DNA of 64,000 nucleotides from Candidatus Fluviicola riflensis. GTDB lineage: Bacteria; Bacteroidota; Bacteroidia; Flavobacteriales_D; Crocinitomicaceae. Shown here in pieces: positions 1-64,000 of the stretch. The stretch spans positions 3,336,641-3,400,640 of the forward strand of contig CP022585.1 of the NCBI GenBank assembly GCA_002243285.1. Direction: 5' to 3'. Position 1 is the first letter of the stretch. The number at the start of each line of letters is the position of its first letter. Made by a program: the position numbers and the translations under genes. Below the pieces are notes generated by a model. It was not told the DNA's origin. It ran no database searches and was given only the letters and a program-made list of their open reading frames with translations.

Positions 1-45
1 GATCAAACGGGAGTTTCCGGATTGGTCATTGCTTTTTTGTTATAG

Positions 46-300
46 ACAACCATTGATCCTACTTTTTTCTTGATAAAAAAGTAGGATCAATGGTTGTAAG
101 TCCCAATCTTGAGAACTAAGGCTTGTAAAGCTATCTCAACCCAACTCGCAAAACGTCATTAGCGATTATCCTCTTCGCGGATAACTGATGACTGTGCTCA
201 AACAGGGCCTCGATCACGCTTAACTTCACCGTGTTCTCTACGATTGTTACTTAATGCCGTTGGAGTTTCAGTTCTTCAAAAAGTTTACTTTGGTTTTGAT
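46..300 (+). repeat. Hairpin-headed long intergenic repeat element, no gene
   Basis: There is no credible gene in the first 366 bases. Bases 46-68 and 75-97 form a perfect 23-bp inverted repeat with a 6-base loop, rich in T on one arm and A on the other. The sequence after it, to about 300, resembles the reverse complement of 30925-31159: both have a T-rich/A-rich hairpin with a CTTGAT loop, then a near-identical stretch containing AACTCGCAAA and CATTAGCGA, then GCTCAAACAGGG / GCTCACACAGGG and TAATGCCG. I read this as one copy of a dispersed repeat. The hairpin may act as a terminator for a gene left of the window. Confidence 0.6.
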
Positions 301-306
301 CATGAA

Positions 307-354
307 AATGTTGAATGTTTGATGACTCTAATTCAACATCAAACATTCAACATT
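307..354. repeat. Compact inverted repeat of the TTGAATG family
   Basis: Perfect 18-bp inverted repeat (307-324 with 337-354, 12-base loop) made of the motif AATGTTGAATGTTTGATG. It is the shortest member of an AT-rich repeat family found between genes at 1779, 2627, 3394, 42241, 55265 and 63220. It sits just 3' of the minus-strand gene at 367-744 and could serve as its transcript end. Confidence 0.7.
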
Positions 355-366
355 AAAAATTATGTA

Positions 367-744
367 CTAATCCTCTTTCACCAACCCCGTATCCGGCTGT
401 GGAAATAACCCCTGACGGGTCATTTTTTTTGTCTTTTTATCCAGAACGATCTGTTCTTCGGTGAGCTGGCCTTGCAGGCGAAGTGATAATACGAAGTAGG
501 CTTTTTCGGTAGTGACGATCTTCCAGGTTCCGGTTTTAGTGTGGTTGCCCAGCTGTTGCACCACGCCTTCGGGAGAAAGTACAATGGTGATACTGGCCGC
601 AGCTACATCAATGACATCGGAGCCGATATCCATTTTGTAAGCGGGAATCACACCTTTATAGGTGCCGTAGAACTTTTTCTTGAGATGCTGACCGAAACCG
701 GTACTCGCCACAAGCAGGAAGCAGATTATAAGCCAATTTTTCAT
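367..744 (-). CDS. Small secreted protein of unknown function
   Basis: A 125-aa protein if translation starts at the ATG at 744, which begins a good signal peptide (MKNWLIICFLLVASTGFGQ) ending in a typical A/G-x-Q cleavage region. An upstream in-frame extension to 798 exists but would bury the signal peptide, so I reject it. The mature part is mostly beta-prone, with alternating hydrophobic residues and a stretch reading GTWKIVTTEKAYFVLSLRL. That is reminiscent of small lipocalin-like or DUF-type exported proteins, but no family is recognised. It stands alone; thyA is divergent from it. Confidence 0.6.
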   Translation of the reverse strand: MKNWLIICFLLVASTGFGQHLKKKFYGTYKGVIPAYKMDIGSDVIDVAAASITIVLSPEGVVQQLGNHTKTGTWKIVTTEKAYFVLSLRLQGQLTEEQIVLDKKTKKMTRQGLFPQPDTGLVKED

Positions 745-809
745 CAATACGGTTCTTCTGACCACGGCAAATGTAACGAAACGGGAACTAAGAGCCAAAA
801 TTCATATTG

Positions 810-889
810 AACCACATAGAACACATCTGTAAACATAAGTTTTTTAAGTTGATGAGTTTGTCTATGTCTTCTATGTGCACTATGTGGTT
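810..889. repeat. Terminal-inverted-repeat element (CCACATAG family)
   Basis: Arms 810-826 (AACCACATAGAACACAT) and 873-889 are inverted copies matching at 15 of 17 positions, around an AT-rich centre. The same arm sequence ends a larger element at 52895-53129. It lies in the divergent space between the 367-744 gene and thyA and is likely a non-coding dispersed repeat. Confidence 0.6.
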
Positions 890-982
890 ATATTTTATTG
901 TTTCAACAATCAGCCCGACTTATGAACTGCGCTTGTTACACGCTTCGGAAAATCGTAATTTCACGCTTGAATTTTCAGCACC

Positions 983-1777
983 ATGAAGCAATATCACGAT
1001 TTATTACAGCATATCCTTGATAACGGTACCGCGAAAGGCGACCGCACAGGAACAGGAACTTTGTCTACTTTCGGTTACCAGATGCGGTTTAACCTGGCCG
1101 ACGGTTTCCCGGTCCTGACGACTAAAAAGCTGCATTTGCGATCGATCATTCATGAGTTGTTGTGGTTCCTGAAAGGCGATACCAACATTCAGTACCTGAA
1201 AGATAATAACGTGAGTATCTGGGACGAATGGGCGGATGAAAACGGAAATCTTGGCCCGGTTTACGGTTACCAGTGGCGTTCGTGGCCTACGCCTGATGGC
1301 CGGCACATTGATCAGATCACGAATGTGGTGGACCAGATCAAACACAACCCTGATTCGCGCCGTATGATCGTGAGCGCCTGGAATGTAGCTTACGTGGATG
1401 AAATGGCATTACCGCCGTGTCACACGATGTTCCAATTTTATGTTGCGGAAGGGAAACTAAGCTGTCAGCTTTACCAACGTTCGGCGGATACGTTTTTAGG
1501 TGTTCCGTTCAACATTGCTTCCTATGCTCTTTTGACAATGATGATGGCGCAGGTGTGTGGTTTGCAACCCGGAGAGTTTATTCACACGCTGGGTGATGCG
1601 CATTTGTACAACAATCACCTCGAGCAGGCGCAATTGCAACTCACGCGTGATTTCAGGGCGTTACCGCAAATGAAGATCAATCCTGAGGTGACTGATTTAT
1701 TTGCCTTTACAATCGATGATTTTGAGTTGGTGAATTATGATCCGCATCCGCATATTAAAGCAGCGGTCGCCGTTTAA
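983..1777 (+). CDS. thyA: Thymidylate synthase
   Basis: Converts dUMP to dTMP using 5,10-methylene-tetrahydrofolate as carbon donor and reductant; cytosolic. The protein is 264 aa, the same length as the E. coli enzyme, and colinear with it throughout. The active-site cysteine is Cys146 in PPCHT. The phosphate-binding RR pair is in [12 protein letters not shown] (residues 126-127), and the folate/dUMP motifs QLYQRSAD, DxxLG-type [14 protein letters not shown] and HLYNNH are all present. The ATG at 983 gives the standard MKQYHDLL start. No folA follows, so the gene is monocistronic here. An AT-rich repeat follows the stop. Confidence 0.98.
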
Positions 1778-1778
1778 T

Positions 1779-1925
1779 GCTGGATGCTTAATTTTTGATC
1801 ACGCCAGAGGCGGACACGGTGTTGGATTAAGCTCCTCCAAAAAAGCAAAATACAATTCCTGCTTAAATTTCAGTAAAGAAGGAAGGACTGATATTCAGTG
1901 GAAAGCCCTAATTAAACATCAAATA
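1779..1925. repeat. AT-rich dispersed repeat carrying the GCC(A/G)AAGGCG module
   Basis: Fills the gap between convergent thyA and the 1926-2618 gene. It begins with GGATGCTTAATTTTTGATC and ends in an inverted partner (AATTAAACATCAAATATC). Bases 1784-1831 closely match 3440-3485 and the reverse complement of 63343-63387: a TGCTT-ATTTTT lead, then a CGCC-A-AGGCG palindrome, then CAC-GTGTTG-ATT. Confidence 0.6.
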
Positions 1926-2618
1926 TCAGAGATAAAAAGCGGCAATCTCTTCCAGCGTTTTACGATGAATATCCGGCACATAGGATGGTTCTGCGGCATA
2001 ACCAACAGGTAATAATAAAAAGGCACGTTCGTTTCCCGGGCGATCCAGCAATCCGGTGAGAAAGTTCATAGGACTTGGTGTATGCGTGAGTGTTACCAAA
2101 CCGGCGTTGTGAATGGCTGAAATGAGCATTCCGCAGGCAATACCAACCGATTCATTCACGTAATAGTTATTGTGCTTTTCGCCTGATTCTTCTACTTCAT
2201 AAGCCCGCTTGAATACCGCGATAAGCCAGGGAGCGTCTTCGAGAAACGGTTTGTGTTCATCGGTGCCCAGGTGCTCCAGATCTTTGCGCCAGCGTTCACT
2301 CATCCGGCCTTCGTAGTTTTCCTGTTCTTCTTTTTCGGCCGCAATTCTGATCTGCGTTTTGAGTCCGGCATTGGACACCGCGCAGAAAGTCCACGGTTGT
2401 TTGTGCGCACCCGACGGTGCCGTTGATGCCGCCATGATGATATTGTCGATCACTTCTTTCGGAACGGGAGCAGTGGAAAAGGTACGTACCGATCTGCGCT
2501 CGTTGAGGTGATTGTAAAACGACTTACTGCGTTCAATGGATTCACCGGGAGTTAACGATTGACCATTATACCTCAGGTGACGATGTCCGTTGATGAAAAT
2601 GCTGTCTGTTTTTTCCAT
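1926..2618 (-). CDS. Iodotyrosine-deiodinase-like nitroreductase-family flavoprotein
   Basis: An FMN enzyme of the nitroreductase superfamily, 230 aa. It matches the iodotyrosine deiodinase (IYD) subgroup rather than ordinary nitroreductases. The FMN motif RRSVRTFS is at 41-48, followed by APSGAHKQPWTF (67-78). The lid region has the Glu-Tyr-Lys triad that binds halotyrosine zwitterions in IYD: by alignment from memory to the human protein these are E98, Y102 and K123, in the pattern E-x3-Y...RWxxDL...K. The C-terminus (LLLPVGYAAEPSYVPD...RK) also matches IYD. The reaction would be reductive dehalogenation of halotyrosines. IYD homologues with this activity are known from Bacteroidota; the physiological role here is inferred. 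Stand-alone gene, ATG at 2618. Confidence 0.85.
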   Translation of the reverse strand: MEKTDSIFINGHRHLRYNGQSLTPGESIERSKSFYNHLNERRSVRTFSTAPVPKEVIDNIIMAASTAPSGAHKQPWTFCAVSNAGLKTQIRIAAEKEEQENYEGRMSERWRKDLEHLGTDEHKPFLEDAPWLIAVFKRAYEVEESGEKHNNYYVNESVGIACGMLISAIHNAGLVTLTHTPSPMNFLTGLLDRPGNERAFLLLPVGYAAEPSYVPDIHRKTLEEIAAFYL

Positions 2619-2626
2619 AGCGAGTT

Positions 2627-2769
2627 GATGTTGAATGCTTAATTTTTAATGTTGAATGAGGTTTCTCCCAAAAAGATGAAGTTAATTCCTATTCACAACT
2701 TCAGTAATGAAGGATTGACGCCTTTACTTCGCAGGAAATCTCAATTCAACATTAAACATTCAAAATTCA
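2627..2769. repeat. AT-rich element with terminal inverted repeats
   Basis: The left end (2627-2660, containing TTGAATGCTTAATTTTTAA and TGTTGAATGAG) is an imperfect inverted copy of the right end (2740-2769, CTCAATTCAACATTAAACAT...). About 80 bases lie between. It occupies the whole gap between two minus-strand genes. Confidence 0.65.
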
Positions 2770-2776
2770 GAATTCC

Positions 2777-3391
2777 TTATTGGCAGGAGTCCCGGTAAAG
2801 ATCCATATACTCAAACACCTTATTGATTGCTTCCTGGCGCATGTCAACGGTTAAACCTGCATTGTTGCGCACGGCATCGGTGAGTTTGAAAACGGCACAC
2901 CAATCACTGTCCATGGCTTGTTGCGCTTTGATCATTCCGGCGATGAGCTGAATGGTGTAACTCTTTTTGTTTTTCTTCGCGGCAAGATCGGCATAAACGA
3001 TGGCGGCTTTCACATCGAAATAATCGTCCATTGCTTTGAGGTACGCCATGCAGATCAGGTCGTGGGCTGTTCCTTTTTTCTTGAGCTTGGCTTCGGTGCC
3101 GTAGTTTTTGGTTTTGAGCAGGTAAGCCATGTAGTTCACCGCATTCGTTTTCCCGTCGAAGTTCCAGCTCAGCTGATTGATCACCGCCATTTTCACGTCA
3201 ATGGGATTGCTTTCATTGGCGAGATAAACCATTAATTCATCGGTCAAAACTCCTTCGGTAGTTCCGGCAGTTTGCACGATGGCCACATCCTGGTAGGAAG
3301 AAGAAATATCGGTAGATGTAAGTGGAGAATCGGCTTTTGCCAATGGGGAGAAAGCTGTAAGGAAGATTAATGCCAGAAGTATTGTTTTCAT
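2777..3391 (-). CDS. Exported protein of unknown function
   Basis: A 204-aa protein from the ATG at 3391. A TTG two codons upstream is less likely. The signal peptide is clear (MKTILLALIFLTAFSPLAKA). The mature part is helical and Cys-poor, with two late Cys residues (a DWCAVF context, and the final DSCQ) that could pair in the periplasm. The helical composition and segments such as AIVYADLAAKKNKKSYTIQL suggest a small repeat or armadillo-like helical bundle, but no family is recognised. It is flanked on both sides by AT-rich repeats, so it is probably monocistronic. Confidence 0.65.
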   Translation of the reverse strand: MKTILLALIFLTAFSPLAKADSPLTSTDISSSYQDVAIVQTAGTTEGVLTDELMVYLANESNPIDVKMAVINQLSWNFDGKTNAVNYMAYLLKTKNYGTEAKLKKKGTAHDLICMAYLKAMDDYFDVKAAIVYADLAAKKNKKSYTIQLIAGMIKAQQAMDSDWCAVFKLTDAVRNNAGLTVDMRQEAINKVFEYMDLYRDSCQ

Positions 3392-3393
3392 AT

Positions 3394-3546
3394 TCAAATG
3401 TTGAATGCTTAATTTTTAATGTTGAATGAAAGATGTTTGATGCTTGATTTTTAATCACGCCAAAGGCGCGCGCAGTGCTGAATTGAAAATGTAAAATTGA
3501 AAAGGGGATTTCAATTCAACATTGAGCATTCAAAATTCAACATTCA
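3394..3546. repeat. AT-rich element with terminal inverted repeats and GC module
   Basis: Starts with TTGAATGCTTAATTTTTAA and ends with the inverse (TTCAACATTGAGCATTCAA...). The internal segment 3440-3485 is the second copy of the module described at 1784-1831, with CGCCAAAGGCG at its centre. It fills the gap between two minus-strand genes. Confidence 0.65.
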
Positions 3547-3978
3547 TTAGTTCTTGGGGTAATCATAATTAATCATCCATTTAATCCCAAACTGGTCGTC
3601 GCACATACCAAAATAAGCGCCCCAGAAGGTTTTTTCCATCGGCATTTCGGCTACACCGTTTTGTGAAAGCGCCGCGTAGAGTTGATCGGCATGGGCTTCA
3701 CTTTCCGCATCAATCGACAACGAAATGTTGTTGCCCATCGTTACCTGGTGTCCGGCAGATTCAAGCGCGTCGGTTCCCATCAGCACACACGCTTTACCGA
3801 TTGGCAAGGCTACGTGCATCAGTTTATGTTTGTCGCCCTCGGGCAGGTTATCCGCCGCGCCGGGAATGTCACTGAAACGCTGAAAGGTGGTGAATTCTCC
3901 GCCGAAAACGGATTTATAAAACAAAAACGCTTCTTCGGTGTTGCCCAAGAAGTTTAAGTACGGGTTTATTGTAATCAT
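3547..3978 (-). CDS. VOC-superfamily (PhnB-like) protein
   Basis: A 143-aa member of the glyoxalase/bleomycin-resistance (VOC) superfamily, PhnB-like subgroup. It begins with the family's usual MITINPYLNFLGNTEEAFLFYKSVF pattern and has two beta-alpha-beta-beta-beta halves. The second half ends in WGAYFGMCDDQFGIKWMINY, the typical closing motif. The proteins are cytosolic. PhnB-like members often lack a full metal site, and no substrate can be assigned. The ATG at 3978 is preceded by an A/T-rich leader. No operon partner; the next gene upstream is 200 bases away. Confidence 0.85.
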   Translation of the reverse strand: MITINPYLNFLGNTEEAFLFYKSVFGGEFTTFQRFSDIPGAADNLPEGDKHKLMHVALPIGKACVLMGTDALESAGHQVTMGNNISLSIDAESEAHADQLYAALSQNGVAEMPMEKTFWGAYFGMCDDQFGIKWMINYDYPKN

Positions 3979-4181
3979 GTTGTTGGTTTTGTGAGATGAA
4001 GATAGGGAAAATTTGGTTTGATCACGATTCAGAGAATGGGAGTTAGTAAACTTGGAAAGCTGCCATGATGAGTTTAATCATTCATTAACTTAGCCTGCTG
4101 AAAGAAGGATAGTGGTTATGGATTAAAGCTGATATTGCATATTCTGCTGGACACAAAGTTTATTATTCGGGAAAATGTTCC

Positions 4182-5249
4182 CTACCCCTCCAACTCCGGC
4201 TTATCGCGTAGCCTGACCACATACACATAAATCACCACGGCAGCGATGAGCCAGATATAGCCGAGGAAAGGCATGAAATAGGGTTTTGCCATGATGAATC
4301 CTGTAAAGGAAAGGCACAGCAACACAAATACCGTAAACACCAGGCATTTCGCGTACAGCGTATTGGTGGTTTTGAGGTGTTGAAAGTGGATGAGCAGCGA
4401 GATGATAAATCCGACGCTGATGCCGAGAAGAGTTCCGAAAATCAAATAGAGGCTTGTTCCTACAACAAAATAAAGCGTATCGTACTCGTCTATCCGTAGT
4501 TTAACCCGGGGTTCATCTTCATCTTTATTTGTCAGATAGCCCTGCTCTTCGCCCTCATAAAAAATGGCATACACGTTATCTGAATACAAACCATTGAACA
4601 CATGCACCGAACCGTCTACGATGCCCATGTCTTCCAGGTTGTGGACCATACTGTAGTCATGATTCAGTTGTAATTCTTCGTGTTTTGTTTTGGTATCATT
4701 CTTATGCTTCAGGTGATCGAGTTGATCAACTACCCGTTCGTACTTTACGGCCGACACATAACAAACCTGCCTGCTGTCGAGTGCGCTGAAATAGGTGAAC
4801 CCGAAACTCAGCCACAGGTAAAGCATCAACACGGGCAAAATCAGGAATACCGACTTGAAAGGTAATTCTATTCCTGCAATGGAAATATTATCACGCCTTT
4901 CGTAATAAAGCGCCAGGATGGAGATCAGGCAACAAATTCCCAGTGCATTCACGATGGTCGACAACGCACCACTGCTCTTTTCGTAATGCTCCTTCCGGTT
5001 GAGGTAAACGCTGTGGTATTTATCTCGCAAATCCTTCAGGTGATCCGCGTCGAGTGTTTGCAGTGTTTTTGGGGAAACCTTCGTTATTTGGTGTTTGTCA
5101 ATGATATAACACCCACTTCCGCAATCGCTTAGAAAAAAATTGATGATGATCATCAGGATTCCAATGTAAAACGAAATCGCTGAATAATTCATCAATCGCT
5201 CACCAATAGTGGTCGGGGCCTTTTTCGGAGGAGTGGTTTGTTGTTCCAT
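4182..5249 (-). CDS. Integral membrane protein of unknown function
   Basis: A 355-aa protein from the ATG at 5249; the frame stays open to 5279, but that start lacks support. The N-terminus is polar (MEQQTTPPKKAPTTIGERL). Hydrophobic segments lie at roughly 25-40, 95-115 and 120-145, then a soluble loop of about 120 residues, then three to four C-terminal membrane segments. The soluble loop is rich in charged and aromatic residues (VFNGLYSDNVYAIFYEGEE). No enzymatic motif is visible. It is the last gene before the restriction-modification locus and is read in the same direction, with about 100 bases between. Confidence 0.6.
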   Translation of the reverse strand: MEQQTTPPKKAPTTIGERLMNYSAISFYIGILMIIINFFLSDCGSGCYIIDKHQITKVSPKTLQTLDADHLKDLRDKYHSVYLNRKEHYEKSSGALSTIVNALGICCLISILALYYERRDNISIAGIELPFKSVFLILPVLMLYLWLSFGFTYFSALDSRQVCYVSAVKYERVVDQLDHLKHKNDTKTKHEELQLNHDYSMVHNLEDMGIVDGSVHVFNGLYSDNVYAIFYEGEEQGYLTNKDEDEPRVKLRIDEYDTLYFVVGTSLYLIFGTLLGISVGFIISLLIHFQHLKTTNTLYAKCLVFTVFVLLCLSFTGFIMAKPYFMPFLGYIWLIAAVVIYVYVVRLRDKPELEG

Positions 5250-5351
5250 GTGAATAGTTAGTACGTAATATTGAAACAATAATACAAAAATTGATTATGT
5301 CTTTTAGACCTAACTCACGGAATTCCGGTGTTTTTCTTTGGTTTAGGTAGA

Positions 5352-8267
5352 TCAAACCAAATTCATCCCATTCATAAACGTCTCAACAAAGTCGATAATT
5401 CGTTTTAGGATTCGATCCCCGATGGCTTTACGTTTCAACAGACCAGGTTTTTCACCAATAATAAGTTCCAGTACTTCATCTCTAAGTGGCTCTCTTTCTG
5501 CAAACAAATAATCTTCAATAAGCTTTTCGGTTTTTTCTGCTGACAAATTTTCTTCTGACACAATCTTTGAAAATTCCTTTTGCCGTTCTTCATCCCAAAA
5601 TTCATTAAACATCGAAGAAATTTCACCAGGATCGTTGATTACAGGAAGGTTTTCTGAAATGAATTTTTCAATCAATTCTTTTTTGCTTCGAAGAGTTGAT
5701 TCGGTATTCAAGAGGTTGAAAATTTCTTTTTCTGCCTTTGAAGCATCTTTTTCTTTATCGGCCTTCAGTTTAATCAGCATTTGAACGATATAAGCAACAT
5801 TAATATCATCGCGGTGTATTAATTCCAATTCAAAGTCAACGTCTTCTAAAATGGAAACTTTCTCTTTTTGATTATTGCTTTTTACTTTATCGTACAGATC
5901 CAGGTACTTACTTTTGTAATTCTCAAAAAGTTGTTCGCTCATTTTAATATCCGCCCATTTAAAGTCAGAGAAGGCAGTAAGAATATTTTTTATCCGAATC
6001 AACTCACGAAAAGCCTGAATAAATTGAAACTCATCATCTTCGGTTTCAAGATCATTTACACTATCAACTGAAGGGGTTATTTTCAAAAGATTTTCGAAAG
6101 CTTCATCAAATTTGGCGGTATAATCTTCATAGGGCTTCATGATGATTACCTCAATGGCTTCCTTGTTGCTAAACAAAGTAATAGCTTCGTCTGTTCTGCT
6201 TTTAAGGTTGCGGAAAACCACCATGTTTCCTTGCGATTTCTGCTCGTTTAAAATGCGATTGGTCCGACTATAAGCCTGAATCAAACCATGATACTTCAAG
6301 TTCTTATCAACGTAAAGAGTGTTGACTTTTTTGGCATCAAAACCTGTCAAAAACATGTTCACTACCAACAGGATATCAATACGATGATTGGCATTTTCCG
6401 GATTCCGCTCACGATCTTTTAACTTTTTGGATATATCGTTGTAATAATTGTAAAAATCCTCGCTTGTTTTTGTGGAATAATTGGTGGTGTAGATTTGATT
6501 ATAATCTTCAATATATTCGTCGAGTTTTTCCCTCCTATGCGCGTGAAGGCCGTATAAAACTTTGGGTTCCTCAACAATCGAAAGCTCTTCAGGTAAAAAA
6601 CCATTCGCAGCCAAATCGTCTTCGTTAGCGGCATAACTAAAAATGGTTGCAATATTTAAATTGTGTTTCCCTTCTACTTTTTTGCGTTTGAATAAATCAT
6701 AGTATTTGGTCAATGTCTTTACACTATCAACACAAAACATTGCCGAAAAATCACGGTTATGCGTTTTGCGATTGTGATGGGCAATGATATAGTCCGAAAT
6801 TTTCTCCAGCCGCCCTTCATCTTCCATTAACTCCTGCGTATCAATGTCTTCTACCTCAATATCAACATGCGTTTCACTATCATCTTTGTAGGTATACCGA
6901 CCAACATATTCAACAGAAAACTTTAGTACATTTTCGTCTTTTATGGCATCTGTAATAACATACTTATGAAGGCAATCTTCAAAAAGGTCTTTTGTAGTTC
7001 GTTTACCTAAGTCATTTTTATTTGCATTGTCGGCAAAAATAGGTGTACCGGTAAACCCAAACATCTGAGCATTGGTGAAGAATTCTTTTACGCGTTTATG
7101 TGTGTCGCCAAACTGACTACGGTGACACTCATCAAAAATGAAAATGATCCGCTTGTCTTTCAAATCAGTCATTTTGTTCTCGTAACTCAGCTTGGTGATG
7201 GCAGTGTTGAGCTTTTGAATGGTGGTGACTATTAAGTCCGTGTTTTTGGCTTCTCCTTTTTTGTCTGTGTATGTTCCCGTGAACTGTTTTACCAGATTGC
7301 TGGTGTTGTCTGTTCCGTCTATACAACCGTCGCTGAAACTGTTAAATTCTTTCGTGGTTTGGTAATCCAGGTCTTTTCTATCGACCACAAAAACCACTTT
7401 ATGAACTTCGGGTAATTTGATTAAAATCTGACTTGCTTTGAACGATGTCAGTGTTTTTCCTGAACCGGTTGTATGCCAGATATACCCGTTTTTTGTCGTG
7501 TTTTTGACCCGGTCAATCAGTGCTTCTACCGCATAAAACTGGTAGGGCCTCAAGATCATCGGAATCTTATACACTTCATTTAACACAATGTATTTGCAAA
7601 TCATTTTGCTCAGATGACACGGTTCTAAAAAAGTATCTGCAAACCCCTCGAGAATATTGGTCTGTCGTTTATTTTCAACATCTGTCCAGTAAAACGTCTG
7701 CTTGAAACTTTGACCTCGGTTATTGGCGTAATACTTTGTGTTGACTCCGTTGCTGATAATGAAAATCTGCACGTACTGATACAGCGCCGTATTGGCTTCA
7801 AACGAATGACGTTGATACCGGTTAATCTGGTTGAACGCTTCTTTCAATTCCAATCCTTTTCGCTTTAATTCAATGTGAACCAATGGCAATCCGTTGATGA
7901 GTATGGTGACATCATAACGGTTTTTATACTTGCCCTCTCCTTCCATTTGATTAAGAACCTGGTATTGATTTTGGCACCAGTGCTCTGTATTCAGAAATTC
8001 AAAATAGAGATTGTCTCCGTTGTCTCTTGTAATATGTTGCTTTTGACGAAGCGTTTTCGACTTTTCAAAAACAGAACCTTTGTTAAGAATGTTCAACACT
8101 TTTTCAAATTCCGGGGCTGATAAAGAGATATTATTGTGTTTCTCTAATTGTGATTTGAGGTTCGCCAAAAGGCTTTTTTCGTCGGTAACAGAAATGTATT
8201 GGTAACCCAGTTTTTGCAGGTGGCCAACTAATTTCTCTTCTAATACTTGTTCAGATTGTTTAGACAT
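5352..8267 (-). CDS. hsdR: Type I restriction enzyme R subunit (HsdR)
   Basis: The motor/nuclease subunit of a type I restriction-modification complex (R2M2S). It translocates and cleaves DNA lacking the host methylation pattern. The protein is 971 aa. The N-terminal PD-(D/E)xK nuclease is visible as D119 followed by IELKRKG (E133, K135). The SF2 translocase has Walker A TTGSGKT (about 266-272) and the DEAD-like box FDECH, plus the later motif in FTGTPIF. A helical C-terminal domain follows. The ATG at 8267 gives a full-length start. It lies 62 bases downstream of the recombinase gene on the same strand and may be cotranscribed with it. HsdM and the specificity genes lie further upstream. Confidence 0.95.
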   Translation of the reverse strand: MSKQSEQVLEEKLVGHLQKLGYQYISVTDEKSLLANLKSQLEKHNNISLSAPEFEKVLNILNKGSVFEKSKTLRQKQHITRDNGDNLYFEFLNTEHWCQNQYQVLNQMEGEGKYKNRYDVTILINGLPLVHIELKRKGLELKEAFNQINRYQRHSFEANTALYQYVQIFIISNGVNTKYYANNRGQSFKQTFYWTDVENKRQTNILEGFADTFLEPCHLSKMICKYIVLNEVYKIPMILRPYQFYAVEALIDRVKNTTKNGYIWHTTGSGKTLTSFKASQILIKLPEVHKVVFVVDRKDLDYQTTKEFNSFSDGCIDGTDNTSNLVKQFTGTYTDKKGEAKNTDLIVTTIQKLNTAITKLSYENKMTDLKDKRIIFIFDECHRSQFGDTHKRVKEFFTNAQMFGFTGTPIFADNANKNDLGKRTTKDLFEDCLHKYVITDAIKDENVLKFSVEYVGRYTYKDDSETHVDIEVEDIDTQELMEDEGRLEKISDYIIAHHNRKTHNRDFSAMFCVDSVKTLTKYYDLFKRKKVEGKHNLNIATIFSYAANEDDLAANGFLPEELSIVEEPKVLYGLHAHRREKLDEYIEDYNQIYTTNYSTKTSEDFYNYYNDISKKLKDRERNPENANHRIDILLVVNMFLTGFDAKKVNTLYVDKNLKYHGLIQAYSRTNRILNEQKSQGNMVVFRNLKSRTDEAITLFSNKEAIEVIIMKPYEDYTAKFDEAFENLLKITPSVDSVNDLETEDDEFQFIQAFRELIRIKNILTAFSDFKWADIKMSEQLFENYKSKYLDLYDKVKSNNQKEKVSILEDVDFELELIHRDDINVAYIVQMLIKLKADKEKDASKAEKEIFNLLNTESTLRSKKELIEKFISENLPVINDPGEISSMFNEFWDEERQKEFSKIVSEENLSAEKTEKLIEDYLFAEREPLRDEVLELIIGEKPGLLKRKAIGDRILKRIIDFVETFMNGMNLV

Positions 8268-8329
8268 AATGTGTTAGTGTTTGAGGGTTAATAAAATATA
8301 ACTTTGGGGAACGCGAATGCTGATCATCA

Positions 8330-9256
8330 CTACTTCAGACCGCGAAACATTTGCTCAATTGCTTTCTTTTTTTGTTCCAGATTCGGATGTACATATAGGT
8401 TTAAAGTCGTGCTGATATTGGAATGCCCCAACAGAACGCTGACTGTTTTATAATCACAGTTACTTTCAATGCACCTGGTCGCAAAACTGTGTCTCAATCC
8501 ATGAAACTTAAGCGCCGGTATTTCCAACTTTTCCATCAGGTTTTTATAATAGGCCCTGTACGTTCTGGGTTCGGTTGGTTTGGCGTCATTGGTGAGAACA
8601 AAAAATGAGTTATTGACAATTTTCTTCATCGGTTTCAGCATTTTTAATAGTTCTTTACTCATGGGGATTTCCCGAATAGAGTTTTTGGTTTTAGGCGTAT
8701 CAAGCAGCAATTCAGTTTTCCGGATATCTTCTTCAATCGTATAAATGCGTTGTATCGTTCTTCTGACTTTAATCACACCATTATCCGTATCTATGTCTTC
8801 CCAGGTTAGCGCACAAATTTCACCGATCCGAATACCCGAGGAAAGGCAGATGTAAACCCCCAGGTTTCGAAACGTAAAATGTTCCTGGATATGTAACATC
8901 ACTTTTCGCTGATGCGTACGGCTCAATACCTCAACAGTATGCTTCTCTCGCACTGTCGGGAATTGAAGATCAAACGGCTGGTACTCGATCCATTTATTCT
9001 TCGATCCGAATTTGAGAATCATTTTCAATACAATCAGAATATCTTTTACCGTTTTCTGACTCAACCCCTGTTCCAGTTTCCGGAATACAAACGCCTGTAT
9101 CTCCGATTCTTCCAACTGATGCCTGTCTCTGAATTCAGTTAACAAATGATTTTCAATCAAAAGGGTGTATGCCGAAAAACTTGATTTTTTGACATACTGT
9201 TTTTTATCTGCTTTCCAGAGAACTACGATTTCCGCAATTGTTTTTTGTTTGTTCAT
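8330..9256 (-). CDS. Tyrosine recombinase, predicted hsdS invertase
   Basis: A site-specific recombinase of the phage-integrase/XerD family, 308 aa from the ATG at 9256 (the frame is open further upstream, but the N-terminal SAM-like domain starts here with MNKQKTIAEI). The catalytic residues are all visible: R143 (SSGIRIGE), H252 and R255 (FHGLRHSF), H278 (LLGHSN) and nucleophile Y288 (LNLYVH). It has an N-terminal core-binding domain and a complete catalytic domain, so it should be active. Its start codon is 67 bases from the left 44-bp inverted repeat in hsdS. Such a neighbour is typical of Bacteroidota type I loci that shuffle specificity genes, so I infer that it inverts the 9324-11499 segment. 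Confidence 0.9.
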   Translation of the reverse strand: MNKQKTIAEIVVLWKADKKQYVKKSSFSAYTLLIENHLLTEFRDRHQLEESEIQAFVFRKLEQGLSQKTVKDILIVLKMILKFGSKNKWIEYQPFDLQFPTVREKHTVEVLSRTHQRKVMLHIQEHFTFRNLGVYICLSSGIRIGEICALTWEDIDTDNGVIKVRRTIQRIYTIEEDIRKTELLLDTPKTKNSIREIPMSKELLKMLKPMKKIVNNSFFVLTNDAKPTEPRTYRAYYKNLMEKLEIPALKFHGLRHSFATRCIESNCDYKTVSVLLGHSNISTTLNLYVHPNLEQKKKAIEQMFRGLK

Positions 9257-9323
9257 AACGTTTACTTTTTTAATCGCCCAAAGGAAAGCAATAAAGAATG
9301 TTGTATCGGGCAAGAAAATCCTT

Positions 9324-9367
9324 AAGGTTCCTAATTTGAGATTCCCCGGGTTTGTGGGGGAGTGGGA
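9324..9367 (+). repeat. Left inverted repeat of hsdS inverton (44 bp)
   Basis: 44 bases identical to the reverse complement of 11456-11499. It encodes KVPNLRFPGFVGEW in the reading frame of the silent hsdS allele; identity stops within the following codon. Predicted recombination site for the adjacent tyrosine recombinase. Confidence 0.93.
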
Positions 9368-10394
9368 GGAAAGTTTGATAGGGGAAATTCTCAAAATAGG
9401 AAGTGGAAAAGATTACAAGCATTTGTCGGGAGGGGAAATTCCTGTTTTTGGAACCGGTGGTTATATGGCTTCTGTTAGCGAGCATCTTTTTGAAGGTGAA
9501 ACTGTTTGTATTGGACGGAAGGGCACGATTAATAAACCGTTTTACTATCATGGAAAATTGTGGACTGTAGACACACTGTTTTATACTCATTCATTTGAGA
9601 GAGTTCTGCCTAGATTTGTATCATACTTATTTGAACGGATAAATTGGTTAAAATATAACGAAGCATCAGGTGTTCCCAGCCTTTCCAAAAAGACGATTGA
9701 ACAAATTGAAATTTTCATTCCAAGTATTTCAGAACAAAAGAAACTAACAGATTTTCATCTGCGCTTGGATGAGCGTATTCAGACCCAAAACAAAATAATT
9801 CAATGCTTAGAATCCTTAATGCGAGGTCTCAGGGAAAAGTTATTTAAGCAACAAATACGATTTAATAATGAATTTGGAAACGAGTTTCCAAATTGGGTAG
9901 AGAAGAAAATCGCCGAAATTGCACTAAAAAAGACATCAAATGTTTCTGCCAATTCATTAGATGAAAATGAAGGGGAATACAAAATATACGGAGCTACTGG
10001 AACATTCAAAAATGTAGATTTTTATAGAGAAAAGGAAGAATATATATCGATTGTCAAAGATGGAGCAGGTGTTGGAAGGCTTTTGCTTTGTGAAGCAAAA
10101 TCCTCTGTTTTGGGAACATTGGACATAATCAAAAACAACGAGTTTTCGAACCTGAAGTTTCTTTACTACATCTTAGGATCTGTAGATTTTTTAAAATACA
10201 AGACAGGTAGTACTATTCCACATATTTATTTTAAAGACTATTCTTGCGAAGTGGTTAAATTCCCTTCACGTAACGAACAAACTCTTATCGCCAATTTTCT
10301 AATTTCAATTGACGAAAAAATCAATATAGAAGAGCGTATTTCAAAGAACTATGAGAAGCAGAAAAAGTACTTGCTCCAAAATTTATTTATATGA
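9324..10394 (+). CDS. hsdS: Silent hsdS allele lacking its own start
   Basis: An alternative DNA-specificity subunit gene, opposite in orientation to the rest of the locus. The open frame runs upstream into the antisense of the recombinase gene and no start codon with a leader is evident. The HsdS-like sequence begins exactly at the shared inverted repeat. Two target-recognition domains are present, each followed by a coiled-coil helix (around LDERIQTQNKIIQCLESL and the C-terminal KNYEKQKKYLLQNLFI). After inversion it would be joined in frame to MKKGAQNIP behind hsdM, giving a 365-aa HsdS. It ends tail-to-tail with the expressed allele, the two stop codons overlapping by 8 bases. I class it as a silent cassette, not a pseudogene. 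Confidence 0.88.
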   Translation, partial: KVPNLRFPGFVGEWEESLIGEILKIGSGKDYKHLSGGEIPVFGTGGYMASVSEHLFEGETVCIGRKGTINKPFYYHGKLWTVDTLFYTHSFERVLPRFVSYLFERINWLKYNEASGVPSLSKKTIEQIEIFIPSISEQKKLTDFHLRLDERIQTQNKIIQCLESLMRGLREKLFKQQIRFNNEFGNEFPNWVEKKIAEIALKKTSNVSANSLDENEGEYKIYGATGTFKNVDFYREKEEYISIVKDGAGVGRLLLCEAKSSVLGTLDIIKNNEFSNLKFLYYILGSVDFLKYKTGSTIPHIYFKDYSCEVVKFPSRNEQTLIANFLISIDEKINIEERISKNYEKQKKYLLQNLFI

Positions 10395-11526
10395 ACAGAT
10401 TCTTTAAGAGGTATTGTTTTTGTTTAGTTAGTAGTACAAGAAAAGATTTCTCCATTTCCAGTTTATCCGTCAAAAGATCTAGTATTCTGACTATTTCTAG
10501 CTGGTCTTCATTGTTAGGAAGCCGGATCACAAATTTTTCCAAATCTTTTTTTTGGATATTCGGCAGTCCGGTACCAATACGAAGTGACATAATATGTTGT
10601 TCATTGAATTTCAAGAAATAATAGAGGTATTTATTCAAAATTGTTGAATTCGGTTTAGTTAGTGTATAACAATGTCCACCGCTCCAGAATTTGGAATGAT
10701 TGTATTGCACATAACCACAAGAATTCCCTCCCTCGCTTATGGAAATTGTTCCAGCGTCGGCATTAAAGTTAGAATGATATCCTGATGGAGTGGTTCCACC
10801 ATTCATTACTGCATAAGAGCCAGATTTTGATAGTTCGGAACTGTTTATTTGTTCTCCTTTTTTTACACAACATACCGAATCTAAAGGTGTTTTTGTAAAT
10901 TGTTCTTTGTCATCATTAAAGACTGTTTGGCAAGTTGCTTTGATTGAAGTTTTTAAAGCCTCAATTATTTTGCTATGGGTTGAAATGCGCTCATCAATTA
11001 GTGAAAGGAAAGATGATATCTTTTGCTGCTCTATATATTCTTGTGGGTAATCTATTTTAAGGTTTCTTAAATCAGAGCCATAAATTCGTGTTATAGTGGT
11101 AGAATTTAGTTTTCCCCAATTAATATTAGATAAAACATAGTATAAAAATTCATTTTGAGTTTTCAAAGTTGGATTATCAATCCATACAATATTTGAATCT
11201 TGATAATAAGCATCATTACCATCAAAAACTATACACTTGCCAACAGTTCCGCTACAAGTAATTAAAATTTCTCCGATTTTGGGAAAGTTATATTTGTTTA
11301 TGTATTCATCAAAAAGAGATTTGCTTATAAATGCATCTGGTTCCTTTCCCAATGTGCCAATTTTGTAAAAGGGAATACCTTCAGATTCATTTGTTTGTTC
11401 TGCAAAAATGCGCTTACACATTAGAATGTTACTGTCGTCCCCCAACTGTTTAACTTCCCACTCCCCCACAAACCCGGGGAATCTCAAATTAGGAACCTTT
11501 GGGATGTTTTGTGCTCCTTTTTTCAT
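10387..11526 (-). CDS. hsdS: Type I restriction specificity subunit HsdS (expressed orientation)
   Basis: The specificity subunit that selects the bipartite target for both methylation and restriction, 379 aa. Two target-recognition domains (about 16-170 and 200-355) are separated and ended by conserved helices, as in LIDERISTHSKIIEAL and the terminal KQKQYLLKNLFI. It starts at the ATG at 11526, which overlaps the hsdM stop by 4 bases, so it is translationally coupled to hsdM. Residues 10-23 are encoded by the inverted repeat. The sequence after the repeat differs strongly from the silent allele in the recognition domains, as expected for alternative specificities. Confidence 0.93.
   Translation of the reverse strand: MKKGAQNIPKVPNLRFPGFVGEWEVKQLGDDSNILMCKRIFAEQTNESEGIPFYKIGTLGKEPDAFISKSLFDEYINKYNFPKIGEILITCSGTVGKCIVFDGNDAYYQDSNIVWIDNPTLKTQNEFLYYVLSNINWGKLNSTTITRIYGSDLRNLKIDYPQEYIEQQKISSFLSLIDERISTHSKIIEALKTSIKATCQTVFNDDKEQFTKTPLDSVCCVKKGEQINSSELSKSGSYAVMNGGTTPSGYHSNFNADAGTISISEGGNSCGYVQYNHSKFWSGGHCYTLTKPNSTILNKYLYYFLKFNEQHIMSLRIGTGLPNIQKKDLEKFVIRLPNNEDQLEIVRILDLLTDKLEMEKSFLVLLTKQKQYLLKNLFI
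11456..11499 (-). repeat. Right inverted repeat of hsdS inverton (44 bp)
   Basis: Exact inverted copy of 9324-9367, located near the start of the expressed hsdS and in the same codon phase, so inversion keeps the frame. Confidence 0.93.
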
Positions 11527-13130
11527 AATTCAGCAGTATTTAAAACACCAATCCCTAATTCCTCGAAATAACCGGCGATCTCTCGGTCCAGCTCAGCGCG
11601 TTTGGCTTCGAGTTCGTTTATTTCGCGCATGACGGCCTGTATATCTATAGCCTCTTCTTCTTCAAACGTGTCCACATAACGCGGGATATTGAGATTATAA
11701 TCATTGTCTGCAACTTCCTTTAACGATGCACGATAACTATACTTTTCTATTACTTTACGTTCTTTGTAGGTGTCAATGATTTTGTCAATATGTTCTTCAC
11801 GTAAGACATTCTGTGTTTTTACTTTTTCAAAATCGTTGCTGGCATCAATGAACAAAATATCATCGGGCGTATCGCGGCATTTTTTGAACACCAAAATGCA
11901 GGTAGGAATGCTGGTTCCGTAGAAAATATTCGCCGGTAAGCCGATCACGGCATCGAGGTAGTTTTTGTTTTCAATCAGGAACCTGCGGATGTGCTGTTCT
12001 GCTGCACCTCTGAACAATACGCCGTGAGGTAAAACGACAGCCATGGTTCCATTTTCGGCCAAATGGTAAATCATGTGCTGTACAAACGCAAAATCTGCTT
12101 TACTGGCCGGAGCTAACTTCCCATATTGACTAAAGCGGTCATCGCTTGTAAAAAGCGGGTTCGCGCTCCAATTAGCAGAAAACGGAGGATTGGCCACTAT
12201 TGCCTCAAATGGTAAATCTTCTAAATGCTGCGGATGTTCTAGTGTGTCTTCCTGTTTGATGTCGAAGTCACGGTAATGCACACCGTGCAAAATCATGTTC
12301 ATCCGGGCTAGGTTGTACGTAGTGCGGTTCAGTTCCTGACCGTAAAACATCGTCACATCTTTTACCTCGCGCGCCACACGAAGTAACAATGACCCTGATC
12401 CGCAAGCAGGATCATAAACCGATCTCAATTTGTGTTTGCCAATGGTGACGATCTTTGCCAAGATCATCGACACCTCTTGCGGTGTGTAAAATTCGCCGGC
12501 CTTTTTCCCAGCTCCGCTGGCAAATTGACCGATCAGGTACTCGTAAGCGTCACCCAGTACATCTAATTCCGTCTGTTCGAGGTTAAAATCAATTTTATTT
12601 AGGTGACTTAGGATCTTCGCAATCGTGGCATTTCTTGCTTCTGGTGTTTTCCCGAGCTTTTGACTGTTCAGGTCCATGTCCGAAAAAAGATCTTCAAAAT
12701 CTTCTTCGCTGTCTGTACCCATTGTACTCAATTGGATATTCAACAGGATTTTTTGCAAGTCCTCTAAAATGAAATTGGTTTTCGCTTCGTCGAACTGCCC
12801 CACTTCGTCATTGTCTCCTTGTCCCCGCTTGGCAACCTGAGTAAACAATTCTTCGGGTTTCAGAAAATAGCCGAGTTTTTCGAGTGCTTCTTCCTTAATT
12901 GCATCCAAAAACTCACTTGCCTGAGCTGTTTGAGAAGTAATTTCGTGAAACGTGATTTTATCCTGCTTCAGGATCTCGTTCGCGAAAATCTCCATTTTCT
13001 CGCTCAGGTATTTGTAGAAAATAAATCCCAAAATATAATCGCGAAATTCATCGGCGTTCATCTTCCCCCTCAGGGTATTGGCAATATTCCAAAGCTGTTG
13101 TTCCAGGGCTTTCTTCTGATCTTCTGACAT
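11523..13130 (-). CDS. hsdM: Type I restriction-modification methyltransferase HsdM
   Basis: The N6-adenine methyltransferase subunit; with HsdS it forms the modification enzyme. The protein is 535 aa from the ATG at 13130 (MSEDQKKALEQQLWNIA, the usual HsdM start). Upstream in-frame sequence lacks family similarity. It has an N-terminal helical HsdM_N domain, the SAM-binding motif DPACGSGSLLLR and the catalytic motif NPPF (in EAIVANPPFSANW). The C-terminus is an acidic coiled-coil that contacts HsdS. First gene of the M-S pair on the minus strand. A TAnnTTTG-like box (TACATTTG, 13140-13133) lies immediately before the start codon, but I see no well-placed -33 element. Confidence 0.96.
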   Translation of the reverse strand: MSEDQKKALEQQLWNIANTLRGKMNADEFRDYILGFIFYKYLSEKMEIFANEILKQDKITFHEITSQTAQASEFLDAIKEEALEKLGYFLKPEELFTQVAKRGQGDNDEVGQFDEAKTNFILEDLQKILLNIQLSTMGTDSEEDFEDLFSDMDLNSQKLGKTPEARNATIAKILSHLNKIDFNLEQTELDVLGDAYEYLIGQFASGAGKKAGEFYTPQEVSMILAKIVTIGKHKLRSVYDPACGSGSLLLRVAREVKDVTMFYGQELNRTTYNLARMNMILHGVHYRDFDIKQEDTLEHPQHLEDLPFEAIVANPPFSANWSANPLFTSDDRFSQYGKLAPASKADFAFVQHMIYHLAENGTMAVVLPHGVLFRGAAEQHIRRFLIENKNYLDAVIGLPANIFYGTSIPTCILVFKKCRDTPDDILFIDASNDFEKVKTQNVLREEHIDKIIDTYKERKVIEKYSYRASLKEVADNDYNLNIPRYVDTFEEEEAIDIQAVMREINELEAKRAELDREIAGYFEELGIGVLNTAEL

Positions 13131-13353
13131 CTCAAATGTATTTAATTGAGGATATTTGTTTTTTCGACAAACATTGGCAGAGTGAGACTTATGAAGAAAT
13201 CTGCTTTCCCAATTCCCCATTTGTGTTTCCGAAACTTTGGGTTTTTATTTCCCAAAGTGATTCAGAAACAGATTATTTCTCCCAAAATAAACCATGGAAT
13301 GGAACATCAATTTCTATTGATAAATGTCAGCTAATCAAATTCTATCAAACGCC

Positions 13354-13386
13354 AAAAGGGTTGCCCAGCTAGTAGACAACCCTTTT
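13354..13386. terminator. Hairpin terminator between CBASS and hsdM
   Basis: Perfect 10-bp stem AAAAGGGTTG (13354-13363) with CAACCCTTTT (13377-13386) and a 13-base loop. A-rich on one side and T-rich on the other, it could end transcription from either direction. It lies 17 bases past the stop of the minus-strand 77-aa gene, so it most likely closes the defence operon before hsdM. Confidence 0.65.
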
Positions 13387-13402
13387 CGTTTAGGTGTAGC
13401 AG

Positions 13403-13636
13403 TTAGTAATTCTTGTAAAGATGGCTCACACAGGTTCCGCAAAATGCCTCACCGATACTGGCGGCTTTAAAGCGTGCTTCACTGGCAGTCAGACATGATG
13501 TGACTAAAATCCCTTCTGTCTTGATCGATTTCTTACAGATCGAAGTTTGGTTTGATTCACAGCCCCATGGATAGCTCTCGCCTCCATGAAAATGGTATTC
13601 TTCAGATGAGGTTTTTTTGTAAACGGAGTAGCGCAT
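13403..13636 (-). CDS. Small Cys-rich protein downstream of TIR-STING
   Basis: A 77-aa protein from the ATG at 13636; a TTG-initiated frame to 13708 is possible but less likely. It has five Cys: two in a GC-x7-C arrangement (WGCESNQTSIC), one mid-protein and a terminal FCGTC pair, which looks like a small metal-binding or disulphide-containing fold. The N-terminus reads MRYSVYKKTSSEEYHFHGG. No family is recognised. It lies 88 bases after the TIR-STING stop on the same strand and before a terminator, so it may be the last gene of the CBASS unit or an unrelated small gene. Confidence 0.5.
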   Translation of the reverse strand: MRYSVYKKTSSEEYHFHGGESYPWGCESNQTSICKKSIKTEGILVTSCLTASEARFKAASIGEAFCGTCVSHLYKNY

Positions 13637-13724
13637 GACTGAGATTTTAGATAAGATTACTTCCGAGTTTGGTAGCCGATTAGGTTGATTATAGTGGATT
13701 GTAATCAAAGAACAACATATACAA

Positions 13725-14636
13725 TCATGTTACCCCATTAGTTTGGATTGGTAAAACTGAAACATTTCCTCTACTCGCCGGGCAGAGTTCAATTAGTACT
13801 TCCAGTGTTCCTTTGAAGTTTCGCAATTCAGTTGAAATCCAATCTTGTTTTTCCGGATTCATTCCAATTTCGCTTGAAGGAATTATCATATTAATCAGTT
13901 TATTCAATGTTTGAAGAGTTGTAGGTATATCCCAATAAGCTTCAGTAGCACCTCGATATCTATTGATAATCGGCCTTGAAGTTTTTTCAAATACACCGAT
14001 TTCGTCAGAGGGATTATTCCTTTTGTATAATAGGGTTGTAGAATGAATGTCATTGATGTTTCCAGGAAGAACTATTTTAAGGCTGAATGGTATGTCATCT
14101 TCCAATCTTTTCTTTGCCAGTTTTTGTACGAAGTTCTCAAAATACCCTAGCGCTAACGCCGCTGATGCTACTGGACGCAAGTTGTAAGTTTGCTGCGACA
14201 AAATGATTGCTTCCTTAATTTGTTGTACTGCTGCTTCAAGACTACCTTCAATGTCGCTTTCAAAATATGGAACTGTAATCCCATTATAATCTGTTGGGAG
14301 TTTACTATGCTTTTCAACTAAAAGAAACGCTCTGGTAAAACCTAAACTTCCCAGAAACATACCCATTTCAAACATTACATTATCCCGTGGAGTATGAGTT
14401 TCTTTACCCCTACTTTTTGTTATGTCATCTTTTGTAGCTACTAAAATCCCGTAATCATATTTTCGGGAAGCTTTCATTAATGAATCAAGAGCACTGGCAT
14501 TCAGGTCGAAAACAGCCCCTCCATCCCATAAATCACATTCAAGCCAATCATTCAATTCCGATTCAATTTCTTGTTTAAGTTTTAATGCAATGACCTTCCC
14601 CTCAGAGGAAGATCCAATAAATAATTTACGTTTCAT
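13725..14636 (-). CDS. cap12: TIR-STING CBASS effector (Cap12-like)
   Basis: A 303-aa effector. Residues 1 to about 125 are a TIR-like domain of the CAP12/Pycsar type: FIGSSSEG at 7-14 and the signature RDNVMFEMGMFLGSLG at 84-99, where E90 corresponds to the catalytic Glu of NAD-cleaving TIR-STINGs. Residues about 150-303 match a bacterial STING domain: an opening helix ASAALALGYFENFVQKL (like the dimer helix of animal STING), then a conserved RPIINRYRG and WDIPTTLQTL segment, whose Asp236 sits where bacterial STINGs contact cyclic di-GMP. In known systems the cyclic dinucleotide makes STING oligomerise, activating TIR NAD+ hydrolysis and killing the infected cell. It starts one base after the CD-NTase stop (TAA-A-ATG), so the pair is translationally linked. 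A SAVED domain is excluded by size and motifs. Confidence 0.87.
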   Translation of the reverse strand: MKRKLFIGSSSEGKVIALKLKQEIESELNDWLECDLWDGGAVFDLNASALDSLMKASRKYDYGILVATKDDITKSRGKETHTPRDNVMFEMGMFLGSLGFTRAFLLVEKHSKLPTDYNGITVPYFESDIEGSLEAAVQQIKEAIILSQQTYNLRPVASAALALGYFENFVQKLAKKRLEDDIPFSLKIVLPGNINDIHSTTLLYKRNNPSDEIGVFEKTSRPIINRYRGATEAYWDIPTTLQTLNKLINMIIPSSEIGMNPEKQDWISTELRNFKGTLEVLIELCPASRGNVSVLPIQTNGVT

Positions 14637-14637
14637 T

Positions 14638-15660
14638 TTATGAATAGATTAGGTTCCCTTTTTCAAAATAAGTTAAATAGATTTCCTTTTGTACATCCTC
14701 GATTAATTGATCCAAATCAGCTTTAATCAATTTCATATCCGGAACAATGTCTTCTGTTAGCGGGCTTTCTGTTCCGTTGGGACTTTCAACACTTGAACGG
14801 TAATAAGGATTGTTAATCAATTTATCGAGTTGATTACTGAGAGCCTTCGCAATAGTAATATCCTTACCCGGATAATGATAAATTACAGAATTATCAATTG
14901 AGTGAACAATTGTCGTAATTTGAAAACTGGTTAGTCCGATTTTTTCTATTGAATCCGCTTTAAGTGTTTTTAATAGCCGAATTCCCATTCTTGAGCCATC
15001 GTTTGTCGCGTCTCCTTTGAAGTTTACCTCTCGCATGTGGGCAAAGGGATAATCAAGTTCTTTTTGATCTTTCGTAAAATCGAATAAGTATAAACCCTTA
15101 TAATAATCATTTTTAGTTTCATGATATTCCTTAGAATAATACCAAAAACAGAAAACAAGATCAACCTTTCTTTTTAGGGATTTGTTAAATATCGTAATCC
15201 CTTTTTTACCGGATTTATCAACCTCATCATAAATCATTTCCATTATCTTCTCAGACTGTCTTCTGAGCTCTTTAATATCGGAATTTGGATCTGACTCATT
15301 GTATGGATATTGATTTGGAACCCCAGGACCAGGAAAATGGTATCGACCTATTATTGTGAGGAGATCAATATCACTATGAATAATGATATTGGTTGATGTC
15401 ATTACTGATCCCTGCATCCAGTAATCTCTTTGGAAATGCAGGTTCAATTTTCCCTCTAAATGACTTTGGACCTTCTTAGCTGCATCTATAGTTTTATCGT
15501 TGTACTCTTTATCGATTTTTGTCATTGATTCCATCAAGTATTTGATATTTTTTGGAATCTCAGAAAGGTTAAAAGATTTAGTAAGCCTGGATTCATTGAT
15601 TTCATTATCAAACCTTCTATTTCTAAGATTTTGTAATCTCTGTTCGTAATTTAATGCCAT
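14638..15660 (-). CDS. CD-NTase (cGAS/DncV-like nucleotidyltransferase)
   Basis: The CBASS signal-generating enzyme, 340 aa. The polymerase-beta-type active site is intact: GS at 84-85 (MQGSVMTST), the SDIDLL motif with D97 and D99, and the third acidic residue D167 in RKVDLVF. A downstream helical part (SRMGIRLLKTLKADS...LTSFQITTIVH) matches the CD-NTase substrate lobe. STING-linked CD-NTases known from Bacteroidota belong to the CdnE clade and make cyclic di-GMP; I infer that product from the neighbouring STING but cannot show it. It starts at the ATG at 15660, 8 bases after a 45-aa peptide gene, and is followed directly by the effector. No ubiquitin-like cap2/cap3 genes are present, so it is a type I (two-gene) CBASS. 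Confidence 0.9.
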   Translation of the reverse strand: MALNYEQRLQNLRNRRFDNEINESRLTKSFNLSEIPKNIKYLMESMTKIDKEYNDKTIDAAKKVQSHLEGKLNLHFQRDYWMQGSVMTSTNIIIHSDIDLLTIIGRYHFPGPGVPNQYPYNESDPNSDIKELRRQSEKIMEMIYDEVDKSGKKGITIFNKSLKRKVDLVFCFWYYSKEYHETKNDYYKGLYLFDFTKDQKELDYPFAHMREVNFKGDATNDGSRMGIRLLKTLKADSIEKIGLTSFQITTIVHSIDNSVIYHYPGKDITIAKALSNQLDKLINNPYYRSSVESPNGTESPLTEDIVPDMKLIKADLDQLIEDVQKEIYLTYFEKGNLIYS

Positions 15661-15668
15661 AAGCGTGC

Positions 15669-15806
15669 TTAATTAGGAGTTGAACGACGATGAGGTTTAA
15701 CCGGAACGGTCTTCGGCCCGGGTTTCGGTGCATCCGGATTTTTACGTGGAACAGGTGAAGGAGTTGACCTTCTGTGAGGTTTTACCGGAACTGTTTTTTC
15801 TGACAT
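15669..15806 (-). CDS. 45-aa proline/arginine-rich peptide with internal duplication
   Basis: Starting at the ATG at 15806, which has an A-rich leader (ACCAAAGAAA), this encodes 45 residues. The 13-residue unit KTVPVKPHRRSTP occurs twice, at 4-16 and 32-44, separated by a Pro-rich linker (SPVPRKNPDAPKPGP). The DNA repeat is less exact than the peptide repeat, which argues for selection on the protein. It is very basic and likely unstructured. It stops 8 bases before the CD-NTase start, so coupling is likely. The frame is open further upstream (15935), but those starts lack a leader. No family is recognised; an immunity-related or regulatory peptide is a guess. Confidence 0.6.
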   Translation of the reverse strand: MSEKTVPVKPHRRSTPSPVPRKNPDAPKPGPKTVPVKPHRRSTPN

Positions 15807-15954
15807 TTTCTTTGGTTTTAATTGTTTATAATAAATTCCGCTCATCATGAACCCGTCAATTTGACATACAAATATTCCCATCAATCTTACGAGAGACGAA
15901 AGTGTTTTTCCCAACCCGCCATTTCTCTTTCCCAAAGCGGTAATTTGATTGCCC

Positions 15955-17778
15955 TCAATCCACCATCAGCAACTTACACGGCGACGGATCAATGGCCACC
16001 AGCATTGATCGTGACAAGCTCGGTGTAGACACAATTGCCTGGCCCGGAGCTAAATTCGGAAGCCTGCTCCAGAGGTTGTTGTCGACACCACCAATGGAAC
16101 GTTTCAGGCGGCTGACCACATTGGAATCACTGATTTTATGCAGGATGTAACTGTTGATGAGGCCAAGGACTTCGTCGGGTAAATGCTGCGGAAGCTGTGT
16201 TACGAAGATCAAACCGAGCCAGCGTTTTCTTCCGCGACGTGCAATACGGGCTACCTGCTGGAAGAGGTTCGACATTTTCGAAATTTTGTCGCTGGACAGG
16301 AATTCGTGCGCTTCTTCGATGATGATCGAAACAGGCGTAGGCGATTTTTCCTGGCTCATCGCCAGTTCATAAGACACTTCCTGCGCTTCCTGCACACCTC
16401 TGAGCAGATCGGTGATGACAATATTGTTGATGATCGTAGAGTCTGAATCACTGAGATCGATAATGGTTAAATTACCAGGCTGTATGAGTTCAACGTAAGG
16501 AATAGTTTTCGAATCCCGATTGTCAAAGAGATTTGTACGTGACAACTGCCACAATTTCGAAAGCAAAGCATTCCAACTTGATTCACTGCTGGTTTCGACT
16601 GTAATTATCCGGGGTCTTACTTTATTATTCAGATGTTCTTTTAGGATCCCATTGTAAGGAGCCAGTTCCTTTTTACCTACCATGTTACGAATCATGGTCA
16701 CCACATCAATGAATAGTGATAAGGTGAGCTTTGGCCATCCGGTTTCAAATTCATCCAGTTCAATAGCTTCGCGCTCTTCTTCCTGGTTTGGGTAGATCCC
16801 AACGTCTCTAAGAATGAGTTTTGCTGCATCGTATGCTTTAAAAAATCGGCCAACCTGGGCTTCATTTAACCCCAAAATATCGGCGACAGCATAAGGTGAT
16901 AAGGAGGAAAAGCTGAGCGTAAACGGAAGGATGTTGGTCCCTTTTGTAGCACGGGTATCCTTCCCATGAAGGTGCAGAACACGTACGTTTTTTATTCCGG
17001 CCGCTGCAATCCCCCTGTTTGCCAGCAATTTCTGCATGGTCGAATCGGCTGTAGGTTCACCTACATGCGTGTATTCACCTTCGGTATCAATAACGATGGT
17101 TGCAATTCCTTTTTGCTGAAACTGGCTCATCAAACCGGAGATCGTGGTGGATTTCCCTCCACCGGTGGTTCCCAGGATTCCGATGTGCCGTGGTAAAACC
17201 GCTTTGGTATCGGAAGGAATTTTGACTTCGATGTTTTCATGACCGATTGCCATTCCAAGTGTAATGCCCGGCGCGGGATTTACTTTCAGAACGTCTGCGG
17301 TTTCTTCGCGGCTTAACACAAATACCGGGCTGTTGGGTAAAGGCCTGAATCGCGGTGGCATGATTATTCCGTCCAGTAATTCGCCGATAAGCTCAATCTG
17401 CACTTTTCCGTGAAAATTAGGCATGAACAAAGCTCCATTGATGGCCGTGGTGACAATCATCGGAGAATCTCCACGAATGCCATCCGGTTCATGAAACGGC
17501 CCTGCGATTACTATTCCGCGATAGATTCTGCCATCACCTTCGTTTTCGGTTGTACGGCTTCTGATCTCGACAATCGAATGGGCTCCGATTTCCCGGATAT
17601 GGTTTTTCGGGATCAACACGGTAATCAGGTTGTCTTCACTGTTCGGAAGATCAAACATCGTCATTCCGATTGCTCCGACACAATTCGCATCATTTTGCCA
17701 TTCACCACCATTAGAGATGATTTCGTTCGTAATGACCGTGAAAAGGTCCGTTTGCTCGCTGTTATTATTCGTTTCCAT
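15955..17778 (-). CDS. herA: HerA-family DNA translocase ATPase
   Basis: A 607-aa ATPase of the HerA/FtsK superfamily. An N-terminal HAS-barrel-like region (RGIVIAGP, 88-94) precedes the ATPase core: Walker A GTTGGGKST at 203-211, IDTEGEY at 230-236, and the Walker B-like IIIEEAHEFL with its catalytic Glu pair in the last third. HerA rings form hexamers that act on DNA with a partner nuclease or NADase and are recurrent in anti-phage systems. The start ATG at 17778 lies 2 bases after the stop of the preceding gene, so the two are surely a pair. A 148-base gap separates it from the peptide/CD-NTase/STING genes, which may have their own promoter or be read through. Confidence 0.9.
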   Translation of the reverse strand: METNNNSEQTDLFTVITNEIISNGGEWQNDANCVGAIGMTMFDLPNSEDNLITVLIPKNHIREIGAHSIVEIRSRTTENEGDGRIYRGIVIAGPFHEPDGIRGDSPMIVTTAINGALFMPNFHGKVQIELIGELLDGIIMPPRFRPLPNSPVFVLSREETADVLKVNPAPGITLGMAIGHENIEVKIPSDTKAVLPRHIGILGTTGGGKSTTISGLMSQFQQKGIATIVIDTEGEYTHVGEPTADSTMQKLLANRGIAAAGIKNVRVLHLHGKDTRATKGTNILPFTLSFSSLSPYAVADILGLNEAQVGRFFKAYDAAKLILRDVGIYPNQEEEREAIELDEFETGWPKLTLSLFIDVVTMIRNMVGKKELAPYNGILKEHLNNKVRPRIITVETSSESSWNALLSKLWQLSRTNLFDNRDSKTIPYVELIQPGNLTIIDLSDSDSTIINNIVITDLLRGVQEAQEVSYELAMSQEKSPTPVSIIIEEAHEFLSSDKISKMSNLFQQVARIARRGRKRWLGLIFVTQLPQHLPDEVLGLINSYILHKISDSNVVSRLKRSIGGVDNNLWSRLPNLAPGQAIVSTPSLSRSMLVAIDPSPCKLLMVD

Positions 17779-17780
17779 AA

Positions 17781-18953
17781 TTACGCCTTTATTTTTGTCA
17801 ATACATCTGCCCGGATATAAGCCTGGTCAATCGATGTCATGAAATCATTTTTCCCAAACGCATTTTTGCATAAATTTTCTGCCAGGTCCAATAACATCGG
17901 AATTCCGGAATGCATCTGAAGTGCGCTGTCGGCCATGGCAATCAATGCGGCCGTTTGAATGTGATCGACATGACAATAAAACACTTGTGGTGGTGAAAAT
18001 TTGGATACTTTATACACTCCCACAGCGATCTGAGCTCCGGCTATTCGGGCAAATTCTTCGTAGTCATTCTTAATTTCCGAACGCGTATTCCCCGATTGGA
18101 CCATCTGTACCATTTTATCCTCCATCGTGTCCACAATAAGGTATTCAAAAGGATTGAGCGCATTGCCAAATGCCCACAGTTCGGGATGCATGGTACTTTC
18201 CTGAACATAGACAAAGCGTTTATGATTGACAATCATCCGATGCATCAGGTCAATGGATTTGTCTTTCACCTCTTCGCGGCTGGCCCAAAAACCCATCATC
18301 AGTTCATACGGTGCAGGAAATCCGTAACCCAATAACCACTTTGAGTCTGTTTTTTCAAGCAGGATTGCCCGTTCAGCATACGCTTTGATACTGCGCATAG
18401 CTAAACTATTGAGTTTCGTTTTGTCGTCGCTTCGCCGGCGTTCAATTAACTCCTTCGCTTCGTCAAGGATGCTGCTTCGGTCAAATTTCAGGTCACGGCG
18501 AAACAATTGGTGGGAATAACTGCCGTGTTGTCCCTGGTAATTCACCAGGCAGATTCCCATTTGCGTAATAGAAATGGGGAGTGAATCGTACATGACGCTC
18601 ACACTCCCACATGCCGTAACAGCTCCGTTGAAGAGAAAACCTTTGTGGATTTTCTCTATTAATTCAGGAGTGGTGTCGCTGTGCAATCCGGCATACGGAA
18701 CCAAAGCGTTCTCCTTAATTTTTGGAAACACCTCTTTTCGAATTACCTGATTCGATTCAAGCTCATTACGTTTTGCCGTAAAGAGTTCCTTTTCAATCTG
18801 GGAATACAGTTTTGAAAGATCCCTGTCGATCTTCCAGGTTTCGATATTGATTGCATCAATGTAATCTTCACCGTACAATTTTTTGAAATCCTCAAAGGAA
18901 ATCCGGCCATATTGTTTATAGGAATCTTCCGTTCCCGGGGTGTTATTTTCCAT
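17781..18953 (-). CDS. HerA partner, possibly a divergent NurA-like protein
   Basis: A 390-aa protein tightly coupled to HerA (2-base gap), the position of NurA nuclease in HerA-NurA pairs. Features resembling NurA are the order of a central beta-rich region (FNGAVTACGSVSVMYDSLPI...GICLVNYQGQ), a following HR-x-D segment (LFRRDLKFDR), a helical stretch with RSIKAYAERAILL, and a late block with FYCHVDHIQTAAL. However, the usual DG motifs that carry the catalytic Asp residues are not obvious: the first site reads TACGS and the second GYGFPAP. It may be a strongly diverged NurA, a non-nuclease adaptor or a different family. The assignment rests mainly on context. ATG at 18953. Confidence 0.5.
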   Translation of the reverse strand: MENNTPGTEDSYKQYGRISFEDFKKLYGEDYIDAINIETWKIDRDLSKLYSQIEKELFTAKRNELESNQVIRKEVFPKIKENALVPYAGLHSDTTPELIEKIHKGFLFNGAVTACGSVSVMYDSLPISITQMGICLVNYQGQHGSYSHQLFRRDLKFDRSSILDEAKELIERRRSDDKTKLNSLAMRSIKAYAERAILLEKTDSKWLLGYGFPAPYELMMGFWASREEVKDKSIDLMHRMIVNHKRFVYVQESTMHPELWAFGNALNPFEYLIVDTMEDKMVQMVQSGNTRSEIKNDYEEFARIAGAQIAVGVYKVSKFSPPQVFYCHVDHIQTAALIAMADSALQMHSGIPMLLDLAENLCKNAFGKNDFMTSIDQAYIRADVLTKIKA

Positions 18954-19004
18954 AACTGCGTAGTGTTTCTTATTTTATTCCGGAAAAAATGCCGGAGTTC
19001 GACA

Positions 19005-19760
19005 CTAAAGTCCAAGTTTGTCTAAAAATGATGGACCGTTGGTGATCGAATAGGCCAGTTCTACTGCATACTGATGCGCGACTTTGGCCGGAATCTGATA
19101 GTTTTTCATTAATATTTCCTCGCATTTTCGGGTAAATTGATTGTAATTGAGCCGCCTTGCCGTTGCAATGGTGCCTTTGATCACAACGGATCGCGGGGCC
19201 AGTAATTCCAATGCCAGGTAATCTGCTTCGTTTTCCGAAGTGTAGTTCATCCAATTCAGGAAAGAACCGTCACCGCTTTTTTCAATCAAATGTGTGTAAG
19301 GCTGGATACTGATTCCTTTAATCAATGCTTTTACCTGCTGAAAACGCGTCGCTTCCGCTTTTCCATTCAGTACATCCTCGATTTCAGTTCCTATTGCCAA
19401 CATGGCTTGTTCCCGCGGCATTTGATAATCCAGCAAAAAATGACTCACCTCATGCGCAATCGTAAATCGCTGCTGAATAGTGCCGTCATCGGCATTTACG
19501 AAGATGAAACCAAATCCTTCACGGATCATAATAACGCCATGTAATTCCCGGTCATTTACTTCAATCTCAATATCATTTACTCCCAGATTTTTTAACCAAC
19601 ATTCTATCACTTTCCAACTCAGTTGTTGAAGATGTACAACGTTGACCGGAAGCACATCATCAACAGCACTTGAAATATCGAGACCGTTTCGGTGTACCGG
19701 ATCTGCTTTTGACCAAAACTCGCGCGCGATTCGCTCAATTTGCGATTTGCTGAATCTCAT
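19005..19760 (-). CDS. ImmA/IrrE-family metallopeptidase (CapP-like)
   Basis: A 251-aa zinc peptidase of the ImmA/IrrE (COG2856) family. The metal site is HEVSH (H103, E104, H107), and the downstream ligand is in ENEADYLALELLAP (E178). In phage and CBASS regulation such peptidases (ImmA; CapP) cleave a partner HTH repressor after DNA damage and release transcription. Its start overlaps the stop of the upstream 120-aa HTH-like gene by ATGA, the same pairing as ImmR-ImmA and CapH-CapP, so I infer a protease-regulated switch. It is separated from the putative NurA-like gene by 51 bases. Confidence 0.85.
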   Translation of the reverse strand: MRFSKSQIERIAREFWSKADPVHRNGLDISSAVDDVLPVNVVHLQQLSWKVIECWLKNLGVNDIEIEVNDRELHGVIMIREGFGFIFVNADDGTIQQRFTIAHEVSHFLLDYQMPREQAMLAIGTEIEDVLNGKAEATRFQQVKALIKGISIQPYTHLIEKSGDGSFLNWMNYTSENEADYLALELLAPRSVVIKGTIATARRLNYNQFTRKCEEILMKNYQIPAKVAHQYAVELAYSITNGPSFLDKLGL

Positions 19761-20119
19761 TTCTTATCGTCCTTACCTTCTTCTTTGTCTCTTGCGGCCA
19801 TAAGAATGGTTCCCGTACCGGTGGTGAATTTCAGTACTGTATTTACGTGTTTGATCATCTTTGTCAATTTGCTCGTATCAATATTGACATATTCACTAAT
19901 GACTTTTATACGTGACATAAAATCCGGTTCGCTAATGTCAGGAGCCTTGCACAGTGCCAGTTCGTAATAACTGCTAAGCGAGCAATCAAGAACGTTGAGT
20001 AAGTCTGATTCAGTGATTTTTTCGAATTCACAGTACTTTTTTAGAGTATAAGCCATGAACTCATGGTTATCCTCCATGCGTGTAGTCGCATGTTTCAAAA
20101 AATTCAATTTTGTATTCAT
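19757..20119 (-). CDS. Small HTH-like protein, candidate repressor partner of the ImmA-type peptidase
   Basis: A 120-aa, mostly helical protein. Residues about 28-90 have the layout of a helix-turn-helix domain seen in small regulators: KYCEFEKITESDLLNVL, then CSLSSYYELALCKAP, then a DFMSRIKVISEYVNID helix. The C-terminus is a charged tail (ARDKEEGKDDKK). It overlaps both neighbours by ATGA (sigma-like gene upstream, peptidase downstream), indicating one translational unit. Position and size suggest a CapH/ImmR-like regulator, but it is not a canonical Xre-type HTH and the DNA-binding role is inferred. Confidence 0.55.
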   Translation of the reverse strand: MNTKLNFLKHATTRMEDNHEFMAYTLKKYCEFEKITESDLLNVLDCSLSSYYELALCKAPDISEPDFMSRIKVISEYVNIDTSKLTKMIKHVNTVLKFTTGTGTILMAARDKEEGKDDKK

Positions 20120-20754
20120 TGTATTAAGCTTTTAATCCCGTTTTTTGCATCGTTCCTTTCCAACACTTTCTTAATGCGGTCTTTGTGTTTTTTGACTTCA
20201 TCACGTTGCTCAGACTTCGTTAAACCTTCGATTTCCAGCACTTCGCTAAAAGGTTCTGTTTCCCGTTCGCTCGCGAGAACCATATAAGCAAGAATAACAT
20301 CTCTCTCATTTGGGAATAAACTTTCAAGTAAGTTCTGGATAGCTGTCATTGTCTCTTCGATTTGAATAGTGTCGTCTGTGGAACCACGCGGTTTTATAAT
20401 AGTATTCCAGAAATTTTCCTGGAGTTCGACATCTTCGGGTAAATCTTTTCGATTGAGGTGTTTTTGTTCTTTGAGAAGAATATTCTGGAGGTCCCTGTCC
20501 GCAGCTACAAGCAGAAAAGAAAACAGTTTATACTTCTCGGGGTTAAACGTACCGGGGTTGTTGTAGTATCCCAAAAGAGCTTCATTAACAGCTTCAAGCA
20601 AGAGCATTTCGTCTCTCCTTGCAGCAGTTTGGTACTTGTATTTCAGAATTTGAACAATCTTAGGCCCATACAACTTATCGAGTTTTGACAGGGCAATGTC
20701 CTTTTTATCCTGCACCGCCATATGCAGTTCCAGTTCTATAAGAGAAGCTTTCAT
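20116..20754 (-). CDS. Sigma-70-like protein
   Basis: A 212-aa protein resembling ECF-type sigma factors. Residues about 18-95 match a sigma region 2 pattern: an initial KLYGPKIVQILKYKY helix, then DEMLLLEAVNEALLGYYNNP-like spacing, then FNPEKYKLFSFLLVAADRDL. The C-terminal part (LFPNERDVILAYMVLASERE...SEQRDEVKKHKDRIKKVLERN) resembles a region 4 helix-turn-helix. Similarity is moderate, so binding to core polymerase is an inference. It sits at the head of the operon, overlapping a 47-aa ORF upstream and the HTH-like gene downstream by ATGA. It could direct transcription of the defence operon or respond to phage takeover of transcription. Confidence 0.6.
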   Translation of the reverse strand: MKASLIELELHMAVQDKKDIALSKLDKLYGPKIVQILKYKYQTAARRDEMLLLEAVNEALLGYYNNPGTFNPEKYKLFSFLLVAADRDLQNILLKEQKHLNRKDLPEDVELQENFWNTIIKPRGSTDDTIQIEETMTAIQNLLESLFPNERDVILAYMVLASERETEPFSEVLEIEGLTKSEQRDEVKKHKDRIKKVLERNDAKNGIKSLIQ

Positions 20755-20894
20755 GGTGCAGGCGTGGTATTAAGGGAACAATGATTTTGGCAGAAAATCA
20801 GTATTGAACTCTGGCTCATTAAGACAGCTAATGTCTTCAGAGGAATTACTCCGACACCATCCAGCACCGGAGAGTTGTGTGCTATCGTATTCAT
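20751..20894 (-). CDS. Possible 47-aa leader peptide gene
   Basis: Starting at the ATG at 20894 (A-rich leader ATACATTAAA), this encodes 47 residues, MNTIAHNSPVLDGVGVIPLK... with a hydrophobic middle (LKTLAVLMSQSSILIFCQ) and two Cys. Its stop overlaps the sigma-like start by ATGA, the same arrangement as the two downstream junctions, which argues that it is translated. No family is recognised. It could be a small regulatory or membrane-associated peptide, or only a translational leader. Confidence 0.4.
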   Translation of the reverse strand: MNTIAHNSPVLDGVGVIPLKTLAVLMSQSSILIFCQNHCSLNTTPAP

Positions 20895-21438
20895 TTTAAT
20901 GTATTTGGAGACAAGGTTGAGTTGGATCTGCCACCTACTCAACTTTGTTTTCCGAATAGCCTGTTTAGCTTTCCCAAATCACTGATCCCGGCATTCGAAA
21001 ATTGAGCAGCTTTCGAAATAAACCGGTTGAAATAAATCGAATAAATGGGTCTTGGCATCGACCGAATTCAGGGACGACAGACCAAATCGGAAAAACAAAC
21101 ACCCGCATTCACCTATAAATTATTTTTTAAAAAATCGCTCCCAAATCCTTTATACATAAGGGATCTCACTGATCTAACTTCCTGTCACACACTTTTTCTT
21201 TTGACCAGTTGTCGAATTATGGTACTCACCTAAGGAATGTATAGTTGTGGATGAGATATATGCGCATCGGGTGCTAGCCCTGAATTGATTCCACTACTTG
21301 TTTGCAAGGCCCTATCTGATCGGGAGAACAGGGCAGGCAATGCAAACAGACTTTCTCCCAACAAAGTCAAAGCCAAAGCACTCGCATGCTATGCGAGGAT
21401 ACATATGGCGAGTATTCAATTCTAAAATTATTACGATA
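20895..21438. other. Divergent intergenic region, no gene seen
   Basis: About 540 bases between the start of the defence operon (minus strand) and a plus-strand lipoprotein gene. It must hold both promoters. I do not find a convincing TAnnTTTG/-33 pair for the defence operon. Short open frames here (for example around 21045-21233 and the extension upstream of 21439) lack codon character and leaders. Confidence 0.5.
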
Positions 21439-21822
21439 ATGAAAAGAGGAATTATTTCCACCTTGGCAATTCTTATTGCCTTGGGAGCAACTACTATGTC
21501 TTGTGAAAAAGAACAACTGAACCCCAGTGATGAACATTGCCAAACCAGAGATGGCGGAGACGACGACGAAGACCCGGTGATTCGGGGGAAAGTGAAAAAG
21601 AGCAATTTCGTTCCGGTAGATAGTGCCCATGTTGAAACGATGGTTTATGGAACCAATGTTCAATTCGCGTCGACCTATACAAATGAGTTGGGCGAATACG
21701 AGCAAAAAGTAGATTCGGGGATTTATTACCTGAAAGTGACAAATCCGAACTCCGGGATTCCTGTTTACACAGACACTATGCATGTGAATAGCGACAGGGA
21801 AATGGACGTCATCGCAGACTAA
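21439..21822 (+). CDS. Small lipoprotein with carboxypeptidase-regulatory-like fold
   Basis: A 127-aa protein from the ATG at 21439; the longer frame upstream has no signal. MKRGIISTLAILIALGATTMSC is a lipoprotein signal, with lipidation at the Cys in TTMSC. A low-complexity acidic stretch (GGDDDEDP) follows, then a domain with VIRGKVKKSNFVPVDSAHVE and NELGEYEQKVDSGIYYLKV, the pattern of the carboxypeptidase-regulatory-like (CarboxypepD_reg) beta sandwich found in many Bacteroidota surface proteins. It is monocistronic and ends at a strong terminator. Confidence 0.75.
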   Translation: MKRGIISTLAILIALGATTMSCEKEQLNPSDEHCQTRDGGDDDEDPVIRGKVKKSNFVPVDSAHVETMVYGTNVQFASTYTNELGEYEQKVDSGIYYLKVTNPNSGIPVYTDTMHVNSDREMDVIAD

Positions 21823-21839
21823 TAAACAACAGTTATGAG

Positions 21840-21867
21840 ACCCGGGCAGGAAATTGTCCGGGTTTTT
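21840..21867 (+). terminator. Rho-independent terminator
   Basis: Stem ACCCGG-GCA with TGT-CCGGGT (9 pairs including one G-U, loop 21849-21854), followed by TTTTT. It ends the lipoprotein transcript, and its T-run overlaps the stop of the convergent kinase gene. Confidence 0.85.
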
Positions 21868-23743
21868 ATATGTCGATATGAACCGTTGCTACACAGCCGT
21901 TGTTATTGCTGTAACGAATCGTGCCATTCATTTTATGCAACAGTTTCACGATCAATCCCTGGCCTTTAACCGATTGGGCCTGCATCTGTTGTTCGGTAAT
22001 TCCGGGGCCGTTATCCTTTACGATCAATTCCAGTCCATTTTCAGATCGTTTTATGGAAACGCCTAATTCCGGTGTTCCGGATTGCAGCAAACCATGTTCA
22101 ATAGCATTGCAAATCAATTCGTTCAGCGCAATGGCCAGGCGCATGGCGATATCATAATCTAAATAGATGGCATCGATTTCGCACAGCAGTTTCAGCTTAT
22201 TTCTCCCGGGAAACAGGTTTAGAACAACCGTATCGATTACATGCGTAAGATAGGTGTCGAGCCGGATTTCCTTGTTTTGATGTGTCGAATCGTCGAGCAG
22301 GTACTTTTGCACCAATGACATGGCCTCGAGGCGGCGAATGTTTTCTTCCAGCACCTTCGTAGCTTCCGGGTGCGTCACCTGCAATTTATCTGATTTCAGG
22401 ATTCCGCCCAACAACCCGAAATAATTCTTGGTGCGATGGCTCAGTTCCTGGTGCAGATGGGTGATCTCGTCCCGTTGTTCTTCCAGCTCACGGTTTTGCA
22501 CTTCGATGTATTTCTTTCGCCTGCGGATCTGGTAAAACATCGCGGAAACAAGGCATGCCAATAGCGAGAGACCGATAATCCAACCGATCAGCCGCTGGTT
22601 TCGGAGTGTTTGATTCTCAATCCGGATTCCGTCCAGTTTCGCCTGTTTACGCCTCAAATCAATCTCGCGTTCCTTACGCTCTACGTCGTATTCAATCTCC
22701 AACCGGGCCATTTCCTTACGGTTTGCATCGTTCACACCTTTTTCACGTGTTTCAACCAATTCCTGGTATTTCTCCAGCAACGGATCATTTCCCTTCGACG
22801 TTTTCAGTACGTTGATTTCACCCAGTAGGGCATCAGCAAGCAATAAATGGTCACTTGATGAACGCGCCATTTCCTGTGCCTGCCTGAATAATTCCAACGC
22901 TTTGGAGCGGTCGCCGGTTGATGCATAATACGTTCCAAGATAATAGATACTGGATGCGGCTTTGGCAGAATTACCCATTTCCGCGCGCATTTCATAAGCA
23001 CTATTCAAATAAATCAAGGCTTTCTCCGGTTGCAGTTTTGCCACATACAAACGGCCAAGCGCGGATAAGGTGTTGACTGTATTGGATTGATTACTCAGCA
23101 CTTTCTTGCGTTTCAGGGCCTCCAATAAATACTTCCCGGCCTGATCATAACGCTTCCATTCCAGGTAAACTGTTCCGATATTGTGGTAAGAATCTGCCGT
23201 TCCTTTGTCGTACCCGATGGATTTGCGGATATGTAATGCCCGCCAGTGATATTCGAGCGCCTTCTCATAATTCCCTGTTTCGCGCTGAATATTTCCGATG
23301 GCATTCCAGGCTGCAGAGAGTTCTTTCCGATTTCCATACTTCTCCGAAAGCCTTGCAGCCTTTGTGATCACAGATGTTGCCTGTTTAAACGCGCCAATCT
23401 CTTTGTATGCCAATCCCAGGTTTAACAACGCCCCTGCTACCAGGCTATCATTGTTCAGCTTTCTGTACGCATCCAATGAACGTTCGTACGCATGAAGTCC
23501 TTTTTTATAGTCTCCGGTTTGGTAATACGCTACTCCAAGATTATTGAAAAAATCGGCTTTGGGTTCCAGATCAAGATCTTCGGGCACTACTTTTAATGCC
23601 TGTTCCAAGGTTTGTTTTGCAGCAGCGGATTTCCCATCGGCCAATTCCTGGTAACCTTTATCCGTAAGCGTATTGAAATTGGTTTGAGTGAATGCCTGGA
23701 AACAACACAAAAGATGCAGCAAGAATAGTGCGGACAGTTTCAT
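21866..23743 (-). CDS. TPR-containing sensor histidine kinase (HisKA_2 type)
   Basis: A 625-aa protein with a signal peptide (residues 1-20) and a periplasmic array of about six to seven TPR units (residues 25-330; repeats such as ALLNLGLAYKEIGAF and SYHNIGTVYLEWKRY). A charged coiled coil, one membrane helix (about 386-405) and a cytosolic kinase follow. The phospho-accepting His is H436 in LSHRTKNYFGLL, a HisKA_2 dimerisation motif. The HATPase domain has the N box NELICNAIEHGL and the G boxes DNGPGI and GQGLIV. It is divergent from a LytTR response regulator by 47 bases, and together they form a two-component system typical of Bacteroidota. A TACTTTTG box on the minus strand (23776-23769) may be its -7 element. 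Confidence 0.92.
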   Translation of the reverse strand: MKLSALFLLHLLCCFQAFTQTNFNTLTDKGYQELADGKSAAAKQTLEQALKVVPEDLDLEPKADFFNNLGVAYYQTGDYKKGLHAYERSLDAYRKLNNDSLVAGALLNLGLAYKEIGAFKQATSVITKAARLSEKYGNRKELSAAWNAIGNIQRETGNYEKALEYHWRALHIRKSIGYDKGTADSYHNIGTVYLEWKRYDQAGKYLLEALKRKKVLSNQSNTVNTLSALGRLYVAKLQPEKALIYLNSAYEMRAEMGNSAKAASSIYYLGTYYASTGDRSKALELFRQAQEMARSSSDHLLLADALLGEINVLKTSKGNDPLLEKYQELVETREKGVNDANRKEMARLEIEYDVERKEREIDLRRKQAKLDGIRIENQTLRNQRLIGWIIGLSLLACLVSAMFYQIRRRKKYIEVQNRELEEQRDEITHLHQELSHRTKNYFGLLGGILKSDKLQVTHPEATKVLEENIRRLEAMSLVQKYLLDDSTHQNKEIRLDTYLTHVIDTVVLNLFPGRNKLKLLCEIDAIYLDYDIAMRLAIALNELICNAIEHGLLQSGTPELGVSIKRSENGLELIVKDNGPGITEQQMQAQSVKGQGLIVKLLHKMNGTIRYSNNNGCVATVHIDI

Positions 23744-23790
23744 AAACCCGATTTTGTTTACCTTCGGTCAAAAGTACCAAACTTTCGGGC

Positions 23791-24483
23791 ATGAAGATTC
23801 TTATTGTAGAAGACGATCCACTAGTCGCTGATGATTTAAAAGATAAATTGGAACAACTCCAATACCGTATTACCGGTGTCGCGGAAAGTTATGACCTCGC
23901 CCTGGAATCGATCCGGAGCAATAAGCCTGACCTGGTGTTGCTCGACATCGAACTAAAAGGCGAACTGACCGGAATAGACCTGTCGGAAGAGTTAAACAAA
24001 CACGCGATCCAATTCATTTACCTCTCCAGCATCCAGGACCTGAATACTTACCACAAAGCAAAAGACACGGGCCCGCTGAAGAATCTTGCAAAACCGATCG
24101 ATCTCGTGAACCTTCGCAATGCGTTGCTGGACATTGAAACACAGATGGCGACTCCAAAACAAGAGTTGATTCACTTTTTTACCGATAAAGACCGGGTCCG
24201 GAAACGCATTGAACCCGACCAGATTGTTTACCTCGAAGGCGCGCGCAGCTATTGCGATGTTTATTTCCAGGACAATACCCGGTCTACACTGTCTACCAAC
24301 ATGGGAAATGTTGTAAAAAAACTAAACCACCCCGACCTGATCCAGATCAGCCGGTTCCATTACATCAACCGGAAACACATCAAACAGATCCGCGGAAATG
24401 AGGTTCAACTGACTGTCGGCCCGTTTCTCCGAATCACGGATTCGTTTAAGGAAGGGTTTAACGGGATGGTGAATTTGATTTGA
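23791..24483 (+). CDS. LytTR-family response regulator
   Basis: A 230-aa regulator. The receiver domain (1-120) has the acidic pair D8-D9, phospho-acceptor D52 (LVLLDIEL) and the conserved Lys in LAKPID. The LytTR DNA-binding domain (about 140-230) is recognisable by IVYLEGARSYCDVYF, STNMGNVVKKL and ISRFHYINRKHIKQI. It is the predicted partner of the divergent kinase at 21866-23743. Its targets are unknown; the shared 47-base spacer suggests that it may regulate its own locus. Confidence 0.94.
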   Translation: MKILIVEDDPLVADDLKDKLEQLQYRITGVAESYDLALESIRSNKPDLVLLDIELKGELTGIDLSEELNKHAIQFIYLSSIQDLNTYHKAKDTGPLKNLAKPIDLVNLRNALLDIETQMATPKQELIHFFTDKDRVRKRIEPDQIVYLEGARSYCDVYFQDNTRSTLSTNMGNVVKKLNHPDLIQISRFHYINRKHIKQIRGNEVQLTVGPFLRITDSFKEGFNGMVNLI

Positions 24484-24592
24484 TTCTGCTTCGGAAAGTC
24501 GTTTCTGGGTTTCGGAAAGTGAAATTGGGGATTGGGAAGACTCATTTGGTTGCGCAATGCTTTTATCAGATGTTTGATTCCAAAAACATCTT

Positions 24593-24799
24593 ATGCCAGA
24601 CTTTTACGTAAATACGGATGCTCAGTCGACCGGCGAGCACGAAGTTCACAAGAACGGTTGCAGTCATGGGCCTACCGCCGCCAAACAAAAATCACTTGGG
24701 TGGCATTCATCCTGTAATTCGGCAGTAACAGAGGCCAAAAAGCACTATAAGAAAGTGGATGGTTGTTATTACTGTGCAAATGCTTGTCATGATAGGTGA
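24593..24799 (+). CDS. Small Cys/His-rich conserved protein
   Basis: A 68-aa protein belonging to a widespread uncharacterised family with the pattern VNxxAQxxGxHEVHKxGC...A..EAKK.Y..VDGCYYC...CH. Here H16, H19, C23, C41, C58, C61 and C65 could coordinate zinc. It starts at the ATG at 24593. No operon partner: a small lipoprotein with a similar Cys/His spacing is convergent at 24852. Function unknown. Confidence 0.75.
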   Translation: MPDFYVNTDAQSTGEHEVHKNGCSHGPTAAKQKSLGWHSSCNSAVTEAKKHYKKVDGCYYCANACHDR

Positions 24800-24851
24800 A
24801 ATCATCGTCAATGGCATGTCTAGTGATTTGACTATGTGCAGATGCCGGTAA

Positions 24852-25070
24852 TCACTCCATTCTACACTCCGTATACCCCATTGCTTTCGCTTCCGAAAGT
24901 GACACTTCCCTGCGTTCATGGGTGCAATGATTAAACCCGGAGCAATCTTCATCGTAATGATATCGTTCGGCTCCGGAACTGATACACACATGCACTTTAT
25001 TTCCTTTGGAGGAACAGCCGACCAACAAGAAGATGATAACAACAAATGCTACAAGTGTTTTCATATTCAT
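24852..25070 (-). CDS. Small Cys-rich lipoprotein
   Basis: A 72-aa protein with a lipoprotein signal (MNMKTLVAFVVIIFLLVGC, lipidation at LVGC). Translation may begin at either ATG (25070 or 25064). The mature part, VHVCISSGAERYHYDEDCSGFNHC...SLSEAKAMGYTECR, follows a common small-domain pattern (V-x-C-x(n)-YH...C-x-G...C...A...G...C) found in many bacteria without known function. It lies 19 bases upstream of no gene in the same direction; the membrane operon ends beyond it. Confidence 0.75.
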   Translation of the reverse strand: MNMKTLVAFVVIIFLLVGCSSKGNKVHVCISSGAERYHYDEDCSGFNHCTHERREVSLSEAKAMGYTECRME

Positions 25071-25089
25071 CGTTTTAACCCGCCAATCA

Positions 25090-25599
25090 TTACTGCAACG
25101 GCACCAAACCTACATTCCGGCTTACCCAATCCAACAAAAGTGGTCGGAGAATTATGCCGCTAATGATTGCACCGAAAAAGACCATAATCATTCCTGCAAT
25201 AAGTGCCGGTGCCCAGTTATCTTCACTGATTTCTTTGTAAAGTCCTTTACCTGATTTAAACGTAGCTTTGAATACCATCTGAGAGAGTACAACCGACACT
25301 AGGTAGGTGAATAAGAAACCGATTGCCTGAAATCCGTAAAACGTCCAAAAACCTTTTGATTTTGCGCCGAAAGGAGACAAATCTTCCATATACACGAGTC
25401 CTTGCGGATCAATCCCCTGCAATACAATCAGCAATAAACCCAATAGTTGCATCGTGACAAAAAGCGCATACGCCTTGTTGCTACTTTCCAGAAAATAAGC
25501 CTTTTGCAATTGCCGTCTCCAAAAAGTCAAAACGGTATAAATCAATCCGGCAGTAATCATCAATTCTGCGATAAACAATGTCATTTTTTCCATATTCAT
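25090..25599 (-). CDS. Four-helix membrane protein, last gene of DUF4407 operon
   Basis: A 169-aa protein with four hydrophobic segments (about 7-25, 43-63, 86-110, 132-152), probably an integral inner-membrane protein. Polar loops include FKSGKGLYKEISEDNWAP between helices 3 and 4. No family is recognised with confidence; the layout is reminiscent of DUF350-like proteins. The start ATG overlaps the stop of the transglutaminase-like gene (ATGA), so it belongs to the five-gene operon 29885-25090. Confidence 0.7.
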   Translation of the reverse strand: MNMEKMTLFIAELMITAGLIYTVLTFWRRQLQKAYFLESSNKAYALFVTMQLLGLLLIVLQGIDPQGLVYMEDLSPFGAKSKGFWTFYGFQAIGFLFTYLVSVVLSQMVFKATFKSGKGLYKEISEDNWAPALIAGMIMVFFGAIISGIILRPLLLDWVSRNVGLVPLQ

Positions 25600-27224
25600 T
25601 CATTTAATTCAACATCCCAATAACGTATATTCCCGTTTTCAGCGGGTAGCTTCCCCAGTGAAAATCCTTTAGCGGTCGTTTCCCAGAAATAGTACCGTTT
25701 TGCATGATCCGTTTTATAACTCCCAACAATTCCCGGAAGATTGAGCCCCAGCATTGAATGGGTATAATAATCACTGTTAATGATTACTACATCGTAGCCA
25801 AAATGCTTTAAGATGGTATACAGCACTAAAGTGCGCGTGTCACAATCACCTTTCATGTCTGAAAGAAATTGCAAGGGTGTCCGTAAACCGTAAGGTGCAT
25901 TCCCAAGACATGGAACACCGGCTCGTAGCAATTCTACGACAGACGGCTCAGCCTTTCGCTCATTGCAGCTTCCATCTATTATCAATACGTAATCAATGGA
26001 TTGTACCATCGTAACGGCCACTTCTGCAAATTGGTAAGCGGTCAGGTTGTTTGATGTTCTGATACTGTCTAACATGCCATAAAGGCTACTAATCCTCGAC
26101 TTATCGTAAGCCGATATGAAACTGTAAATATCCCGGTAATCCGTCCACCAATTGCCGGTGTAATCTTCCAACCGATTCCCACTAGACAGCACATCGTCTT
26201 TCAACAGGGTATAAGTTCCACGGTAAGTTGTTCCCGACAAATCCTTCCAACGCATCCTGACAACGATTCTTTTTCGCAAAGAATCAGCTTGTTCTCCGTC
26301 AGTAGCTTCATCCTGATCTTCAGGAGGATCTACGTTTTGTATAGTAACGGTATCCCGGGTTTGATCGACCACTAGTTCTTCATCTTCAGTATGGTCTGAA
26401 CCTTCGGGAAGATGAATCAAACCATTGATCAGGAATACAAAAAAAGCAATGATAAATGTTAACCGAAAAAGAGTACCTATAAAACCCGTAACTCGCGGAA
26501 ATCTATGTAAAAACTGAATAATCGAGCTGATAAAAGCAATGATCAGCACAACTGCCAACCAGATAACAAATGGCAAGGCAACCCCCGATGACACAAAGAA
26601 AACAAGTTGTAACAACAAGAAACCTACAATAATCAAGGTTAAAATGGATCCCAAACATCCCCATGCAGAAACTCCCCCCGCTCCGCCAGAACCACCATCC
26701 GGTATATTTCTACCATTTCTCAAGTTACTACCTTTCGATTCCTTCTCTTCAATAATTACTTCCGGTTTCGTCTCTTCGTCCTTGGTAGTCGGCGTTTCTA
26801 CCTCATCGAGAGAAGTAATGCTTTTTGTAACGAGAATGGTTTCTTTCCGCGTCAATCGAAAAACAACAGGTACTGCTTTAAAATAGCCATGTATTTCACT
26901 TCCTTCTACCTGTTCGTGGGTAACAGGTATGTTTTCCGTGATGATCAATACTTCGGGCTTCAGGTCATACAGTTGCTTATTATATTTTCCCTGAATCATT
27001 CCATGGGTGGTGTCTAACCGAAGTACTTCAGGATTAGACAGGAATTTGCGTTCACTGATTTGACGGATCGTGCTGATCTTAATCTCATAGTACGTTTCAA
27101 GTCTAAAATGATTGTTTCCTTTTTCATCAGACATGGGACGATGTAATTCTCCCCTGTACTTGATGAAGGCCATACCTGTATAATACAGCTTTCGGTAAAC
27201 GATCTTTTCTTCCTGTTCCTCCAC
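25596..27224 (-). CDS. Membrane-anchored transglutaminase-like protein
   Basis: A 542-aa protein. Residues 1-135 form a beta-rich cytosolic-looking domain, followed by an acidic linker and a Gly-rich stretch, then three hydrophobic segments (about 190-212, 216-236, 250-271). A second acidic linker precedes a C-terminal transglutaminase-like papain-fold domain. The catalytic Cys is in MKGDCDTRTLVLYTIL (C461), the His in YYTHSMLGL (H489) and the third residue in YYFWETTAKG (E515, Glu in place of the more usual Asp). In bacteria such domains are usually thiol proteases or amidases. The start is GTG at 27224, overlapping the previous stop (TAGTG), which supports coupling. The substrate is unknown. 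Confidence 0.75.
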   Translation of the reverse strand: MEEQEEKIVYRKLYYTGMAFIKYRGELHRPMSDEKGNNHFRLETYYEIKISTIRQISERKFLSNPEVLRLDTTHGMIQGKYNKQLYDLKPEVLIITENIPVTHEQVEGSEIHGYFKAVPVVFRLTRKETILVTKSITSLDEVETPTTKDEETKPEVIIEEKESKGSNLRNGRNIPDGGSGGAGGVSAWGCLGSILTLIIVGFLLLQLVFFVSSGVALPFVIWLAVVLIIAFISSIIQFLHRFPRVTGFIGTLFRLTFIIAFFVFLINGLIHLPEGSDHTEDEELVVDQTRDTVTIQNVDPPEDQDEATDGEQADSLRKRIVVRMRWKDLSGTTYRGTYTLLKDDVLSSGNRLEDYTGNWWTDYRDIYSFISAYDKSRISSLYGMLDSIRTSNNLTAYQFAEVAVTMVQSIDYVLIIDGSCNERKAEPSVVELLRAGVPCLGNAPYGLRTPLQFLSDMKGDCDTRTLVLYTILKHFGYDVVIINSDYYTHSMLGLNLPGIVGSYKTDHAKRYYFWETTAKGFSLGKLPAENGNIRYWDVELNE

Positions 27225-28030
27225 TATTTCCAGTTCCTTAGGTTGACAAAATCTTCTGTTGATTGATAGGCAATTTCTTCCGAAATGCGTTGTGTATTGA
27301 ACGGCTCGTCGCTGTACTTGCGTTCGTGTTCGGTGTACTTTGGTCTTGATACATCTTTTATTGGCACGTACTTTTCGTAAGCCAATTTGTGCAATCGTGT
27401 TAGCTGCTCCTTAAAGTGCTCATGATTTGTCAGGACCATTCGTATTTCTGCATTTTTTTTAATTGAGAAGTATTCCTTTCGTTTTTTTAGCTGGAATTTG
27501 AGAATAATCGGTAACAGAAAAAGTAGCACAATTAAAGCCGTAAGCACCCATACCCACGGATGATGCAGGTTGAGTTGGATCATGTGTTCAACAAACAACG
27601 TTCCACCCACAGAACCAAGTCGTTGTTCCATTTCATGTAACACATCGGCATCAGCCAATGATCCGAACAACAATGTTTCCAAACATTTTGCTGTAAAAAA
27701 CGCAAAGAGTGTGACGGAGAAATAGCGAATTACATGGGTCAAAATCTTGGTCTTTAGCTCATCCTGATCACGCAATGTATAGGGCTCCAGACTCAACATA
27801 TTCAAGCGATAAATGCTCCCGATCAGGAAGGTCACTACCAGTGAGCAAGATGCTGCAATCCAAAACATCCCGAATACTTTCCAGAACAATCCACAAAAGG
27901 CAGCAAACATGAGGCCGATCACCAGTATGTACAATAATCCTATGGTCAGAAACCGATGCTGACTTTCACTACCTGATTTCTCCAAAATGGAACAATCGGC
28001 ACCTGCCATTTTCCAAAAGAACTGCCGCAT
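27224..28030 (-). CDS. DUF4407-related membrane protein (short paralogue)
   Basis: A 268-aa protein whose N-terminus (MRQFFWKMAGADCSILEKSG) matches that of the DUF4407 protein encoded just upstream (LMRQFWKAAGADRYLLERS). It has four hydrophobic segments: two near 30-70, one near 105-120 and one near 155-175. The long coiled coil of the full DUF4407 protein is missing. The soluble C-terminus is charged and ends in EEIAYQSTEDFVNLRNWK. It appears to be a diverged, shortened paralogue and could hetero-oligomerise with its neighbour. Gap of 3 bases to the upstream stop; 1-base overlap with the downstream GTG. Confidence 0.7.
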   Translation of the reverse strand: MRQFFWKMAGADCSILEKSGSESQHRFLTIGLLYILVIGLMFAAFCGLFWKVFGMFWIAASCSLVVTFLIGSIYRLNMLSLEPYTLRDQDELKTKILTHVIRYFSVTLFAFFTAKCLETLLFGSLADADVLHEMEQRLGSVGGTLFVEHMIQLNLHHPWVWVLTALIVLLFLLPIILKFQLKKRKEYFSIKKNAEIRMVLTNHEHFKEQLTRLHKLAYEKYVPIKDVSRPKYTEHERKYSDEPFNTQRISEEIAYQSTEDFVNLRNWK

Positions 28031-28033
28031 ACG

Positions 28034-29302
28034 TTATTCTTCGTCAAAGTATTTCTCTGGATTTTTAGCAATATCATCCAGTTTTTGTTTCTTCCAGTTT
28101 TCAATCACCTTCCGATTGAGTTCTTCCTGGGCCAGCAGCATGTTTTTTCGCTCCCTGCGCATAATTTCTGCCGGATGATTGACGACCTTATGCTTTTCCA
28201 ACCCGTTCTTGTCGGTATAAAAATCATATTCGATTTCGATGCCAATTTCTGCCTTGGCGAGCTCCTTAATGTTATCATCCATAAAATCATACGGACTTTT
28301 GATCAGCATCATTTTAAAGAAAATCGGTGTCAGCTCAATCACTACAAACAGCAAGGTGATGAATAACGAAATCCAGAAACCTGCTATCTGGTGTGCCAGT
28401 TGCAAGCGCAACAACAATCCATCCAATGAGTACTTTTTCTTATCATTAGTCAAATATTCTCCTTCTCTTTCAATTTCATATTTATCAATTTTTTTTTCAA
28501 GGACTTTAATCCGTTTTTCGGCAGCCACTTTCATGATTTTGTATTCTGCCTCCATTTTCTCAAGATTCTCTTTTTTATCCTGCCAGGCAGGACCTCTTCC
28601 TGGTGGATTGGGTGGTAATTGACCCGCAGCTTCCATCTCCAATTTCACCCTCTGTCCATTTAATTCTATACGTTGCACTTCAATTGCACCTTTCAATGAG
28701 TCACTTTCAAATTTGATTGGATTGACCTTATCATCAATTCCTTTATCCGTTTGATCATCAAGCTGTTTCTTGAATAATTGTTGTTTTGACGATATTTTAG
28801 CATCAATCTCCGACTTGAACATCCGGATCTCAATCGGTTTTGAAATCGTGAGTGCAATGATGATTCCCATAATAATCCGCGGAATCGCACTTTTGATTTC
28901 CTGTTTCGTAATCGCTTCCGTACCATCGCCTTTTCCGGTGGAAGTCACAATAAAACGGTCGATGTTGAAAATGATCAATCCCCAGATAAGGCCAAACACC
29001 ACCGACATAAACAGTGTGGGAAGATGGATCATATCCTCTACCCGCTTCGTCGATTTCAATCCGGTGGTTGTAAGCATTCCATCCAGGGCGTCTCCTTTGG
29101 GTTCAAAAATGGTGTAGATGGCATAACCACCCGCCAAACCGGCTAAAACACCAGTTGCCACCACAATTCCACCGAGGCAGAAGTATTTAATCTGATCGGA
29201 ATATGTACTTCGTTCCAACAGGTAGCGATCTGCTCCGGCAGCTTTCCAAAACTGGCGCATGAGCCATGTTGATTCCGGACTTTTGTAATAGTTGTTATTC
29301 AT
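28034..29302 (-). CDS. DUF4407 domain membrane protein
   Basis: A 422-aa protein of the DUF4407 family. It has the N-terminal FWKAAGADRYLLE motif, membrane segments near 38-62 and 95-115 with the characteristic FNIDRFIV, a third near 140-160, and a central coiled coil (about 165-300, rich in K/E/Q). A final membrane helix (FWISLFITLLFVVIELTPIFFKM) and a cytosolic tail with further coiled coil follow. Function is unknown; the form suggests a membrane-tethered rod facing the periplasm. It overlaps the first gene of the operon by 8 bases. Confidence 0.85.
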   Translation of the reverse strand: MNNNYYKSPESTWLMRQFWKAAGADRYLLERSTYSDQIKYFCLGGIVVATGVLAGLAGGYAIYTIFEPKGDALDGMLTTTGLKSTKRVEDMIHLPTLFMSVVFGLIWGLIIFNIDRFIVTSTGKGDGTEAITKQEIKSAIPRIIMGIIIALTISKPIEIRMFKSEIDAKISSKQQLFKKQLDDQTDKGIDDKVNPIKFESDSLKGAIEVQRIELNGQRVKLEMEAAGQLPPNPPGRGPAWQDKKENLEKMEAEYKIMKVAAEKRIKVLEKKIDKYEIEREGEYLTNDKKKYSLDGLLLRLQLAHQIAGFWISLFITLLFVVIELTPIFFKMMLIKSPYDFMDDNIKELAKAEIGIEIEYDFYTDKNGLEKHKVVNHPAEIMRRERKNMLLAQEELNRKVIENWKKQKLDDIAKNPEKYFDEE

Positions 29303-29885
29303 GTTCTTTCTGGTTATTGGCTAAAAAATTCAATAAGTCTTCTTCGAGCGATTGGTTAAGTGAAAAGGCTGTTCTCTTCAATGCTGGAAGTTTCAATTTT
29401 ATGGAAGGAATGGCTGTTTTTTGAATCGTTGGTTCTTTCAACCGAACAGTCATCGCTGGTACTCTTCTATTCGGTTCTTTTACCAGCAATTGTTTGTTGA
29501 AAGGAATAGGAGCAATCGATGGCTGATTATTTTCAATCACAAAAGAGCAACGTTTTCTATTGCCAATTCCTTTCGCACAAATGGTCAGTTTGCTTTTACC
29601 TTTGTCTACCGGCCAATGGATCTTAATCGGATGCCGGTCATTCAAAACCGGAATCGGCAGGCCGTTTATCATAATGAGGTATGAATTATTTGTAGAAATT
29701 GACAAGGAAATTGTAGAACCACCTCTCTTAACCGAATTGTCCTCCCCATGATTTTTCACATTGAGGGTAACAACGCGGTCTTTCCGAAAAATCAATTGAA
29801 GCAATCGTTTATTCAATGAATAGAAATGCTGGTAACAAAAGTGAAAGGCTGTCCTGATTTTTGTATACAGATGCTTAATCGCCAT
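29295..29885 (-). CDS. First gene of DUF4407 operon, unknown function
   Basis: A 196-aa protein if started at the ATG at 29885 (MAIKHLYTKIRTAFHFCYQ); a TTG start at 29918 is also open. A basic helical N-terminus is followed by a beta-rich domain (about 45-120: VTLNVKNHGEDNSV, STISLSISTNNSYLIMING, KSKLTICAKG) with an Ig-like alternation. A Pro/Lys-rich region and an acidic end (SLEEDLLNFLANNQKEHE) complete it. No signal peptide, so it is probably cytosolic. Its stop overlaps the DUF4407 start by 8 bases, so it belongs to the same operon. Confidence 0.6.
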   Translation of the reverse strand: MAIKHLYTKIRTAFHFCYQHFYSLNKRLLQLIFRKDRVVTLNVKNHGEDNSVKRGGSTISLSISTNNSYLIMINGLPIPVLNDRHPIKIHWPVDKGKSKLTICAKGIGNRKRCSFVIENNQPSIAPIPFNKQLLVKEPNRRVPAMTVRLKEPTIQKTAIPSIKLKLPALKRTAFSLNQSLEEDLLNFLANNQKEHE

Positions 29886-30134
29886 AGTTTCAACTGAATA
29901 GTTTAGTTGGGGGTTCAAACGTATCGAATTAAAAAGACAAAAACAAGACGGTAAATACGGTATTTTAGAAAATTAGTTCATTCTAACACAAAGTAACCAT
30001 TAATTACATTCCATTTATTCGCTTATTCGCTGAAAACGGTGAGTTTGGTTTGATAGGATTCAGTGATGGTGATACATTCCGGGAGGCGAATTGAACGGTT
30101 TCCGTAAGCGGATGTCTGGAGAATAATAACCAAC

Positions 30135-30170
30135 CAAAAACTCCCTTCTACAAATTAAGCAAAAGGGAGT
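30135..30170 (-). terminator. Hairpin terminator, minus strand
   Basis: Stem ACTCCCTT (30140-30147) with AAGGGAGT (30163-30170) and a 15-base loop; on the minus strand it is followed by TTTTT (30139-30135). It lies downstream of the dinD remnant. The rest of 29886-30194 shows no gene. Confidence 0.65.
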
Positions 30171-30194
30171 CTCTACGAAGTGATCATGGAACTG

Positions 30195-30376
30195 CTACAC
30201 CACCGGCCCATCACCATCACCGGTCCTATTCTTCTTCCCGTACAAATCAACAATCTCACGCGCCAGCTCGTAACTCAGCGCAAATTCATGGTGATCGGTT
30301 TTGAGGACTTCGACCAATTGATCGATGCTCATTTTGAGAATGATATCGATTTCGCGGATGGTTTCTTTGATGAGCT
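30195..30376 (-). pseudogene. 3' remnant of an unidentified gene
   Basis: In a frame different from the dinD fragment just upstream, this stretch encodes ELIKETIREIDIILKMSIDQ... to ...ELAREIVDLYGKKN and a stop at 30195-30197. It has protein-like composition but no start codon except an internal Met. It looks like the tail of another gene joined to the dinD fragment by a deletion, or a very small gene of about 45 aa. Confidence 0.4.
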
Positions 30377-30649
30377 CTAACGAGTCAGTAGTATATCATC
30401 TATCTCATCCATAGCACCTTTTCCTTTCGTGATCATCTTCCTGACGTCAGGAAAATGATACGTTATTTCTTCACCCGCATTTTTACAGGCATCTTTTGCT
30501 TTTTGGATAACCTTTTCGAAGTTTTCCCATTTGCTATACCCCAGCAAAGCCTGTAATTCGCGCGCACTCCAGCACTCGACACCTTGCAACTCAGCGGCTG
30601 CGGCTTCAAATTGTTCAAATAGTTGTTTGATTTCTTCCGATTTCATCAT
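30377..30649 (-). pseudogene. dinD: Truncated dinD (DNA-damage-inducible protein D)
   Basis: 90 residues matching the N-terminal third of DinD: CWSARELQALLGYSKWENF, then KVIQKAKDACKNAGEEITYH and DVRKMITKGKGA...EIDDILLTR. It stops just where the full protein would continue into RYACYLIAQNG. E. coli DinD is about 274 aa, so this copy is broken. An ATG pair at 30649/30646 is kept. DinD in E. coli is LexA-controlled and inhibits RecA filaments; the fragment is unlikely to keep that role. Likely a decayed accessory gene. Confidence 0.75.
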
Positions 30650-31169
30650 TCAGTGATTCATTTATAGAGCTAAATCTCCTACTTGAAAATACCATTTTTT
30701 CGGTTTCTTACCAACACATAAACGAATTTAACACCGGTAAAATGCAGAATTAAGAATGACGGGATAACCCAAAAAAACAAAACCTCCAACGTCCGAAGAC
30801 ATTAGAGGTTTGCTTTTCCTATGAAAGGTGGAAGCCAATTCATAAGGTTTTGAATATCTGATCTCCGATGACCATCGGAAGAAAAATCAAGGTTACGCAG
30901 TAAAGATACGCGAAAATTGGTTAGGATGCTCGCACTGTCGAAGGTAAATCCTTTATCGGCATTACGTCCATCGCGTTAGAAAACAAACGGAATGGAACGA
31001 AGTCAAACCCCTGTGTGAGCTCAACCATCGGATTCTTTGCAAAAGAATTCGCTAATGGTGTTTGCGAGTTGGGGTGCCGACAGTGGAATGAAGTGTAGTT
31101 TTCAAGCGATGGATGTACAGCCTTGATTTTTTGTTTCTTTTTCATCAAGGAAAAAGAAAGGTAATACCA
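30650..31169. other. Intergenic region with hairpin-headed repeat
   Basis: No gene is supported. Bases 30780-30811 contain a weak hairpin (AAACCTC / GAGGTTT). Bases 31159-30925 (minus strand) form a second copy of the long repeat seen at 46-300. It starts with a perfect 10-bp stem (31134-31143 with 31150-31159, loop ATCAAG) that also looks like the terminator of the 31170-32132 gene. It continues with AAACAAAAAATCAAGGCTGT. A 75-codon frame inside it is a by-product of the repeat. Confidence 0.6.
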
Positions 31170-32132
31170 TTATTTTCTAAACCCCACCATACTCGTTCGA
31201 TACTTCGAACTACTCTGCGGCTGCAAGCCAAATAGGCTTTTCAACTCCACCTCTAACTGCGACAGCAGCAGCGTTCCCGTGGCCGGAAGAAAGTATTTGT
31301 TCTCTGTTTCGTATTCGAAAATAGCAACAAAAGGTGTCTTACTTTCGAAAAGCGGGTAAAAGACCGCCGAGTCGAGCGAGGATTCGAGCAGCCAGTTGTA
31401 GTCAGGGTGTTCGAGGAAGAATTTCGGACGAAGCGATTCAGGAATTACATTTACCGGAACGGATTTCTCTCCTGCTTTAGCGTTTTTAGGATCGATGTAA
31501 ATATGACTGCGGAGGCGTTTTTCCACACCACAAATCACTGGTTTCAGCGATTGAACGCCTTTTAAGTCCAATCCTTCCAGTTGCAGGTGTAGCAATCGCT
31601 GAAAAGGTGTCACCACACCGCCTGCTTTGAAACGGATCCATTCCTGTAGAAGCGCAGAGGCTTCCACGATTTCCTGAGAATTAAAATCAACCGGGCCTTG
31701 TGCAAGCGCATCGAAATAGACGTCGAGCACCTCAGTGAGCGGCTTCCATCCACCGGCAGTCTTTACCTGGTAGAAATCGAGTTCGGGTTCTTCCACTTCC
31801 ATGCGCACTGCTGTGTCGGAAGCCATTTCGCTTTTCAGCTGCAGGCCATAAGTTACCAATGTGTCGTTGAGGAACCGTTTGCGGAACCGCAGGGAAAGTC
31901 CGTGTTGGAACAGGAGCTCGTCGGGTGTGTCAAGGTAAATATCCATGTAGGTATATTCCGAATGATGGAAAGTCGAAAAGCCACCTGCCGTTCCTGAAGC
32001 TTTAATAAATGCCGAAAAAGCAACCGGATCGGGAACGCCGTATTTGCGCTGTTCTTCGGTTCCCTGGGCAATAACCGAAGCGAACGTGGTGAAACCAACC
32101 ACCACCAGCGCGAAGAATCGTTTAATGTCCAT
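31170..32132 (-). CDS. Secreted CYTH-like domain protein
   Basis: A 320-aa protein with a signal peptide (MDIKRFFALVVVGFTTFASVIAQ). The mature part resembles the CYTH/VTC triphosphate tunnel fold: YMDIYLDTPDELLFQHGLSLRFRKR has the typical xYxDTxxxxLxxxGxxLRxR pattern, and acidic/basic alternating strands follow (QLKSEM, RMEVEEPELD, EKRLRSHIYID, FVAIFEYETENKY, LSQLEVELKS). In other proteins this fold binds triphosphates or polyphosphate, or polymerises polyphosphate. A periplasmic location is unusual. Its start overlaps the end of the upstream lipoprotein gene by 11 bases, so the two likely work together. Confidence 0.65.
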   Translation of the reverse strand: MDIKRFFALVVVGFTTFASVIAQGTEEQRKYGVPDPVAFSAFIKASGTAGGFSTFHHSEYTYMDIYLDTPDELLFQHGLSLRFRKRFLNDTLVTYGLQLKSEMASDTAVRMEVEEPELDFYQVKTAGGWKPLTEVLDVYFDALAQGPVDFNSQEIVEASALLQEWIRFKAGGVVTPFQRLLHLQLEGLDLKGVQSLKPVICGVEKRLRSHIYIDPKNAKAGEKSVPVNVIPESLRPKFFLEHPDYNWLLESSLDSAVFYPLFESKTPFVAIFEYETENKYFLPATGTLLLSQLEVELKSLFGLQPQSSSKYRTSMVGFRK

Positions 32133-33759
32133 AATTTCTGAATCGTCCGTGTTCGTCTAAAAAACTCTCGGGATTGGCTTCGGGTTCGTAATCTTGCAAC
32201 AGCACCCCGTTCTCAATGATCATCACGCCGTTTTCCTCGTAATTGAGGTTTCGGTCGAAAGTTATCGGATGCGCATCATTAATGTTAAAAGCCGCAAGAA
32301 TGGAAGCCCGTCGCGATGCGAGTTTGTGAAAGTACAGTTCTTCCAGCGGTTTCGGCCAGTGTGCTTTGTGTACCATGTCCCGAAGCGCAACGCTGTCGAT
32401 CGCTGCAATTTTTCCGGCCATCCAATGCAGGTCGTCGTAAGTAGCTTCCGAATAACAATCCAGGATCGCATTTACAGGACTTGTAAGCTTCACACGCTTG
32501 TTTTTCACTACGACAGCTTCCCACGGAAAGGCATTCACCAAACCTGTTTTGAAATCAGGGGGAAACGTGTGCTGCACCACACCGAAACTCGTGCCGAGAT
32601 CCGAAAACACAGCTGATGGGTGATATTGATAATTTCCCTCGTGAACAACTGTGAGCAGCGTATTCGCCTCGCGTGTATCCCAATTTCCGATGAACTGATG
32701 AGCGAGCAATGCACCGCGCAGTTCACGACGGTCTTCGTTACCGAGCGCTTCCGGCAGAAAAGAACCGATGCGTTTCACCCTGTCAGGACGCGCTTCCAAC
32801 CCGCATTTTTTAAAGCGCACATACGGTTTCCCGATAAAAGGACGCAACCGCTCCAGCGAATCGGCCATATCGAGAGTAACAATTCCTTTTTCCGAAATAA
32901 ACGGTGAAAGATCGATAGCGTACGTACTGAAAACCCGTTCCAGTAGCACGGAAGCATCCGGAATCTCCGAAGATTCGTTGAACACTAACGTGAGTTTATT
33001 TTCGCCGTAATAGTACGGATGATCAACGTCGTAACCCAAAGCGGCAAAAATGCGCGAACCGGCAACGTCGGTGTGCACTTCGTCGCCCCACTTCAGCGTC
33101 CAGTCGTTGTCTAAATCCAGGTCGAATGCATCTATTTTCGGTGCGGAACCGTCGGTGCTTAGCTTGTCGAACAGCACCACCATATTTTTCTTCGCTTTGA
33201 TTTTCTTTCCTTTCGCTAACTTATCAAAACGGTCCTGGAGCGGAATGGAATCCACGGCATGCCAGAACAATGAATCGGTCGGATCATTAAGCCTCGCGGG
33301 CGCATCTGCCTCACGCGGACGTTTGTAACGAAATACGCGGCTGCTTTTATTGGAATCGATCCTCAGCCTGATTTTCTGCCAAATGTTCAAGGGTCCCGCC
33401 GCATTTTGGGCTGCTTTCTGTTTCAGCGATCCTTCAAAAAAAGTGAGCTGGTAGAGCAATTCCATGATCTCCGCGTCAGCATCCCGGTTATCAACCCAGG
33501 CCTGTTCCTGTTTTTCGTTGATGTGTTTGATGTGCCGGATAAACGCCTTTTTCCGCCGGGGAACCAGGTTACCGTCGACTTCTGTAATGTCATTGTTAGT
33601 AAGGAAATTACTCGTCGCTCTGACAGCTTCCAAGTTAATTTTTTTACCTGAAAGGTACTGCATCACCACTTCAGGATGTTCCTGTTGAAGTGTACTACTT
33701 TCCACCGAACCACAACAGAACGACTGAAGAAACAAACAGCAGGCAATGAGCGCGTTCAT
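32122..33759 (-). CDS. Large lipoprotein, possibly kinase-like, unknown function
   Basis: A 545-aa protein with a short hydrophobic leader ending in adjacent Cys residues (CCLFLQSFCCGS), probably a lipoprotein. The C-terminal half has blocks resembling secretory-pathway (Fam20-like) or HipA-like kinases: ALLAHQFIGNWDTREANTLL could be an HxD/N-type catalytic loop, and SAVFSDLGTSFG a D-x-G metal-binding motif. A preceding FDKLSTDGS...DLDLDNDW region is acidic. This reading is an inference and no clear nucleotide-binding loop is seen. It is linked by overlap to a secreted CYTH-like protein and 7 bases from a membrane protein gene. ATG at 33759. Confidence 0.45.
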   Translation of the reverse strand: MNALIACCLFLQSFCCGSVESSTLQQEHPEVVMQYLSGKKINLEAVRATSNFLTNNDITEVDGNLVPRRKKAFIRHIKHINEKQEQAWVDNRDADAEIMELLYQLTFFEGSLKQKAAQNAAGPLNIWQKIRLRIDSNKSSRVFRYKRPREADAPARLNDPTDSLFWHAVDSIPLQDRFDKLAKGKKIKAKKNMVVLFDKLSTDGSAPKIDAFDLDLDNDWTLKWGDEVHTDVAGSRIFAALGYDVDHPYYYGENKLTLVFNESSEIPDASVLLERVFSTYAIDLSPFISEKGIVTLDMADSLERLRPFIGKPYVRFKKCGLEARPDRVKRIGSFLPEALGNEDRRELRGALLAHQFIGNWDTREANTLLTVVHEGNYQYHPSAVFSDLGTSFGVVQHTFPPDFKTGLVNAFPWEAVVVKNKRVKLTSPVNAILDCYSEATYDDLHWMAGKIAAIDSVALRDMVHKAHWPKPLEELYFHKLASRRASILAAFNINDAHPITFDRNLNYEENGVMIIENGVLLQDYEPEANPESFLDEHGRFRNYGH

Positions 33760-33766
33760 CAGCAGA

Positions 33767-34258
33767 TCAACGTTTCCATTCTTTGCCGGAGATGATCACA
33801 ATGGCAATCGCCAGGATTCCCGCCCACACGTAATAGACCGGATGCAGCGTTTCCACTCCTTTGAATTGCGTGAAAAATCCCCACATGAACATCGCGGCCG
33901 TATTGGTGAGAATGGCCATCCACATCAGCAGGTGCAGCATCGACTCGTAAGGCGTGCAGCGGTCCATGTGGTAATGCAGTTCGTCCAGGAACTCGTGTAC
34001 CGTTCGGGTCACAAAAGAACCGAAGAACACGGGTAGCATCGCAACCGGCCACCAGTACATCAGCACCAGCGAAAGCACCATCACCAGCGAGGTAGCGAGA
34101 ATGATCCGGTGAGTGGTCAGTTCCCGGTCGGTGATGTCGACGTGTACCAGCTTGGCATGCGTGGCTGCGTCGAGTCCCCAGAAAAGCGTGAACACCGTTG
34201 CCGAAGCCAATATGAGTGGCGCAAAAACTGCGGGATCAATGTGTTGGATAAAGTCCAT
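33767..34258 (-). CDS. Four-helix membrane protein
   Basis: A 163-aa protein with four hydrophobic helices (about 10-28, 50-72, 105-125, 140-157). Between helices 2 and 3 is a conserved-looking loop with VTRTVHEFLDELHYHMDRCTPYE, rich in His and acidic residues, which could bind metal or a haem. Its start lies inside the upstream UbiA-family gene (23-base overlap), so the two are translationally coupled. The downstream lipoprotein starts 7 bases after it. No family is recognised. Confidence 0.6.
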   Translation of the reverse strand: MDFIQHIDPAVFAPLILASATVFTLFWGLDAATHAKLVHVDITDRELTTHRIILATSLVMVLSLVLMYWWPVAMLPVFFGSFVTRTVHEFLDELHYHMDRCTPYESMLHLLMWMAILTNTAAMFMWGFFTQFKGVETLHPVYYVWAGILAIAIVIISGKEWKR

Positions 34259-35144
34259 TGGAATGTTGTATGAAAAGGATGATAAAGATAAGAAAGCAAG
34301 TGAGCAAATTCAAGGTATTGCTATACAACGGTGCTTTCGGGTTGTGCGCGAGTTTCAGAACGGTAAATGCTCTCCAGCCCACCACCACGATCATCAGCAC
34401 CAGGAAATTGCTGTCAGGGAACAGGAACCAGCCGGCAGCCAACGATACCAGGTTGAAAAGATGAATGGCGAGGATACTTCCCTGGATTCCCAGCACTACC
34501 GGAAGCGTACGAACTCCGTCTTTCCGGTCGGTTTCCGTATCGGGAAGATCACGGATAATGCTTCCCGTCATCACCTGCACGGAAGTAAAGACAAACAGCG
34601 CGATCACCAATTCTCCGGCCAGCGCGTTCGCACCAATCAGGATCATGCTTCCCCAAAGTGTTCCGATCAGCAGGTTTTTCACCAGGAAAAGGTGTTTGAG
34701 ACGGTAGTTTTTTGACCGGATGCGCACGTTAACCGAATACAGCAACCCGAGAAAACAGGTGGAATAAAGCAACACAATACGGAGGTCAGACAGCAGGAAC
34801 AAAATGGCGGGTGTTGTAATAAAGAGAAACTGGATCAAACACAACACATGAATACGGCTGCTAAGCACACGACGCAGATTAAACCGAAAGTTTTCCGAAT
34901 GATCGATGATATCGTTGAAGCGGTAAATCATGAAAACACCCGTGAATCCGCACCACTGAAGCAACAGGAATTGTTCCCAGCTCCAAACGGTATTCAACAA
35001 TTGTCCCGCAAGCAGTAAAGAATTGGCTGCAACATAAAAGAGTCCGAGCGATTTATAAGTCGTCATTTCCTGCGTAGTATTGTCCGCAACAAGCGCTTGT
35101 TCTGCGCACATCGGCATTTTCGGAAGGTTTTGCATCTGTTGCAT
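34236..35144 (-). CDS. UbiA-family prenyltransferase
   Basis: A 302-aa integral membrane protein with about eight or nine helices and both Asp-rich motifs of the UbiA superfamily: NDIID (N77, D78, D81) in helix 2-3, and DLPDTETD (D199-D206) after helix 6, followed by GVRTLPVVLG. These bind the Mg-isoprenoid diphosphate. Members attach prenyl or phytyl chains to aromatic or quinone precursors, haem and other acceptors. Its acceptor is not evident; no menaquinone, tocopherol or haem genes are adjacent. First gene of a four-gene overlapping operon (35144 to 31170). ATG at 35144. Confidence 0.87.
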   Translation of the reverse strand: MQQMQNLPKMPMCAEQALVADNTTQEMTTYKSLGLFYVAANSLLLAGQLLNTVWSWEQFLLLQWCGFTGVFMIYRFNDIIDHSENFRFNLRRVLSSRIHVLCLIQFLFITTPAILFLLSDLRIVLLYSTCFLGLLYSVNVRIRSKNYRLKHLFLVKNLLIGTLWGSMILIGANALAGELVIALFVFTSVQVMTGSIIRDLPDTETDRKDGVRTLPVVLGIQGSILAIHLFNLVSLAAGWFLFPDSNFLVLMIVVVGWRAFTVLKLAHNPKAPLYSNTLNLLTCFLIFIILFIQHSNGLYPTH

Positions 35145-35475
35145 GTATCGTTTTCATTGATTCTGTTGGTCAAATGTAACAGATGCGAGCGGTGTGGCAG
35201 TTGCGGAAAACCGTACAGGTGAATTGGGAGGTGGGGGAAGTCGTACATTTCAGAATGAGAGAGAATGAGGACAAAAAATAATGGTTACGAAGTAAACTCC
35301 CCACACTCGAATCTCACACTCGCACTGAAAGAAAAGGTGCTGATTACCAAAGTGTGAGTTTGAGAGTGAGAGAAGAGGGTAAAAAAAATAGCTGTGAAGT
35401 TTTTTTTGTCCCAAAGCAGAATTCGTTCCTCATTCGCCATGGGACAACGAAGTGAAAAGCCCCAACGAAAATGAA
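35145..35475. other. Intergenic region, no gene
   Basis: Contains several near-inverted runs of CTCACACTCGCACT and AGTGTGAGTTTGAGAGTGAG (about 35305-35385), which may fold, but no coding signal. It must contain the promoter of the UbiA operon. Confidence 0.5.
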
Positions 35476-35505
35476 AAAAGCCTCTGGAAATCTCCAAAGG
35501 CTTTT
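35476..35505 (-). terminator. Terminator of the tRNA transcript
   Basis: Stem AAAAGCCT (35476-35483) with AGGCTTTT (35498-35505), plus an inner TGGA/TCCA extension across a one-base mismatch. It lies 12 bases beyond the tRNA-Leu 3' end on the minus strand. Confidence 0.75.
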
Positions 35506-35517
35506 CTACTTCGTTGG

Positions 35518-35601
35518 TACTCGGAGCGGGACTTGAACCCGCACGCCCAAATGAGCACAGGATTTTAAGTCCGGCGTGTCTACCAATTCCACCATCCGAG
35601 C
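35518..35601 (-). tRNA. tRNA-Leu (TAA anticodon)
   Basis: 84 bases, with GCTCGGA pairing to TCCGAGT (one G-U), D-loop TGGTGGAATTGGTAGACACG, anticodon in CTTAAAA (TAA), long variable arm and T-loop GGTTCAAGTCC. The CCA end is not encoded. The extra-arm length and sequence fit leucine. Confidence 0.95.
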
Positions 35602-35665
35602 ATTTCCCATTACTGGAATAAAAAAAGGATTCATCCGCCGTGGCTGACAAATCCTTTGGTATTCG

Positions 35666-35738
35666 AGCGGGAGACGAGATTCGAACTCGCGACCCCAACC
35701 TTGGCAAGGTTGTGCTCTACCAACTGAGCTACTCTCGC
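35666..35738 (-). tRNA. tRNA-Gly (GCC anticodon)
   Basis: 73 bases beginning GCGAGAGTAGCTCAGTTGG. The anticodon loop CTTGCCAAG carries GCC, and the T-arm is GCGAGTTCGAATCTCGT. The acceptor stem has one A-C mismatch. Transcribed ahead of tRNA-Leu, probably as one transcript. Confidence 0.93.
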
Positions 35739-35796
35739 TTATTTTTTATTTCAATCCTCACTTATGTGAGCGCCGCAACACGTTTGTTACGGGGGA

Positions 35797-35826
35797 CAAA
35801 TGTAGAAAGTATTTTTTAAAATCAAA
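35797..35826 (-). promoter_or_regulatory. Bacteroidota-type promoter for the tRNA genes
   Basis: On the minus strand TTTG (35826-35823) is followed after 18 bases by TACATTTG (35804-35797), fitting the Bacteroidota -33/-7 consensus TTTG...TAnnTTTG. The tRNA-Gly 5' end is about 58 bases downstream. Confidence 0.7.
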
Positions 35827-35939
35827 GACTTAAAAAGGAATTTTTATTGAAATATTTATAGTAGTAGTAAGACATCAAGGCAAGTTGTTGTTTATCAACA
35901 CTCATTTGAGGCAGATCTCCACAATTATGCAATTCTTTT

Positions 35940-36250
35940 CCATCAGCCTAAGGCTGACAAAAAAAGTGGAACAAAGGGCTTTTTCCAGAACGAAGACGAT
36001 CTCTTTACAGAAGTCCGCCCCGATGATGGAAGTGAGGCAATAGAAAATAATCGAATGGAAAACCGACGTTGTGAAAGCGCTTATCGTTTGGAAACCCTAA
36101 GGTTTCCGTCCTTTTTCAACGTCGGTCCATGAGAGGATTTTCGCCGAACGGCTTCATCGGGGCTTGATTTTTTGGTTCTACCTCGTGGTTTTAGCATTAG
36201 AAATGCTGCCTCTCGTCTTCACGAGCAGTGCTCGCTCTTGTATCAAGACA
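35940..36250 (-). repeat. Hairpin-headed repeat with nested inverted repeats
   Basis: No gene. Reading the minus strand from the mutS stop, it begins with CTTTTGTCTTGATACAAGAG, then ACCAAAAAATCAAG, as in the copies at 46 and 31159. Inside are three nested inverted repeats: outer 36017-36026 with 36154-36163 (GCCCCGATGA), middle 36062-36071 with 36117-36126 (ACCGACGTTG), inner 36090-36096 with 36101-36107 (GGAAACC). Confidence 0.65.
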
Positions 36251-36268
36251 AAAGAACAAAGAATTGAA

Positions 36269-38917
36269 TTATCCTCCGGTTAATTTCTTAATCTCATTCA
36301 ACTTCATCAAAGCCTCTACCGGCGTGAGTGTATTGATGTCAATCGTCACCAGTTCATCGTGGATTTGCTCTAAAACAGGATCGTTGAGCTGGAAAAAGCT
36401 GAGTTGCATATTGTCGGTCGAAACTTCTGCAACACCGTTTTTCTTGCCTTTTTTGCTTTTGCTTTCCAATACAGCTTCGGCTGACGCGTGATTGAGTTCA
36501 AGTTGCTGTAGCATCAGTTCGGCGCGTTCCACCACTTGTTTGGGCATTCCGGCGAGTTTGGCTACGTGAATCCCAAAACTGTGTTCGCTGCCGCCGCGCA
36601 CGAGTTTGCGTAGGAAGATGATCTTCTGCCCCACTTCTTTCACCGAAACGTTGAAGTTGTGGATGCGCGGAAACGCTTCTTCCATATCGTTGAGCTCGTG
36701 GTAATGTGTTGCAAAAAGCGTTTTCCCTTTCGCCGTCGGGTGTTCGTGCAGGTATTCGGCAATGGCCCAGGCGATGGAAATTCCGTCATACGTACTCGTT
36801 CCACGACCGATTTCATCCAACAGGATCAAACTGCGGTCGGAAAGGTTGTTGAGAATGCTCGAGGTTTCGTTCATTTCCACCATGAAGGTCGATTCGCCCG
36901 AAGAAATATTGTCAGACGCTCCTACACGCGTAAAAACCTTGTCGATGATCCCGATCTCAGCGGCGGTCGCGGGAACAAAACTTCCCATCTGTGCCAGCAA
37001 CACAATCAAAGCGGTTTGACGCAACAAGGCACTTTTACCCGCCATGTTCGGACCGGTAATCATAATAATTTGCTGGGTTTCCTTGTCGAGGTACACATCA
37101 TTGGGAACATACTGTTCTCCTGCTTTCAACTGTCCTTCAATCACCGGGTGACGGCCTTCGGTAATGCTCAGCGCAAAACCGTCGTTCACTACCGGACGGG
37201 AGTACTGATTCCGCGTGGCTACGTGAGCAAATCCGCACAAACAATCCAATTGCGCGATCAGGTGCGCGTTTTGCTGAATCGGCGTGACAAATTGCGCCAG
37301 CTGCTGGATCAACTCTCCATAAATCCGCGATTCGATCACCGCAATACGGTCTTCGGCACCCAGGATTTTGGTTTCGTATTCCTTCAGTTCGGGCGTAATG
37401 TAGCGCTCGGCATTCACCAGCGTTTGCTTGCGGATCCATTCTTCCGGAACCTTATCTTTATGTGTATTGCGCACTTCGAGGTAATACCCGAACACGTTGT
37501 TAAAAGCAATTTTCAGGCTTGGAATGCCCGTTCGTTCCGATTCACGGTTTTGGATCGTTTCCAGGAAATCTTTCCCCGTTCCGGAAATACCGCGCAGTTC
37601 ATCGAGCTCCGCATTGATGCCGTTTGCTATCACGGGGCCTTTCCCCAATGCAATCGGCGCATCTTCCTGGATGGTTTTTTCTACCAGTTCGATGAATTGT
37701 TCGCACGATTCCAAGCGGTTGAAAAGCTGGTGCAGCAATCCTTTTTTATCGGAAACACTGGCGGTGAGGAATTTCAACGGATCGATGTGCTTTAAAATAG
37801 CGGCCAGCACACGCACTTCTTTCGGTGAGATCCGGCCAACGGCAACTTTCGATACCAAACGTTCCAAATCGCCGATCACACTGAGTTCCTGGTCAACCTC
37901 AAACAGCAATTGTGTGTTCGCTGTCAGTTCTTCCACAGCTCCCAAACGGTGATTGATCTGCTCGGTTTGTTTGAGCGGCATCACAATCCAGCGTTTCAGC
38001 AGGCGGTCGCCCATCGGAGTTTGCGTGGCGTTGATGACATCAAACAGGGTTTTACCGCCTTCATTCAAAGGAGCTACCAATTCGAGATTTCGAATCGTAA
38101 AACGGTCGAGCCACACGTATTTTTCTTCTTCGATGCGCTGAATCTGGGTAATGTGGCCCAAACGGTCGTGTTGCGTATCGTTGAGGTAATGCAGAATCGC
38201 CCCGGCAGCAATCACACCGTGTTTCAGGTCTTCTATCCCGAATCCTTTCAGGGAATTGGTCTGAAACTGGTTGGTGAGCCGTTCCTGCGCAAAATCGGGT
38301 GTAAAAACCCAATCCTCGAGGCGAAAGGTATAATAACGCTGTCCGAATGTTTCATCGAACAATTTGTGTTTGTTTTTCTGAAAAACGATTTCACTTGGCT
38401 CGAAGCCCTGGATGAGTTTCCCCACATAATCGAGCGAACCCTGGGCAGTAAAAAATTCCCCGGTGGTGATGTCCATAAATGCGACACCGTGAATGTTCTG
38501 ATCGAAATGAATGGCTGCGAGGAAATTGTTTTTGTGGCCGTTGAGTACCTTATCGCTGAACGAAATGCCGGGTGTCACCAATTCAGTAACGCCGCGTTTC
38601 ACGATCGTTTTGGTCATTTTCGGATCTTCGAGCTGATCGCAGATCGCTACACGGTGTCCGGCGCGTACCAGTTTGGGCAAATACGCATCAAGGGAATGAT
38701 GTGGAAAACCTGCCAGTTCAGTTTCGGAAGCCGATCCCGCGCCACGCTTGGTGAGCACGATTCCCAGCACACGCGAAGCCAAAACGGCATCGGAACCAAA
38801 TGTTTCGTAAAAATCGCCCACACGAAACAGCAACAGCGCCTGCGGATGCCGCGCTTTGATCTCGTTGTATTGTTTCATCAGGGGCGTTTCCGCACCGGTT
38901 TTTTCCTTTTTAGCCAA
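36269..38917 (-). CDS. mutS: DNA mismatch repair protein MutS
   Basis: Recognises mismatches and small loops and starts repair with MutL. The protein is 882 aa. The N-terminal mismatch-reading motif is GDFYETF, with the intercalating Phe. Connector, lever and clamp domains follow, then the ATPase with Walker A GPNMAGKS (around residue 620), Walker [17 protein letters not shown] and the dimerisation His in FATHYHEL. The start is TTG at 38917, giving [17 protein letters not shown], the common Bacteroidota N-terminus; the first ATG is 13 codons later. Single gene; a repeat element follows the stop. Confidence 0.97.
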
Positions 38918-39016
38918 AATCCTTCATTCGAATGAGTTCCAAATGTAACACCTTCACGCGGGTCTCAAAAGACGGTTGAGAAGTTTAGTTTTCAACAGTG
39001 GTTAACAAGTGTACGG

Positions 39017-39607
39017 TTAGAAGAGCGTAGCAGCTCCGGTAAGCATCAGGATGAAAAACAACAGTGGGACCAGAATACCTAAAATAGCCCAGATATTGAA
39101 CTTGTAATGGCTCGGATTGCGCAAATAACGCACCATTGAAATAATTCCCAACACAAAAGCGAGAATGAGTCCGGCCAACAACACTGCACTAAAAATCGTA
39201 TACTGGCGAGGAGTCATTGTCATTTCACCCAACAGCATTATCAGGAAATCAACCACCAATATTTTTGAGGACAGCACACCCAATGGTTCAAACTTCCGTT
39301 CCTTTTTCGGTAAATCAGCGGGTTTGACATGTTCTTTTTTTTCAGAATCATCAACCGCATCAACTTCCGGCTTTTCCTCTTGTTGTGCAATTGCAGGAAT
39401 ACTGTCTTCAACCGGTATTACTAAAACGGTATCTTCCGCCACTACAACCAAAGATGTATCTGATTGCTTTTCAGCTTTCGCCTGATTCTTTGAGCTCGCA
39501 TGCCGTTTGTGCCATTTGATGTAATAACCACTGGTGTAATGACGTTTTTCGATACTACAATTAACGCAAAGCGCCACAATCATCAATCCCAACACCCATT
39601 TCACCAT
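39017..39607 (-). CDS. Lipoprotein/membrane protein of unknown function
   Basis: A 196-aa protein. MVKWVLGLMIVALCVNCSIEKRHY looks like a lipoprotein signal with Cys in CVNC, followed by the IEKRHYTSGYYI motif seen in many Flavobacteriales proteins of unknown role. The acidic, Pro-rich middle is disordered-looking. The C-terminal third has three hydrophobic segments (about 117-130, 137-160, 175-195), as in DUF4190-like membrane proteins. ATG at 39607. It lies 99 bases upstream of mutS on the same strand and could be cotranscribed. Confidence 0.65.
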   Translation of the reverse strand: MVKWVLGLMIVALCVNCSIEKRHYTSGYYIKWHKRHASSKNQAKAEKQSDTSLVVVAEDTVLVIPVEDSIPAIAQQEEKPEVDAVDDSEKKEHVKPADLPKKERKFEPLGVLSSKILVVDFLIMLLGEMTMTPRQYTIFSAVLLAGLILAFVLGIISMVRYLRNPSHYKFNIWAILGILVPLLFFILMLTGAATLF

Positions 39608-39725
39608 CAGTCGAACTATTTCAACGTATAACGGTAATTGGAGAATGAAAAGTATGAGTAGCCTTAAATTAACAGGAGTTCGGATAAACCTCAGCCAGTA
39701 TAATCACCCACAGCATTCATTTATT

Positions 39726-39822
39726 TATCACGGATTTTCACAGATAACATCTTGTTGTAAAATTGTTAACTCTACGCTAGCATAGAGTCCAAATCTGTGT
39801 ACATCTGTGCCATCTGTGGCAA
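39726..39822. repeat. ATCTGTG-rich repeat element
   Basis: Contains ATCACGGATTTTCACAGAT on the left and three direct ATCTGTG units on the right (AATCTGTGTACATCTGTGCC then ATCTGTGG), partly inverted relative to each other. Non-coding; resembles repeats common in Bacteroidota intergenic DNA. Confidence 0.45.
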
Positions 39823-39838
39823 GATTGTTATTCCCCAT

Positions 39839-40408
39839 CTATGGCGTATCGATCTTCAGGAAACGCTGAAATTCGGCCTTGTTATCCTGTTGAAGGATCA
39901 GTAAATAAAGTCCGGGGTCGAAACCGGAAATATCAAGCACAGAATCAAAAGGAGCCGATTGTCTGAAGACACACTTTCCATGTTGGTCGTAAATCAGGAG
40001 ATTATCAGCTGCACTATTGCTCAGCGCCAGGTGATCGGTCGCCGGATTCGGGTATGCCAAAAGGGTCGATTCGTTCAATACTTCATTGACTCCACCCGAT
40101 GGACACCATTGAATGGTCACATAGAACTTTGCCGTATCGTTTTCGCAAGCCGAATCGCTGACGATATACCGATAAGTATAAACTCCCTGAATGAAAAGCG
40201 TATCATGCGGCGGATTGATCGTATCACTATAAGGATTTAAGAAAACGCCTCCCGAATCGGCATCGGCTGAAAGTAAAGTGGAAAGATCGAAGGGCTCATA
40301 CCGGCAATAGGTGGCTGATGAATCGCTTCCGGCTATCGGGCATTGAGCGTTTGTTTTTCCCGGTAAAAGGAGAAACAAAACGATGATTGTTTTTAATAGT
40401 GATTTCAT
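39839..40408 (-). CDS. Secreted protein with T9SS C-terminal sorting domain
   Basis: A 189-aa protein from the ATG at 40408, with signal peptide MKSLLKTIIVLFLLLPGKTNA. The middle region (residues about 20-110) has Cys pairs and a Tyr/Asp-rich beta pattern like an Ig/gliding-associated repeat (FIQGVYTYRYIVSDSACENDTAKFYVTI). The end is a type A sorting domain: LAYPNPATDHLAL, NLLIYDQHGKCVF, DPGLYLLIL and a basic terminus FLKIDTP. It should be exported through Sec and then the type IX system. No obvious partner gene. Confidence 0.85.
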   Translation of the reverse strand: MKSLLKTIIVLFLLLPGKTNAQCPIAGSDSSATYCRYEPFDLSTLLSADADSGGVFLNPYSDTINPPHDTLFIQGVYTYRYIVSDSACENDTAKFYVTIQWCPSGGVNEVLNESTLLAYPNPATDHLALSNSAADNLLIYDQHGKCVFRQSAPFDSVLDISGFDPGLYLLILQQDNKAEFQRFLKIDTP

Positions 40409-40806
40409 GGGATTTGTATTGATAACGTAAAAATACGACAATCCATAGAATTATACAGAAAGCAGAACCGCCCCTCAACTAACAGGAATTACAGATATTT
40501 AAAGATTCGTAACCAAAAATCTTCTCTTTTCCTAAGTATTCATTGCGGAAAACGCCAATTCCTGGAAGCGAAGTAAGAAAAATGGCTGTTTCGTCGTGTT
40601 TTGTCAAAAGCGCTTGCGTTTCAGATCCCAATCTGCCACTTTTGACCTTAAAACACAGAAATGGCCATTTTTTACGAGCGGCTTGGAATGGCGAAAAGGA
40701 TGTTTTGCTTACTTTTTCAGCCTTGGCAAAAAGTAAGAAAGATAAATTTACAGGACACCACAAATTGTGGTAGAATGGAGACCAATCAAATACTTACTTT
40801 TGATTC
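40409..40806. other. Intergenic region with repeat hairpin
   Basis: No gene. A perfect 10-bp inverted repeat CTTACTTTTT (40708-40717) with AAAAAGTAAG (40728-40737) resembles the heads of the long repeats at 46, 31159 and 36250. Two overlapping frames of 76-94 codons on opposite strands appear to be chance openings. A TACTTTTG box (40795-40802) ends just before the next start codon, but no -33 element is at the usual distance. Confidence 0.5.
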
Positions 40807-41340
40807 ATGAATCGCAAATTGAAATTATGGGAACTCGACCGTGTTGACGAAGAAACTTTCAAAGCGCAGGAAAAATTTCCGATCTATATCGTATTGAATG
40901 ACATTCGCAGCCTGAGTAACATTGGCTCGTTTTTCCGCACTGCCGATGCATTCAATGTGGAAAAAATCTACCTCTGCGGCATCACAGCAACGCCTCCGCA
41001 CCGGGAAATCCACAAAACCGCATTAGGTGCTACTGACACCGTTCTTTGGGAACACCGCGCTTCGATTGACGAACTGGTAACCGAATTAAAATCCGGCGGG
41101 ATTCGCGTATGCAGTATCGAGCAGGCTGAAAAAACCACCTTATTGCAGGAAGTCGCCGGCTTACCAGATGAACCGTATGCGCTGGTATTCGGAAACGAAG
41201 TCAACGGCGTGGATCAATCAGTAATCGATGCGTCGGATTACATTATCGAGATTCCGCAATTTGGTACCAAACACAGTTTTAACGTGTCTGTTTGCGCGGG
41301 AATTGTGTTGTGGGAATTTGTGAAACGGTCGATTGGTTAA
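40807..41340 (+). CDS. SpoU/TrmH-family RNA 2'-O-methyltransferase
   Basis: A 177-aa SAM-dependent methyltransferase of the SPOUT class acting on tRNA or rRNA ribose. The three SpoU motifs are clear: motif 1 NDIRSLSNIGSFFRTADAF (N31...R43), motif 2 LVFGNEVNGV and motif 3 IEIPQFGTKHSFNVSVCAGI, which together build the SAM-binding trefoil knot. It is short, with only a brief N-terminal extension and no L30e-like domain. The target nucleotide is not predictable. ATG at 40807. Stand-alone gene; lptB is convergent. Confidence 0.93.
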   Translation: MNRKLKLWELDRVDEETFKAQEKFPIYIVLNDIRSLSNIGSFFRTADAFNVEKIYLCGITATPPHREIHKTALGATDTVLWEHRASIDELVTELKSGGIRVCSIEQAEKTTLLQEVAGLPDEPYALVFGNEVNGVDQSVIDASDYIIEIPQFGTKHSFNVSVCAGIVLWEFVKRSIG

Positions 41341-41490
41341 CTAAAATCACTTCATTTCGAAACTGGATATCTCCTTAGAAGAAGCGTTCTAACTGATTTA
41401 TCAATTCAGGGGACTATGTTCTTTTAGGATTTTTTCTCCAAAGGGGAAAACTGGAATCCCCTATTAACGAAAGGGTTTCCAACAATTAAA

Positions 41491-42219
41491 TCATTGTTTT
41501 CGCAGCACAAAATTCTGCCCCAAATAAACCTTTCGCACCTGTTCGTTATTGGCTAATTCTTCGGCGGTTCCCGATGTCAGGATCTTTCCTTCAAACAGCA
41601 AATACGCACGATCAGTAATCGACAGGGTTTCCTGCACGTTGTGGTCGGTGATCAGAATGCCGATGTTCTTTTTGCGCAAATCGGATACAATGCCTTGGAT
41701 ATCTTCTACCGCAATCGGGTCAACACCTGCGAACGGCTCATCCAGCAACACAAACTTGGGATTGGTTGCCAGCGCACGGGCAATTTCAGTTCGGCGTTTT
41801 TCTCCGCCCGATAACCGATTCCCCAGGTTTTTGCGCACATGGGTGAGGTGAAATTCTTCGAGTAATTGCTCCAAACGTTCCTTGCGCTGTGGTTTGGTCA
41901 TGTCGGTCATTTCCAGGATCGCCATTACGTTGTCTTCCACGCTTAGTTTTCGAAAAACGGAAACTTCCTGCGGCAAATAACCGATTCCCAGCTGCGAACG
42001 CTTGTACATCGGGTAATGGGTGATCTCGGTATCATCAAGAAAAACAGAACCTTCATCGGGTTTCACCAAACCAACCATCATATAGAAAGACGTGGTTTTA
42101 CCGGCACCATTCGGACCAAGTAACCCAACGATCTCGCCCTGATTGACTTCTACCGATACACCTTGTACCACTCCGCGCCCTTTATAGGACTTCTTGATAT
42201 TGTTTGTATATAATTTCAC
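41491..42219 (-). CDS. lptB: LPS export ABC transporter ATPase LptB
   Basis: A 242-aa ATPase powering LPS extraction from the inner membrane with LptF/LptG. Walker A is GPNGAGKTT (about 34-42), the Q-loop lies in [18 protein letters not shown], the signature is [16 protein letters not shown], Walker B is [13 protein letters not shown] and the switch His is in ITDHNVQET. The FRKLSVEDN and FAGVDP segments are specific for LptB. The start is GTG at 42219 ([14 protein letters not shown]). Single gene between convergent and same-direction neighbours with a repeat upstream. Confidence 0.94.
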
Positions 42220-42240
42220 CTTGACAAATCTACACTTATT

Positions 42241-42389
42241 TTAATGTTGAATTTTTAATTTTTAATGTTGAATGAACGATAGACTGATAAAAATCCGGTT
42301 TACCAAACAATTCACGTACCTTAAAGAAGGAAAACCTTCCTGATAAAGAGATCCCTAATTCAACATTAAAAATTAAGCATTCAAAATTC
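42241..42389. repeat. AT-rich element with terminal inverted repeats
   Basis: The left end (TTAATGTTGAATTTTTAATT...TGTTGAATGAAC) and right end (CTAATTCAACATTAAAAATT then AAGCATTCAAAATTCC) are inverted copies. An internal GAAGGAAAACCTTCC palindrome is present. It occupies the whole lptB/DUF5686 gap. Confidence 0.65.
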
Positions 42390-42390
42390 C

Positions 42391-44850
42391 TTAGAAGTTA
42401 AACGCCCACCGTGCTCTCACACCCAGCGGACTGATATCCGGCGTCAGATGCGTAGCGCGCCAAACCAAATCTATTCGTCCCACTTTGAAAATATTTTCAA
42501 TTCCAACTGCCAGTTCCACATAAGGTATATCACCGAATTTCTTGGTGAAATCAGGCAAAAGCATCGCTTCCTGGTGGCGGTTACTGATTGCTCCATAAGT
42601 CATGCGGCCCGTTGTTACCAAACGCCATTGCAATTTTTTGATCAGCGGAATCCTGTCGAATAACAATCCTTCCCAATGCTGTTCGACCAATGCGCCAACA
42701 TAACGGTCGGAAATAAATTCAAAGAACGACAAGCGGTTAAACGAGTTGGTGTACAACCAATACGATTGCGAGCCTTCATGCACTTTCAGGAAAGGATAAG
42801 CCACTGTTCCGAAAATATAACCCGCCGTGATCTGGTAACGCAAACGGCCCAAAACACCCACTGTGCGAATGTGTTCCATCGAAAATTCGACTTTCTGGTA
42901 GTTGTAATCACTGCCGAAAACGCCTTTCACACCAAAAATTCCCTGCAACGAAAACACCGGGTATTTGGAACGAATCGAGGTACGATCAAACGCGCCGGCC
43001 AAAAATTCTTCATCTTTTGCCCAACGGAAACGCGTCGTGATTTCGGCTGTCTGGATCTTGGAAATGCGTTCGAGCACACCATCGGGATTGTAACGTTCGT
43101 AGTTGGCCAAACCAAGCGCCGTATACTCTTTCCATTCTACGCCTGCAAACAGAATGATGTCTTTGCCTATGTCTTTTTCGAGGTTGGAACCTACTTTGGC
43201 AACAAAGGTCAATTTGTCGAGCGGACCGGTGCGCAACAACGAACTAAACGTTGAACCAACCGAGGCTGCCGTTGGCGAAAGTCCCAGCTGCTCGATGTCG
43301 TAATTGTAATAATTGGTCCACATTCCCCGCTTTTTCGGTGTGATGTTGTAGCGAATAATTCCTCCGTACTTAAAACGTTCGTCGCCGAAACCGTAATACA
43401 GTTTCCCACCTATTTCAAATCGTCGCGAAAATGCATTCGATGTACGAATAGCCAAACCTGTCCTGAATTTTTCTACCGGATTCACGGCAATTAATGAGTG
43501 AACGGATCCAATCTCTATTTTCCCCAACGGATAATATCCCGTAGAAGCCATATAAGTCGCATTTTTCAGGAATTTAAAGAACGGATCGTTGTTGAGTGAA
43601 TCAGTCATCTCGTCGATGTCTTCTTCCTGTTCACTGAGCGGAATATGCCGATGCGCCGCCCAATAAGCATCGTCGCGGGTTTTGGCCCCTTCCTCAAACT
43701 CAACGGTATTATCCGACTTATAAAAATCATCCGTGTGAGCGGTATTGATCTCAAAATTGCGCCGTGACGTGTATTTTCGGCCATAAAAACCGTAAACTTC
43801 TGTTTTCTTGGTGATCTTGAGGTCGATGATCATTTTTTCCTCAGTGAGCATCCAGACTTCTTTTTCCACCTGGTCGAAATGATGTTCGAGGTACAGCGCC
43901 TGCACATAATTGATATTCGCCCATGGTGAAATGGATGCTTTGATGTTTTTAACGGCATACGTCGTGTCGTGGATCCACATTTCACCTTCAAAGGTCATGT
44001 CACCCGTACGTTTTGGTGTGAACCGCAATTTGTAGCACCACTGGTTATCGATGAAGGTCGAATCTTCGAGGTAGAATTTGTAATACGTGCGGGCAAAATT
44101 GGCCACCGGACTCACAAACGCCTTATTAAACAACACGATGTAATTATCGTAGATGTTGAAATCGAGGTACATTTCGCCCAAAAACTGATTAAGCTGCAGG
44201 TTTTCAATACCGGTAATGCGGGTAGCTGAAACCACTTCTTTCCGCTTTTTTGGGTTGTTCTTAAAATTGAACTGCGAAATATTTTCACTGAGAATCACAG
44301 GAAGATACGTTTCGCCACCGTCCACCGAATCGAGGTAACCAAGTACCAGGTCCAGGCGTTTTACCACATCTCTTTCCGTGAATTTATCCCCGATGTTGTT
44401 GAGGTCGATCTGAATCTTGTTGTACAACTCATACCCGTAAGAACCCAGTTTTTCGCGATTATTGATGGGTTTATTGGCGATTACTTTTTTATGAAGCGTG
44501 GTCGAAGGAAATTCATCGGGCGGACGAATAAATACTTCCTCAATATCATCGATCCGCACCTGCATTTTCACATTCATGATCTGCACCTGATCTTTTTGAA
44601 TGGCAAGTGTCATGACACGGTATCCCGACATAAAAAACTGAATACTGTCGGTAGCGTAATACGATTCGAGCACATAATTACCCAGCGTATCTGTCTCGAC
44701 CCCGATCTTGGAATCCTGGAACTGTACACGCACAAAAGGCAGGAGCTCCCCGGTTTCAGCATCGGTCACACGACCACTAATGCGGGTTTGTTGAGCCAAT
44801 AAAATCTGTGAAACACAGAGGAACGTAAGAAGTAAGCCTGTTAATCGCAT
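42391..44850 (-). CDS. Outer-membrane DUF5686 protein with carboxypeptidase-regulatory-like domain
   Basis: An 819-aa protein with signal peptide MRLTGLLLTFLCVSQILLAQ. A carboxypeptidase-like regulatory domain (about 21-105: ISGRVTDAETGELLPFVRVQ...DTLGNYVL...SGYRVMTLAI) precedes a long DUF5686 region. The C-terminal half alternates hydrophobic/polar strands typical of an outer-membrane beta barrel and ends in the aromatic ARWAFNF. The architecture is common in Bacteroidota; its cargo or function is unknown. It lies between lptB and tatC on the same strand, with gaps over 140 bases on both sides, so it is probably transcribed alone. Confidence 0.88.
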   Translation of the reverse strand: MRLTGLLLTFLCVSQILLAQQTRISGRVTDAETGELLPFVRVQFQDSKIGVETDTLGNYVLESYYATDSIQFFMSGYRVMTLAIQKDQVQIMNVKMQVRIDDIEEVFIRPPDEFPSTTLHKKVIANKPINNREKLGSYGYELYNKIQIDLNNIGDKFTERDVVKRLDLVLGYLDSVDGGETYLPVILSENISQFNFKNNPKKRKEVVSATRITGIENLQLNQFLGEMYLDFNIYDNYIVLFNKAFVSPVANFARTYYKFYLEDSTFIDNQWCYKLRFTPKRTGDMTFEGEMWIHDTTYAVKNIKASISPWANINYVQALYLEHHFDQVEKEVWMLTEEKMIIDLKITKKTEVYGFYGRKYTSRRNFEINTAHTDDFYKSDNTVEFEEGAKTRDDAYWAAHRHIPLSEQEEDIDEMTDSLNNDPFFKFLKNATYMASTGYYPLGKIEIGSVHSLIAVNPVEKFRTGLAIRTSNAFSRRFEIGGKLYYGFGDERFKYGGIIRYNITPKKRGMWTNYYNYDIEQLGLSPTAASVGSTFSSLLRTGPLDKLTFVAKVGSNLEKDIGKDIILFAGVEWKEYTALGLANYERYNPDGVLERISKIQTAEITTRFRWAKDEEFLAGAFDRTSIRSKYPVFSLQGIFGVKGVFGSDYNYQKVEFSMEHIRTVGVLGRLRYQITAGYIFGTVAYPFLKVHEGSQSYWLYTNSFNRLSFFEFISDRYVGALVEQHWEGLLFDRIPLIKKLQWRLVTTGRMTYGAISNRHQEAMLLPDFTKKFGDIPYVELAVGIENIFKVGRIDLVWRATHLTPDISPLGVRARWAFNF

Positions 44851-45037
44851 ATGAAGCCCTAAAATTAGGCAATAGATGCGAGAAAGAAAAGCTAGGAATT
44901 GTTAAATCAAAGTAGAATCAGGCAAGATAAAACTGTCGCCTCCTCGATAACTGCGCTAATGCTTGTTTTATTCAAAAGCTGCACTTTTTCTTCTCATAGG
45001 GAGGAGGCAGATTATACTCCTGAAAAATCAATTATGA

Positions 45038-45841
45038 TTACCCTTCACTTGCTCGTTTCTTCTCCACACGTACCACGACCAGAATACCGATCTCGTACAA
45101 TAAAAGGATAGGAATTGAAACAATGATCTGGCTGATCATATCCGGTGGTGTGATCACTGCCGCAAGCACCAATACCACTACAATGGAATGTTTGCGGTAT
45201 TTCTTTAAAAAGCCGGAAGAAATAATCCCGACCTTGGCGGTAATGTAAGCAATCACAGGTAACAGGAAAAACAAACCGGTGTAAAAAACCGTGGACAACA
45301 CCATGCTCATGTAAGAACTGATGGTGAAGTTATTCTTGATTTCTTTGGTGATCTGGTACGTTCCGAAAAACTGTACACTCATGGGAGTAACCACAAAATA
45401 ACCGAATAAGATTCCGAGGAAAAACAGCATACTCACGTAGAATACAATGCCTTTTACCATCTTTTTCTCATTGGCTTTCAGGCCCGGTTTCACAAAACTC
45501 CACAATTGATGGAACACGTACGGAAACGAAACGACCAAACCGCCCAGGAAACTCATCATCAAACCGTAAGAAAACTGGCCGCTGACGGTGGTACTCTGGA
45601 AGTCGACCGGAATCTCTTCCACACACATGAAGTTGAGGTATTTGCAGCAGAATTCGAACGTAACAAAATCTTTTTTACTCATGGAAATGAAGATGTTCCG
45701 CATGATCCAGTCCTGGTAGCACCAAATCACAATCGCCATGACAAGAATCACTGCAACCGATCTCACCAATCTCCAGCGAAGTTCCTCCAGGTGCTGGAGA
45801 AATGACATGCTCGTACTTTGCTCTTCGTTCTGCTCTTCCAT
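45038..45841 (-). CDS. tatC: Sec-independent protein translocase TatC
   Basis: The core receptor of the twin-arginine translocase. It is 267 aa from the ATG at 45841 (MEEQNEEQSTSMSFLQHLEELRWRL, with the conserved FLQHLEELR). Six membrane helices are present. The family motif FPYVFHQLWSFVKPGL appears in the second part, including the conserved FV.PGL. As usual in Bacteroidota, a longer first periplasmic loop with several Cys (FEFCCKYLNFMCVEE) is present. TatA is not nearby. A longer frame to 45919 has no support. Confidence 0.94.
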   Translation of the reverse strand: MEEQNEEQSTSMSFLQHLEELRWRLVRSVAVILVMAIVIWCYQDWIMRNIFISMSKKDFVTFEFCCKYLNFMCVEEIPVDFQSTTVSGQFSYGLMMSFLGGLVVSFPYVFHQLWSFVKPGLKANEKKMVKGIVFYVSMLFFLGILFGYFVVTPMSVQFFGTYQITKEIKNNFTISSYMSMVLSTVFYTGLFFLLPVIAYITAKVGIISSGFLKKYRKHSIVVVLVLAAVITPPDMISQIIVSIPILLLYEIGILVVVRVEKKRASEG

Positions 45842-46140
45842 AAATTCCGAGTGCAAAAGTAACGATTTTGTAGAACACAGGTACAATGGCGAAAGACAAG
45901 CTACATGTATTTTCACCACAAAAATTTCTTGAAGGTTGTTTCGGCATAAATGCGCGTGCTCTCCTTTTCACTTTTGTGTAAACTGAATGATTGGGACAAA
46001 CACAGGAGAGACCAAGAAAAGAGATTGTTTTTTTGAATCTTGTTTGACATAACCACTCAATAAGCTTAAAGACTCATCAACTCATTCATGGCAATATTTT
46101 TGTTCGAATCGAGTTAATTGAAACGTAGTTGACCTTGCCT

Positions 46141-46503
46141 ATGCTTAAACTAACATCTCTTGTTTTTTTGTTATGCCTCGCGATAAACGCATCCGGACAA
46201 CAGGATTCTGTTTCCTTGTTAAAAACCCGCGAAAGTTTTTGGAATCTTACCGATACAACCATCAGAAACGAAATAGCTTCCTTCAACCGGAAAGGTGATT
46301 CCATCAAACAACGGGCGGCCGTGAAAGCGGTGGAAATGATCGAAATTCCGTTGATTTCCTGTTCGGACACCGTAGCCAATTTCCATTTAAAGTCGGCGTA
46401 TATTCATTTGTACTTTTCGGACTTTGACGTAACCGAACATCAGCGCACCTATACCGATAAAAACAACGATACACTTGTTACGATTGGTTTGTTTAGTTTT
46501 TAA
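46141..46503 (+). CDS. Small exported protein
   Basis: A 120-aa protein from the ATG at 46141 (a TTG four codons upstream is also open). Signal peptide MLKLTSLVFLLCLAINASGQ. The mature part is polar with one Cys and an FWNLTDTTIRNEIASFNRKG helix, then a beta-rich end (YIHLYFSDFDV...TLVTIGLF). No family is recognised. It is isolated; the direct-repeat copy near 46600 and rhuM follow. Confidence 0.6.
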   Translation: MLKLTSLVFLLCLAINASGQQDSVSLLKTRESFWNLTDTTIRNEIASFNRKGDSIKQRAAVKAVEMIEIPLISCSDTVANFHLKSAYIHLYFSDFDVTEHQRTYTDKNNDTLVTIGLFSF

Positions 46504-46599
46504 GTTTATTGAACTGGAACTTAAAACTCAATCAACTTAAAAACGATGCAACTCCGTGTCGAATTCCTACCTTCGCAGCAGCATGATTTTTTTTCAATT

Positions 46600-46647
46600 T
46601 CCCTTTCACAAACTCAACTTTTTGCTTAAATTCAGGTAAATCATGAA
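46600..46647 (+). repeat. Direct repeat, copy of the helicase 5' leader
   Basis: TCCCTTTCACAAACTCAAC, a T-run, GCTTAA and GTAAATCATGAA match 47784-47832, the leader and start codon of the Pif1-like gene, at about 44 of 49 positions. In this copy the ATG opens a five-codon frame. The two copies flank rhuM. Confidence 0.8.
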
Positions 46648-46710
46648 AGAAAACGAATGATAGTATTCGTGATAAAGTAACTTTCATAAAACACAAAATG
46701 AATCGATAAA

Positions 46711-47733
46711 ATGAATTTGGAGAACACGCAAAACTTTCTTTTTTACGCAAATCCCAACGGAAAAGATACTATACAGGTTGTTGTTGATGAAAAAAACGAA
46801 ACTGTTTGGACAACACAAAAAGGGATGTCCGAACTATTTGAGGTAGATAGAACAGTTGTTACCAAGCATTTGAAAAACATTTATGCCGAAGGTGAACTTC
46901 ATAAAGTGTCAACTAGTGCAAAAATTGCACTAGTTCAAAAAGAAGGTGATCGCGAGGTAAGTAGAGAAGTGGAATATTATAATCTCGACGCCATCATATC
47001 AGTTGGTTATCGTGTAAATTCTCAGAGTGCTACCAGATTCCGGATTTGGGCAACGGGTGTTTTGAGAGAATACCTGGTAAAAGGTTTTGTAATTGATGAT
47101 GATCGATTAAAACAAGGTGAATCATTGTTTAACAAAGATTATTTTGACGAGTTAATCGACCGCATCCGGGAAATCCGTGCGAGTGAAAGACGCTTTTATC
47201 TGAAAATAACAGATATTTATGAGCAGTGTAGTATCGATTATAAGAAGGATACCGAACTAACACAAAAATTCTTCAGGACTGTACAAAACAAACTACATTG
47301 GGCTATTACCGGAAAAACTGCGGCACAACTTATTGCAGAAAGAGTTGACTCATCAAAACCGAATATGGGCTTGCAAACCTGGAGAAATTCACCTAACGGG
47401 AAAATTTTGAAATCGGATGTTTCTGTTGCCAAAAACTACCTCATCGAAAAAGAAATTAAAGAACTCGAGCGAATCGTTACCATGTATCTTGACTATGCAG
47501 AAAATCAGGCGAATCGAAAAATACCGATGAAAATGAAAGATTGGATTTCCAAATTGGATGCGTTCCTGGAATTTAATGAATACCAGATTTTGGCTGATGC
47601 CGGCAGCGTAAAACAGGAAGTCGCAAGAAGTTTAGCTGAAAATGAGTACGATAAATTTCGAATAGTACAGGATTCAACTTTTGTAAGTGACTTCGAAAAG
47701 CAAACGAAAAACATTTCAGCTAAAAAAAAATAA
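46711..47733 (+). CDS. rhuM: RhuM-family protein
   Basis: A 340-aa protein of the virulence RhuM family. The N-terminal half has a winged-helix-like KGMSELFEVDRTVVTKHLKNIYAEGEL, then REVEYYNLDAIISVGYRVNSQSATRFRIWATGVLREYL, the family signature. A helical C-terminal half includes LKITDIYEQCSIDY and TAAQLIAERVD. RhuM genes are mobile and frequent in defence islands and restriction loci; their molecular role is not settled. It is flanked by direct repeats that duplicate the leader of the next gene, so it looks like an insertion. ATG at 46711. Confidence 0.88.
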   Translation: MNLENTQNFLFYANPNGKDTIQVVVDEKNETVWTTQKGMSELFEVDRTVVTKHLKNIYAEGELHKVSTSAKIALVQKEGDREVSREVEYYNLDAIISVGYRVNSQSATRFRIWATGVLREYLVKGFVIDDDRLKQGESLFNKDYFDELIDRIREIRASERRFYLKITDIYEQCSIDYKKDTELTQKFFRTVQNKLHWAITGKTAAQLIAERVDSSKPNMGLQTWRNSPNGKILKSDVSVAKNYLIEKEIKELERIVTMYLDYAENQANRKIPMKMKDWISKLDAFLEFNEYQILADAGSVKQEVARSLAENEYDKFRIVQDSTFVSDFEKQTKNISAKKK

Positions 47734-47783
47734 AACCTTGCAAAGTTTTTTCACTAGTTATGATTCCATGAAAATAATAGATC

Positions 47784-47832
47784 TCCCTTTCACAAACTCA
47801 ACTTTTTTGCTTAACTACAAGTAAATCATGAA
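47784..47832 (+). repeat. Direct repeat at the helicase start
   Basis: Second copy of the 46600-46647 repeat. It contains the real leader and ATG (47828) of the Pif1-like helicase gene. Confidence 0.8.
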
Positions 47833-50149
47833 TACATTATCAGAAGCTATAAGCAATCCGGCGGAGTTTACGGAACGATTTATCAACCAGACAAACCGCT
47901 CGGTTTTTTTAACCGGAAAAGCAGGTACAGGTAAAACAACCCTGCTGCGAAAAATCGTCGATTCTACGCACAAACAAACCGTTATTGTGGCGCCAACAGG
48001 CATTGCCGCACTCAACGCGGGCGGCGTGACGATTCACTCGTTTTTTCAATTGCCGTTCGGTGGTTTTATCCCCGAATTCATTCATCCGCCACAATACAAC
48101 TCGGCGGTGAAGTTTGAAACCAAAGATTCACTCAAGCGCCATTTTCGGCATAGCGGGCCGCGGCAGCAACTCTTTCGTTCCATGGAATTACTCATCATCG
48201 ATGAGGTGAGTATGTTGCGCGCCGACCTGCTTGATGCCATGGATTGGACCTTGCGGAACGTGCGCAAAAACAACACACCGTTCGGTGGCGTTCAGGTATT
48301 GTTTATCGGGGATTTGCTGCAATTGCCACCGGTTGTAAAAAACGAAGAATGGAGTGTGCTGCGCAATCATTACAACGGACTGTTTTTCTTTCACGCACGT
48401 GTCATTCACGAACAACCGCCGTTGTATATTGAGTTATCGACCATTTACCGTCAGCAGGACAGCGATTTTATCCAGGTACTCAACAACCTGCGTAACAATG
48501 AAGTATCGGCCGCTGATATGGAAATCCTGAACCGGTTTGTACGTCCTGATTTTGATCCTTCCGAACACGAAGGAACCATTACATTGACTACACACAACGC
48601 CAAAGCTGATGATATCAATGCAGGCGCTTTGAAATCGCTAGAAGGCAAATCGACATTTTACGAAGCCATTGTGCAGGGCGACTTTCCGCCACATTTGTTT
48701 CCGCTCGAAATGCAGCTGGAACTCAAAGTCGGGGCGCAGGTCATGTTTATCAAAAACGATATTTCATTCGAGAAAAATTTCTACAACGGAAAAATTGGCC
48801 GGATCGAATCGATTTCCGAGAAAGAAATTTTCGTGCATTTCCCCGAAGAAAACCGTACCATCGAGGTACAGCATTACGAATGGGAAAATATCAAATATAC
48901 GGTCAGTGAAAGCACCGGTGAAATCACTGAAGAAGTACAGGGAACCTTTGTTCATTATCCGCTGAAACTCGCGTGGGCGATTACCGTTCACAAAAGCCAG
49001 GGCTTGACCTTCGACAAAGCGGTATTGGATGTATCGCAGGTTTTCGCGCCGGGACAAGCCTACGTGGCGCTTTCGCGTTTGCGCTCGCTGCAGGGATTGG
49101 TGTTGCTGAAACCAATTTCAATGAACGGCCTTTCCAACGACCAGCAAGTAGTGGCCTACGCCGAACAAAAAGCCAATGAACATCAGCTTTCCTCGTTCCT
49201 GGAACAGGGAACCAAACATTATTTATACAACACACTCAGCGCGGCTTTCGATTGGTATGATTTGGCCAGCGCATGGATGATTTTGGAAAACAGCTATAAA
49301 CTGGCTAGCCCCAAAACCGAAAAAGGAAAAGATAAAACCTGGGTTGCGCATCAAAGTCAGGCCATTCAGTCGACTATCGAACCGGCGAAGAAATTTGTGG
49401 CACAACTCACCAATCAATTTGTGAAACCGCAGATGGATTGGAATTTTATTCATGAACGGATCCAGGCGGCTTACACGTACTTTTTCAAACCACTCGATGG
49501 TGTTTATTATTCCCTGTTGAAACGGATGGCTGAATTGCAGCTCATCAAAAAAACCAAACAATACGTCGACGAGCTCGAAGAATTGGAGCAACAAACATTG
49601 GAAGTCATTCTGCGCTTAAAAAAAGTGCGTTTGCTTGTAGAAGCTGTAACAGCAGGACGTGAACTGACAAAAGAAGCCGTTTGGAACGAAGAACTGAAAC
49701 ATTACAAGCTAGCCAAAATCGCAATTATCAAACAAGAGTTGCGCGAAAAACCATCATTGCTCGATCCAACCGATTTGCACGACGATTTCAGTCACATCTT
49801 GTCAGACGAAAAACCGAAGAAAGGTAAAGCCGGAAAAGCGGAGAAAAAGGAAAAGAAAACAACGTACGAACAAACACTGGAACTTTTCCGTGAAGGAAAG
49901 CCGCTGGACGAAATTGCGCGTATCCGCCAAATGACCATCGGCACCATTTATAGCCATTTCATGAACCTGATCAAACAGGAACAGGTTGAACTGGACGAAA
50001 TTATGGCACCGAGCCGCATCCGCGAACTGGAAAGCTACTTCGATGAAGTGAAAGAGCAAAATCAATCCTTGTCGCAACTCAAAGAAAAATTGGGTGATAA
50101 AGTTACCTGGGAAGAGCTGAAGTTGTACCAGGCGTCGACGATTCGATAG
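47828..50149 (+). CDS. Pif1-like DNA helicase with C-terminal HTH
   Basis: A 773-aa SF1B helicase. Walker A is GKAGTGKTT (30-38), followed by VIVAPTGIAALNAGGVTIHSFF and Walker B LLIIDEVSMLRADLLD, both diagnostic for the Pif1/RecD-like group. The C-terminal helicase motif is LAWAITVHKSQGLTFDKAVLD...QAYVALSRLR. After about residue 440 comes an extension ending in a Lys-rich linker and a RecQ-like helix-turn-helix domain (TYEQTLELFREGKPLDEIARIRQMTIGTIYSHF). The family unwinds G-quadruplexes and stalled forks; the HTH may place it at specific structures. It stands alone apart from the rhuM insertion upstream. Confidence 0.92.
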   Translation: MNTLSEAISNPAEFTERFINQTNRSVFLTGKAGTGKTTLLRKIVDSTHKQTVIVAPTGIAALNAGGVTIHSFFQLPFGGFIPEFIHPPQYNSAVKFETKDSLKRHFRHSGPRQQLFRSMELLIIDEVSMLRADLLDAMDWTLRNVRKNNTPFGGVQVLFIGDLLQLPPVVKNEEWSVLRNHYNGLFFFHARVIHEQPPLYIELSTIYRQQDSDFIQVLNNLRNNEVSAADMEILNRFVRPDFDPSEHEGTITLTTHNAKADDINAGALKSLEGKSTFYEAIVQGDFPPHLFPLEMQLELKVGAQVMFIKNDISFEKNFYNGKIGRIESISEKEIFVHFPEENRTIEVQHYEWENIKYTVSESTGEITEEVQGTFVHYPLKLAWAITVHKSQGLTFDKAVLDVSQVFAPGQAYVALSRLRSLQGLVLLKPISMNGLSNDQQVVAYAEQKANEHQLSSFLEQGTKHYLYNTLSAAFDWYDLASAWMILENSYKLASPKTEKGKDKTWVAHQSQAIQSTIEPAKKFVAQLTNQFVKPQMDWNFIHERIQAAYTYFFKPLDGVYYSLLKRMAELQLIKKTKQYVDELEELEQQTLEVILRLKKVRLLVEAVTAGRELTKEAVWNEELKHYKLAKIAIIKQELREKPSLLDPTDLHDDFSHILSDEKPKKGKAGKAEKKEKKTTYEQTLELFREGKPLDEIARIRQMTIGTIYSHFMNLIKQEQVELDEIMAPSRIRELESYFDEVKEQNQSLSQLKEKLGDKVTWEELKLYQASTIR

Positions 50150-50163
50150 TGGCGATATTGTCC

Positions 50164-50314
50164 GTCCCGTAGGGACGTAATATGGTAACTATTGACTCTT
50201 TTTATGAGACTCACCCCGTAGGGGTGAGACAAAAATGTGTTGTTATATTCCGACCCTACGGGGCGGATGCTAATGATCTACATGATGTGCTAAAATATCA
50301 CGTCCCTACGGGAC
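50164..50314. repeat. CCGTAGGGACG-type element with inverted ends
   Basis: Ends 50164-50183 and 50295-50314 are inverted copies (19 of 20 positions), each with the palindromic CCCGTAGGG. Two more units (GACTCACCCCGTAGGGGTG; GACCCTACGGGGCGG) lie inside. A 70-codon frame through it is spurious. Confidence 0.65.
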
Positions 50315-50390
50315 TGTTTGAAATAAGAATATTAGATGAAAGTTCCCACAAACTTTCCCTAACTTTGATTCCAACAACAATCACTGTACT

Positions 50391-52016
50391 ATGAAAATCA
50401 ACACGCTCATATTACTAGCCGGAATGACGCTTCTGTCGTTCTTCGGAAACGCTCAAATTGTGCAATTAGGCGATGATACTACCGTTTGTGGTGGCACACA
50501 AATCACACTTGTATCCACAGCACCAGATTCCAGCCTGTTTTTGCTGGTTCCGAATATGACCACGATTGATTTGGATGACGATCAATATTCCGGTGTGATC
50601 CCGATTGGTTTTGACTTTTCGTTTTACGATTCCACCTATACGCAGCTGGTGATTGGTTCCAATGGCGTAGTTACCTTTGATACTGCGTATGCAGCACAAT
50701 ATTGTCCTTGGGCCATTGATCAGGCAGTTCCGACGGCGGCTTACCACAAAAACAGCATTATGGCTCCATTGATGGATTTAACGTCCAGTACCGTGATCAA
50801 ATATGGCGTTATTGGTACAGCTCCCAATCGTCAATTCGTTGTGATGTATTTCCCGATTGCCTACAGCTGCAATATTTCCTGCTGGCTTATGGCGGTTGTA
50901 CTCAGCGAAGGAAGCAACGAAATCGAAGTTCACTTGAAAAATAAACCGTTGTGCACCACATGGAACAACGGCGCCGCGATTGAAGGAATTCAAAACGCTG
51001 ACGGAACCATTGCACATGTAGTTCCGGGGCGCAATTTTCCCACTTCATGGTCGTGTGGAAGCGACGGACAAAAATGGACACCTTCTGGTCCTTCTGATTA
51101 TACCGTTACCAACATTCCGTACCAGTTTGTGATCGATTCGACCTTTGAAATTTATTGGTCGGTGATGGACCAGGAGTATCCTTACAGTGATTCCCTGACG
51201 TTTACGATCGGTGAAAATCAAAGTGGTTTTGCTTACGTTGGCGTTGCGTCTTCCGATTTATGTCCGGATTTGCCTGTCGCGCTCTCGGATAGTTCGATGA
51301 TCGTATCCGGTTCGGGCGTTTCTTTCAGCGCAGTGATCACGCACGAAACATGCATGGGTGCTGATAACGGAATGGTGACGCTGAATATTTCTTCGGCTGC
51401 ACAACCTGTGACACTCACTTGGGAAGGAAATACTACCAATCAGACAAGTTTCACCGATTTATCTCCCGGAACCTATTATTTCTCAGGAGTTGATGCAAAC
51501 GGTTGCACCGGCGAAGATTCTGTCACTATTTTGGGAAGTACACTTCCTATTTCGGCAACTTATACAACTACGCCTGAAGTGCAGGGAGACGACGGAACCC
51601 TTACTGTAACTGCTTCGGGCGGAACACCACCTTATATTTATTCACTCGGCGGGCCTTTCCAATCGGGCAATTTCTTTGATGATCTTGCGGGCGGAACCTA
51701 TACATTGACTATCCATGACTTGTACGATTGCGTATGGACAACCACTGTCACCGTTCCTTCGGTGATTGGAATAGCAGAACAAACCACCCAAGAAATTGTT
51801 TTTTGGCCGAATCCTGCTAAAGAGGAATTGCATGTATTTACGGGTGAACAAACCTATACGGTAAGTGTATATACAGTTGCGGGCAAAAAGTGCATTGAAA
51901 CGGTGGTGAGCGGAAATCAGCTAATTGATTTGACAAAACTGCAAGCGGGCATGTATTCTATTATCTTTAAATCCGAAAACGCAATTGATTTAAACGGAAA
52001 GCTGATCAAAGAATAA
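50391..52016 (+). CDS. Secreted T9SS cargo protein with SprB-like repeat
   Basis: A 541-aa protein with signal peptide MKINTLILLAGMTLLSFFGNAQ. Residues about 25-290 form a beta-rich domain with TVCGGTQITLVSTAPDSSLF and an integrin-like IGSNGVVTF, common in gliding-associated adhesins. At about 310-385 is a SprB-type repeat (HETCMGADNGMVTLNISSAAQPVTLTW...SPGTYYFSGVDANGC), with a second partial one after it. The end is a type A sorting domain: FWPNPAKEELHV, YTVAGKKCIE and LQAGMYSIIF. It is likely surface-exposed through the type IX system. A 52-base gap separates it from the SH3 protein, and they may be cotranscribed. Confidence 0.9.
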   Translation: MKINTLILLAGMTLLSFFGNAQIVQLGDDTTVCGGTQITLVSTAPDSSLFLLVPNMTTIDLDDDQYSGVIPIGFDFSFYDSTYTQLVIGSNGVVTFDTAYAAQYCPWAIDQAVPTAAYHKNSIMAPLMDLTSSTVIKYGVIGTAPNRQFVVMYFPIAYSCNISCWLMAVVLSEGSNEIEVHLKNKPLCTTWNNGAAIEGIQNADGTIAHVVPGRNFPTSWSCGSDGQKWTPSGPSDYTVTNIPYQFVIDSTFEIYWSVMDQEYPYSDSLTFTIGENQSGFAYVGVASSDLCPDLPVALSDSSMIVSGSGVSFSAVITHETCMGADNGMVTLNISSAAQPVTLTWEGNTTNQTSFTDLSPGTYYFSGVDANGCTGEDSVTILGSTLPISATYTTTPEVQGDDGTLTVTASGGTPPYIYSLGGPFQSGNFFDDLAGGTYTLTIHDLYDCVWTTTVTVPSVIGIAEQTTQEIVFWPNPAKEELHVFTGEQTYTVSVYTVAGKKCIETVVSGNQLIDLTKLQAGMYSIIFKSENAIDLNGKLIKE

Positions 52017-52068
52017 ATGAGCACGGTTCTTGCTCAATCAATTTAAACAATAACGACCAATACGAATT

Positions 52069-52881
52069 ATGAAAATTTTTGCTTCACTACTACTAGCCCT
52101 TTCTTTCAGTACAGCAGCATTTTGCGATGAAGAATACGAACCATATGAATTTTACCAGGACCAGGTCGTTTATGTCCTGGGCGACAGTGTAAATATCCGC
52201 CAGGAAGCCAGTACTTCGGCAAAAACAGTTGCGATTGTGGCCATTGGCACGAAGGTGAAAATCCTTCAAAAAACAGATGTACAGCTAAACCTTAACGGCT
52301 TTACCATGTCGTGGTACTACGTGGAATTCAACAAAAACCAAAAAGGCTATGTTTGGGGCGGAAAGCTGGCTATGAAGTCATTCCGCAGTTCAAAAAACAC
52401 CGATTACATCTTCCATTACGGACTCGAAAAAATGGTTGAAGGCCGGGGAACTTACCAAATCAGGGTAGAGAAAAACCACAAAGAAGTACAGCGCATGTCG
52501 TTTGAAGGTTTTTTCGGGGAGCAAAAACCTCACGAGATCACCAATCACGGCAACCGTGGATTGACGAATATCGATGATGTACTTTACGTAGATGCCAATG
52601 CCGAATTTTGTGGCGATGGTGGTGGTTCGATCGTGTTCTTCTGGTCGGGAAATAAACTCTACAACATTCAAACGCTTTACGATGTCGCCGATGCTCCTGT
52701 TTTTGCGACAGATATCTTCATTTTTCCATCTGATATGGAAGGTAAAAAAGGACAAATCCTTTTGCACGAAGAAGTAGGCGAATCCATTTTCCCGGAAGAC
52801 GGCAGTGAATCAACTATCCAATACGAGAAAAACGAAACTACCGCATTTCAGTGGGACGGGAAGAAGTTGGTGAAGAAATAA
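52069..52881 (+). CDS. Exported SH3-domain protein
   Basis: A 270-aa protein with signal peptide MKIFASLLLALSFSTAAFC. A bacterial SH3 domain spans about 33-105 (VLGDSVNIRQEASTSAKTVAIVAIGTKVKIL...WYYVEFNKNQKGYVWGGKLA). The rest is a beta-rich region unique to this type, with YVDANAEFCGDGGGSIVFFWSGNKLY. SH3b domains bind cell-wall peptides or other ligands; no catalytic motif is present. It follows the T9SS cargo gene in the same direction. Confidence 0.88.
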   Translation: MKIFASLLLALSFSTAAFCDEEYEPYEFYQDQVVYVLGDSVNIRQEASTSAKTVAIVAIGTKVKILQKTDVQLNLNGFTMSWYYVEFNKNQKGYVWGGKLAMKSFRSSKNTDYIFHYGLEKMVEGRGTYQIRVEKNHKEVQRMSFEGFFGEQKPHEITNHGNRGLTNIDDVLYVDANAEFCGDGGGSIVFFWSGNKLYNIQTLYDVADAPVFATDIFIFPSDMEGKKGQILLHEEVGESIFPEDGSESTIQYEKNETTAFQWDGKKLVKK

Positions 52882-52894
52882 ATCTCAACTCTTT

Positions 52895-53129
52895 AACCAC
52901 ATAGGACACATAAGGAAACATAGGAGAGGCGTTGCGTTTATTACAAAATGATGTGCTTTTAAGTGTAATATATTGTCCTACGCGAAACATAAATTATTCT
53001 CATCTCTTCAAAGAGGATCAAAAAACGTTTGTTAACGATCACTACAGGAACTTACCTGAATGAATTTATCTAAATTGAAAAATTTAAATCAGATATTAAT
53101 CTATGTCCCCTTATGTGTCCTATGTGGTT
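52895..53129. repeat. Terminal-inverted-repeat element (CCACATAG family)
   Basis: Perfect 21-bp inverted ends: 52895-52915 (AACCACATAGGACACATAAGG) and 53109-53129. No coding frame inside; a small hairpin CTCTTCAAAGAG lies within. Same arm family as 810-889. The rest of 52882-53294 holds only the leader of the next gene. Confidence 0.75.
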
Positions 53130-53294
53130 ATAGACTTTCACTGACGCCTGATTTGTAAAAAACACCGTTAAAAAACGATAATTTCCCTCTGTTTTCTATC
53201 GAAAACTCCTTACCTTTCTATCGGTTTAATCACCCCGGCCGAAAGAGTGTTTTTGGCAAACCGAAAGACAACTTTATCACGTAAAACAAAGGTT

Positions 53295-53930
53295 ATGGCA
53301 CAACGCGAAAAGATCATCAAAGGCTACATCGAGTTTGAATTGTTGAATGGCAGATCACCCAATTCGGTATTCGAACTCACCAAAAAACTGAAATTCGAAG
53401 AATCGGATTTTTATACATATTTCGGAAGTCTGGATGCGCTGCGAAGTGCCATCGTTGCTGAATTTATGGTGAAAACAACTGCTTTACTCGATGAAGATCC
53501 CAATTACGATGCCTTTTCGGCGCGTGAAAAGTTATTGGCTTTGTTCTTTACCTTGTTTGAGCAATTCGGAACACAACGTTCCTATTTACTGGCGCGTTAC
53601 AGCGAATTGAAGAAAGCTCCGGAAACAAGCAAAGACTGGAAAAAGTTCATGACGTTGTTATCCGAACGCGCTAATTTGATTCTGTCGGAAGCAAAAATGC
53701 AGGAAGAAATCAAAGATCGTCCGCTGATCGGACAGCATTACGCGAAGGGAATTCCAGTGGTATTTACCTATTTGTTCCGCGTTTGGTTGAATGATGACTC
53801 GGAAGGACTTGCCACAACGGATGCGGCCATAGAGAAATCGGTGAACCTGAGTTTTGATATGCTAGGTAGCAGTCCGCTCGACTCGCTGATCGATTTCGGT
53901 AAGTTTGCATTAAAAACCAAAGTCTTTTAA
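53295..53930 (+). CDS. TetR-like regulator paired with ABC1 kinase
   Basis: A 211-aa protein from the ATG at 53295 (MAQREKIIKGYIEFELLNGR). The N-terminus has a TetR-type helix-turn-helix spacing (SVFELTKKLKFEESDFYTYFGSLDALRSAIV), and the rest is the helical ligand/dimer domain typical of TetR regulators. The recognition helix is less canonical than usual, so DNA binding is likely but not certain. It ends 2 bases before the ABC1-kinase gene, so it may control or assist its partner. Confidence 0.7.
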   Translation: MAQREKIIKGYIEFELLNGRSPNSVFELTKKLKFEESDFYTYFGSLDALRSAIVAEFMVKTTALLDEDPNYDAFSAREKLLALFFTLFEQFGTQRSYLLARYSELKKAPETSKDWKKFMTLLSERANLILSEAKMQEEIKDRPLIGQHYAKGIPVVFTYLFRVWLNDDSEGLATTDAAIEKSVNLSFDMLGSSPLDSLIDFGKFALKTKVF

Positions 53931-53932
53931 TT

Positions 53933-55264
53933 ATGAAAGAAGACGGTGACCAGGAGCCTCGCGGCGAAGGAATGTCAAAAATACCCACCTCGAAAGTACA
54001 GCGCGCCGCCAAAATTTTAGGCACAAGTGCAAAAGTAGGAGGCAACTACCTGAAATATTACGCGAAGAAAAGCGTAAATCCATCCCTGACGAAAGAGAAA
54101 TTGCACCAGGACAATGCGTCGGATATTTATGCGTCGCTGAGCCAGCTAAAAGGAAGCGCACTCAAAGTGGCGCAAATGATGAGCATGGACAACGGCATTT
54201 TGCCACAGGCTTACCAGGACCAATTTGCGATGGCTCAATACAACGCACCGCCATTGTCGTATCCGTTGGTATTAAAGACCTTTCAGAAATATTTCGGACA
54301 AAAACCGACCGATGTCTTCGATGAATTTTCCCGGGAAGCCGTTCACGCGGCTAGTATTGGCCAGGTGCATAAAGCACGTAAAGGCGGCAAACAACTGGCC
54401 GTAAAAATCCAATACCCTGGCGTAGCCGAATCGATTAGTTCAGACCTGAAACTCGTGAAGCCACTAGCCACGCAATTGCTCAACATGAAAGCTTCAGACA
54501 TGAAACAATACATGGATGAGGTGGAAACAAAATTGCTCGAAGAAACCGATTATGTGAAGGAATTAAAAAGCGGAAACGAAATCGGGGAAGCCTGTTCGTT
54601 TATCAAAGGTCTTCGTTTTCCGGTTTATTACGAAGAATGGTCTAACAACCGTATTCTTACCATGGACTGGATTGAAGGATTGATGTTCCCGGAATTTCTA
54701 AAAACCGATCCATCGCAGGAAGCGCGCGATGCAATCGGACAAGCAATGTGGGATTTTTTCCTGTACCAGATGAAAGTCTTGCGCAAAGTACACGCCGATC
54801 CACATCCGGGTAATTTTATCATTGATTCCGAGAACAACCTGTGCGTGATCGATTTTGGGTGTATCAAGGAAATCCCCAACGATTTTTTCGTGAATTACTT
54901 TCAGTTGCTCAAACCCGAGATCATCGAAAATCAGGCGCAGCTCGACGAAATTTACGTGCAAATCGAATTATTCCGTCCTGAAGACACGCCGCAACAACGG
55001 AAACTGGTTCAACAGGTTTACGGAGATATGATTGGTTTGCTCGGTTTACCATTCCACTCCGAAACCTTCGATTTTGCCGATGAAGCCTATTTCCAGCGTA
55101 TTTTTACCATGGGCGAAGAACTATCGCAAAACAAAGATCTTCGTAAAATGAACAACGCCCGCGGTTCCAAACATGCGATCTACATCATGCGCACGTTTTT
55201 CGGGTTGTATTCATTGATGTATCGCCTGAAGGCGAATGTGAGGTTGAATTATTCGCTTGACTAA
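53933..55264 (+). CDS. ABC1/UbiB-family atypical kinase
   Basis: A 443-aa protein of the ABC1/COQ8/UbiB family. A family-specific K-x-A-Q segment (LKGSALKVAQMMSMD) replaces the KxGQ motif with Ala in place of Gly. Next come the Ala-rich loop EAVHAASIGQVHKARK, Lys in LAVKIQYPG, catalytic HADPHPGNF and metal-binding VIDFGCI. The family acts on lipid and quinone biosynthesis as ATPase or kinase. The Gly-to-Ala change in the KxGQ motif is notable. It is coupled to a TetR-like gene (2-base gap) and ends at a bidirectional terminator. Confidence 0.9.
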   Translation: MKEDGDQEPRGEGMSKIPTSKVQRAAKILGTSAKVGGNYLKYYAKKSVNPSLTKEKLHQDNASDIYASLSQLKGSALKVAQMMSMDNGILPQAYQDQFAMAQYNAPPLSYPLVLKTFQKYFGQKPTDVFDEFSREAVHAASIGQVHKARKGGKQLAVKIQYPGVAESISSDLKLVKPLATQLLNMKASDMKQYMDEVETKLLEETDYVKELKSGNEIGEACSFIKGLRFPVYYEEWSNNRILTMDWIEGLMFPEFLKTDPSQEARDAIGQAMWDFFLYQMKVLRKVHADPHPGNFIIDSENNLCVIDFGCIKEIPNDFFVNYFQLLKPEIIENQAQLDEIYVQIELFRPEDTPQQRKLVQQVYGDMIGLLGLPFHSETFDFADEAYFQRIFTMGEELSQNKDLRKMNNARGSKHAIYIMRTFFGLYSLMYRLKANVRLNYSLD

Positions 55265-55417
55265 TGTTGAATGCTTAATTTTTAATGTTGAATTGAGCAA
55301 CACAATTAAAAAAGGCGCGGGATAAATCCACGCGCCTGCATTTTGTTCTATTTTTCGGTAATCGCCGATGTTAGAATGATGAACCCAATTAAAAATTCAA
55401 CATCCAACATTAAAAAT
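55265..55417. repeat. AT-rich repeat element with bidirectional terminator
   Basis: TTGAATGCTTAATTTTTAAT at the left is inverted relative to the right end (TTAAAAATTCAACATCC...). Within it, AGGCGCG (55313-55319) pairs with CGCGCCT (55331-55337), with A-rich and T-rich flanks, a plausible terminator for the convergent kinase and recQ genes. Confidence 0.7.
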
Positions 55418-57598
55418 TTAATTAGCCATTTCACTCATAAACTTGATCCGCATTAACCGCAATTCCTCTTCGGAATAATCGCCGTCCAGTTCATGGTAAG
55501 CAGTGGTCAGATCATCGGTTTCAGCTTCAGAGAAATAATCGAAAATCTCATCCTGGTTTTCAGGGTCAAGAATCTCGTCAATGTAATAATTGATGTTCAC
55601 GCGGGTTCCCGAAGAAACAATCGCTTCGATTTCTTCAATCACTTCATCCATCGATTTGCCCTGCGCGCGGCCAATATCTTCCAGCGGCAACTTGCGGTCG
55701 ATATTCTGGATCAATTGCACTTTTAATCCTGACTTATTCACCAATGATTTCATGACCAAATCCTGCGGACGATCAATGTCGTTTTCTTCGACATAATTTT
55801 TGATCAGTTCAATGAACGGTAGGCCGTAGCGTTGTGCTTTTCCGGTTCCTACTCCTTGCACGTTGGTCAATTCTTCAATCGTGATCGGGTATTGCAGACA
55901 CATGTCTTTCAACGACGGCTCCTGGAAAATCACAAACGGCGGAATGTTGTGCTGTTTGGAAAGCGACTTGCGCAAATCGGCCAGTAACTCATACAAGACC
56001 TCGTCAAACGCACCACCTTTTCCACCCGAAATGATCGATTCATCGTCATCGGCAAGAGAGAAGTCGTGTTGTTTGAGCAAGGTATATGGTTGTGGATCCG
56101 CTAAAAAGGCGCGACCTTTCTCCGTGAACTTCAACGTACCGTAGGTTTCCACATCTTTATACAACATGCCACCAACAACTGTTTGACGGATCACGGCATT
56201 CCAGAAATGCTCATCTTTCTCTTTTCCGATACCGAACATCGGCATTTGGTCGTGACGGTAACTTTTGATCTCTGCCGTTACACCACCTGATAAAAATGCA
56301 CAAACGTGCTTCGATTTCTGCATTTCCTGCAAAACATCAACCACCTGTAACAACTGATGTACAAATACGGAACCTTCGAAACGTTCACGCGGATGACGGC
56401 AATTGTCACACATTTCCGAGCATTGTTTCTCATCAAACTCCTCCCCGAAATAATGCAGGATAAACTTGCGCCGGCACACCGAGGTTTCGCTGTACGATAC
56501 AATTTCGTTCAGGAGTTGTTTCCCAACTTCCTGTTCGGCTACCGGTTTCCCTTGCAGGAATTTTTCCAACTTCTCAATGTCTTTATAACTATAGAAAACG
56601 ATGCATTCGCCTACACCGCCATCGCGGCCTGCACGTCCTGTTTCCTGGTAATAACTTTCCAGTGATTTCGGAATATCGTGGTGAATCACAAAACGCACAT
56701 CCGGCTTGTCAATTCCCATTCCGAAGGCTATAGTCGCCACAATCACATCCACTTCTTCCATCAGGAACATATCCTGGTGACGGGCACGTGTTGTAGCGTC
56801 AAGTCCGGCGTGATAAGCAAGGGCATTAATCCCGTTTACCTGCAGCAATTCGGCCATTTCTTCCACCTTCTTGCGCGAAAGGCAATAAATAATCCCCGAT
56901 TTCCCGGAACGTGCCCGGATGTATTTGATAATTTCTTTTTCTACCTGGCGTTTCGGGCGAATTTCGTAGTACAGGTTATCGCGGTTAAACGACGACTTGA
57001 ACAAAATCGCATCTGTCATGTTCAGGTTTTTCTGAATGTCCGACTGCACTTTAGGTGTTGCCGTAGCTGTTAACGCAATAATGGAGACGTCTGAGATCTT
57101 TTCGAAAATTTCGCGCAAACGGCGGTATTCCGGGCGGAAATCATGTCCCCATTCCGAGATACAATGCGCTTCATCAATCGCGAAAAACGAAATTGGAACA
57201 GACGTTAAAAAATCGATATTTTCCTGTTTTGTTAGCGATTCTGGTGCTACATATAGGAGCTTAGTCTTACCCGCAAGAATATCGTCTTTCACGCGGTTGA
57301 TCTCGGTTTTACTCAACGAGGAGTTCATGAAATGCGCAATAGAATCGTGATCGCTCACATTGCGAATGGCATCTACCTGATTTTTCATTAAGGCGATTAA
57401 GGGAGAAACCACAATGGCTGTTCCCTCTGAAAGAAGCGCCGGAAGTTGATAGCAGAGTGACTTTCCACCGCCGGTAGGCATGATTACGAATGTATTTTGT
57501 TTGTTTAATACATTGGTAATAATGTTCTCCTGCTGTCCTTTAAAACTGTCAAAACCAAAAAACTTACGAAGCGCTCCTTTTAGATCTAAGTGATCCAT
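55418..57598 (-). CDS. recQ: ATP-dependent DNA helicase RecQ
   Basis: A 726-aa 3'-5' helicase for recombination and fork repair. Walker A TGGGKS (42-47), DEAH (142-145) followed by CISEWGHDFRPEYR, and the helicase C motifs (GRAGRDGG) are present. The RQC zinc ligands are visible as CRRKFILHYFGE...CSEMCDNC, then a winged-helix region. An HRDC domain (about 530-605, LLADLRKSLSKQHNIPPFVIF...VGTGKAQRYG) follows. A further acidic C-terminal extension of about 100 aa is typical of Bacteroidota RecQ. The ATG at 57598 gives MDHLDLKGALRKFFG. Convergent with the ABC1 kinase. Confidence 0.96.
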   Translation of the reverse strand: MDHLDLKGALRKFFGFDSFKGQQENIITNVLNKQNTFVIMPTGGGKSLCYQLPALLSEGTAIVVSPLIALMKNQVDAIRNVSDHDSIAHFMNSSLSKTEINRVKDDILAGKTKLLYVAPESLTKQENIDFLTSVPISFFAIDEAHCISEWGHDFRPEYRRLREIFEKISDVSIIALTATATPKVQSDIQKNLNMTDAILFKSSFNRDNLYYEIRPKRQVEKEIIKYIRARSGKSGIIYCLSRKKVEEMAELLQVNGINALAYHAGLDATTRARHQDMFLMEEVDVIVATIAFGMGIDKPDVRFVIHHDIPKSLESYYQETGRAGRDGGVGECIVFYSYKDIEKLEKFLQGKPVAEQEVGKQLLNEIVSYSETSVCRRKFILHYFGEEFDEKQCSEMCDNCRHPRERFEGSVFVHQLLQVVDVLQEMQKSKHVCAFLSGGVTAEIKSYRHDQMPMFGIGKEKDEHFWNAVIRQTVVGGMLYKDVETYGTLKFTEKGRAFLADPQPYTLLKQHDFSLADDDESIISGGKGGAFDEVLYELLADLRKSLSKQHNIPPFVIFQEPSLKDMCLQYPITIEELTNVQGVGTGKAQRYGLPFIELIKNYVEENDIDRPQDLVMKSLVNKSGLKVQLIQNIDRKLPLEDIGRAQGKSMDEVIEEIEAIVSSGTRVNINYYIDEILDPENQDEIFDYFSEAETDDLTTAYHELDGDYSEEELRLMRIKFMSEMAN

Positions 57599-57814
57599 AA
57601 AGTTTGAAAATTAGAATGTTACCTAAAATTAGTATGTTAAATCGAAATTAACGAAATGATTCCGAATGCCGGGTAAAAATCGGCAACCATACTAAATTAG
57701 GTGATAAAAGTCGAAAAAACAACTATTAATATAAGTTGAGGTTAAGAAATTCTTGCGAAATCGGAGAAAAACGATTAAATCCCGGGCTAACTTTTTAGTA
57801 ATTCATTTTTCTTC

Positions 57815-58065
57815 ACCACAAAGGCAACAAAGCTTTTTTTGACGGATAGACATGTTAGGATCACAAAGGTGATTTATCCTGCTTCGCCTTTATGTTCTTT
57901 GTAACAGGTCAATTTGTCATTTTCCTTTGCTCCTTCGCTGAAGCTTCGGCGTAAGCGTTGCTCCTTCGCTAAAGCTTGTGCCATCGCTATGCGCCTATGC
58001 TGAAGCTATGGCGTAAGCATAAGCTATTGGCGACACGCGATCGGCGAAAGCGTTGTCTTTGTGGT
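57815..58065. repeat. ACCACAAAG element with structured, repetitive centre
   Basis: Ends ACCACAAAGGCAAC (57815-57828) and 58052-58065 are inverted copies (13 of 14). The centre (57930-58050) is made of short shuffled units such as CTTCGCTGAAGCTTCGGCG and AAGCTATGGCGTAAGCATA, most of them partly palindromic. No gene in 57599-58086. Confidence 0.65.
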
Positions 58066-58086
58066 AAAAGATCGCCGCTCCGTGTT

Positions 58087-59388
58087 TCAATCAATCCGCT
58101 GCTTGTACACATAATTGATACTATCGTCGATGTAATGATGGAAAATATAATAGACATAATTTCCGCGACATTGAATACTCACGGGGTAAATGTGTTTTTC
58201 CAGTTTGATTTCACTGATCACTTTGCCGTTTTTCGGATCAATCTCCAGTAGCCGCGCCATTCCCTGGTAATCGAATCGGGCAAAAAGGCGGGTTCCTTCC
58301 TGGTTGAGAATCAGTTGCGAATCCCACTTTTTATGATGCTGGTAAATGATCGGATAACTACGCACACGCCGACCCTTTTTGGTAAACACAACCGCTGAAT
58401 CGTTGAGATGATCAAAAATCACAATGGAATCATTGATTTTAAACGCCGGAGCGTAAACCGGATGATTGAGCAGCTCGAGGTATTTTTGCTGGGTTTCAAG
58501 CAGTGCATGCAGTTTCAGCTGATTATCGACCGAATTATCGGCCAGCGGATCAACCACTGATTTTTCCTGTAACTGTAATTCGCGCTGAAACTCGTCCAAC
58601 GCCCGTTTGTATTTTCGGTTCGAGACATAATACAGGCGCATAATCTGGTGCGACAGCGTATCGATAGCCACAAAATCAACCGTCTTGTGCAATGATCCGT
58701 ATTGCTGGTAGATTTGAATATTGTTATACGAAACCACGCACGATTCAAATATTTCCGCTGCCGACTTACGTGTTTGAGCATTGAACAACGACAATGAATC
58801 ATTGGAAATAGTTACCTGGTAAGCGCTGTCGGTGTAATAAATATGAATGCCGTTCATGCAATCGCGAAAAAACGATTTGGGATGTTTACGGATGGGTAAA
58901 TCGACTAGCGGTTCATTGAATTCATCGACCAATCGCAGCAGGTATTCGTTGTGATCTTTACACAGTAACAACATACCGTTGTTCCACAACTGAAAATCGA
59001 TAATATGCACATTGGGTTTGGGATAGGCCCACGAAAGCCGCGAGGCACTGATGATCACTTCTTCCAGGTCGGTTTGTTTGTCTTCCAGGTGAATGGTCAC
59101 GAACAATGTATCTTGTCCGGCTGGCGGAAAGTTGATAAATTCTTCCCTCAACCGGTATGAATGGTGTTTGACCGTCAATACATTCGGTAAAATGGGACAA
59201 CTAATTGTAAATTCACCTTTCGAATTGGTGCTTGTCGCTTTGTTTTCAACCGAAACGGTCGCCCTGCCAACGGGTGTGTTTCCGCTATTCAGAACGGTTC
59301 CGCGTACCACAACTTCCTGGGCAATCGATTTTGATCCTACCAGTAGAATACACCAAAACACGATTTGTCGAAGAGTTTTCACAATCAT
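58087..59388 (-). CDS. Secreted paralogue B: regulatory-like domain plus predicted beta-propeller-like region
   Basis: A 433-aa protein from the ATG at 59388; a GTG one codon upstream is possible. The signal peptide ends near GSKSIAQ. A carboxypeptidase-like regulatory domain (about 28-105: VVRGTVLNSGNTPVGRATVS...KGEFTISC) is followed by LEEVIISASRLSWAYPKPNVHIIDFQ and a region of repeated beta strands of unknown function. It ends in IDDSINYVYKQRID. It is a tandem duplicate of the next gene, which shares the domain order and an almost identical C-terminus. Two bases separate the genes. Confidence 0.75.
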   Translation of the reverse strand: MIVKTLRQIVFWCILLVGSKSIAQEVVVRGTVLNSGNTPVGRATVSVENKATSTNSKGEFTISCPILPNVLTVKHHSYRLREEFINFPPAGQDTLFVTIHLEDKQTDLEEVIISASRLSWAYPKPNVHIIDFQLWNNGMLLLCKDHNEYLLRLVDEFNEPLVDLPIRKHPKSFFRDCMNGIHIYYTDSAYQVTISNDSLSLFNAQTRKSAAEIFESCVVSYNNIQIYQQYGSLHKTVDFVAIDTLSHQIMRLYYVSNRKYKRALDEFQRELQLQEKSVVDPLADNSVDNQLKLHALLETQQKYLELLNHPVYAPAFKINDSIVIFDHLNDSAVVFTKKGRRVRSYPIIYQHHKKWDSQLILNQEGTRLFARFDYQGMARLLEIDPKNGKVISEIKLEKHIYPVSIQCRGNYVYYIFHHYIDDSINYVYKQRID

Positions 59389-59393
59389 CACGA

Positions 59394-60674
59394 TTAATCA
59401 ATCCGTTGCTTGTAAACATAATTAATACTGTCATCAACATAGCGATGAAACAGATAGTAGACAAATCGGCCTTTGATCTGAATACTGGCCGGGTATACAT
59501 GTTTATCGAGTTGAACGACACCAATTACCGAACCAGTATGCGGATCTATTTCGCGCAATTTCACCAAACCGCGGTCTTCGTACTTCGCAAAAACACGCGT
59601 ATGTTCTTCGTTCACAAGGAGTTTGTTTTGCCAGAAATCAAAATAATGATAGCTAATCGCCGACCTTCGGTTGATGGAAAAATCAGCCGAAAACACGGTC
59701 ATACTATCTTTAAAATGATCAAAAATAATGGTGGTATCATTCACCGTCACAATGGGAATGTAGAGGGGTTTGATCAGATTCTGTTCGTAATGACGGGCAT
59801 TTTGCCACTTTTTCCGATCATCACTTAGTTGCTGTGAAGTATTGGCTTTTAGCATGGCTATTGCCGGAATATCGTTTTCAGCTGCATACGCATCGAGCGA
59901 CTTGATCTGTTTGGTATCGGCCGCCTGATACAATAAGCGATTTTCCTGATTAATCCGGTTTACAAGCGTGTAATCCAACGCCTTGTTATGTGGCCCTAAT
60001 TGTTTAAAAACAACATACTTGTCTTTTGAAAGTGCACATGGTTCAAGTGATTGTTTAAACTCTCCTATGGAAGCCGGCGGCAACAAAAACAGGGTATCGT
60101 ACAACACCATCAATTCTACCACACTGTCCTGATAAAGGAGGTGGATTCCGTCTAAACAATCGTGAAAAAAGGATAGCGGATTTTTTCGGACGGGTTGATC
60201 AAACAGTGTTTTGTTGTTATCGTCGACCAAGCGCAGAAAACACTGTTTCTCAGCAGAACAGAGCAACAACATCCCGTAATCGCGCAGATCGAAATCAATG
60301 ATGTGAATCGATTTTTCGGGATAAGCCCACACAATTTTGTCGGCGTTTACGGTCACTTCTTCCAAATCGGTTGATTCGGTGATTAATGTAATCGCCAGAA
60401 AAATGGTGTCTTTTCCTGTTTGTTGTAACACAATTTGTTCGTACAATTCGTAAAACGGATGGTTGATCAGTAACTGCACCGGCAAGTAGTTTGCGATGAT
60501 TTTAAATTGACCCCGGCGATCTGTTGAAGAAAAGAATTGTCCCAATTGAACCGATGCGTCTTCAATTGGTTGCTGATCAGCGTTCAAAACAGTACCAATC
60601 ACGACCGTCTCCTGTGCTTGAATGGTGAAATTCAAACAACAGCAAATCACGAATGAGACGAGCACCTGTTTCAT
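59394..60674 (-). CDS. Secreted paralogue A: regulatory-like domain plus predicted beta-propeller-like region
   Basis: A 426-aa protein with signal peptide MKQVLVSFVICCCLNFTIQAQ. A carboxypeptidase-like regulatory domain comes first (VIGTVLNADQQPIEDASVQLG). DLEEVTVNADKIVWAYPEKSIHIIDF then introduces a long strand-rich region, ending RYVDDSINYVYKQRID. The cell-surface or periplasmic role is unknown; the C-terminus is not a standard T9SS sorting domain. It is the upstream partner of a tandem paralogue pair transcribed together. ATG at 60674. Confidence 0.75.
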   Translation of the reverse strand: MKQVLVSFVICCCLNFTIQAQETVVIGTVLNADQQPIEDASVQLGQFFSSTDRRGQFKIIANYLPVQLLINHPFYELYEQIVLQQTGKDTIFLAITLITESTDLEEVTVNADKIVWAYPEKSIHIIDFDLRDYGMLLLCSAEKQCFLRLVDDNNKTLFDQPVRKNPLSFFHDCLDGIHLLYQDSVVELMVLYDTLFLLPPASIGEFKQSLEPCALSKDKYVVFKQLGPHNKALDYTLVNRINQENRLLYQAADTKQIKSLDAYAAENDIPAIAMLKANTSQQLSDDRKKWQNARHYEQNLIKPLYIPIVTVNDTTIIFDHFKDSMTVFSADFSINRRSAISYHYFDFWQNKLLVNEEHTRVFAKYEDRGLVKLREIDPHTGSVIGVVQLDKHVYPASIQIKGRFVYYLFHRYVDDSINYVYKQRID

Positions 60675-60866
60675 AAGTAGTTCCTATTTCAGCTAGCAGC
60701 TTTAGCCGTCAATGTAGCTAAAATCATGATGCACACATCGTCAGTCCTGCAAACATTGACTGAAGCGTAGTGAGTATTGATTGAAGATGAAATAGAATTA
60801 TGAAAATCGAACGACCCACTGTTACCTTTTCAAACTTCCGACATTCCTCTGTAAAATCGGAACCTC

Positions 60867-61835
60867 ATGAAAACAATCCTCACAATTTTATGTTCGATTC
60901 TACTTTTGAGTAGTATCGCCCAAGTCGATAATCAACTTTACAACCAACGGTTCAACGCGGCCAAGACCAACTATGAACACGAAATCGATGGTAACAACGA
61001 AAGTATTACCATTCTTACGGATGTGATTTACAACGCCGTTCCCGACGGTTATCATGTAACGTATACTACTTCCTTTATCGGTAAATCGATTGAGGATGTT
61101 GACAATAAAATGAACACAAAAATGGATCAGCTAGTGGAAAAGGTCAAGGAACTGAAACTTGCCCGAAAAGATGTGCGACTGGATGTTGTAGCGCTTGATC
61201 CTGTTTTTGATTTTCAGCGAGGCGATTCCACAGCTCCCATCGGTTATAAAGTAACGGAAAACATCACTTTCAACATTAAAAGCAATGCTATCATGGGGCG
61301 ACTTTCGCAAATTTGCCTCGAGTTCGGCATCTACGATCTGATCAATGCACAAGCTTATTTACTGGACATTCAACCCATTTACGACACCTTGAATGCCAAG
61401 ACTATAAAATTACTCAACGACAAGAAAAAATTGTGTACCGACGCCGGACTTTCACTCAACTCCGGCGAACCGAGCATTGTCAAAACAAAAGAAGTGTATT
61501 ACCCAAGCGAACGCTATCTGAAATCATATTTGACCAATGCTACTTTGTACAAACACCATTTGACACAAAATTCGACCTTGGGAATGCAACGAACGGTTGA
61601 TGTAGATAATTATTACGACCTCAATCTCAAAGATGCCGATTACGTTTACAACTCAGGAAGTGACAGCCCCGTGATCCAGGTTTATTTTCGTTTGGTGTAT
61701 ACGCATCGGAAAGTGCCTACGGAAGTGGAAATCAGGGAAAAAGTCACCAAAGAACTTGAAGAAAAACAGGCCAAACAACAAAAACAGATCTATGTGGTCG
61801 ACGAAAACGGGACGTTGAAGAAAGTCGAGTTTTGA
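60867..61835 (+). CDS. Exported SIMPL-like protein
   Basis: A 322-aa protein with signal peptide MKTILTILCSILLLSSIAQ. It resembles the SIMPL (DUF541) family: alternating strands such as VTYTTSFIGKSIEDVDNKMNTKMDQLVEKVKEL, RLDVVALDPVFDF...GYKVTENITFNI and the late IQVYFRLVYTHRK. A Lys/Gln-rich linker ends in VVDENGTLKKVEF. SIMPL proteins are periplasmic with no clear biochemical role. The assignment is moderate. Divergent from the paralogue pair; convergent with rmuC. Confidence 0.65.
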   Translation: MKTILTILCSILLLSSIAQVDNQLYNQRFNAAKTNYEHEIDGNNESITILTDVIYNAVPDGYHVTYTTSFIGKSIEDVDNKMNTKMDQLVEKVKELKLARKDVRLDVVALDPVFDFQRGDSTAPIGYKVTENITFNIKSNAIMGRLSQICLEFGIYDLINAQAYLLDIQPIYDTLNAKTIKLLNDKKKLCTDAGLSLNSGEPSIVKTKEVYYPSERYLKSYLTNATLYKHHLTQNSTLGMQRTVDVDNYYDLNLKDADYVYNSGSDSPVIQVYFRLVYTHRKVPTEVEIREKVTKELEEKQAKQQKQIYVVDENGTLKKVEF

Positions 61836-61903
61836 ATTTGAATTATAAATGGTGGAATTATCAATCATGGAGTGACTCTCTTGATAATTGATGATTTTTG
61901 AGA

Positions 61904-63184
61904 TTACTCACTCACATCATTCCCCTCATCCAGCAACAAATTCCGGTCGATTTGCTTACTTGCCTTGGCGCCAAGGGTTTTCAATTTCTCGATTTTCCCA
62001 ACGATGTTGCCCGAACCTTCGGAGAGTTTTCCAAACGCTTCTTTGAAGTTTTTGTTGACATCGTTTTGGTTTTTCTCGATTCGTTTCAAATCTTCGATGA
62101 ATCCGACAAACTTGTCGTACAAACGTCCGGCCTCAATGGCAATGGTTACCGCATTCGCGTTCTGACGTTCCTGTTTCCAAATACTTTCGATGGTTTTTAG
62201 GGTTGCGAGTAAGGTAGATGGTGTAACAATCACCACGCGTTTTTCCCATGCTTTGGTGTAAATGTCCGGTTCTTCGCGAATGGCCAGCGCAAATGACGCT
62301 TCCATGGGGATGAATAATAATACGAACTCGGGTGTTTGCAAACCTTCCAAATGACTGTAGTTCTTATCACCCAATTGTCGGATATGCGCATTGATAGAAA
62401 TCAGGTGATCTTTAAGTCCTTGCCGGCGCATGTCATCATCTTCAGAATTGATGTAACGCTCAAAAGCCGTAAGCGACACTTTCGAATCGACGATAATATG
62501 TTTGTTATCAGGTAATTTGATCAGGAAATCCGGACGAAGCATCTGGTTGTGTTCATCGCGTAATGTGGCTTGTTTCTCGTATTCCACACCTTCGCGTAAA
62601 CCGCTCATTTCCAAAATGCGTTCCAAGGCCAGTTCGCCCCAGTTTCCCTGTGTTTTTTGTTCGCCTTTCAATGCGTCGGCAAGATTTTGAGCAGAAAGAT
62701 TCATCTTGGCGTGTTGTTCCGACAGCGCTTTTACCAAACTTTCCATCGACGCAAATTGCTCTACGCCTTTTTCCTTGTTTTCGCGGACTTCGGTTTCGAA
62801 CGTGACTAGTTTTTCCTTGAACGGCTTCAACAACTGTTCCAGTTGCGATTGATTTTCCAGTTTGATCGACGCATTTCCCTGTTGTACCACGTCTTTGGCA
62901 ATCGCCGTAAGTTGTTCCTTCAATTTCGCCTCGTCTTCGGTTTGTTTTTTGCGTTCGTATTCCAATTGCTGACGCAGTAATTCCACTTCTTTCAGGCTTT
63001 GCGAATGCTCAATCAACGCTTTTTCTTTTTCAACCGACAAGCTATTTTTCTCAGCTATTAGCTGGTCAGACAGCAATTGTGCCGACTTCAGGGAAGCATC
63101 CGATCGCTGGCTTTTCGCATAAAAAAATGCAGCAACTCCCACAGCTGAAATGGCCAATAGAACGAGAATAACGTTGAGTAACAT
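61904..63184 (-). CDS. rmuC: DNA recombination protein RmuC
   Basis: A 426-aa protein. An N-terminal membrane anchor (VILVLLAISAVGVAAFFYAK) is followed by a long coiled coil (about 30-160). Next is the RmuC core with a nuclease-like fold: QGNWGELALERILEMSGLREGVEYE, LRPDFLIKLPDNKHIIVDSKVSLTAFERYI and FIPMEASFALA. RmuC limits genome rearrangements between inverted repeats; the D-x(n)-D-S-K residues resemble a PD-(D/E)xK site. It sits alone, with the SIMPL-like gene convergent. ATG at 63184. Confidence 0.94.
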   Translation of the reverse strand: MLLNVILVLLAISAVGVAAFFYAKSQRSDASLKSAQLLSDQLIAEKNSLSVEKEKALIEHSQSLKEVELLRQQLEYERKKQTEDEAKLKEQLTAIAKDVVQQGNASIKLENQSQLEQLLKPFKEKLVTFETEVRENKEKGVEQFASMESLVKALSEQHAKMNLSAQNLADALKGEQKTQGNWGELALERILEMSGLREGVEYEKQATLRDEHNQMLRPDFLIKLPDNKHIIVDSKVSLTAFERYINSEDDDMRRQGLKDHLISINAHIRQLGDKNYSHLEGLQTPEFVLLFIPMEASFALAIREEPDIYTKAWEKRVVIVTPSTLLATLKTIESIWKQERQNANAVTIAIEAGRLYDKFVGFIEDLKRIEKNQNDVNKNFKEAFGKLSEGSGNIVGKIEKLKTLGAKASKQIDRNLLLDEGNDVSE

Positions 63185-63219
63185 GGTTGTAAGTTTGTTG
63201 GGATAAAGTTAACCTTTTC

Positions 63220-63396
63220 TGATGTTGAATGTTGAATGCTGAATGTTGAATTGCAGATTTTAGATAGAAACACACTTTCGGGAAAGAACTTAAATCTTAT
63301 TCTTCATCATTGATAATTTCGCCATTCATAACTATCTCAACCAATTCAACACTGTGTCCGCCTTTGGCGCGATTCAAAATTAAGCATTCATAATTG
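63220..63396. repeat. AT-rich repeat element with GC module
   Basis: The left end TGATGTTGAATGTTGAATGC is inverted relative to TTAAGCATTCATAATTGCC at the right end. Bases 63343-63387 are an inverted third copy of the module at 1784-1831 and 3440-3485 (CGCCTTTGGCG centre). Confidence 0.65.
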
Positions 63397-63397
63397 C

Positions 63398-64000
63398 CTA
63401 AAAATAGGCCACATACCCAAAATGGATCTTCGAATCACGCAGCAAAATCGGATTGTTCTGTTGTTGTCCCAAAGCATAAGTCAACGAGAAAATCCCGATG
63501 TTGGTGCCAAAACTGATTCCGGCGCCAAAGCCCAGCGGATGATCGTTGAGGTAGCTTGTACTCAGATTTCGTTCGTACCAGCTTTGATCAAAAAACGCAA
63601 ATAAAAAGGAATTCCGATCAAGGATAAACCGGTATTCGACCGTGGCAGTTGTGCGTGTTGTAGAAAGCAATTCATCTTCCAGGAAACCGCGCTGACTCAG
63701 GTTTCCGCCAAAGCGCATCAACTCGTTTTGCTGAATATTATCGGTGAAAAACGTTTCTGACACCGAAGCCAGTTTCACGACATGACGTTTTGCCAGCGAC
63801 AGGTACGTTTCCAGTTGCAGTTTTCCGCCAAATAAGAGCGATTTGGTAACAATACTGTCTTTGGTAACAGTTCGCTGACCGGCAGTTCCTTCCACTATCC
63901 AAATCAGCCCACGTTGCGGATTGGGTAAATAATCAAGCGTCTGATGTGTCAGCGACAAACCATATTGATTGCTTTTCACTGAACCAAAAACGCCTGAACC
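63398..64000 (-). CDS. Outer-membrane barrel protein, 3' part (BamA/TamA-like), incomplete
   Basis: The gene begins beyond the right edge; the frame is open at base 64000, so only about 200 C-terminal residues are visible. They have beta-barrel character with alternating strands and the Omp85-like features LDYLPNPQRGLIWIVEG, NELMRFGGNLSQRGFLEDEL (a GxxxxRGF-type lid motif), YRFILDRNSFLFAFFDQSWYE and a terminal HFGYVAYF with final Phe. This is probably the C-terminal barrel of a surface-antigen/Omp85-family protein such as TamA. Function (outer-membrane protein assembly or export) is inferred. Confidence 0.75.
   Translation of the reverse strand, partial: GSGVFGSVKSNQYGLSLTHQTLDYLPNPQRGLIWIVEGTAGQRTVTKDSIVTKSLLFGGKLQLETYLSLAKRHVVKLASVSETFFTDNIQQNELMRFGGNLSQRGFLEDELLSTTRTTATVEYRFILDRNSFLFAFFDQSWYERNLSTSYLNDHPLGFGAGISFGTNIGIFSLTYALGQQQNNPILLRDSKIHFGYVAYF

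Follow-up and report, generated by a model that had tools for sequence, protein, structure and literature searches.

The peptide gene and its surroundings

The window, the whole stretch of 64,000 nucleotides of Candidatus Fluviicola riflensis DNA analysed here, carries a gene for a 45-amino-acid protein that lies directly upstream of a CD-NTase gene and downstream of a five-gene cassette ending in a HerA-like ATPase. The features of the locus are the following:

13725-14636, minus strand: TIR-STING effector (PF10137, PF20300), a neighbour and no partner of the peptide
14638-15660, minus strand: CD-NTase (PADLOC Cyclase PDLC00807, E = 8e-149), likewise a neighbour and no partner
15669-15806, minus strand: 45-amino-acid basic proline-rich protein (ORF, homologues, purifying selection)
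15675-15713, minus strand: second KTVPVKPHRRSTP unit of the peptide, residues 32-44
15759-15797, minus strand: first KTVPVKPHRRSTP unit of the peptide, residues 4-16
15955-17778, minus strand: HerA-like ATPase (PF01935, E = 1.3e-20; synteny), the upstream neighbour also in a genome of the same genus
17781-18953, minus strand: 390-amino-acid gene of the HerA cassette, without a Pfam match and, from its position only, possibly NurA-like
19005-19760, minus strand: ImmA/IrrE-type M78 peptidase, CapP-like (PF06114; PADLOC capP, E = 5.5e-10)
19757-20119, minus strand: 120-amino-acid protein of the HerA cassette (synteny)
20116-20754, minus strand: 212-amino-acid protein of the HerA cassette (synteny)

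The peptide gene is 138 bp long, from an ATG at 15806 to a TAA ending at 15669, and its product is MSEKTVPVKPHRRSTPSPVPRKNPDAPKPGPKTVPVKPHRRSTPN. Longer in-frame starts exist (ATG at 15881, TTG at 15935), but the starts of the homologues correspond to 15806. The initial annotation had described a duplicated 13-residue unit with diverged DNA and a stop codon 8 bases ahead of the CD-NTase start (15669 versus 15660), and both descriptions are correct. Residues 4-16 and 32-44 are identical, while the two 39-nucleotide stretches that encode them differ at 8 sites, all silent (79% identical). The longest exact internal repeat measures 13 residues, a length that 3000 shuffles of the residues never approached, with 6 as their maximum. 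This exact identity is confined to the genus; the units of the relatives read KPH[RK][RK]S[TK]P and KPH[KR]R[TNK]PP, so that the core held in common is K[TS]VPV[KRQ]PH[RK]R.

Proline accounts for 12 of the 45 residues (27%), lysine or arginine for 11 and acidic residues for 2. The sequence P-V-[KRQ]-P-H-[RK], a basic motif of extended polyproline type, is present in both units. AlphaFold predicts no secondary structure (pTM 0.17). Searches of Pfam, PADLOC, PHROGs, NCBIfam and the PDB gave no useful match to the peptide, the best PDB match being the histone H3 tail (E = 1.4, not significant). Plasmid and isolate-phage collections returned no homologue; low-complexity masking lowers the sensitivity of searches with the window peptide as query, and some of the queries against these collections were unaffected by it. 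A text search of the literature for the motif strings found nothing.

The spacer of 148 bp between HerA and the peptide gene has no match to the Bacteroidota promoter consensus, so both co-transcription with HerA and an unrecognised promoter are possible. Rfam detected no RNA element at the locus in the window.

Conservation within the genus

The metagenome-assembled genome UBA5871 (G517) belongs to the same genus as the window, and its peptide locus (L017) has the five-gene cassette and the peptide gene in the same order, with a HerA-to-peptide spacing of 153 bp. The two peptides are 96% identical and differ only by S2T and N45D. At the nucleotide level there are 14 synonymous and 2 non-synonymous differences (pN/pS 0.05), while the flanking DNA, both the upstream spacer and the downstream sequence, has diverged. 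The peptide is also the best-kept gene of the block: identity between the two genomes is 86% for HerA, 78% for the 390-amino-acid gene and 62-71% for the three remaining cassette genes, with the M78 gene at 62%. Distant homologues of the peptide are still 64-86% identical in protein at near saturation of synonymous sites. The comparison of synonymous with non-synonymous change among homologues, proposed as a check in the initial annotation, therefore gives a ratio within the genus that is not near neutral. Judged from these substitution patterns, the 45-amino-acid ORF is a real gene under strong purifying selection.

Downstream of the peptide, G517 encodes a 68-amino-acid protein and a type IIG restriction enzyme. 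A small Cys/His-rich protein with the pattern YVN..AQ..G.HEVH..GC comes after the peptide in this genome, and proteins of this one kind are encoded at L017 8166-8372 and at 24593-24799 of the window.

The order of the cassette genes (15955-20754 in the window) is kept in G517 and in a distant family (G371, locus L016), where the cassette lies beside a DNA methylase-like gene. One other genome among 395 of the phylum has the five-gene cassette, which is possibly an undescribed defence system. The HerA genes of G517 (L017 6020-7847) and G371 (L016 5806-7647) are split by a frameshift, through assembly error or decay.

Homologues in other Bacteroidia

Besides the window copy, we identified 10 intact homologues with 64-96% identity, nine of them in Bacteroidia and one on a jumbo-phage-like contig. 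Two strict patterns, run against 85k species, detected the loci L018 (86% identical) and L020 (84%) as well as G517. Profile searches of 395 genomes of the class added G657, G029, G769 and a copy in G718 with a TAG in frame, which we classed as degenerate. The peptide is thus found in 5 of these 395 genomes, counting the window's own and the degenerate copy. It occurs in 3 of 169 genomes of one family, where a profile search added G942 and G997, and in 2 of 35 genomes of another, where G1093 was added. Weak matches in three further genomes were discarded, those in G804 and G658 for in-frame stop codons and that in G952 as antisense to, or inside, a larger unrelated gene. All 11 aligned intact members, the window included, keep KPGPK[TP][VIM]PV[KR]PH[RK]R.

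Most bacterial copies lie 12-153 bp behind defence genes that are unrelated to one another. The peptide gene follows a type IIG restriction enzyme (Type_ISP_C, E = 1e-76) by 17 bp at L018, on a contig of merely 4.4 kb, and at L020 it follows the same kind of enzyme together with two small ORFs. In G657 (L027) it lies 18 bp behind a Thoeris-like TIR gene (ThsB/PDC-S66) and ahead of an XRE-M78/DUF4411 pair, in G769 (L030) 12 bp behind a DUF6119 gene that itself comes after an Eco57I-type methylase, and in G1093 (L042) 53 bp behind an Eco57I-type enzyme. Three genomes (G029, G942 and G997; L028, L040 and L041) have the peptide gene inside an operon with response regulator, DUF4236 and TerB-like genes, apparently of a Flavobacteriaceae type. 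With recurring arrangements counted once, a relation to defence is seen in four of the five bacterial contexts, a strong hint that is distinct from a measured enrichment. Neither the phage loci described below nor the three loci with the Flavobacteriaceae operon are clearly defence contexts, and the defence neighbours may reflect nothing more than shared residence in variable islands.

A probable two-helix membrane protein of 167-171 amino acids is encoded near the peptide gene in two of these genomes (L030 4995-5625; L042 6527-7200, minus strand), followed by another small proline-rich basic protein (VPGPR.PPPPP.K).

A one-unit form in phages

The jumbo-phage-like viral contig with the full-length copy of the peptide is 194 kb long and has many tRNA genes. 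Searches with the pattern GPKTVPV[KR]PH and then with a looser pattern, and a further scan that gave three more, identified proteins of 34-43 amino acids with a single unit (KPGPKTVxVxxHKRSxP) on viral contigs of about eleven distinct kinds. The consensus of this form is MAxKxKCRPVRxGKKPGPKTVxVxxHKRSxPxxxxC, and the portion in common with the window peptide is its second KTVPVKPHRRSTP unit with the preceding KPGP. The window peptide, with fewer than 50 residues and a K-P-G-P-K-x-V-x-V-x-x-H-x-R unit near its C-terminus, fits the KPGPK family as defined here.

A six-frame search of the window and nine control loci with a profile built from eight phage peptides alone detects the window peptide at E = 8.9e-12 and nothing else. 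Aligned with the peptide profile by hhalign, the phage profile gives a probability of 96.8% over residues 20-45. Likeness at the pattern positions is selected for by a motif search, and the independent support therefore comes from the flanks, a lysine ahead of the motif and RS[TK]P behind it, both present in eight of the eight phage peptides of the profile. On all the sequence comparisons made here, the peptide is a gene under purifying selection, belongs to a family that recurs in different contexts and is related to the phage peptides.

Several of the phage one-unit genes have ribosome sites of the form AAGGAGGT, and several lie on the strand opposite to the genes around them. In two lambda-like phages (L056 and L062) the gene sits between genes that we take to be the terminase and gpW; the copy of L062 has a terminator-like hairpin behind it. 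Morons are small phage accessory genes that lie among late genes and carry their own signals. The phage one-unit genes are tiny, and several of them, with a strong ribosome site and the opposite orientation, resemble morons and may by analogy be moron-like. The window copy differs, as it has two units and is located on a bacterial chromosome outside any phage block. At L052, a phage tRNA with the anticodon TTA (1428-1511; tRNA-Stop according to ARAGORN) follows the phage peptide gene at a distance of about 45 bases and could be a suppressor tRNA for TAA.

Relation to the neighbouring CBASS

The CD-NTase is followed by an effector that combines TIR with prokaryotic STING, and the neighbour of the peptide is therefore a TIR-STING CBASS; the pair at 13725-15660 of the window constitutes a bacterial STING system. 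Both genes are of the kind described for CBASS with CD-NTase and TIR-STING (e.g. PMC9402430), but the peptide does not travel with such systems. We fetched seven relatives of the CD-NTase, 28-58% identical over the matched part, and none has a member of the peptide family, by ORF reading or by profile search in six frames. At L009, a 42-amino-acid basic ORF (858-986; SKAAKSVAGSALSQR) lies upstream of a CD-NTase; it is unrelated to the peptide and has no Pfam match. Conversely, the peptide of G517 has neither CD-NTase nor TIR-STING beside it, despite the same order of HerA cassette and peptide, and no homologue of the window CD-NTase is found at any of the 11 other peptide loci.

The peptide matches no known Cap or regulator protein in PADLOC, Pfam or NCBIfam, in agreement with the initial annotation, which knew of no CBASS component like it. 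The same annotation suggested a role in CBASS, such as regulating the CD-NTase, and a search for conserved homologues upstream of related systems; the seven relatives and G517 speak against such a role, and we rejected the peptide as a CBASS component. The CapP-like M78 peptidase in the HerA cassette recalls the CapH/CapP regulators of CBASS, but the peptide itself is not CapH-like and has no detected DNA-binding domain. GC3 of the peptide (0.26) is nearer to that of the CD-NTase (0.31) and TIR-STING (0.28) than to that of HerA (0.50), which counts weakly, over 46 codons, against independence from CBASS.

Possible function of the peptide

The occurrence of copies beside differing defence genes and of a half-size phage cousin points to an undescribed family of small proteins. 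Our preferred reading, which we hold with modest confidence, is that the peptide is a self-standing small accessory protein of this basic proline-rich family that acts independently and is no CBASS component. The family would consist of tiny, basic, probably unfolded proline-rich proteins built on K[TS]VPV[KR]PH[RK]R(S)xP, with one unit in phages and two in Bacteroidota, whose gene would have settled time and again behind defence genes of unrelated kinds, and in a small number of other operons as well. The likeliest reading of the sequence is a disordered bivalent binder: the peptide would act inside the cell and bind a conserved partner through its two repeated linear motifs, candidates being DNA or RNA, the ribosome, or a protein whose groove accepts basic polyproline peptides. 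The existence of phage homologues, together with the defence neighbours, makes a part in phage-host conflict more plausible, and the peptide would serve it on its own account and not by regulating the CD-NTase. A variant that we regard as possible but doubtful is a new class of tiny bivalent linear-motif proteins common to phages and bacterial defence islands. Phages would use the one-unit form against a conserved target of the cell or of its defences, and the two-unit form of Bacteroidota, kept beside many different defence systems, would be a decoy or a common helper.

A different reading makes the peptide the last gene of the HerA cassette, working with the ATPase. In its favour, two species of the genus share the arrangement, with the peptide gene 148-153 bp behind HerA, but the peptide occurs in two of the three HerA cassettes found and is missing from the third, which belongs to another family of the class (G371, L016); no HerA cassette gene accompanies nine other intact homologues within the fetched stretches, and the HerA-peptide spacer is poorly conserved, which leaves this reading unlikely. 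Slightly less credible still is a small toxin or an antimicrobial peptide like the ribosome-blocking proline-rich peptides. The proline and basic residues and the lack of a predicted fold would fit, but no antitoxin partner gene recurs beside the peptide, a signal sequence for secretion is not apparent, there is no sequence match to such peptides and its motif is, to our knowledge, unlike theirs; moreover, it is encoded in chromosomal and phage gene arrays.

The remaining explanations appear very improbable. That the peptide regulates the CD-NTase or TIR-STING as a CBASS component, or is a target of phage interference, is suggested by its place 8 bp ahead of the CD-NTase on the same strand, yet the seven relatives lack it, and neither in the same-genus genome nor at any other peptide locus examined does a CD-NTase accompany it. 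Marginally less probable again is a leader peptide that controls the next gene through its own translation, as its position immediately ahead of a defence gene might indicate: the downstream genes vary at nearly every locus, the peptide gene is often the one that lies downstream, and its amino acids are under selection along the whole length. A chance ORF without function has only small size in its favour and is practically incompatible with the pN/pS within the genus and the identity to distant homologues at near-saturated synonymous sites.

Annotation and searches for defence systems routinely overlook proteins of fewer than 50 residues, and this family combines strong amino-acid conservation with several different defence neighbours and phage relatives. 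If it acts alone, the peptide would either serve as a compact factor in defence or counter-defence or bind some widely conserved target, and with a gene of only 138 bp both are easy to test.

Elsewhere in the window, a Type I restriction-modification locus (8330-13220) looks like a phase-variable inverting specificity locus: besides an integrase-like gene it has two HsdS-like genes in opposite orientation, with KVPNLRFPGFVGEWE-type ends in common.

Follow-up and report, generated by a model that had tools for sequence, protein, structure and literature searches.

A conserved operon linking DUF4407 and DUF350 membrane proteins to a transglutaminase-like enzyme: a possible envelope-surveillance or defense module of Bacteroidota

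Within the window (the whole 64,000-nucleotide stretch of the Candidatus Fluviicola riflensis genome that was analyzed), five open reading frames (ORFs) lie end to end on the minus strand between positions 25090 and 29885, raising the question of whether their products act together and, if so, in what process. A sequence-only reading had claimed that all neighboring genes overlap or lie within 3 bases of each other, and the ORF coordinates and four junctions agreed with this claim, comprising, from gene 1 to gene 5, an 8-base overlap, a 3-base gap, a 1-base overlap and a 4-base overlap (Table 1). Promoter and terminator scans gave results at the level of shuffled sequence. DUF4407, DUF350 and the enzyme each had one match in the genome, all at the operon. 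No family of PADLOC-DB 2.0.0 matched any of the five genes at an E value of ≤1. The gene 1 product, described as a putative Ig-like cytosolic protein in the sequence-only reading, had no predicted membrane segment and no clear profile match in the PDB, and gene 4 had no Pfam match even at an E value of ≤1. Gene 5, correctly described in the sequence-only reading as a four-helix membrane protein, had an identity that this reading missed, as it matched PF03994 (DUF350) with 41.8 bits against a cutoff of 26.

Table 1. Genes of the operon and of its immediate surroundings (window positions)
Feature	Coordinates	Strand	Description
Gene 1	29295..29885	-	196 aa; small soluble protein; without Pfam match (E ≤0.001)
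Gene 2	28034..29302	-	422 aa; DUF4407; PF14362 E 2.7e-61, 207.9 bits vs cutoff of 31.3
Gene 3	27224..28030	-	268 aa; shortened DUF4407 paralogue; 4 membrane helices
Gene 4	25596..27224	-	542 aa; GTG start; membrane-anchored transglutaminase-like enzyme; without Pfam match (E ≤0.001)
Gene 5	25090..25599	-	169 aa; 4-TM DUF350 (YjfL family); PF03994 E 1.4e-10
Lipoprotein-like protein	24852..25070	-	72 aa; YHY...C.G...C pattern; 19 bases downstream of gene 5; probable accessory
TPR histidine kinase (HisKA_2)	21866..23743	-	possible accessory
LytTR response regulator	23791..24483	+	possible accessory

The pairing of a DUF4407 gene with a shortened paralogue was also upheld. Gene 2 matched PF14362 strongly, and gene 3 gave a weak match (E value of 1.6e-4; 21.5 bits) that was below the cutoff of 31.3. 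A relative of gene 3 scored above this cutoff, with 37.8 bits (34.4 bits with neighbors in frame), and profiles grown from gene 2 or gene 3 converged, with 136 ORFs each. Because relatives pass the cutoff and both profiles converge, gene 3 was considered to be a real DUF4407 paralogue. The gene 2 model contained four membrane helices, and TM3 and TM4 were separated by a long helical hairpin (residues 163-225 and 238-293). Alignment-averaged charges of the DUF4407 loops were +1.1, -1.4, +2.2 and -1.0, and the hairpin is predicted to lie on the periplasmic side. No interpretable fold match was obtained for the DUF4407 model; ABC exporters were rejected as its fold, as the Foldseek matches (E values no lower than 0.0015, rmsd of more than 29) were long-helix matches. 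Profile searches of the PDB with alignments of the enzyme, DUF4407, DUF350 and the small protein yielded nothing usable.

Conservation of the gene neighborhood, proposed earlier as a check on the operon, was then examined. The enzyme was detected in 7 of 296 genomes sampled from the phylum, and the five-gene cluster was found in 4 of these. Among the other six enzyme-bearing genomes, three (G068, G041 and G253) had the same five-gene order, two had the enzyme with an adjoining DUF350-like gene only and one had a remote relative in another context. A profile search gave enzyme-domain matches, many of them weak, in 23 of 395 genomes. The cluster is thus patchily distributed, and the occurrence of the enzyme in 7 of 296 genomes is more in keeping with an accessory role than with housekeeping. 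A larger set of loci was obtained by scanning named genomes with alignment A2, which detected 108 relatives among 129 stretches. The best 80 of these 108 were kept, 79 of which were titled as Bacteroidota or groups within this phylum and 1 as an alphaproteobacterial MAG. At least two DUF4407-family genes were located directly upstream of the enzyme in 60 of the 80 loci (referred to below as full loci), and 5 more had one DUF4407 gene and were cut by a contig end within about 1.5 kb. A DUF350-like ORF directly followed the enzyme in 76 of the best 80; three of the exceptions (L029, L058 and L062) were at a contig end and one (L066) lacked this gene. PF03994 was matched by 33 of 48 gene 5 relatives. 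A small ORF preceded the DUF4407 genes in 54 of the 60 full loci. The median intergenic gaps were 2, -0.5 and 5 bases. This conserved order and near-zero spacing spanned at least three Bacteroidota classes.

Recurrence of the same order in most of the 80 independent loci (the best 80 of 108) indicated that the gene set is not due to chance. An explanation based on chance neighbors without a common function is contradicted by this order and spacing and is very improbable, although two observations are in its favor. Firstly, DUF4407 was absent upstream in 15 of the best 80 loci, of which 10 had more than 3 kb of upstream sequence and encoded a short enzyme of 267 to 358 aa; the other five, namely L020, L062, L065 and L078, which were long-form or cut, and L091, were all near a contig end. 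Secondly, standalone DUF4407 (PF14362) proteins, which are of the same family and have four helices and a long coiled coil, differed in that neither the enzyme nor a DUF350 gene was linked to them in 20 of 20 contexts examined, and a general pairing of DUF4407 with the enzyme was rejected. A single weak match to the DUF350 profile among these contexts (3.9e-4; L161) fell on the DUF4407 protein itself. Overall, the enzyme and DUF350 form a constant core from which DUF4407 can be absent, the DUF4407 pair and the small protein go with the long enzyme and a further partner, described below, is optional.

The gene 4 product consists of an N-terminal domain, TM helices and a C-terminal domain (residues about 320 to 542) containing C461, H489 and E515. 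This thiol triad, recognized in the sequence-only reading, was invariant across the alignment (84 of 84 relatives), as were G459, D460 and T517, and high levels of conservation were also detected for C420 (76/84) and C439 (79/84). An AlphaFold2 model generated from 52 sequences had a pLDDT of about 95 over residues 320 to 540. In VIA-align comparisons of the modeled domain, LapG was the best structural match (Z scores of 9.4 for 4u65 and 8.9 for 4fgq), and other rows included Streptococcus pyogenes TglA (8.8), yeast PNGase (8.7), factor XIII (8.4) and transglutaminases, with the top rows spanning 132 to 154 residues at Z scores of 8 to 9.4. Foldseek alone detected nothing for this domain at an E value of ≤0.001; its top row was the pseudomurein endoisopeptidase PeiP, at a nonsignificant E value of 0.075. 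Pfam Transglut_core was matched by four of six relatives with E values of 0.00039 to 0.049, all below the cutoff, and the window protein had no match at an E value of ≤1. The model therefore places the triad in a transglutaminase/papain-like fold, a call that rests on consistent middling Z scores plus the triad. The linkage counts and this model contradict both outcomes that the sequence-only reading had named as refutations, which were unlinked homologues in other genomes and a triad outside a papain-like fold.

The closest structural match raised the possibility of a LapG-like periplasmic protease that sheds a surface adhesin or lipoprotein in response to a change in a cytosolic signal. LapG itself is soluble, resides in the periplasm and is regulated by LapD. 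The enzyme would share with LapG and other bacterial transglutaminase-like cysteine proteinases a Cys-His-acid triad and a probable periplasmic site as well as the modeled fold, and its membrane anchoring with an odd number of TM helices in the model would suit such a role. The enzyme differs, however, in being membrane anchored with an N-terminal domain, in having Glu as the third triad residue and in being accompanied by a dedicated membrane cluster of other gene partners. Furthermore, the window protein had no match to Peptidase_C93 (PF06035) at an E value of ≤1, one of the six relatives scanned had a weak match (14.3 against 27 bits) and inspection of the neighborhoods revealed no conserved adhesin gene. 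A LapG-like activity hence appears to be an improbable explanation.

The orientation of the enzyme was assessed by several approaches. Three helices (191-212, 216-239 and 243-270) preceded the enzyme domain in the model, as expected from the earlier description of a three-helix protein, but alignment-averaged hydropathy resolved two blocks and not three. Single-sequence counts of TM helices varied, with two in 25 of 61 and three in 21 of 61 enzymes, and a test based on flanking charges gave no signal (26/61). Reading by eye of the sequences of relatives L012, L013 and L026 detected a single N-terminal hydrophobic stretch. A DnaJ domain, which is a cytosolic domain, was present in 7 of 52 enzymes and was located at the N terminus in L011.

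Further information came from an extra protein of more than 250 aa whose gene separates the short DUF4407 paralogue from the enzyme in 30 of the 60 full loci (from the best 80 of 108). An OmpA domain was detected in 26 of 34 of these extra ORFs that were aligned, and a PDB search with their profile gave matches to OprF, Pal and MotB in their peptidoglycan-binding domains, of which OprF was the best (E value of 1.1e-30). The N-terminal domains of the extra protein and of the enzyme were homologous (hhalign probability of 91.9; E value of 6.9e-7), and because of this homology the enzyme domain probably faces the periplasm. The three-helix model, the relatives with a single stretch and the conserved Cys420/Cys439 pair, which would suit a periplasmic disulfide, also point to this placement. 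Peptidoglycan binding by the partner, together with the PeiP row, would be consistent with a wall-modifying enzyme that is guided by the OmpA protein and makes or breaks peptide links within peptidoglycan. Evidence against this proposal, which is improbable, was that the OmpA gene is missing from the window cluster and from 30 of 60 full loci and that no conserved adjoining amidase or wall-enzyme gene was recognized.

A tree of the enzyme was constructed from 83 rows (L014 was left out, and L009 to L011 were excluded because they duplicated L037, L055 and L087). OmpA-containing and OmpA-lacking loci clustered strongly, with 7 changes compared to 31.7 for shuffled labels, and the Bacteroidota classes were interleaved. 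The window cluster is of the type without OmpA; its row was on a long branch, and its position was unsure.

The earlier statement that no known pathway is suggested by the operon should be modified, as gene 5 belongs to the YjfL family (DUF350), which is described in PMC11237479 from PspA/polyamine envelope operons with lipoproteins. In those operons, as here, a 4-TM DUF350 protein is encoded beside an enzyme and, occasionally, a lipoprotein, but the enzyme there is an ATP-grasp protein or an aminopropyltransferase, whereas that of the present cluster is transglutaminase-like. The present cluster also differs in having two DUF4407 proteins and, in relatives, the OmpA partner. PspA (PF04012) had no matches in the Candidatus Fluviicola riflensis genome, compared to matches in 9 of 14 controls, and glutathionylspermidine synthase/ATP-grasp (PF03738) was also missing from this genome. 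Two matches to spermine synthase (PF01564) were detected at 1.79 and 2.99 Mb, more than 370 kb from the operon at about 3.36 Mb. With PspA and glutathionylspermidine synthase missing from the genome, and no ATP-grasp or aminopropyltransferase partner, membership in a PSP/YjfL operon was rejected. We read the combination of a core of enzyme and DUF350 with the lack of PspA and ATP-grasp as a distinct DUF350 module with a probable envelope-side thiol enzyme and the character of an accessory trait.

Genes adjacent to the operon are also relevant to its relationship with these operons. Homologues of the 72-aa lipoprotein-like protein were present in the flanks examined of 12 of 60 full loci and 0 of 40 controls, a response regulator was near the operon in 11 of 60 full loci and 0 of 40 controls and homologues of the TPR kinase were near 18 of 60 full loci and 3 of 40 controls. 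The regulator in the neighborhoods of relatives was of another type than the LytTR protein of the window. Both the lipoprotein and a response regulator were present in 10 loci, suggesting that these two may form a separate neighbor unit. These associations, and the known context of DUF350, would fit a chromosomal envelope-homeostasis module like the YjfL/PspA operons, in which DUF350, an amide-forming or amide-breaking enzyme and a lipoprotein are induced by a two-component system for repair of the membrane or wall under stress and are not directed at phages. This explanation is somewhat unlikely given the lack of PspA and glutathionylspermidine synthase, the remoteness of the spermine synthase matches and the sparse occurrence of the cluster.

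The accessible parts of the literature found with mixed terms for DUF350, YjfL, transglutaminase and anti-phage activity contained no description of this cluster. In these parts, DUF4407 occurred in table entries only, an operon of this kind was not described for DUF350 and transglutaminase and a different, giant-protein system was described for transglutaminase and anti-phage activity; the accessible part of PMC7159879 did not describe the cluster.

Our main reading, to which we assign a probability of roughly 45%, is that the cluster encodes an accessory envelope-surveillance or defense machine in the inner membrane, and we hypothesize a role in either envelope stress or defense. We infer that the five genes may encode one inner-membrane machine, in which DUF350 and the transglutaminase-like protein would be the catalytic core and the two DUF4407 proteins would serve as a scaffold in the membrane whose long helical hairpin would lie in the periplasm. 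The enzyme domain would be periplasmic and a sensor-like domain, a J-domain in some relatives, would be on the cytosolic side, while the OmpA-type partner of about half of the relatives could anchor the machine to peptidoglycan. A signal of infection or envelope damage would cross the membrane and free the thiol enzyme, which might then cut, or form new links in, a protein of the envelope or a peptide of the wall. Such a system would be accessory, patchily inherited and kept among defense genes. To our knowledge, DUF4407, DUF350 and this transglutaminase-like family, which is missed by Pfam, have no known function, and here all three are joined in one conserved cluster with a candidate catalytic cysteine. 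The cluster also gives a handle on the role of DUF350, a question left by the PSP/polyamine operons.

Enrichment near defense genes had been suggested as a check, and this was performed with six seeds from the window (HsdR, HsdM, HsdS, TIR, HerA and Bro-N), the window itself being excluded from the counts; 40 stretches picked at random in 15 complete genomes of the class served as controls. Of the 60 full loci, 7 had seed homologues in their flanks, compared to 0 of 40 random stretches (p 0.040), while 53 had none of the six seeds within the flanks examined; 0 of 10 loci with only the enzyme and DUF350 had seed homologues. In a blind PADLOC scan (1e-15), 120 flank ORFs matched 114 families and 120 control ORFs matched 25, which is a trend and not a gene count because the families are redundant. 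Flank families among the matches listed included TmtA, PDC-S18, PDC-S05, Cas1 and HsdS, and DpdF models dominated the control families, which also included PsyrT, WYL and MotB-type entries. The enrichment around the operon is present but modest and measured against a small control set. Searches of viral contigs gave 24 pattern matches to the enzyme, of which 0 were confirmed, and hence there was no sign that the enzyme is phage-borne.

A narrower form of the main reading, which we put forward tentatively and with less confidence, is a new anti-phage or anti-intruder system with a periplasmic, membrane-anchored thiol effector that is gated from the cytosol via DUF350 and the DUF4407 scaffold and, in half of the relatives, tethered by OmpA. 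Most bacterial defense systems known to us act from inside on nucleic acids, nucleotides or membranes, whereas this system would act from the envelope side; a role in defense would give bacterial immunity a periplasmic effector that modifies or cleaves proteins. Zorya is a membrane defense system (ZorA/ZorB) that resembles the relatives in its vicinity to defense genes and in that one of its inner-membrane proteins carries an OmpA/MotB-type domain for binding peptidoglycan. The five genes differ in having no ZorA/MotA-type match in the PADLOC scan and in encoding a thiol enzyme, and the cluster of the window lacks an OmpA protein. In the window, PADLOC matched HsdR (5352-8267), HsdS, HsdM, a TIR effector and HerA, all on the minus strand and about 7 to 20 kb from the near end of the operon. 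The restriction genes form a type I RM system (HsdR/M/S), and the TIR protein contains TIR plus prokaryotic STING domains by Pfam. This TIR protein was again present with its 340-aa neighbor at loci L038 and L050. Two tRNA genes are located at 35.5 to 35.7 kb of the window.

Defence-type genes were detected in the window with Pfam and PADLOC (table). The TIR-STING protein matched PF10137 (2.1e-26) and PF20300 (1.4e-15), and its gene and that of the 340-aa neighbor, for which Pfam returned no match, probably constitute a CBASS-type pair. At two loci of enzyme relatives in other genomes, L038 and L050, each of these genes has a homologue close to the operon. HsdR and HsdS are separated by other ORFs. 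The 390-aa protein adjoining the HerA-type ATPase had no Pfam match at E<=0.01, and the M78-type peptidase exhibited weak similarity to capP. The Bro-N piece covers positions 1 to 90 of the longer PDC-S13 model and hence is apparently truncated. The tRNA genes, which lie on the opposite side from the restriction genes, possibly mark the edge of a genomic island.

Defence-type and tRNA features in the window
Feature	Position	Strand	Source
Type I restriction-modification: HsdR, HsdS, HsdM	5352-13220	-	PADLOC
TIR + prokaryotic STING protein, adjoining 340-aa protein	13725-15660	-	Pfam
HerA-type ATPase, 390-aa protein, M78-type peptidase	15955-20754	-	
Bro-N piece, 90 aa	30377-30649	-	PADLOC model PDC-S13, 1e-32
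tRNA-Leu, tRNA-Gly	35515-35738	-	

Enzyme and DUF350-like gene pairs in which an upstream DUF4407 gene was not seen were present at L083, L089, L090, L091, and L093 (and L072). In the enzyme tree, these pairs nest within the clade of OmpA-type clusters, those with an OmpA-domain gene between the short DUF4407 paralogue and the enzyme, which suggests that the other cluster genes were lost. A second recurring neighbor group close to OmpA-type clusters encodes proteins of ∼450 aa and 160 to 195 aa (L051, L055, L057, L071, L072, L075 to L078, L084, and L092); the examples scanned, from L084 and L051, had no Pfam match. At L014 (genome G228), a remote enzyme relative adjoins 722-aa and 982-aa proteins within a gene set that is unrelated. 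A DnaJ domain was carried by 7 of the 52 aligned enzymes, including those of L011, where it is N-terminal, and L087.
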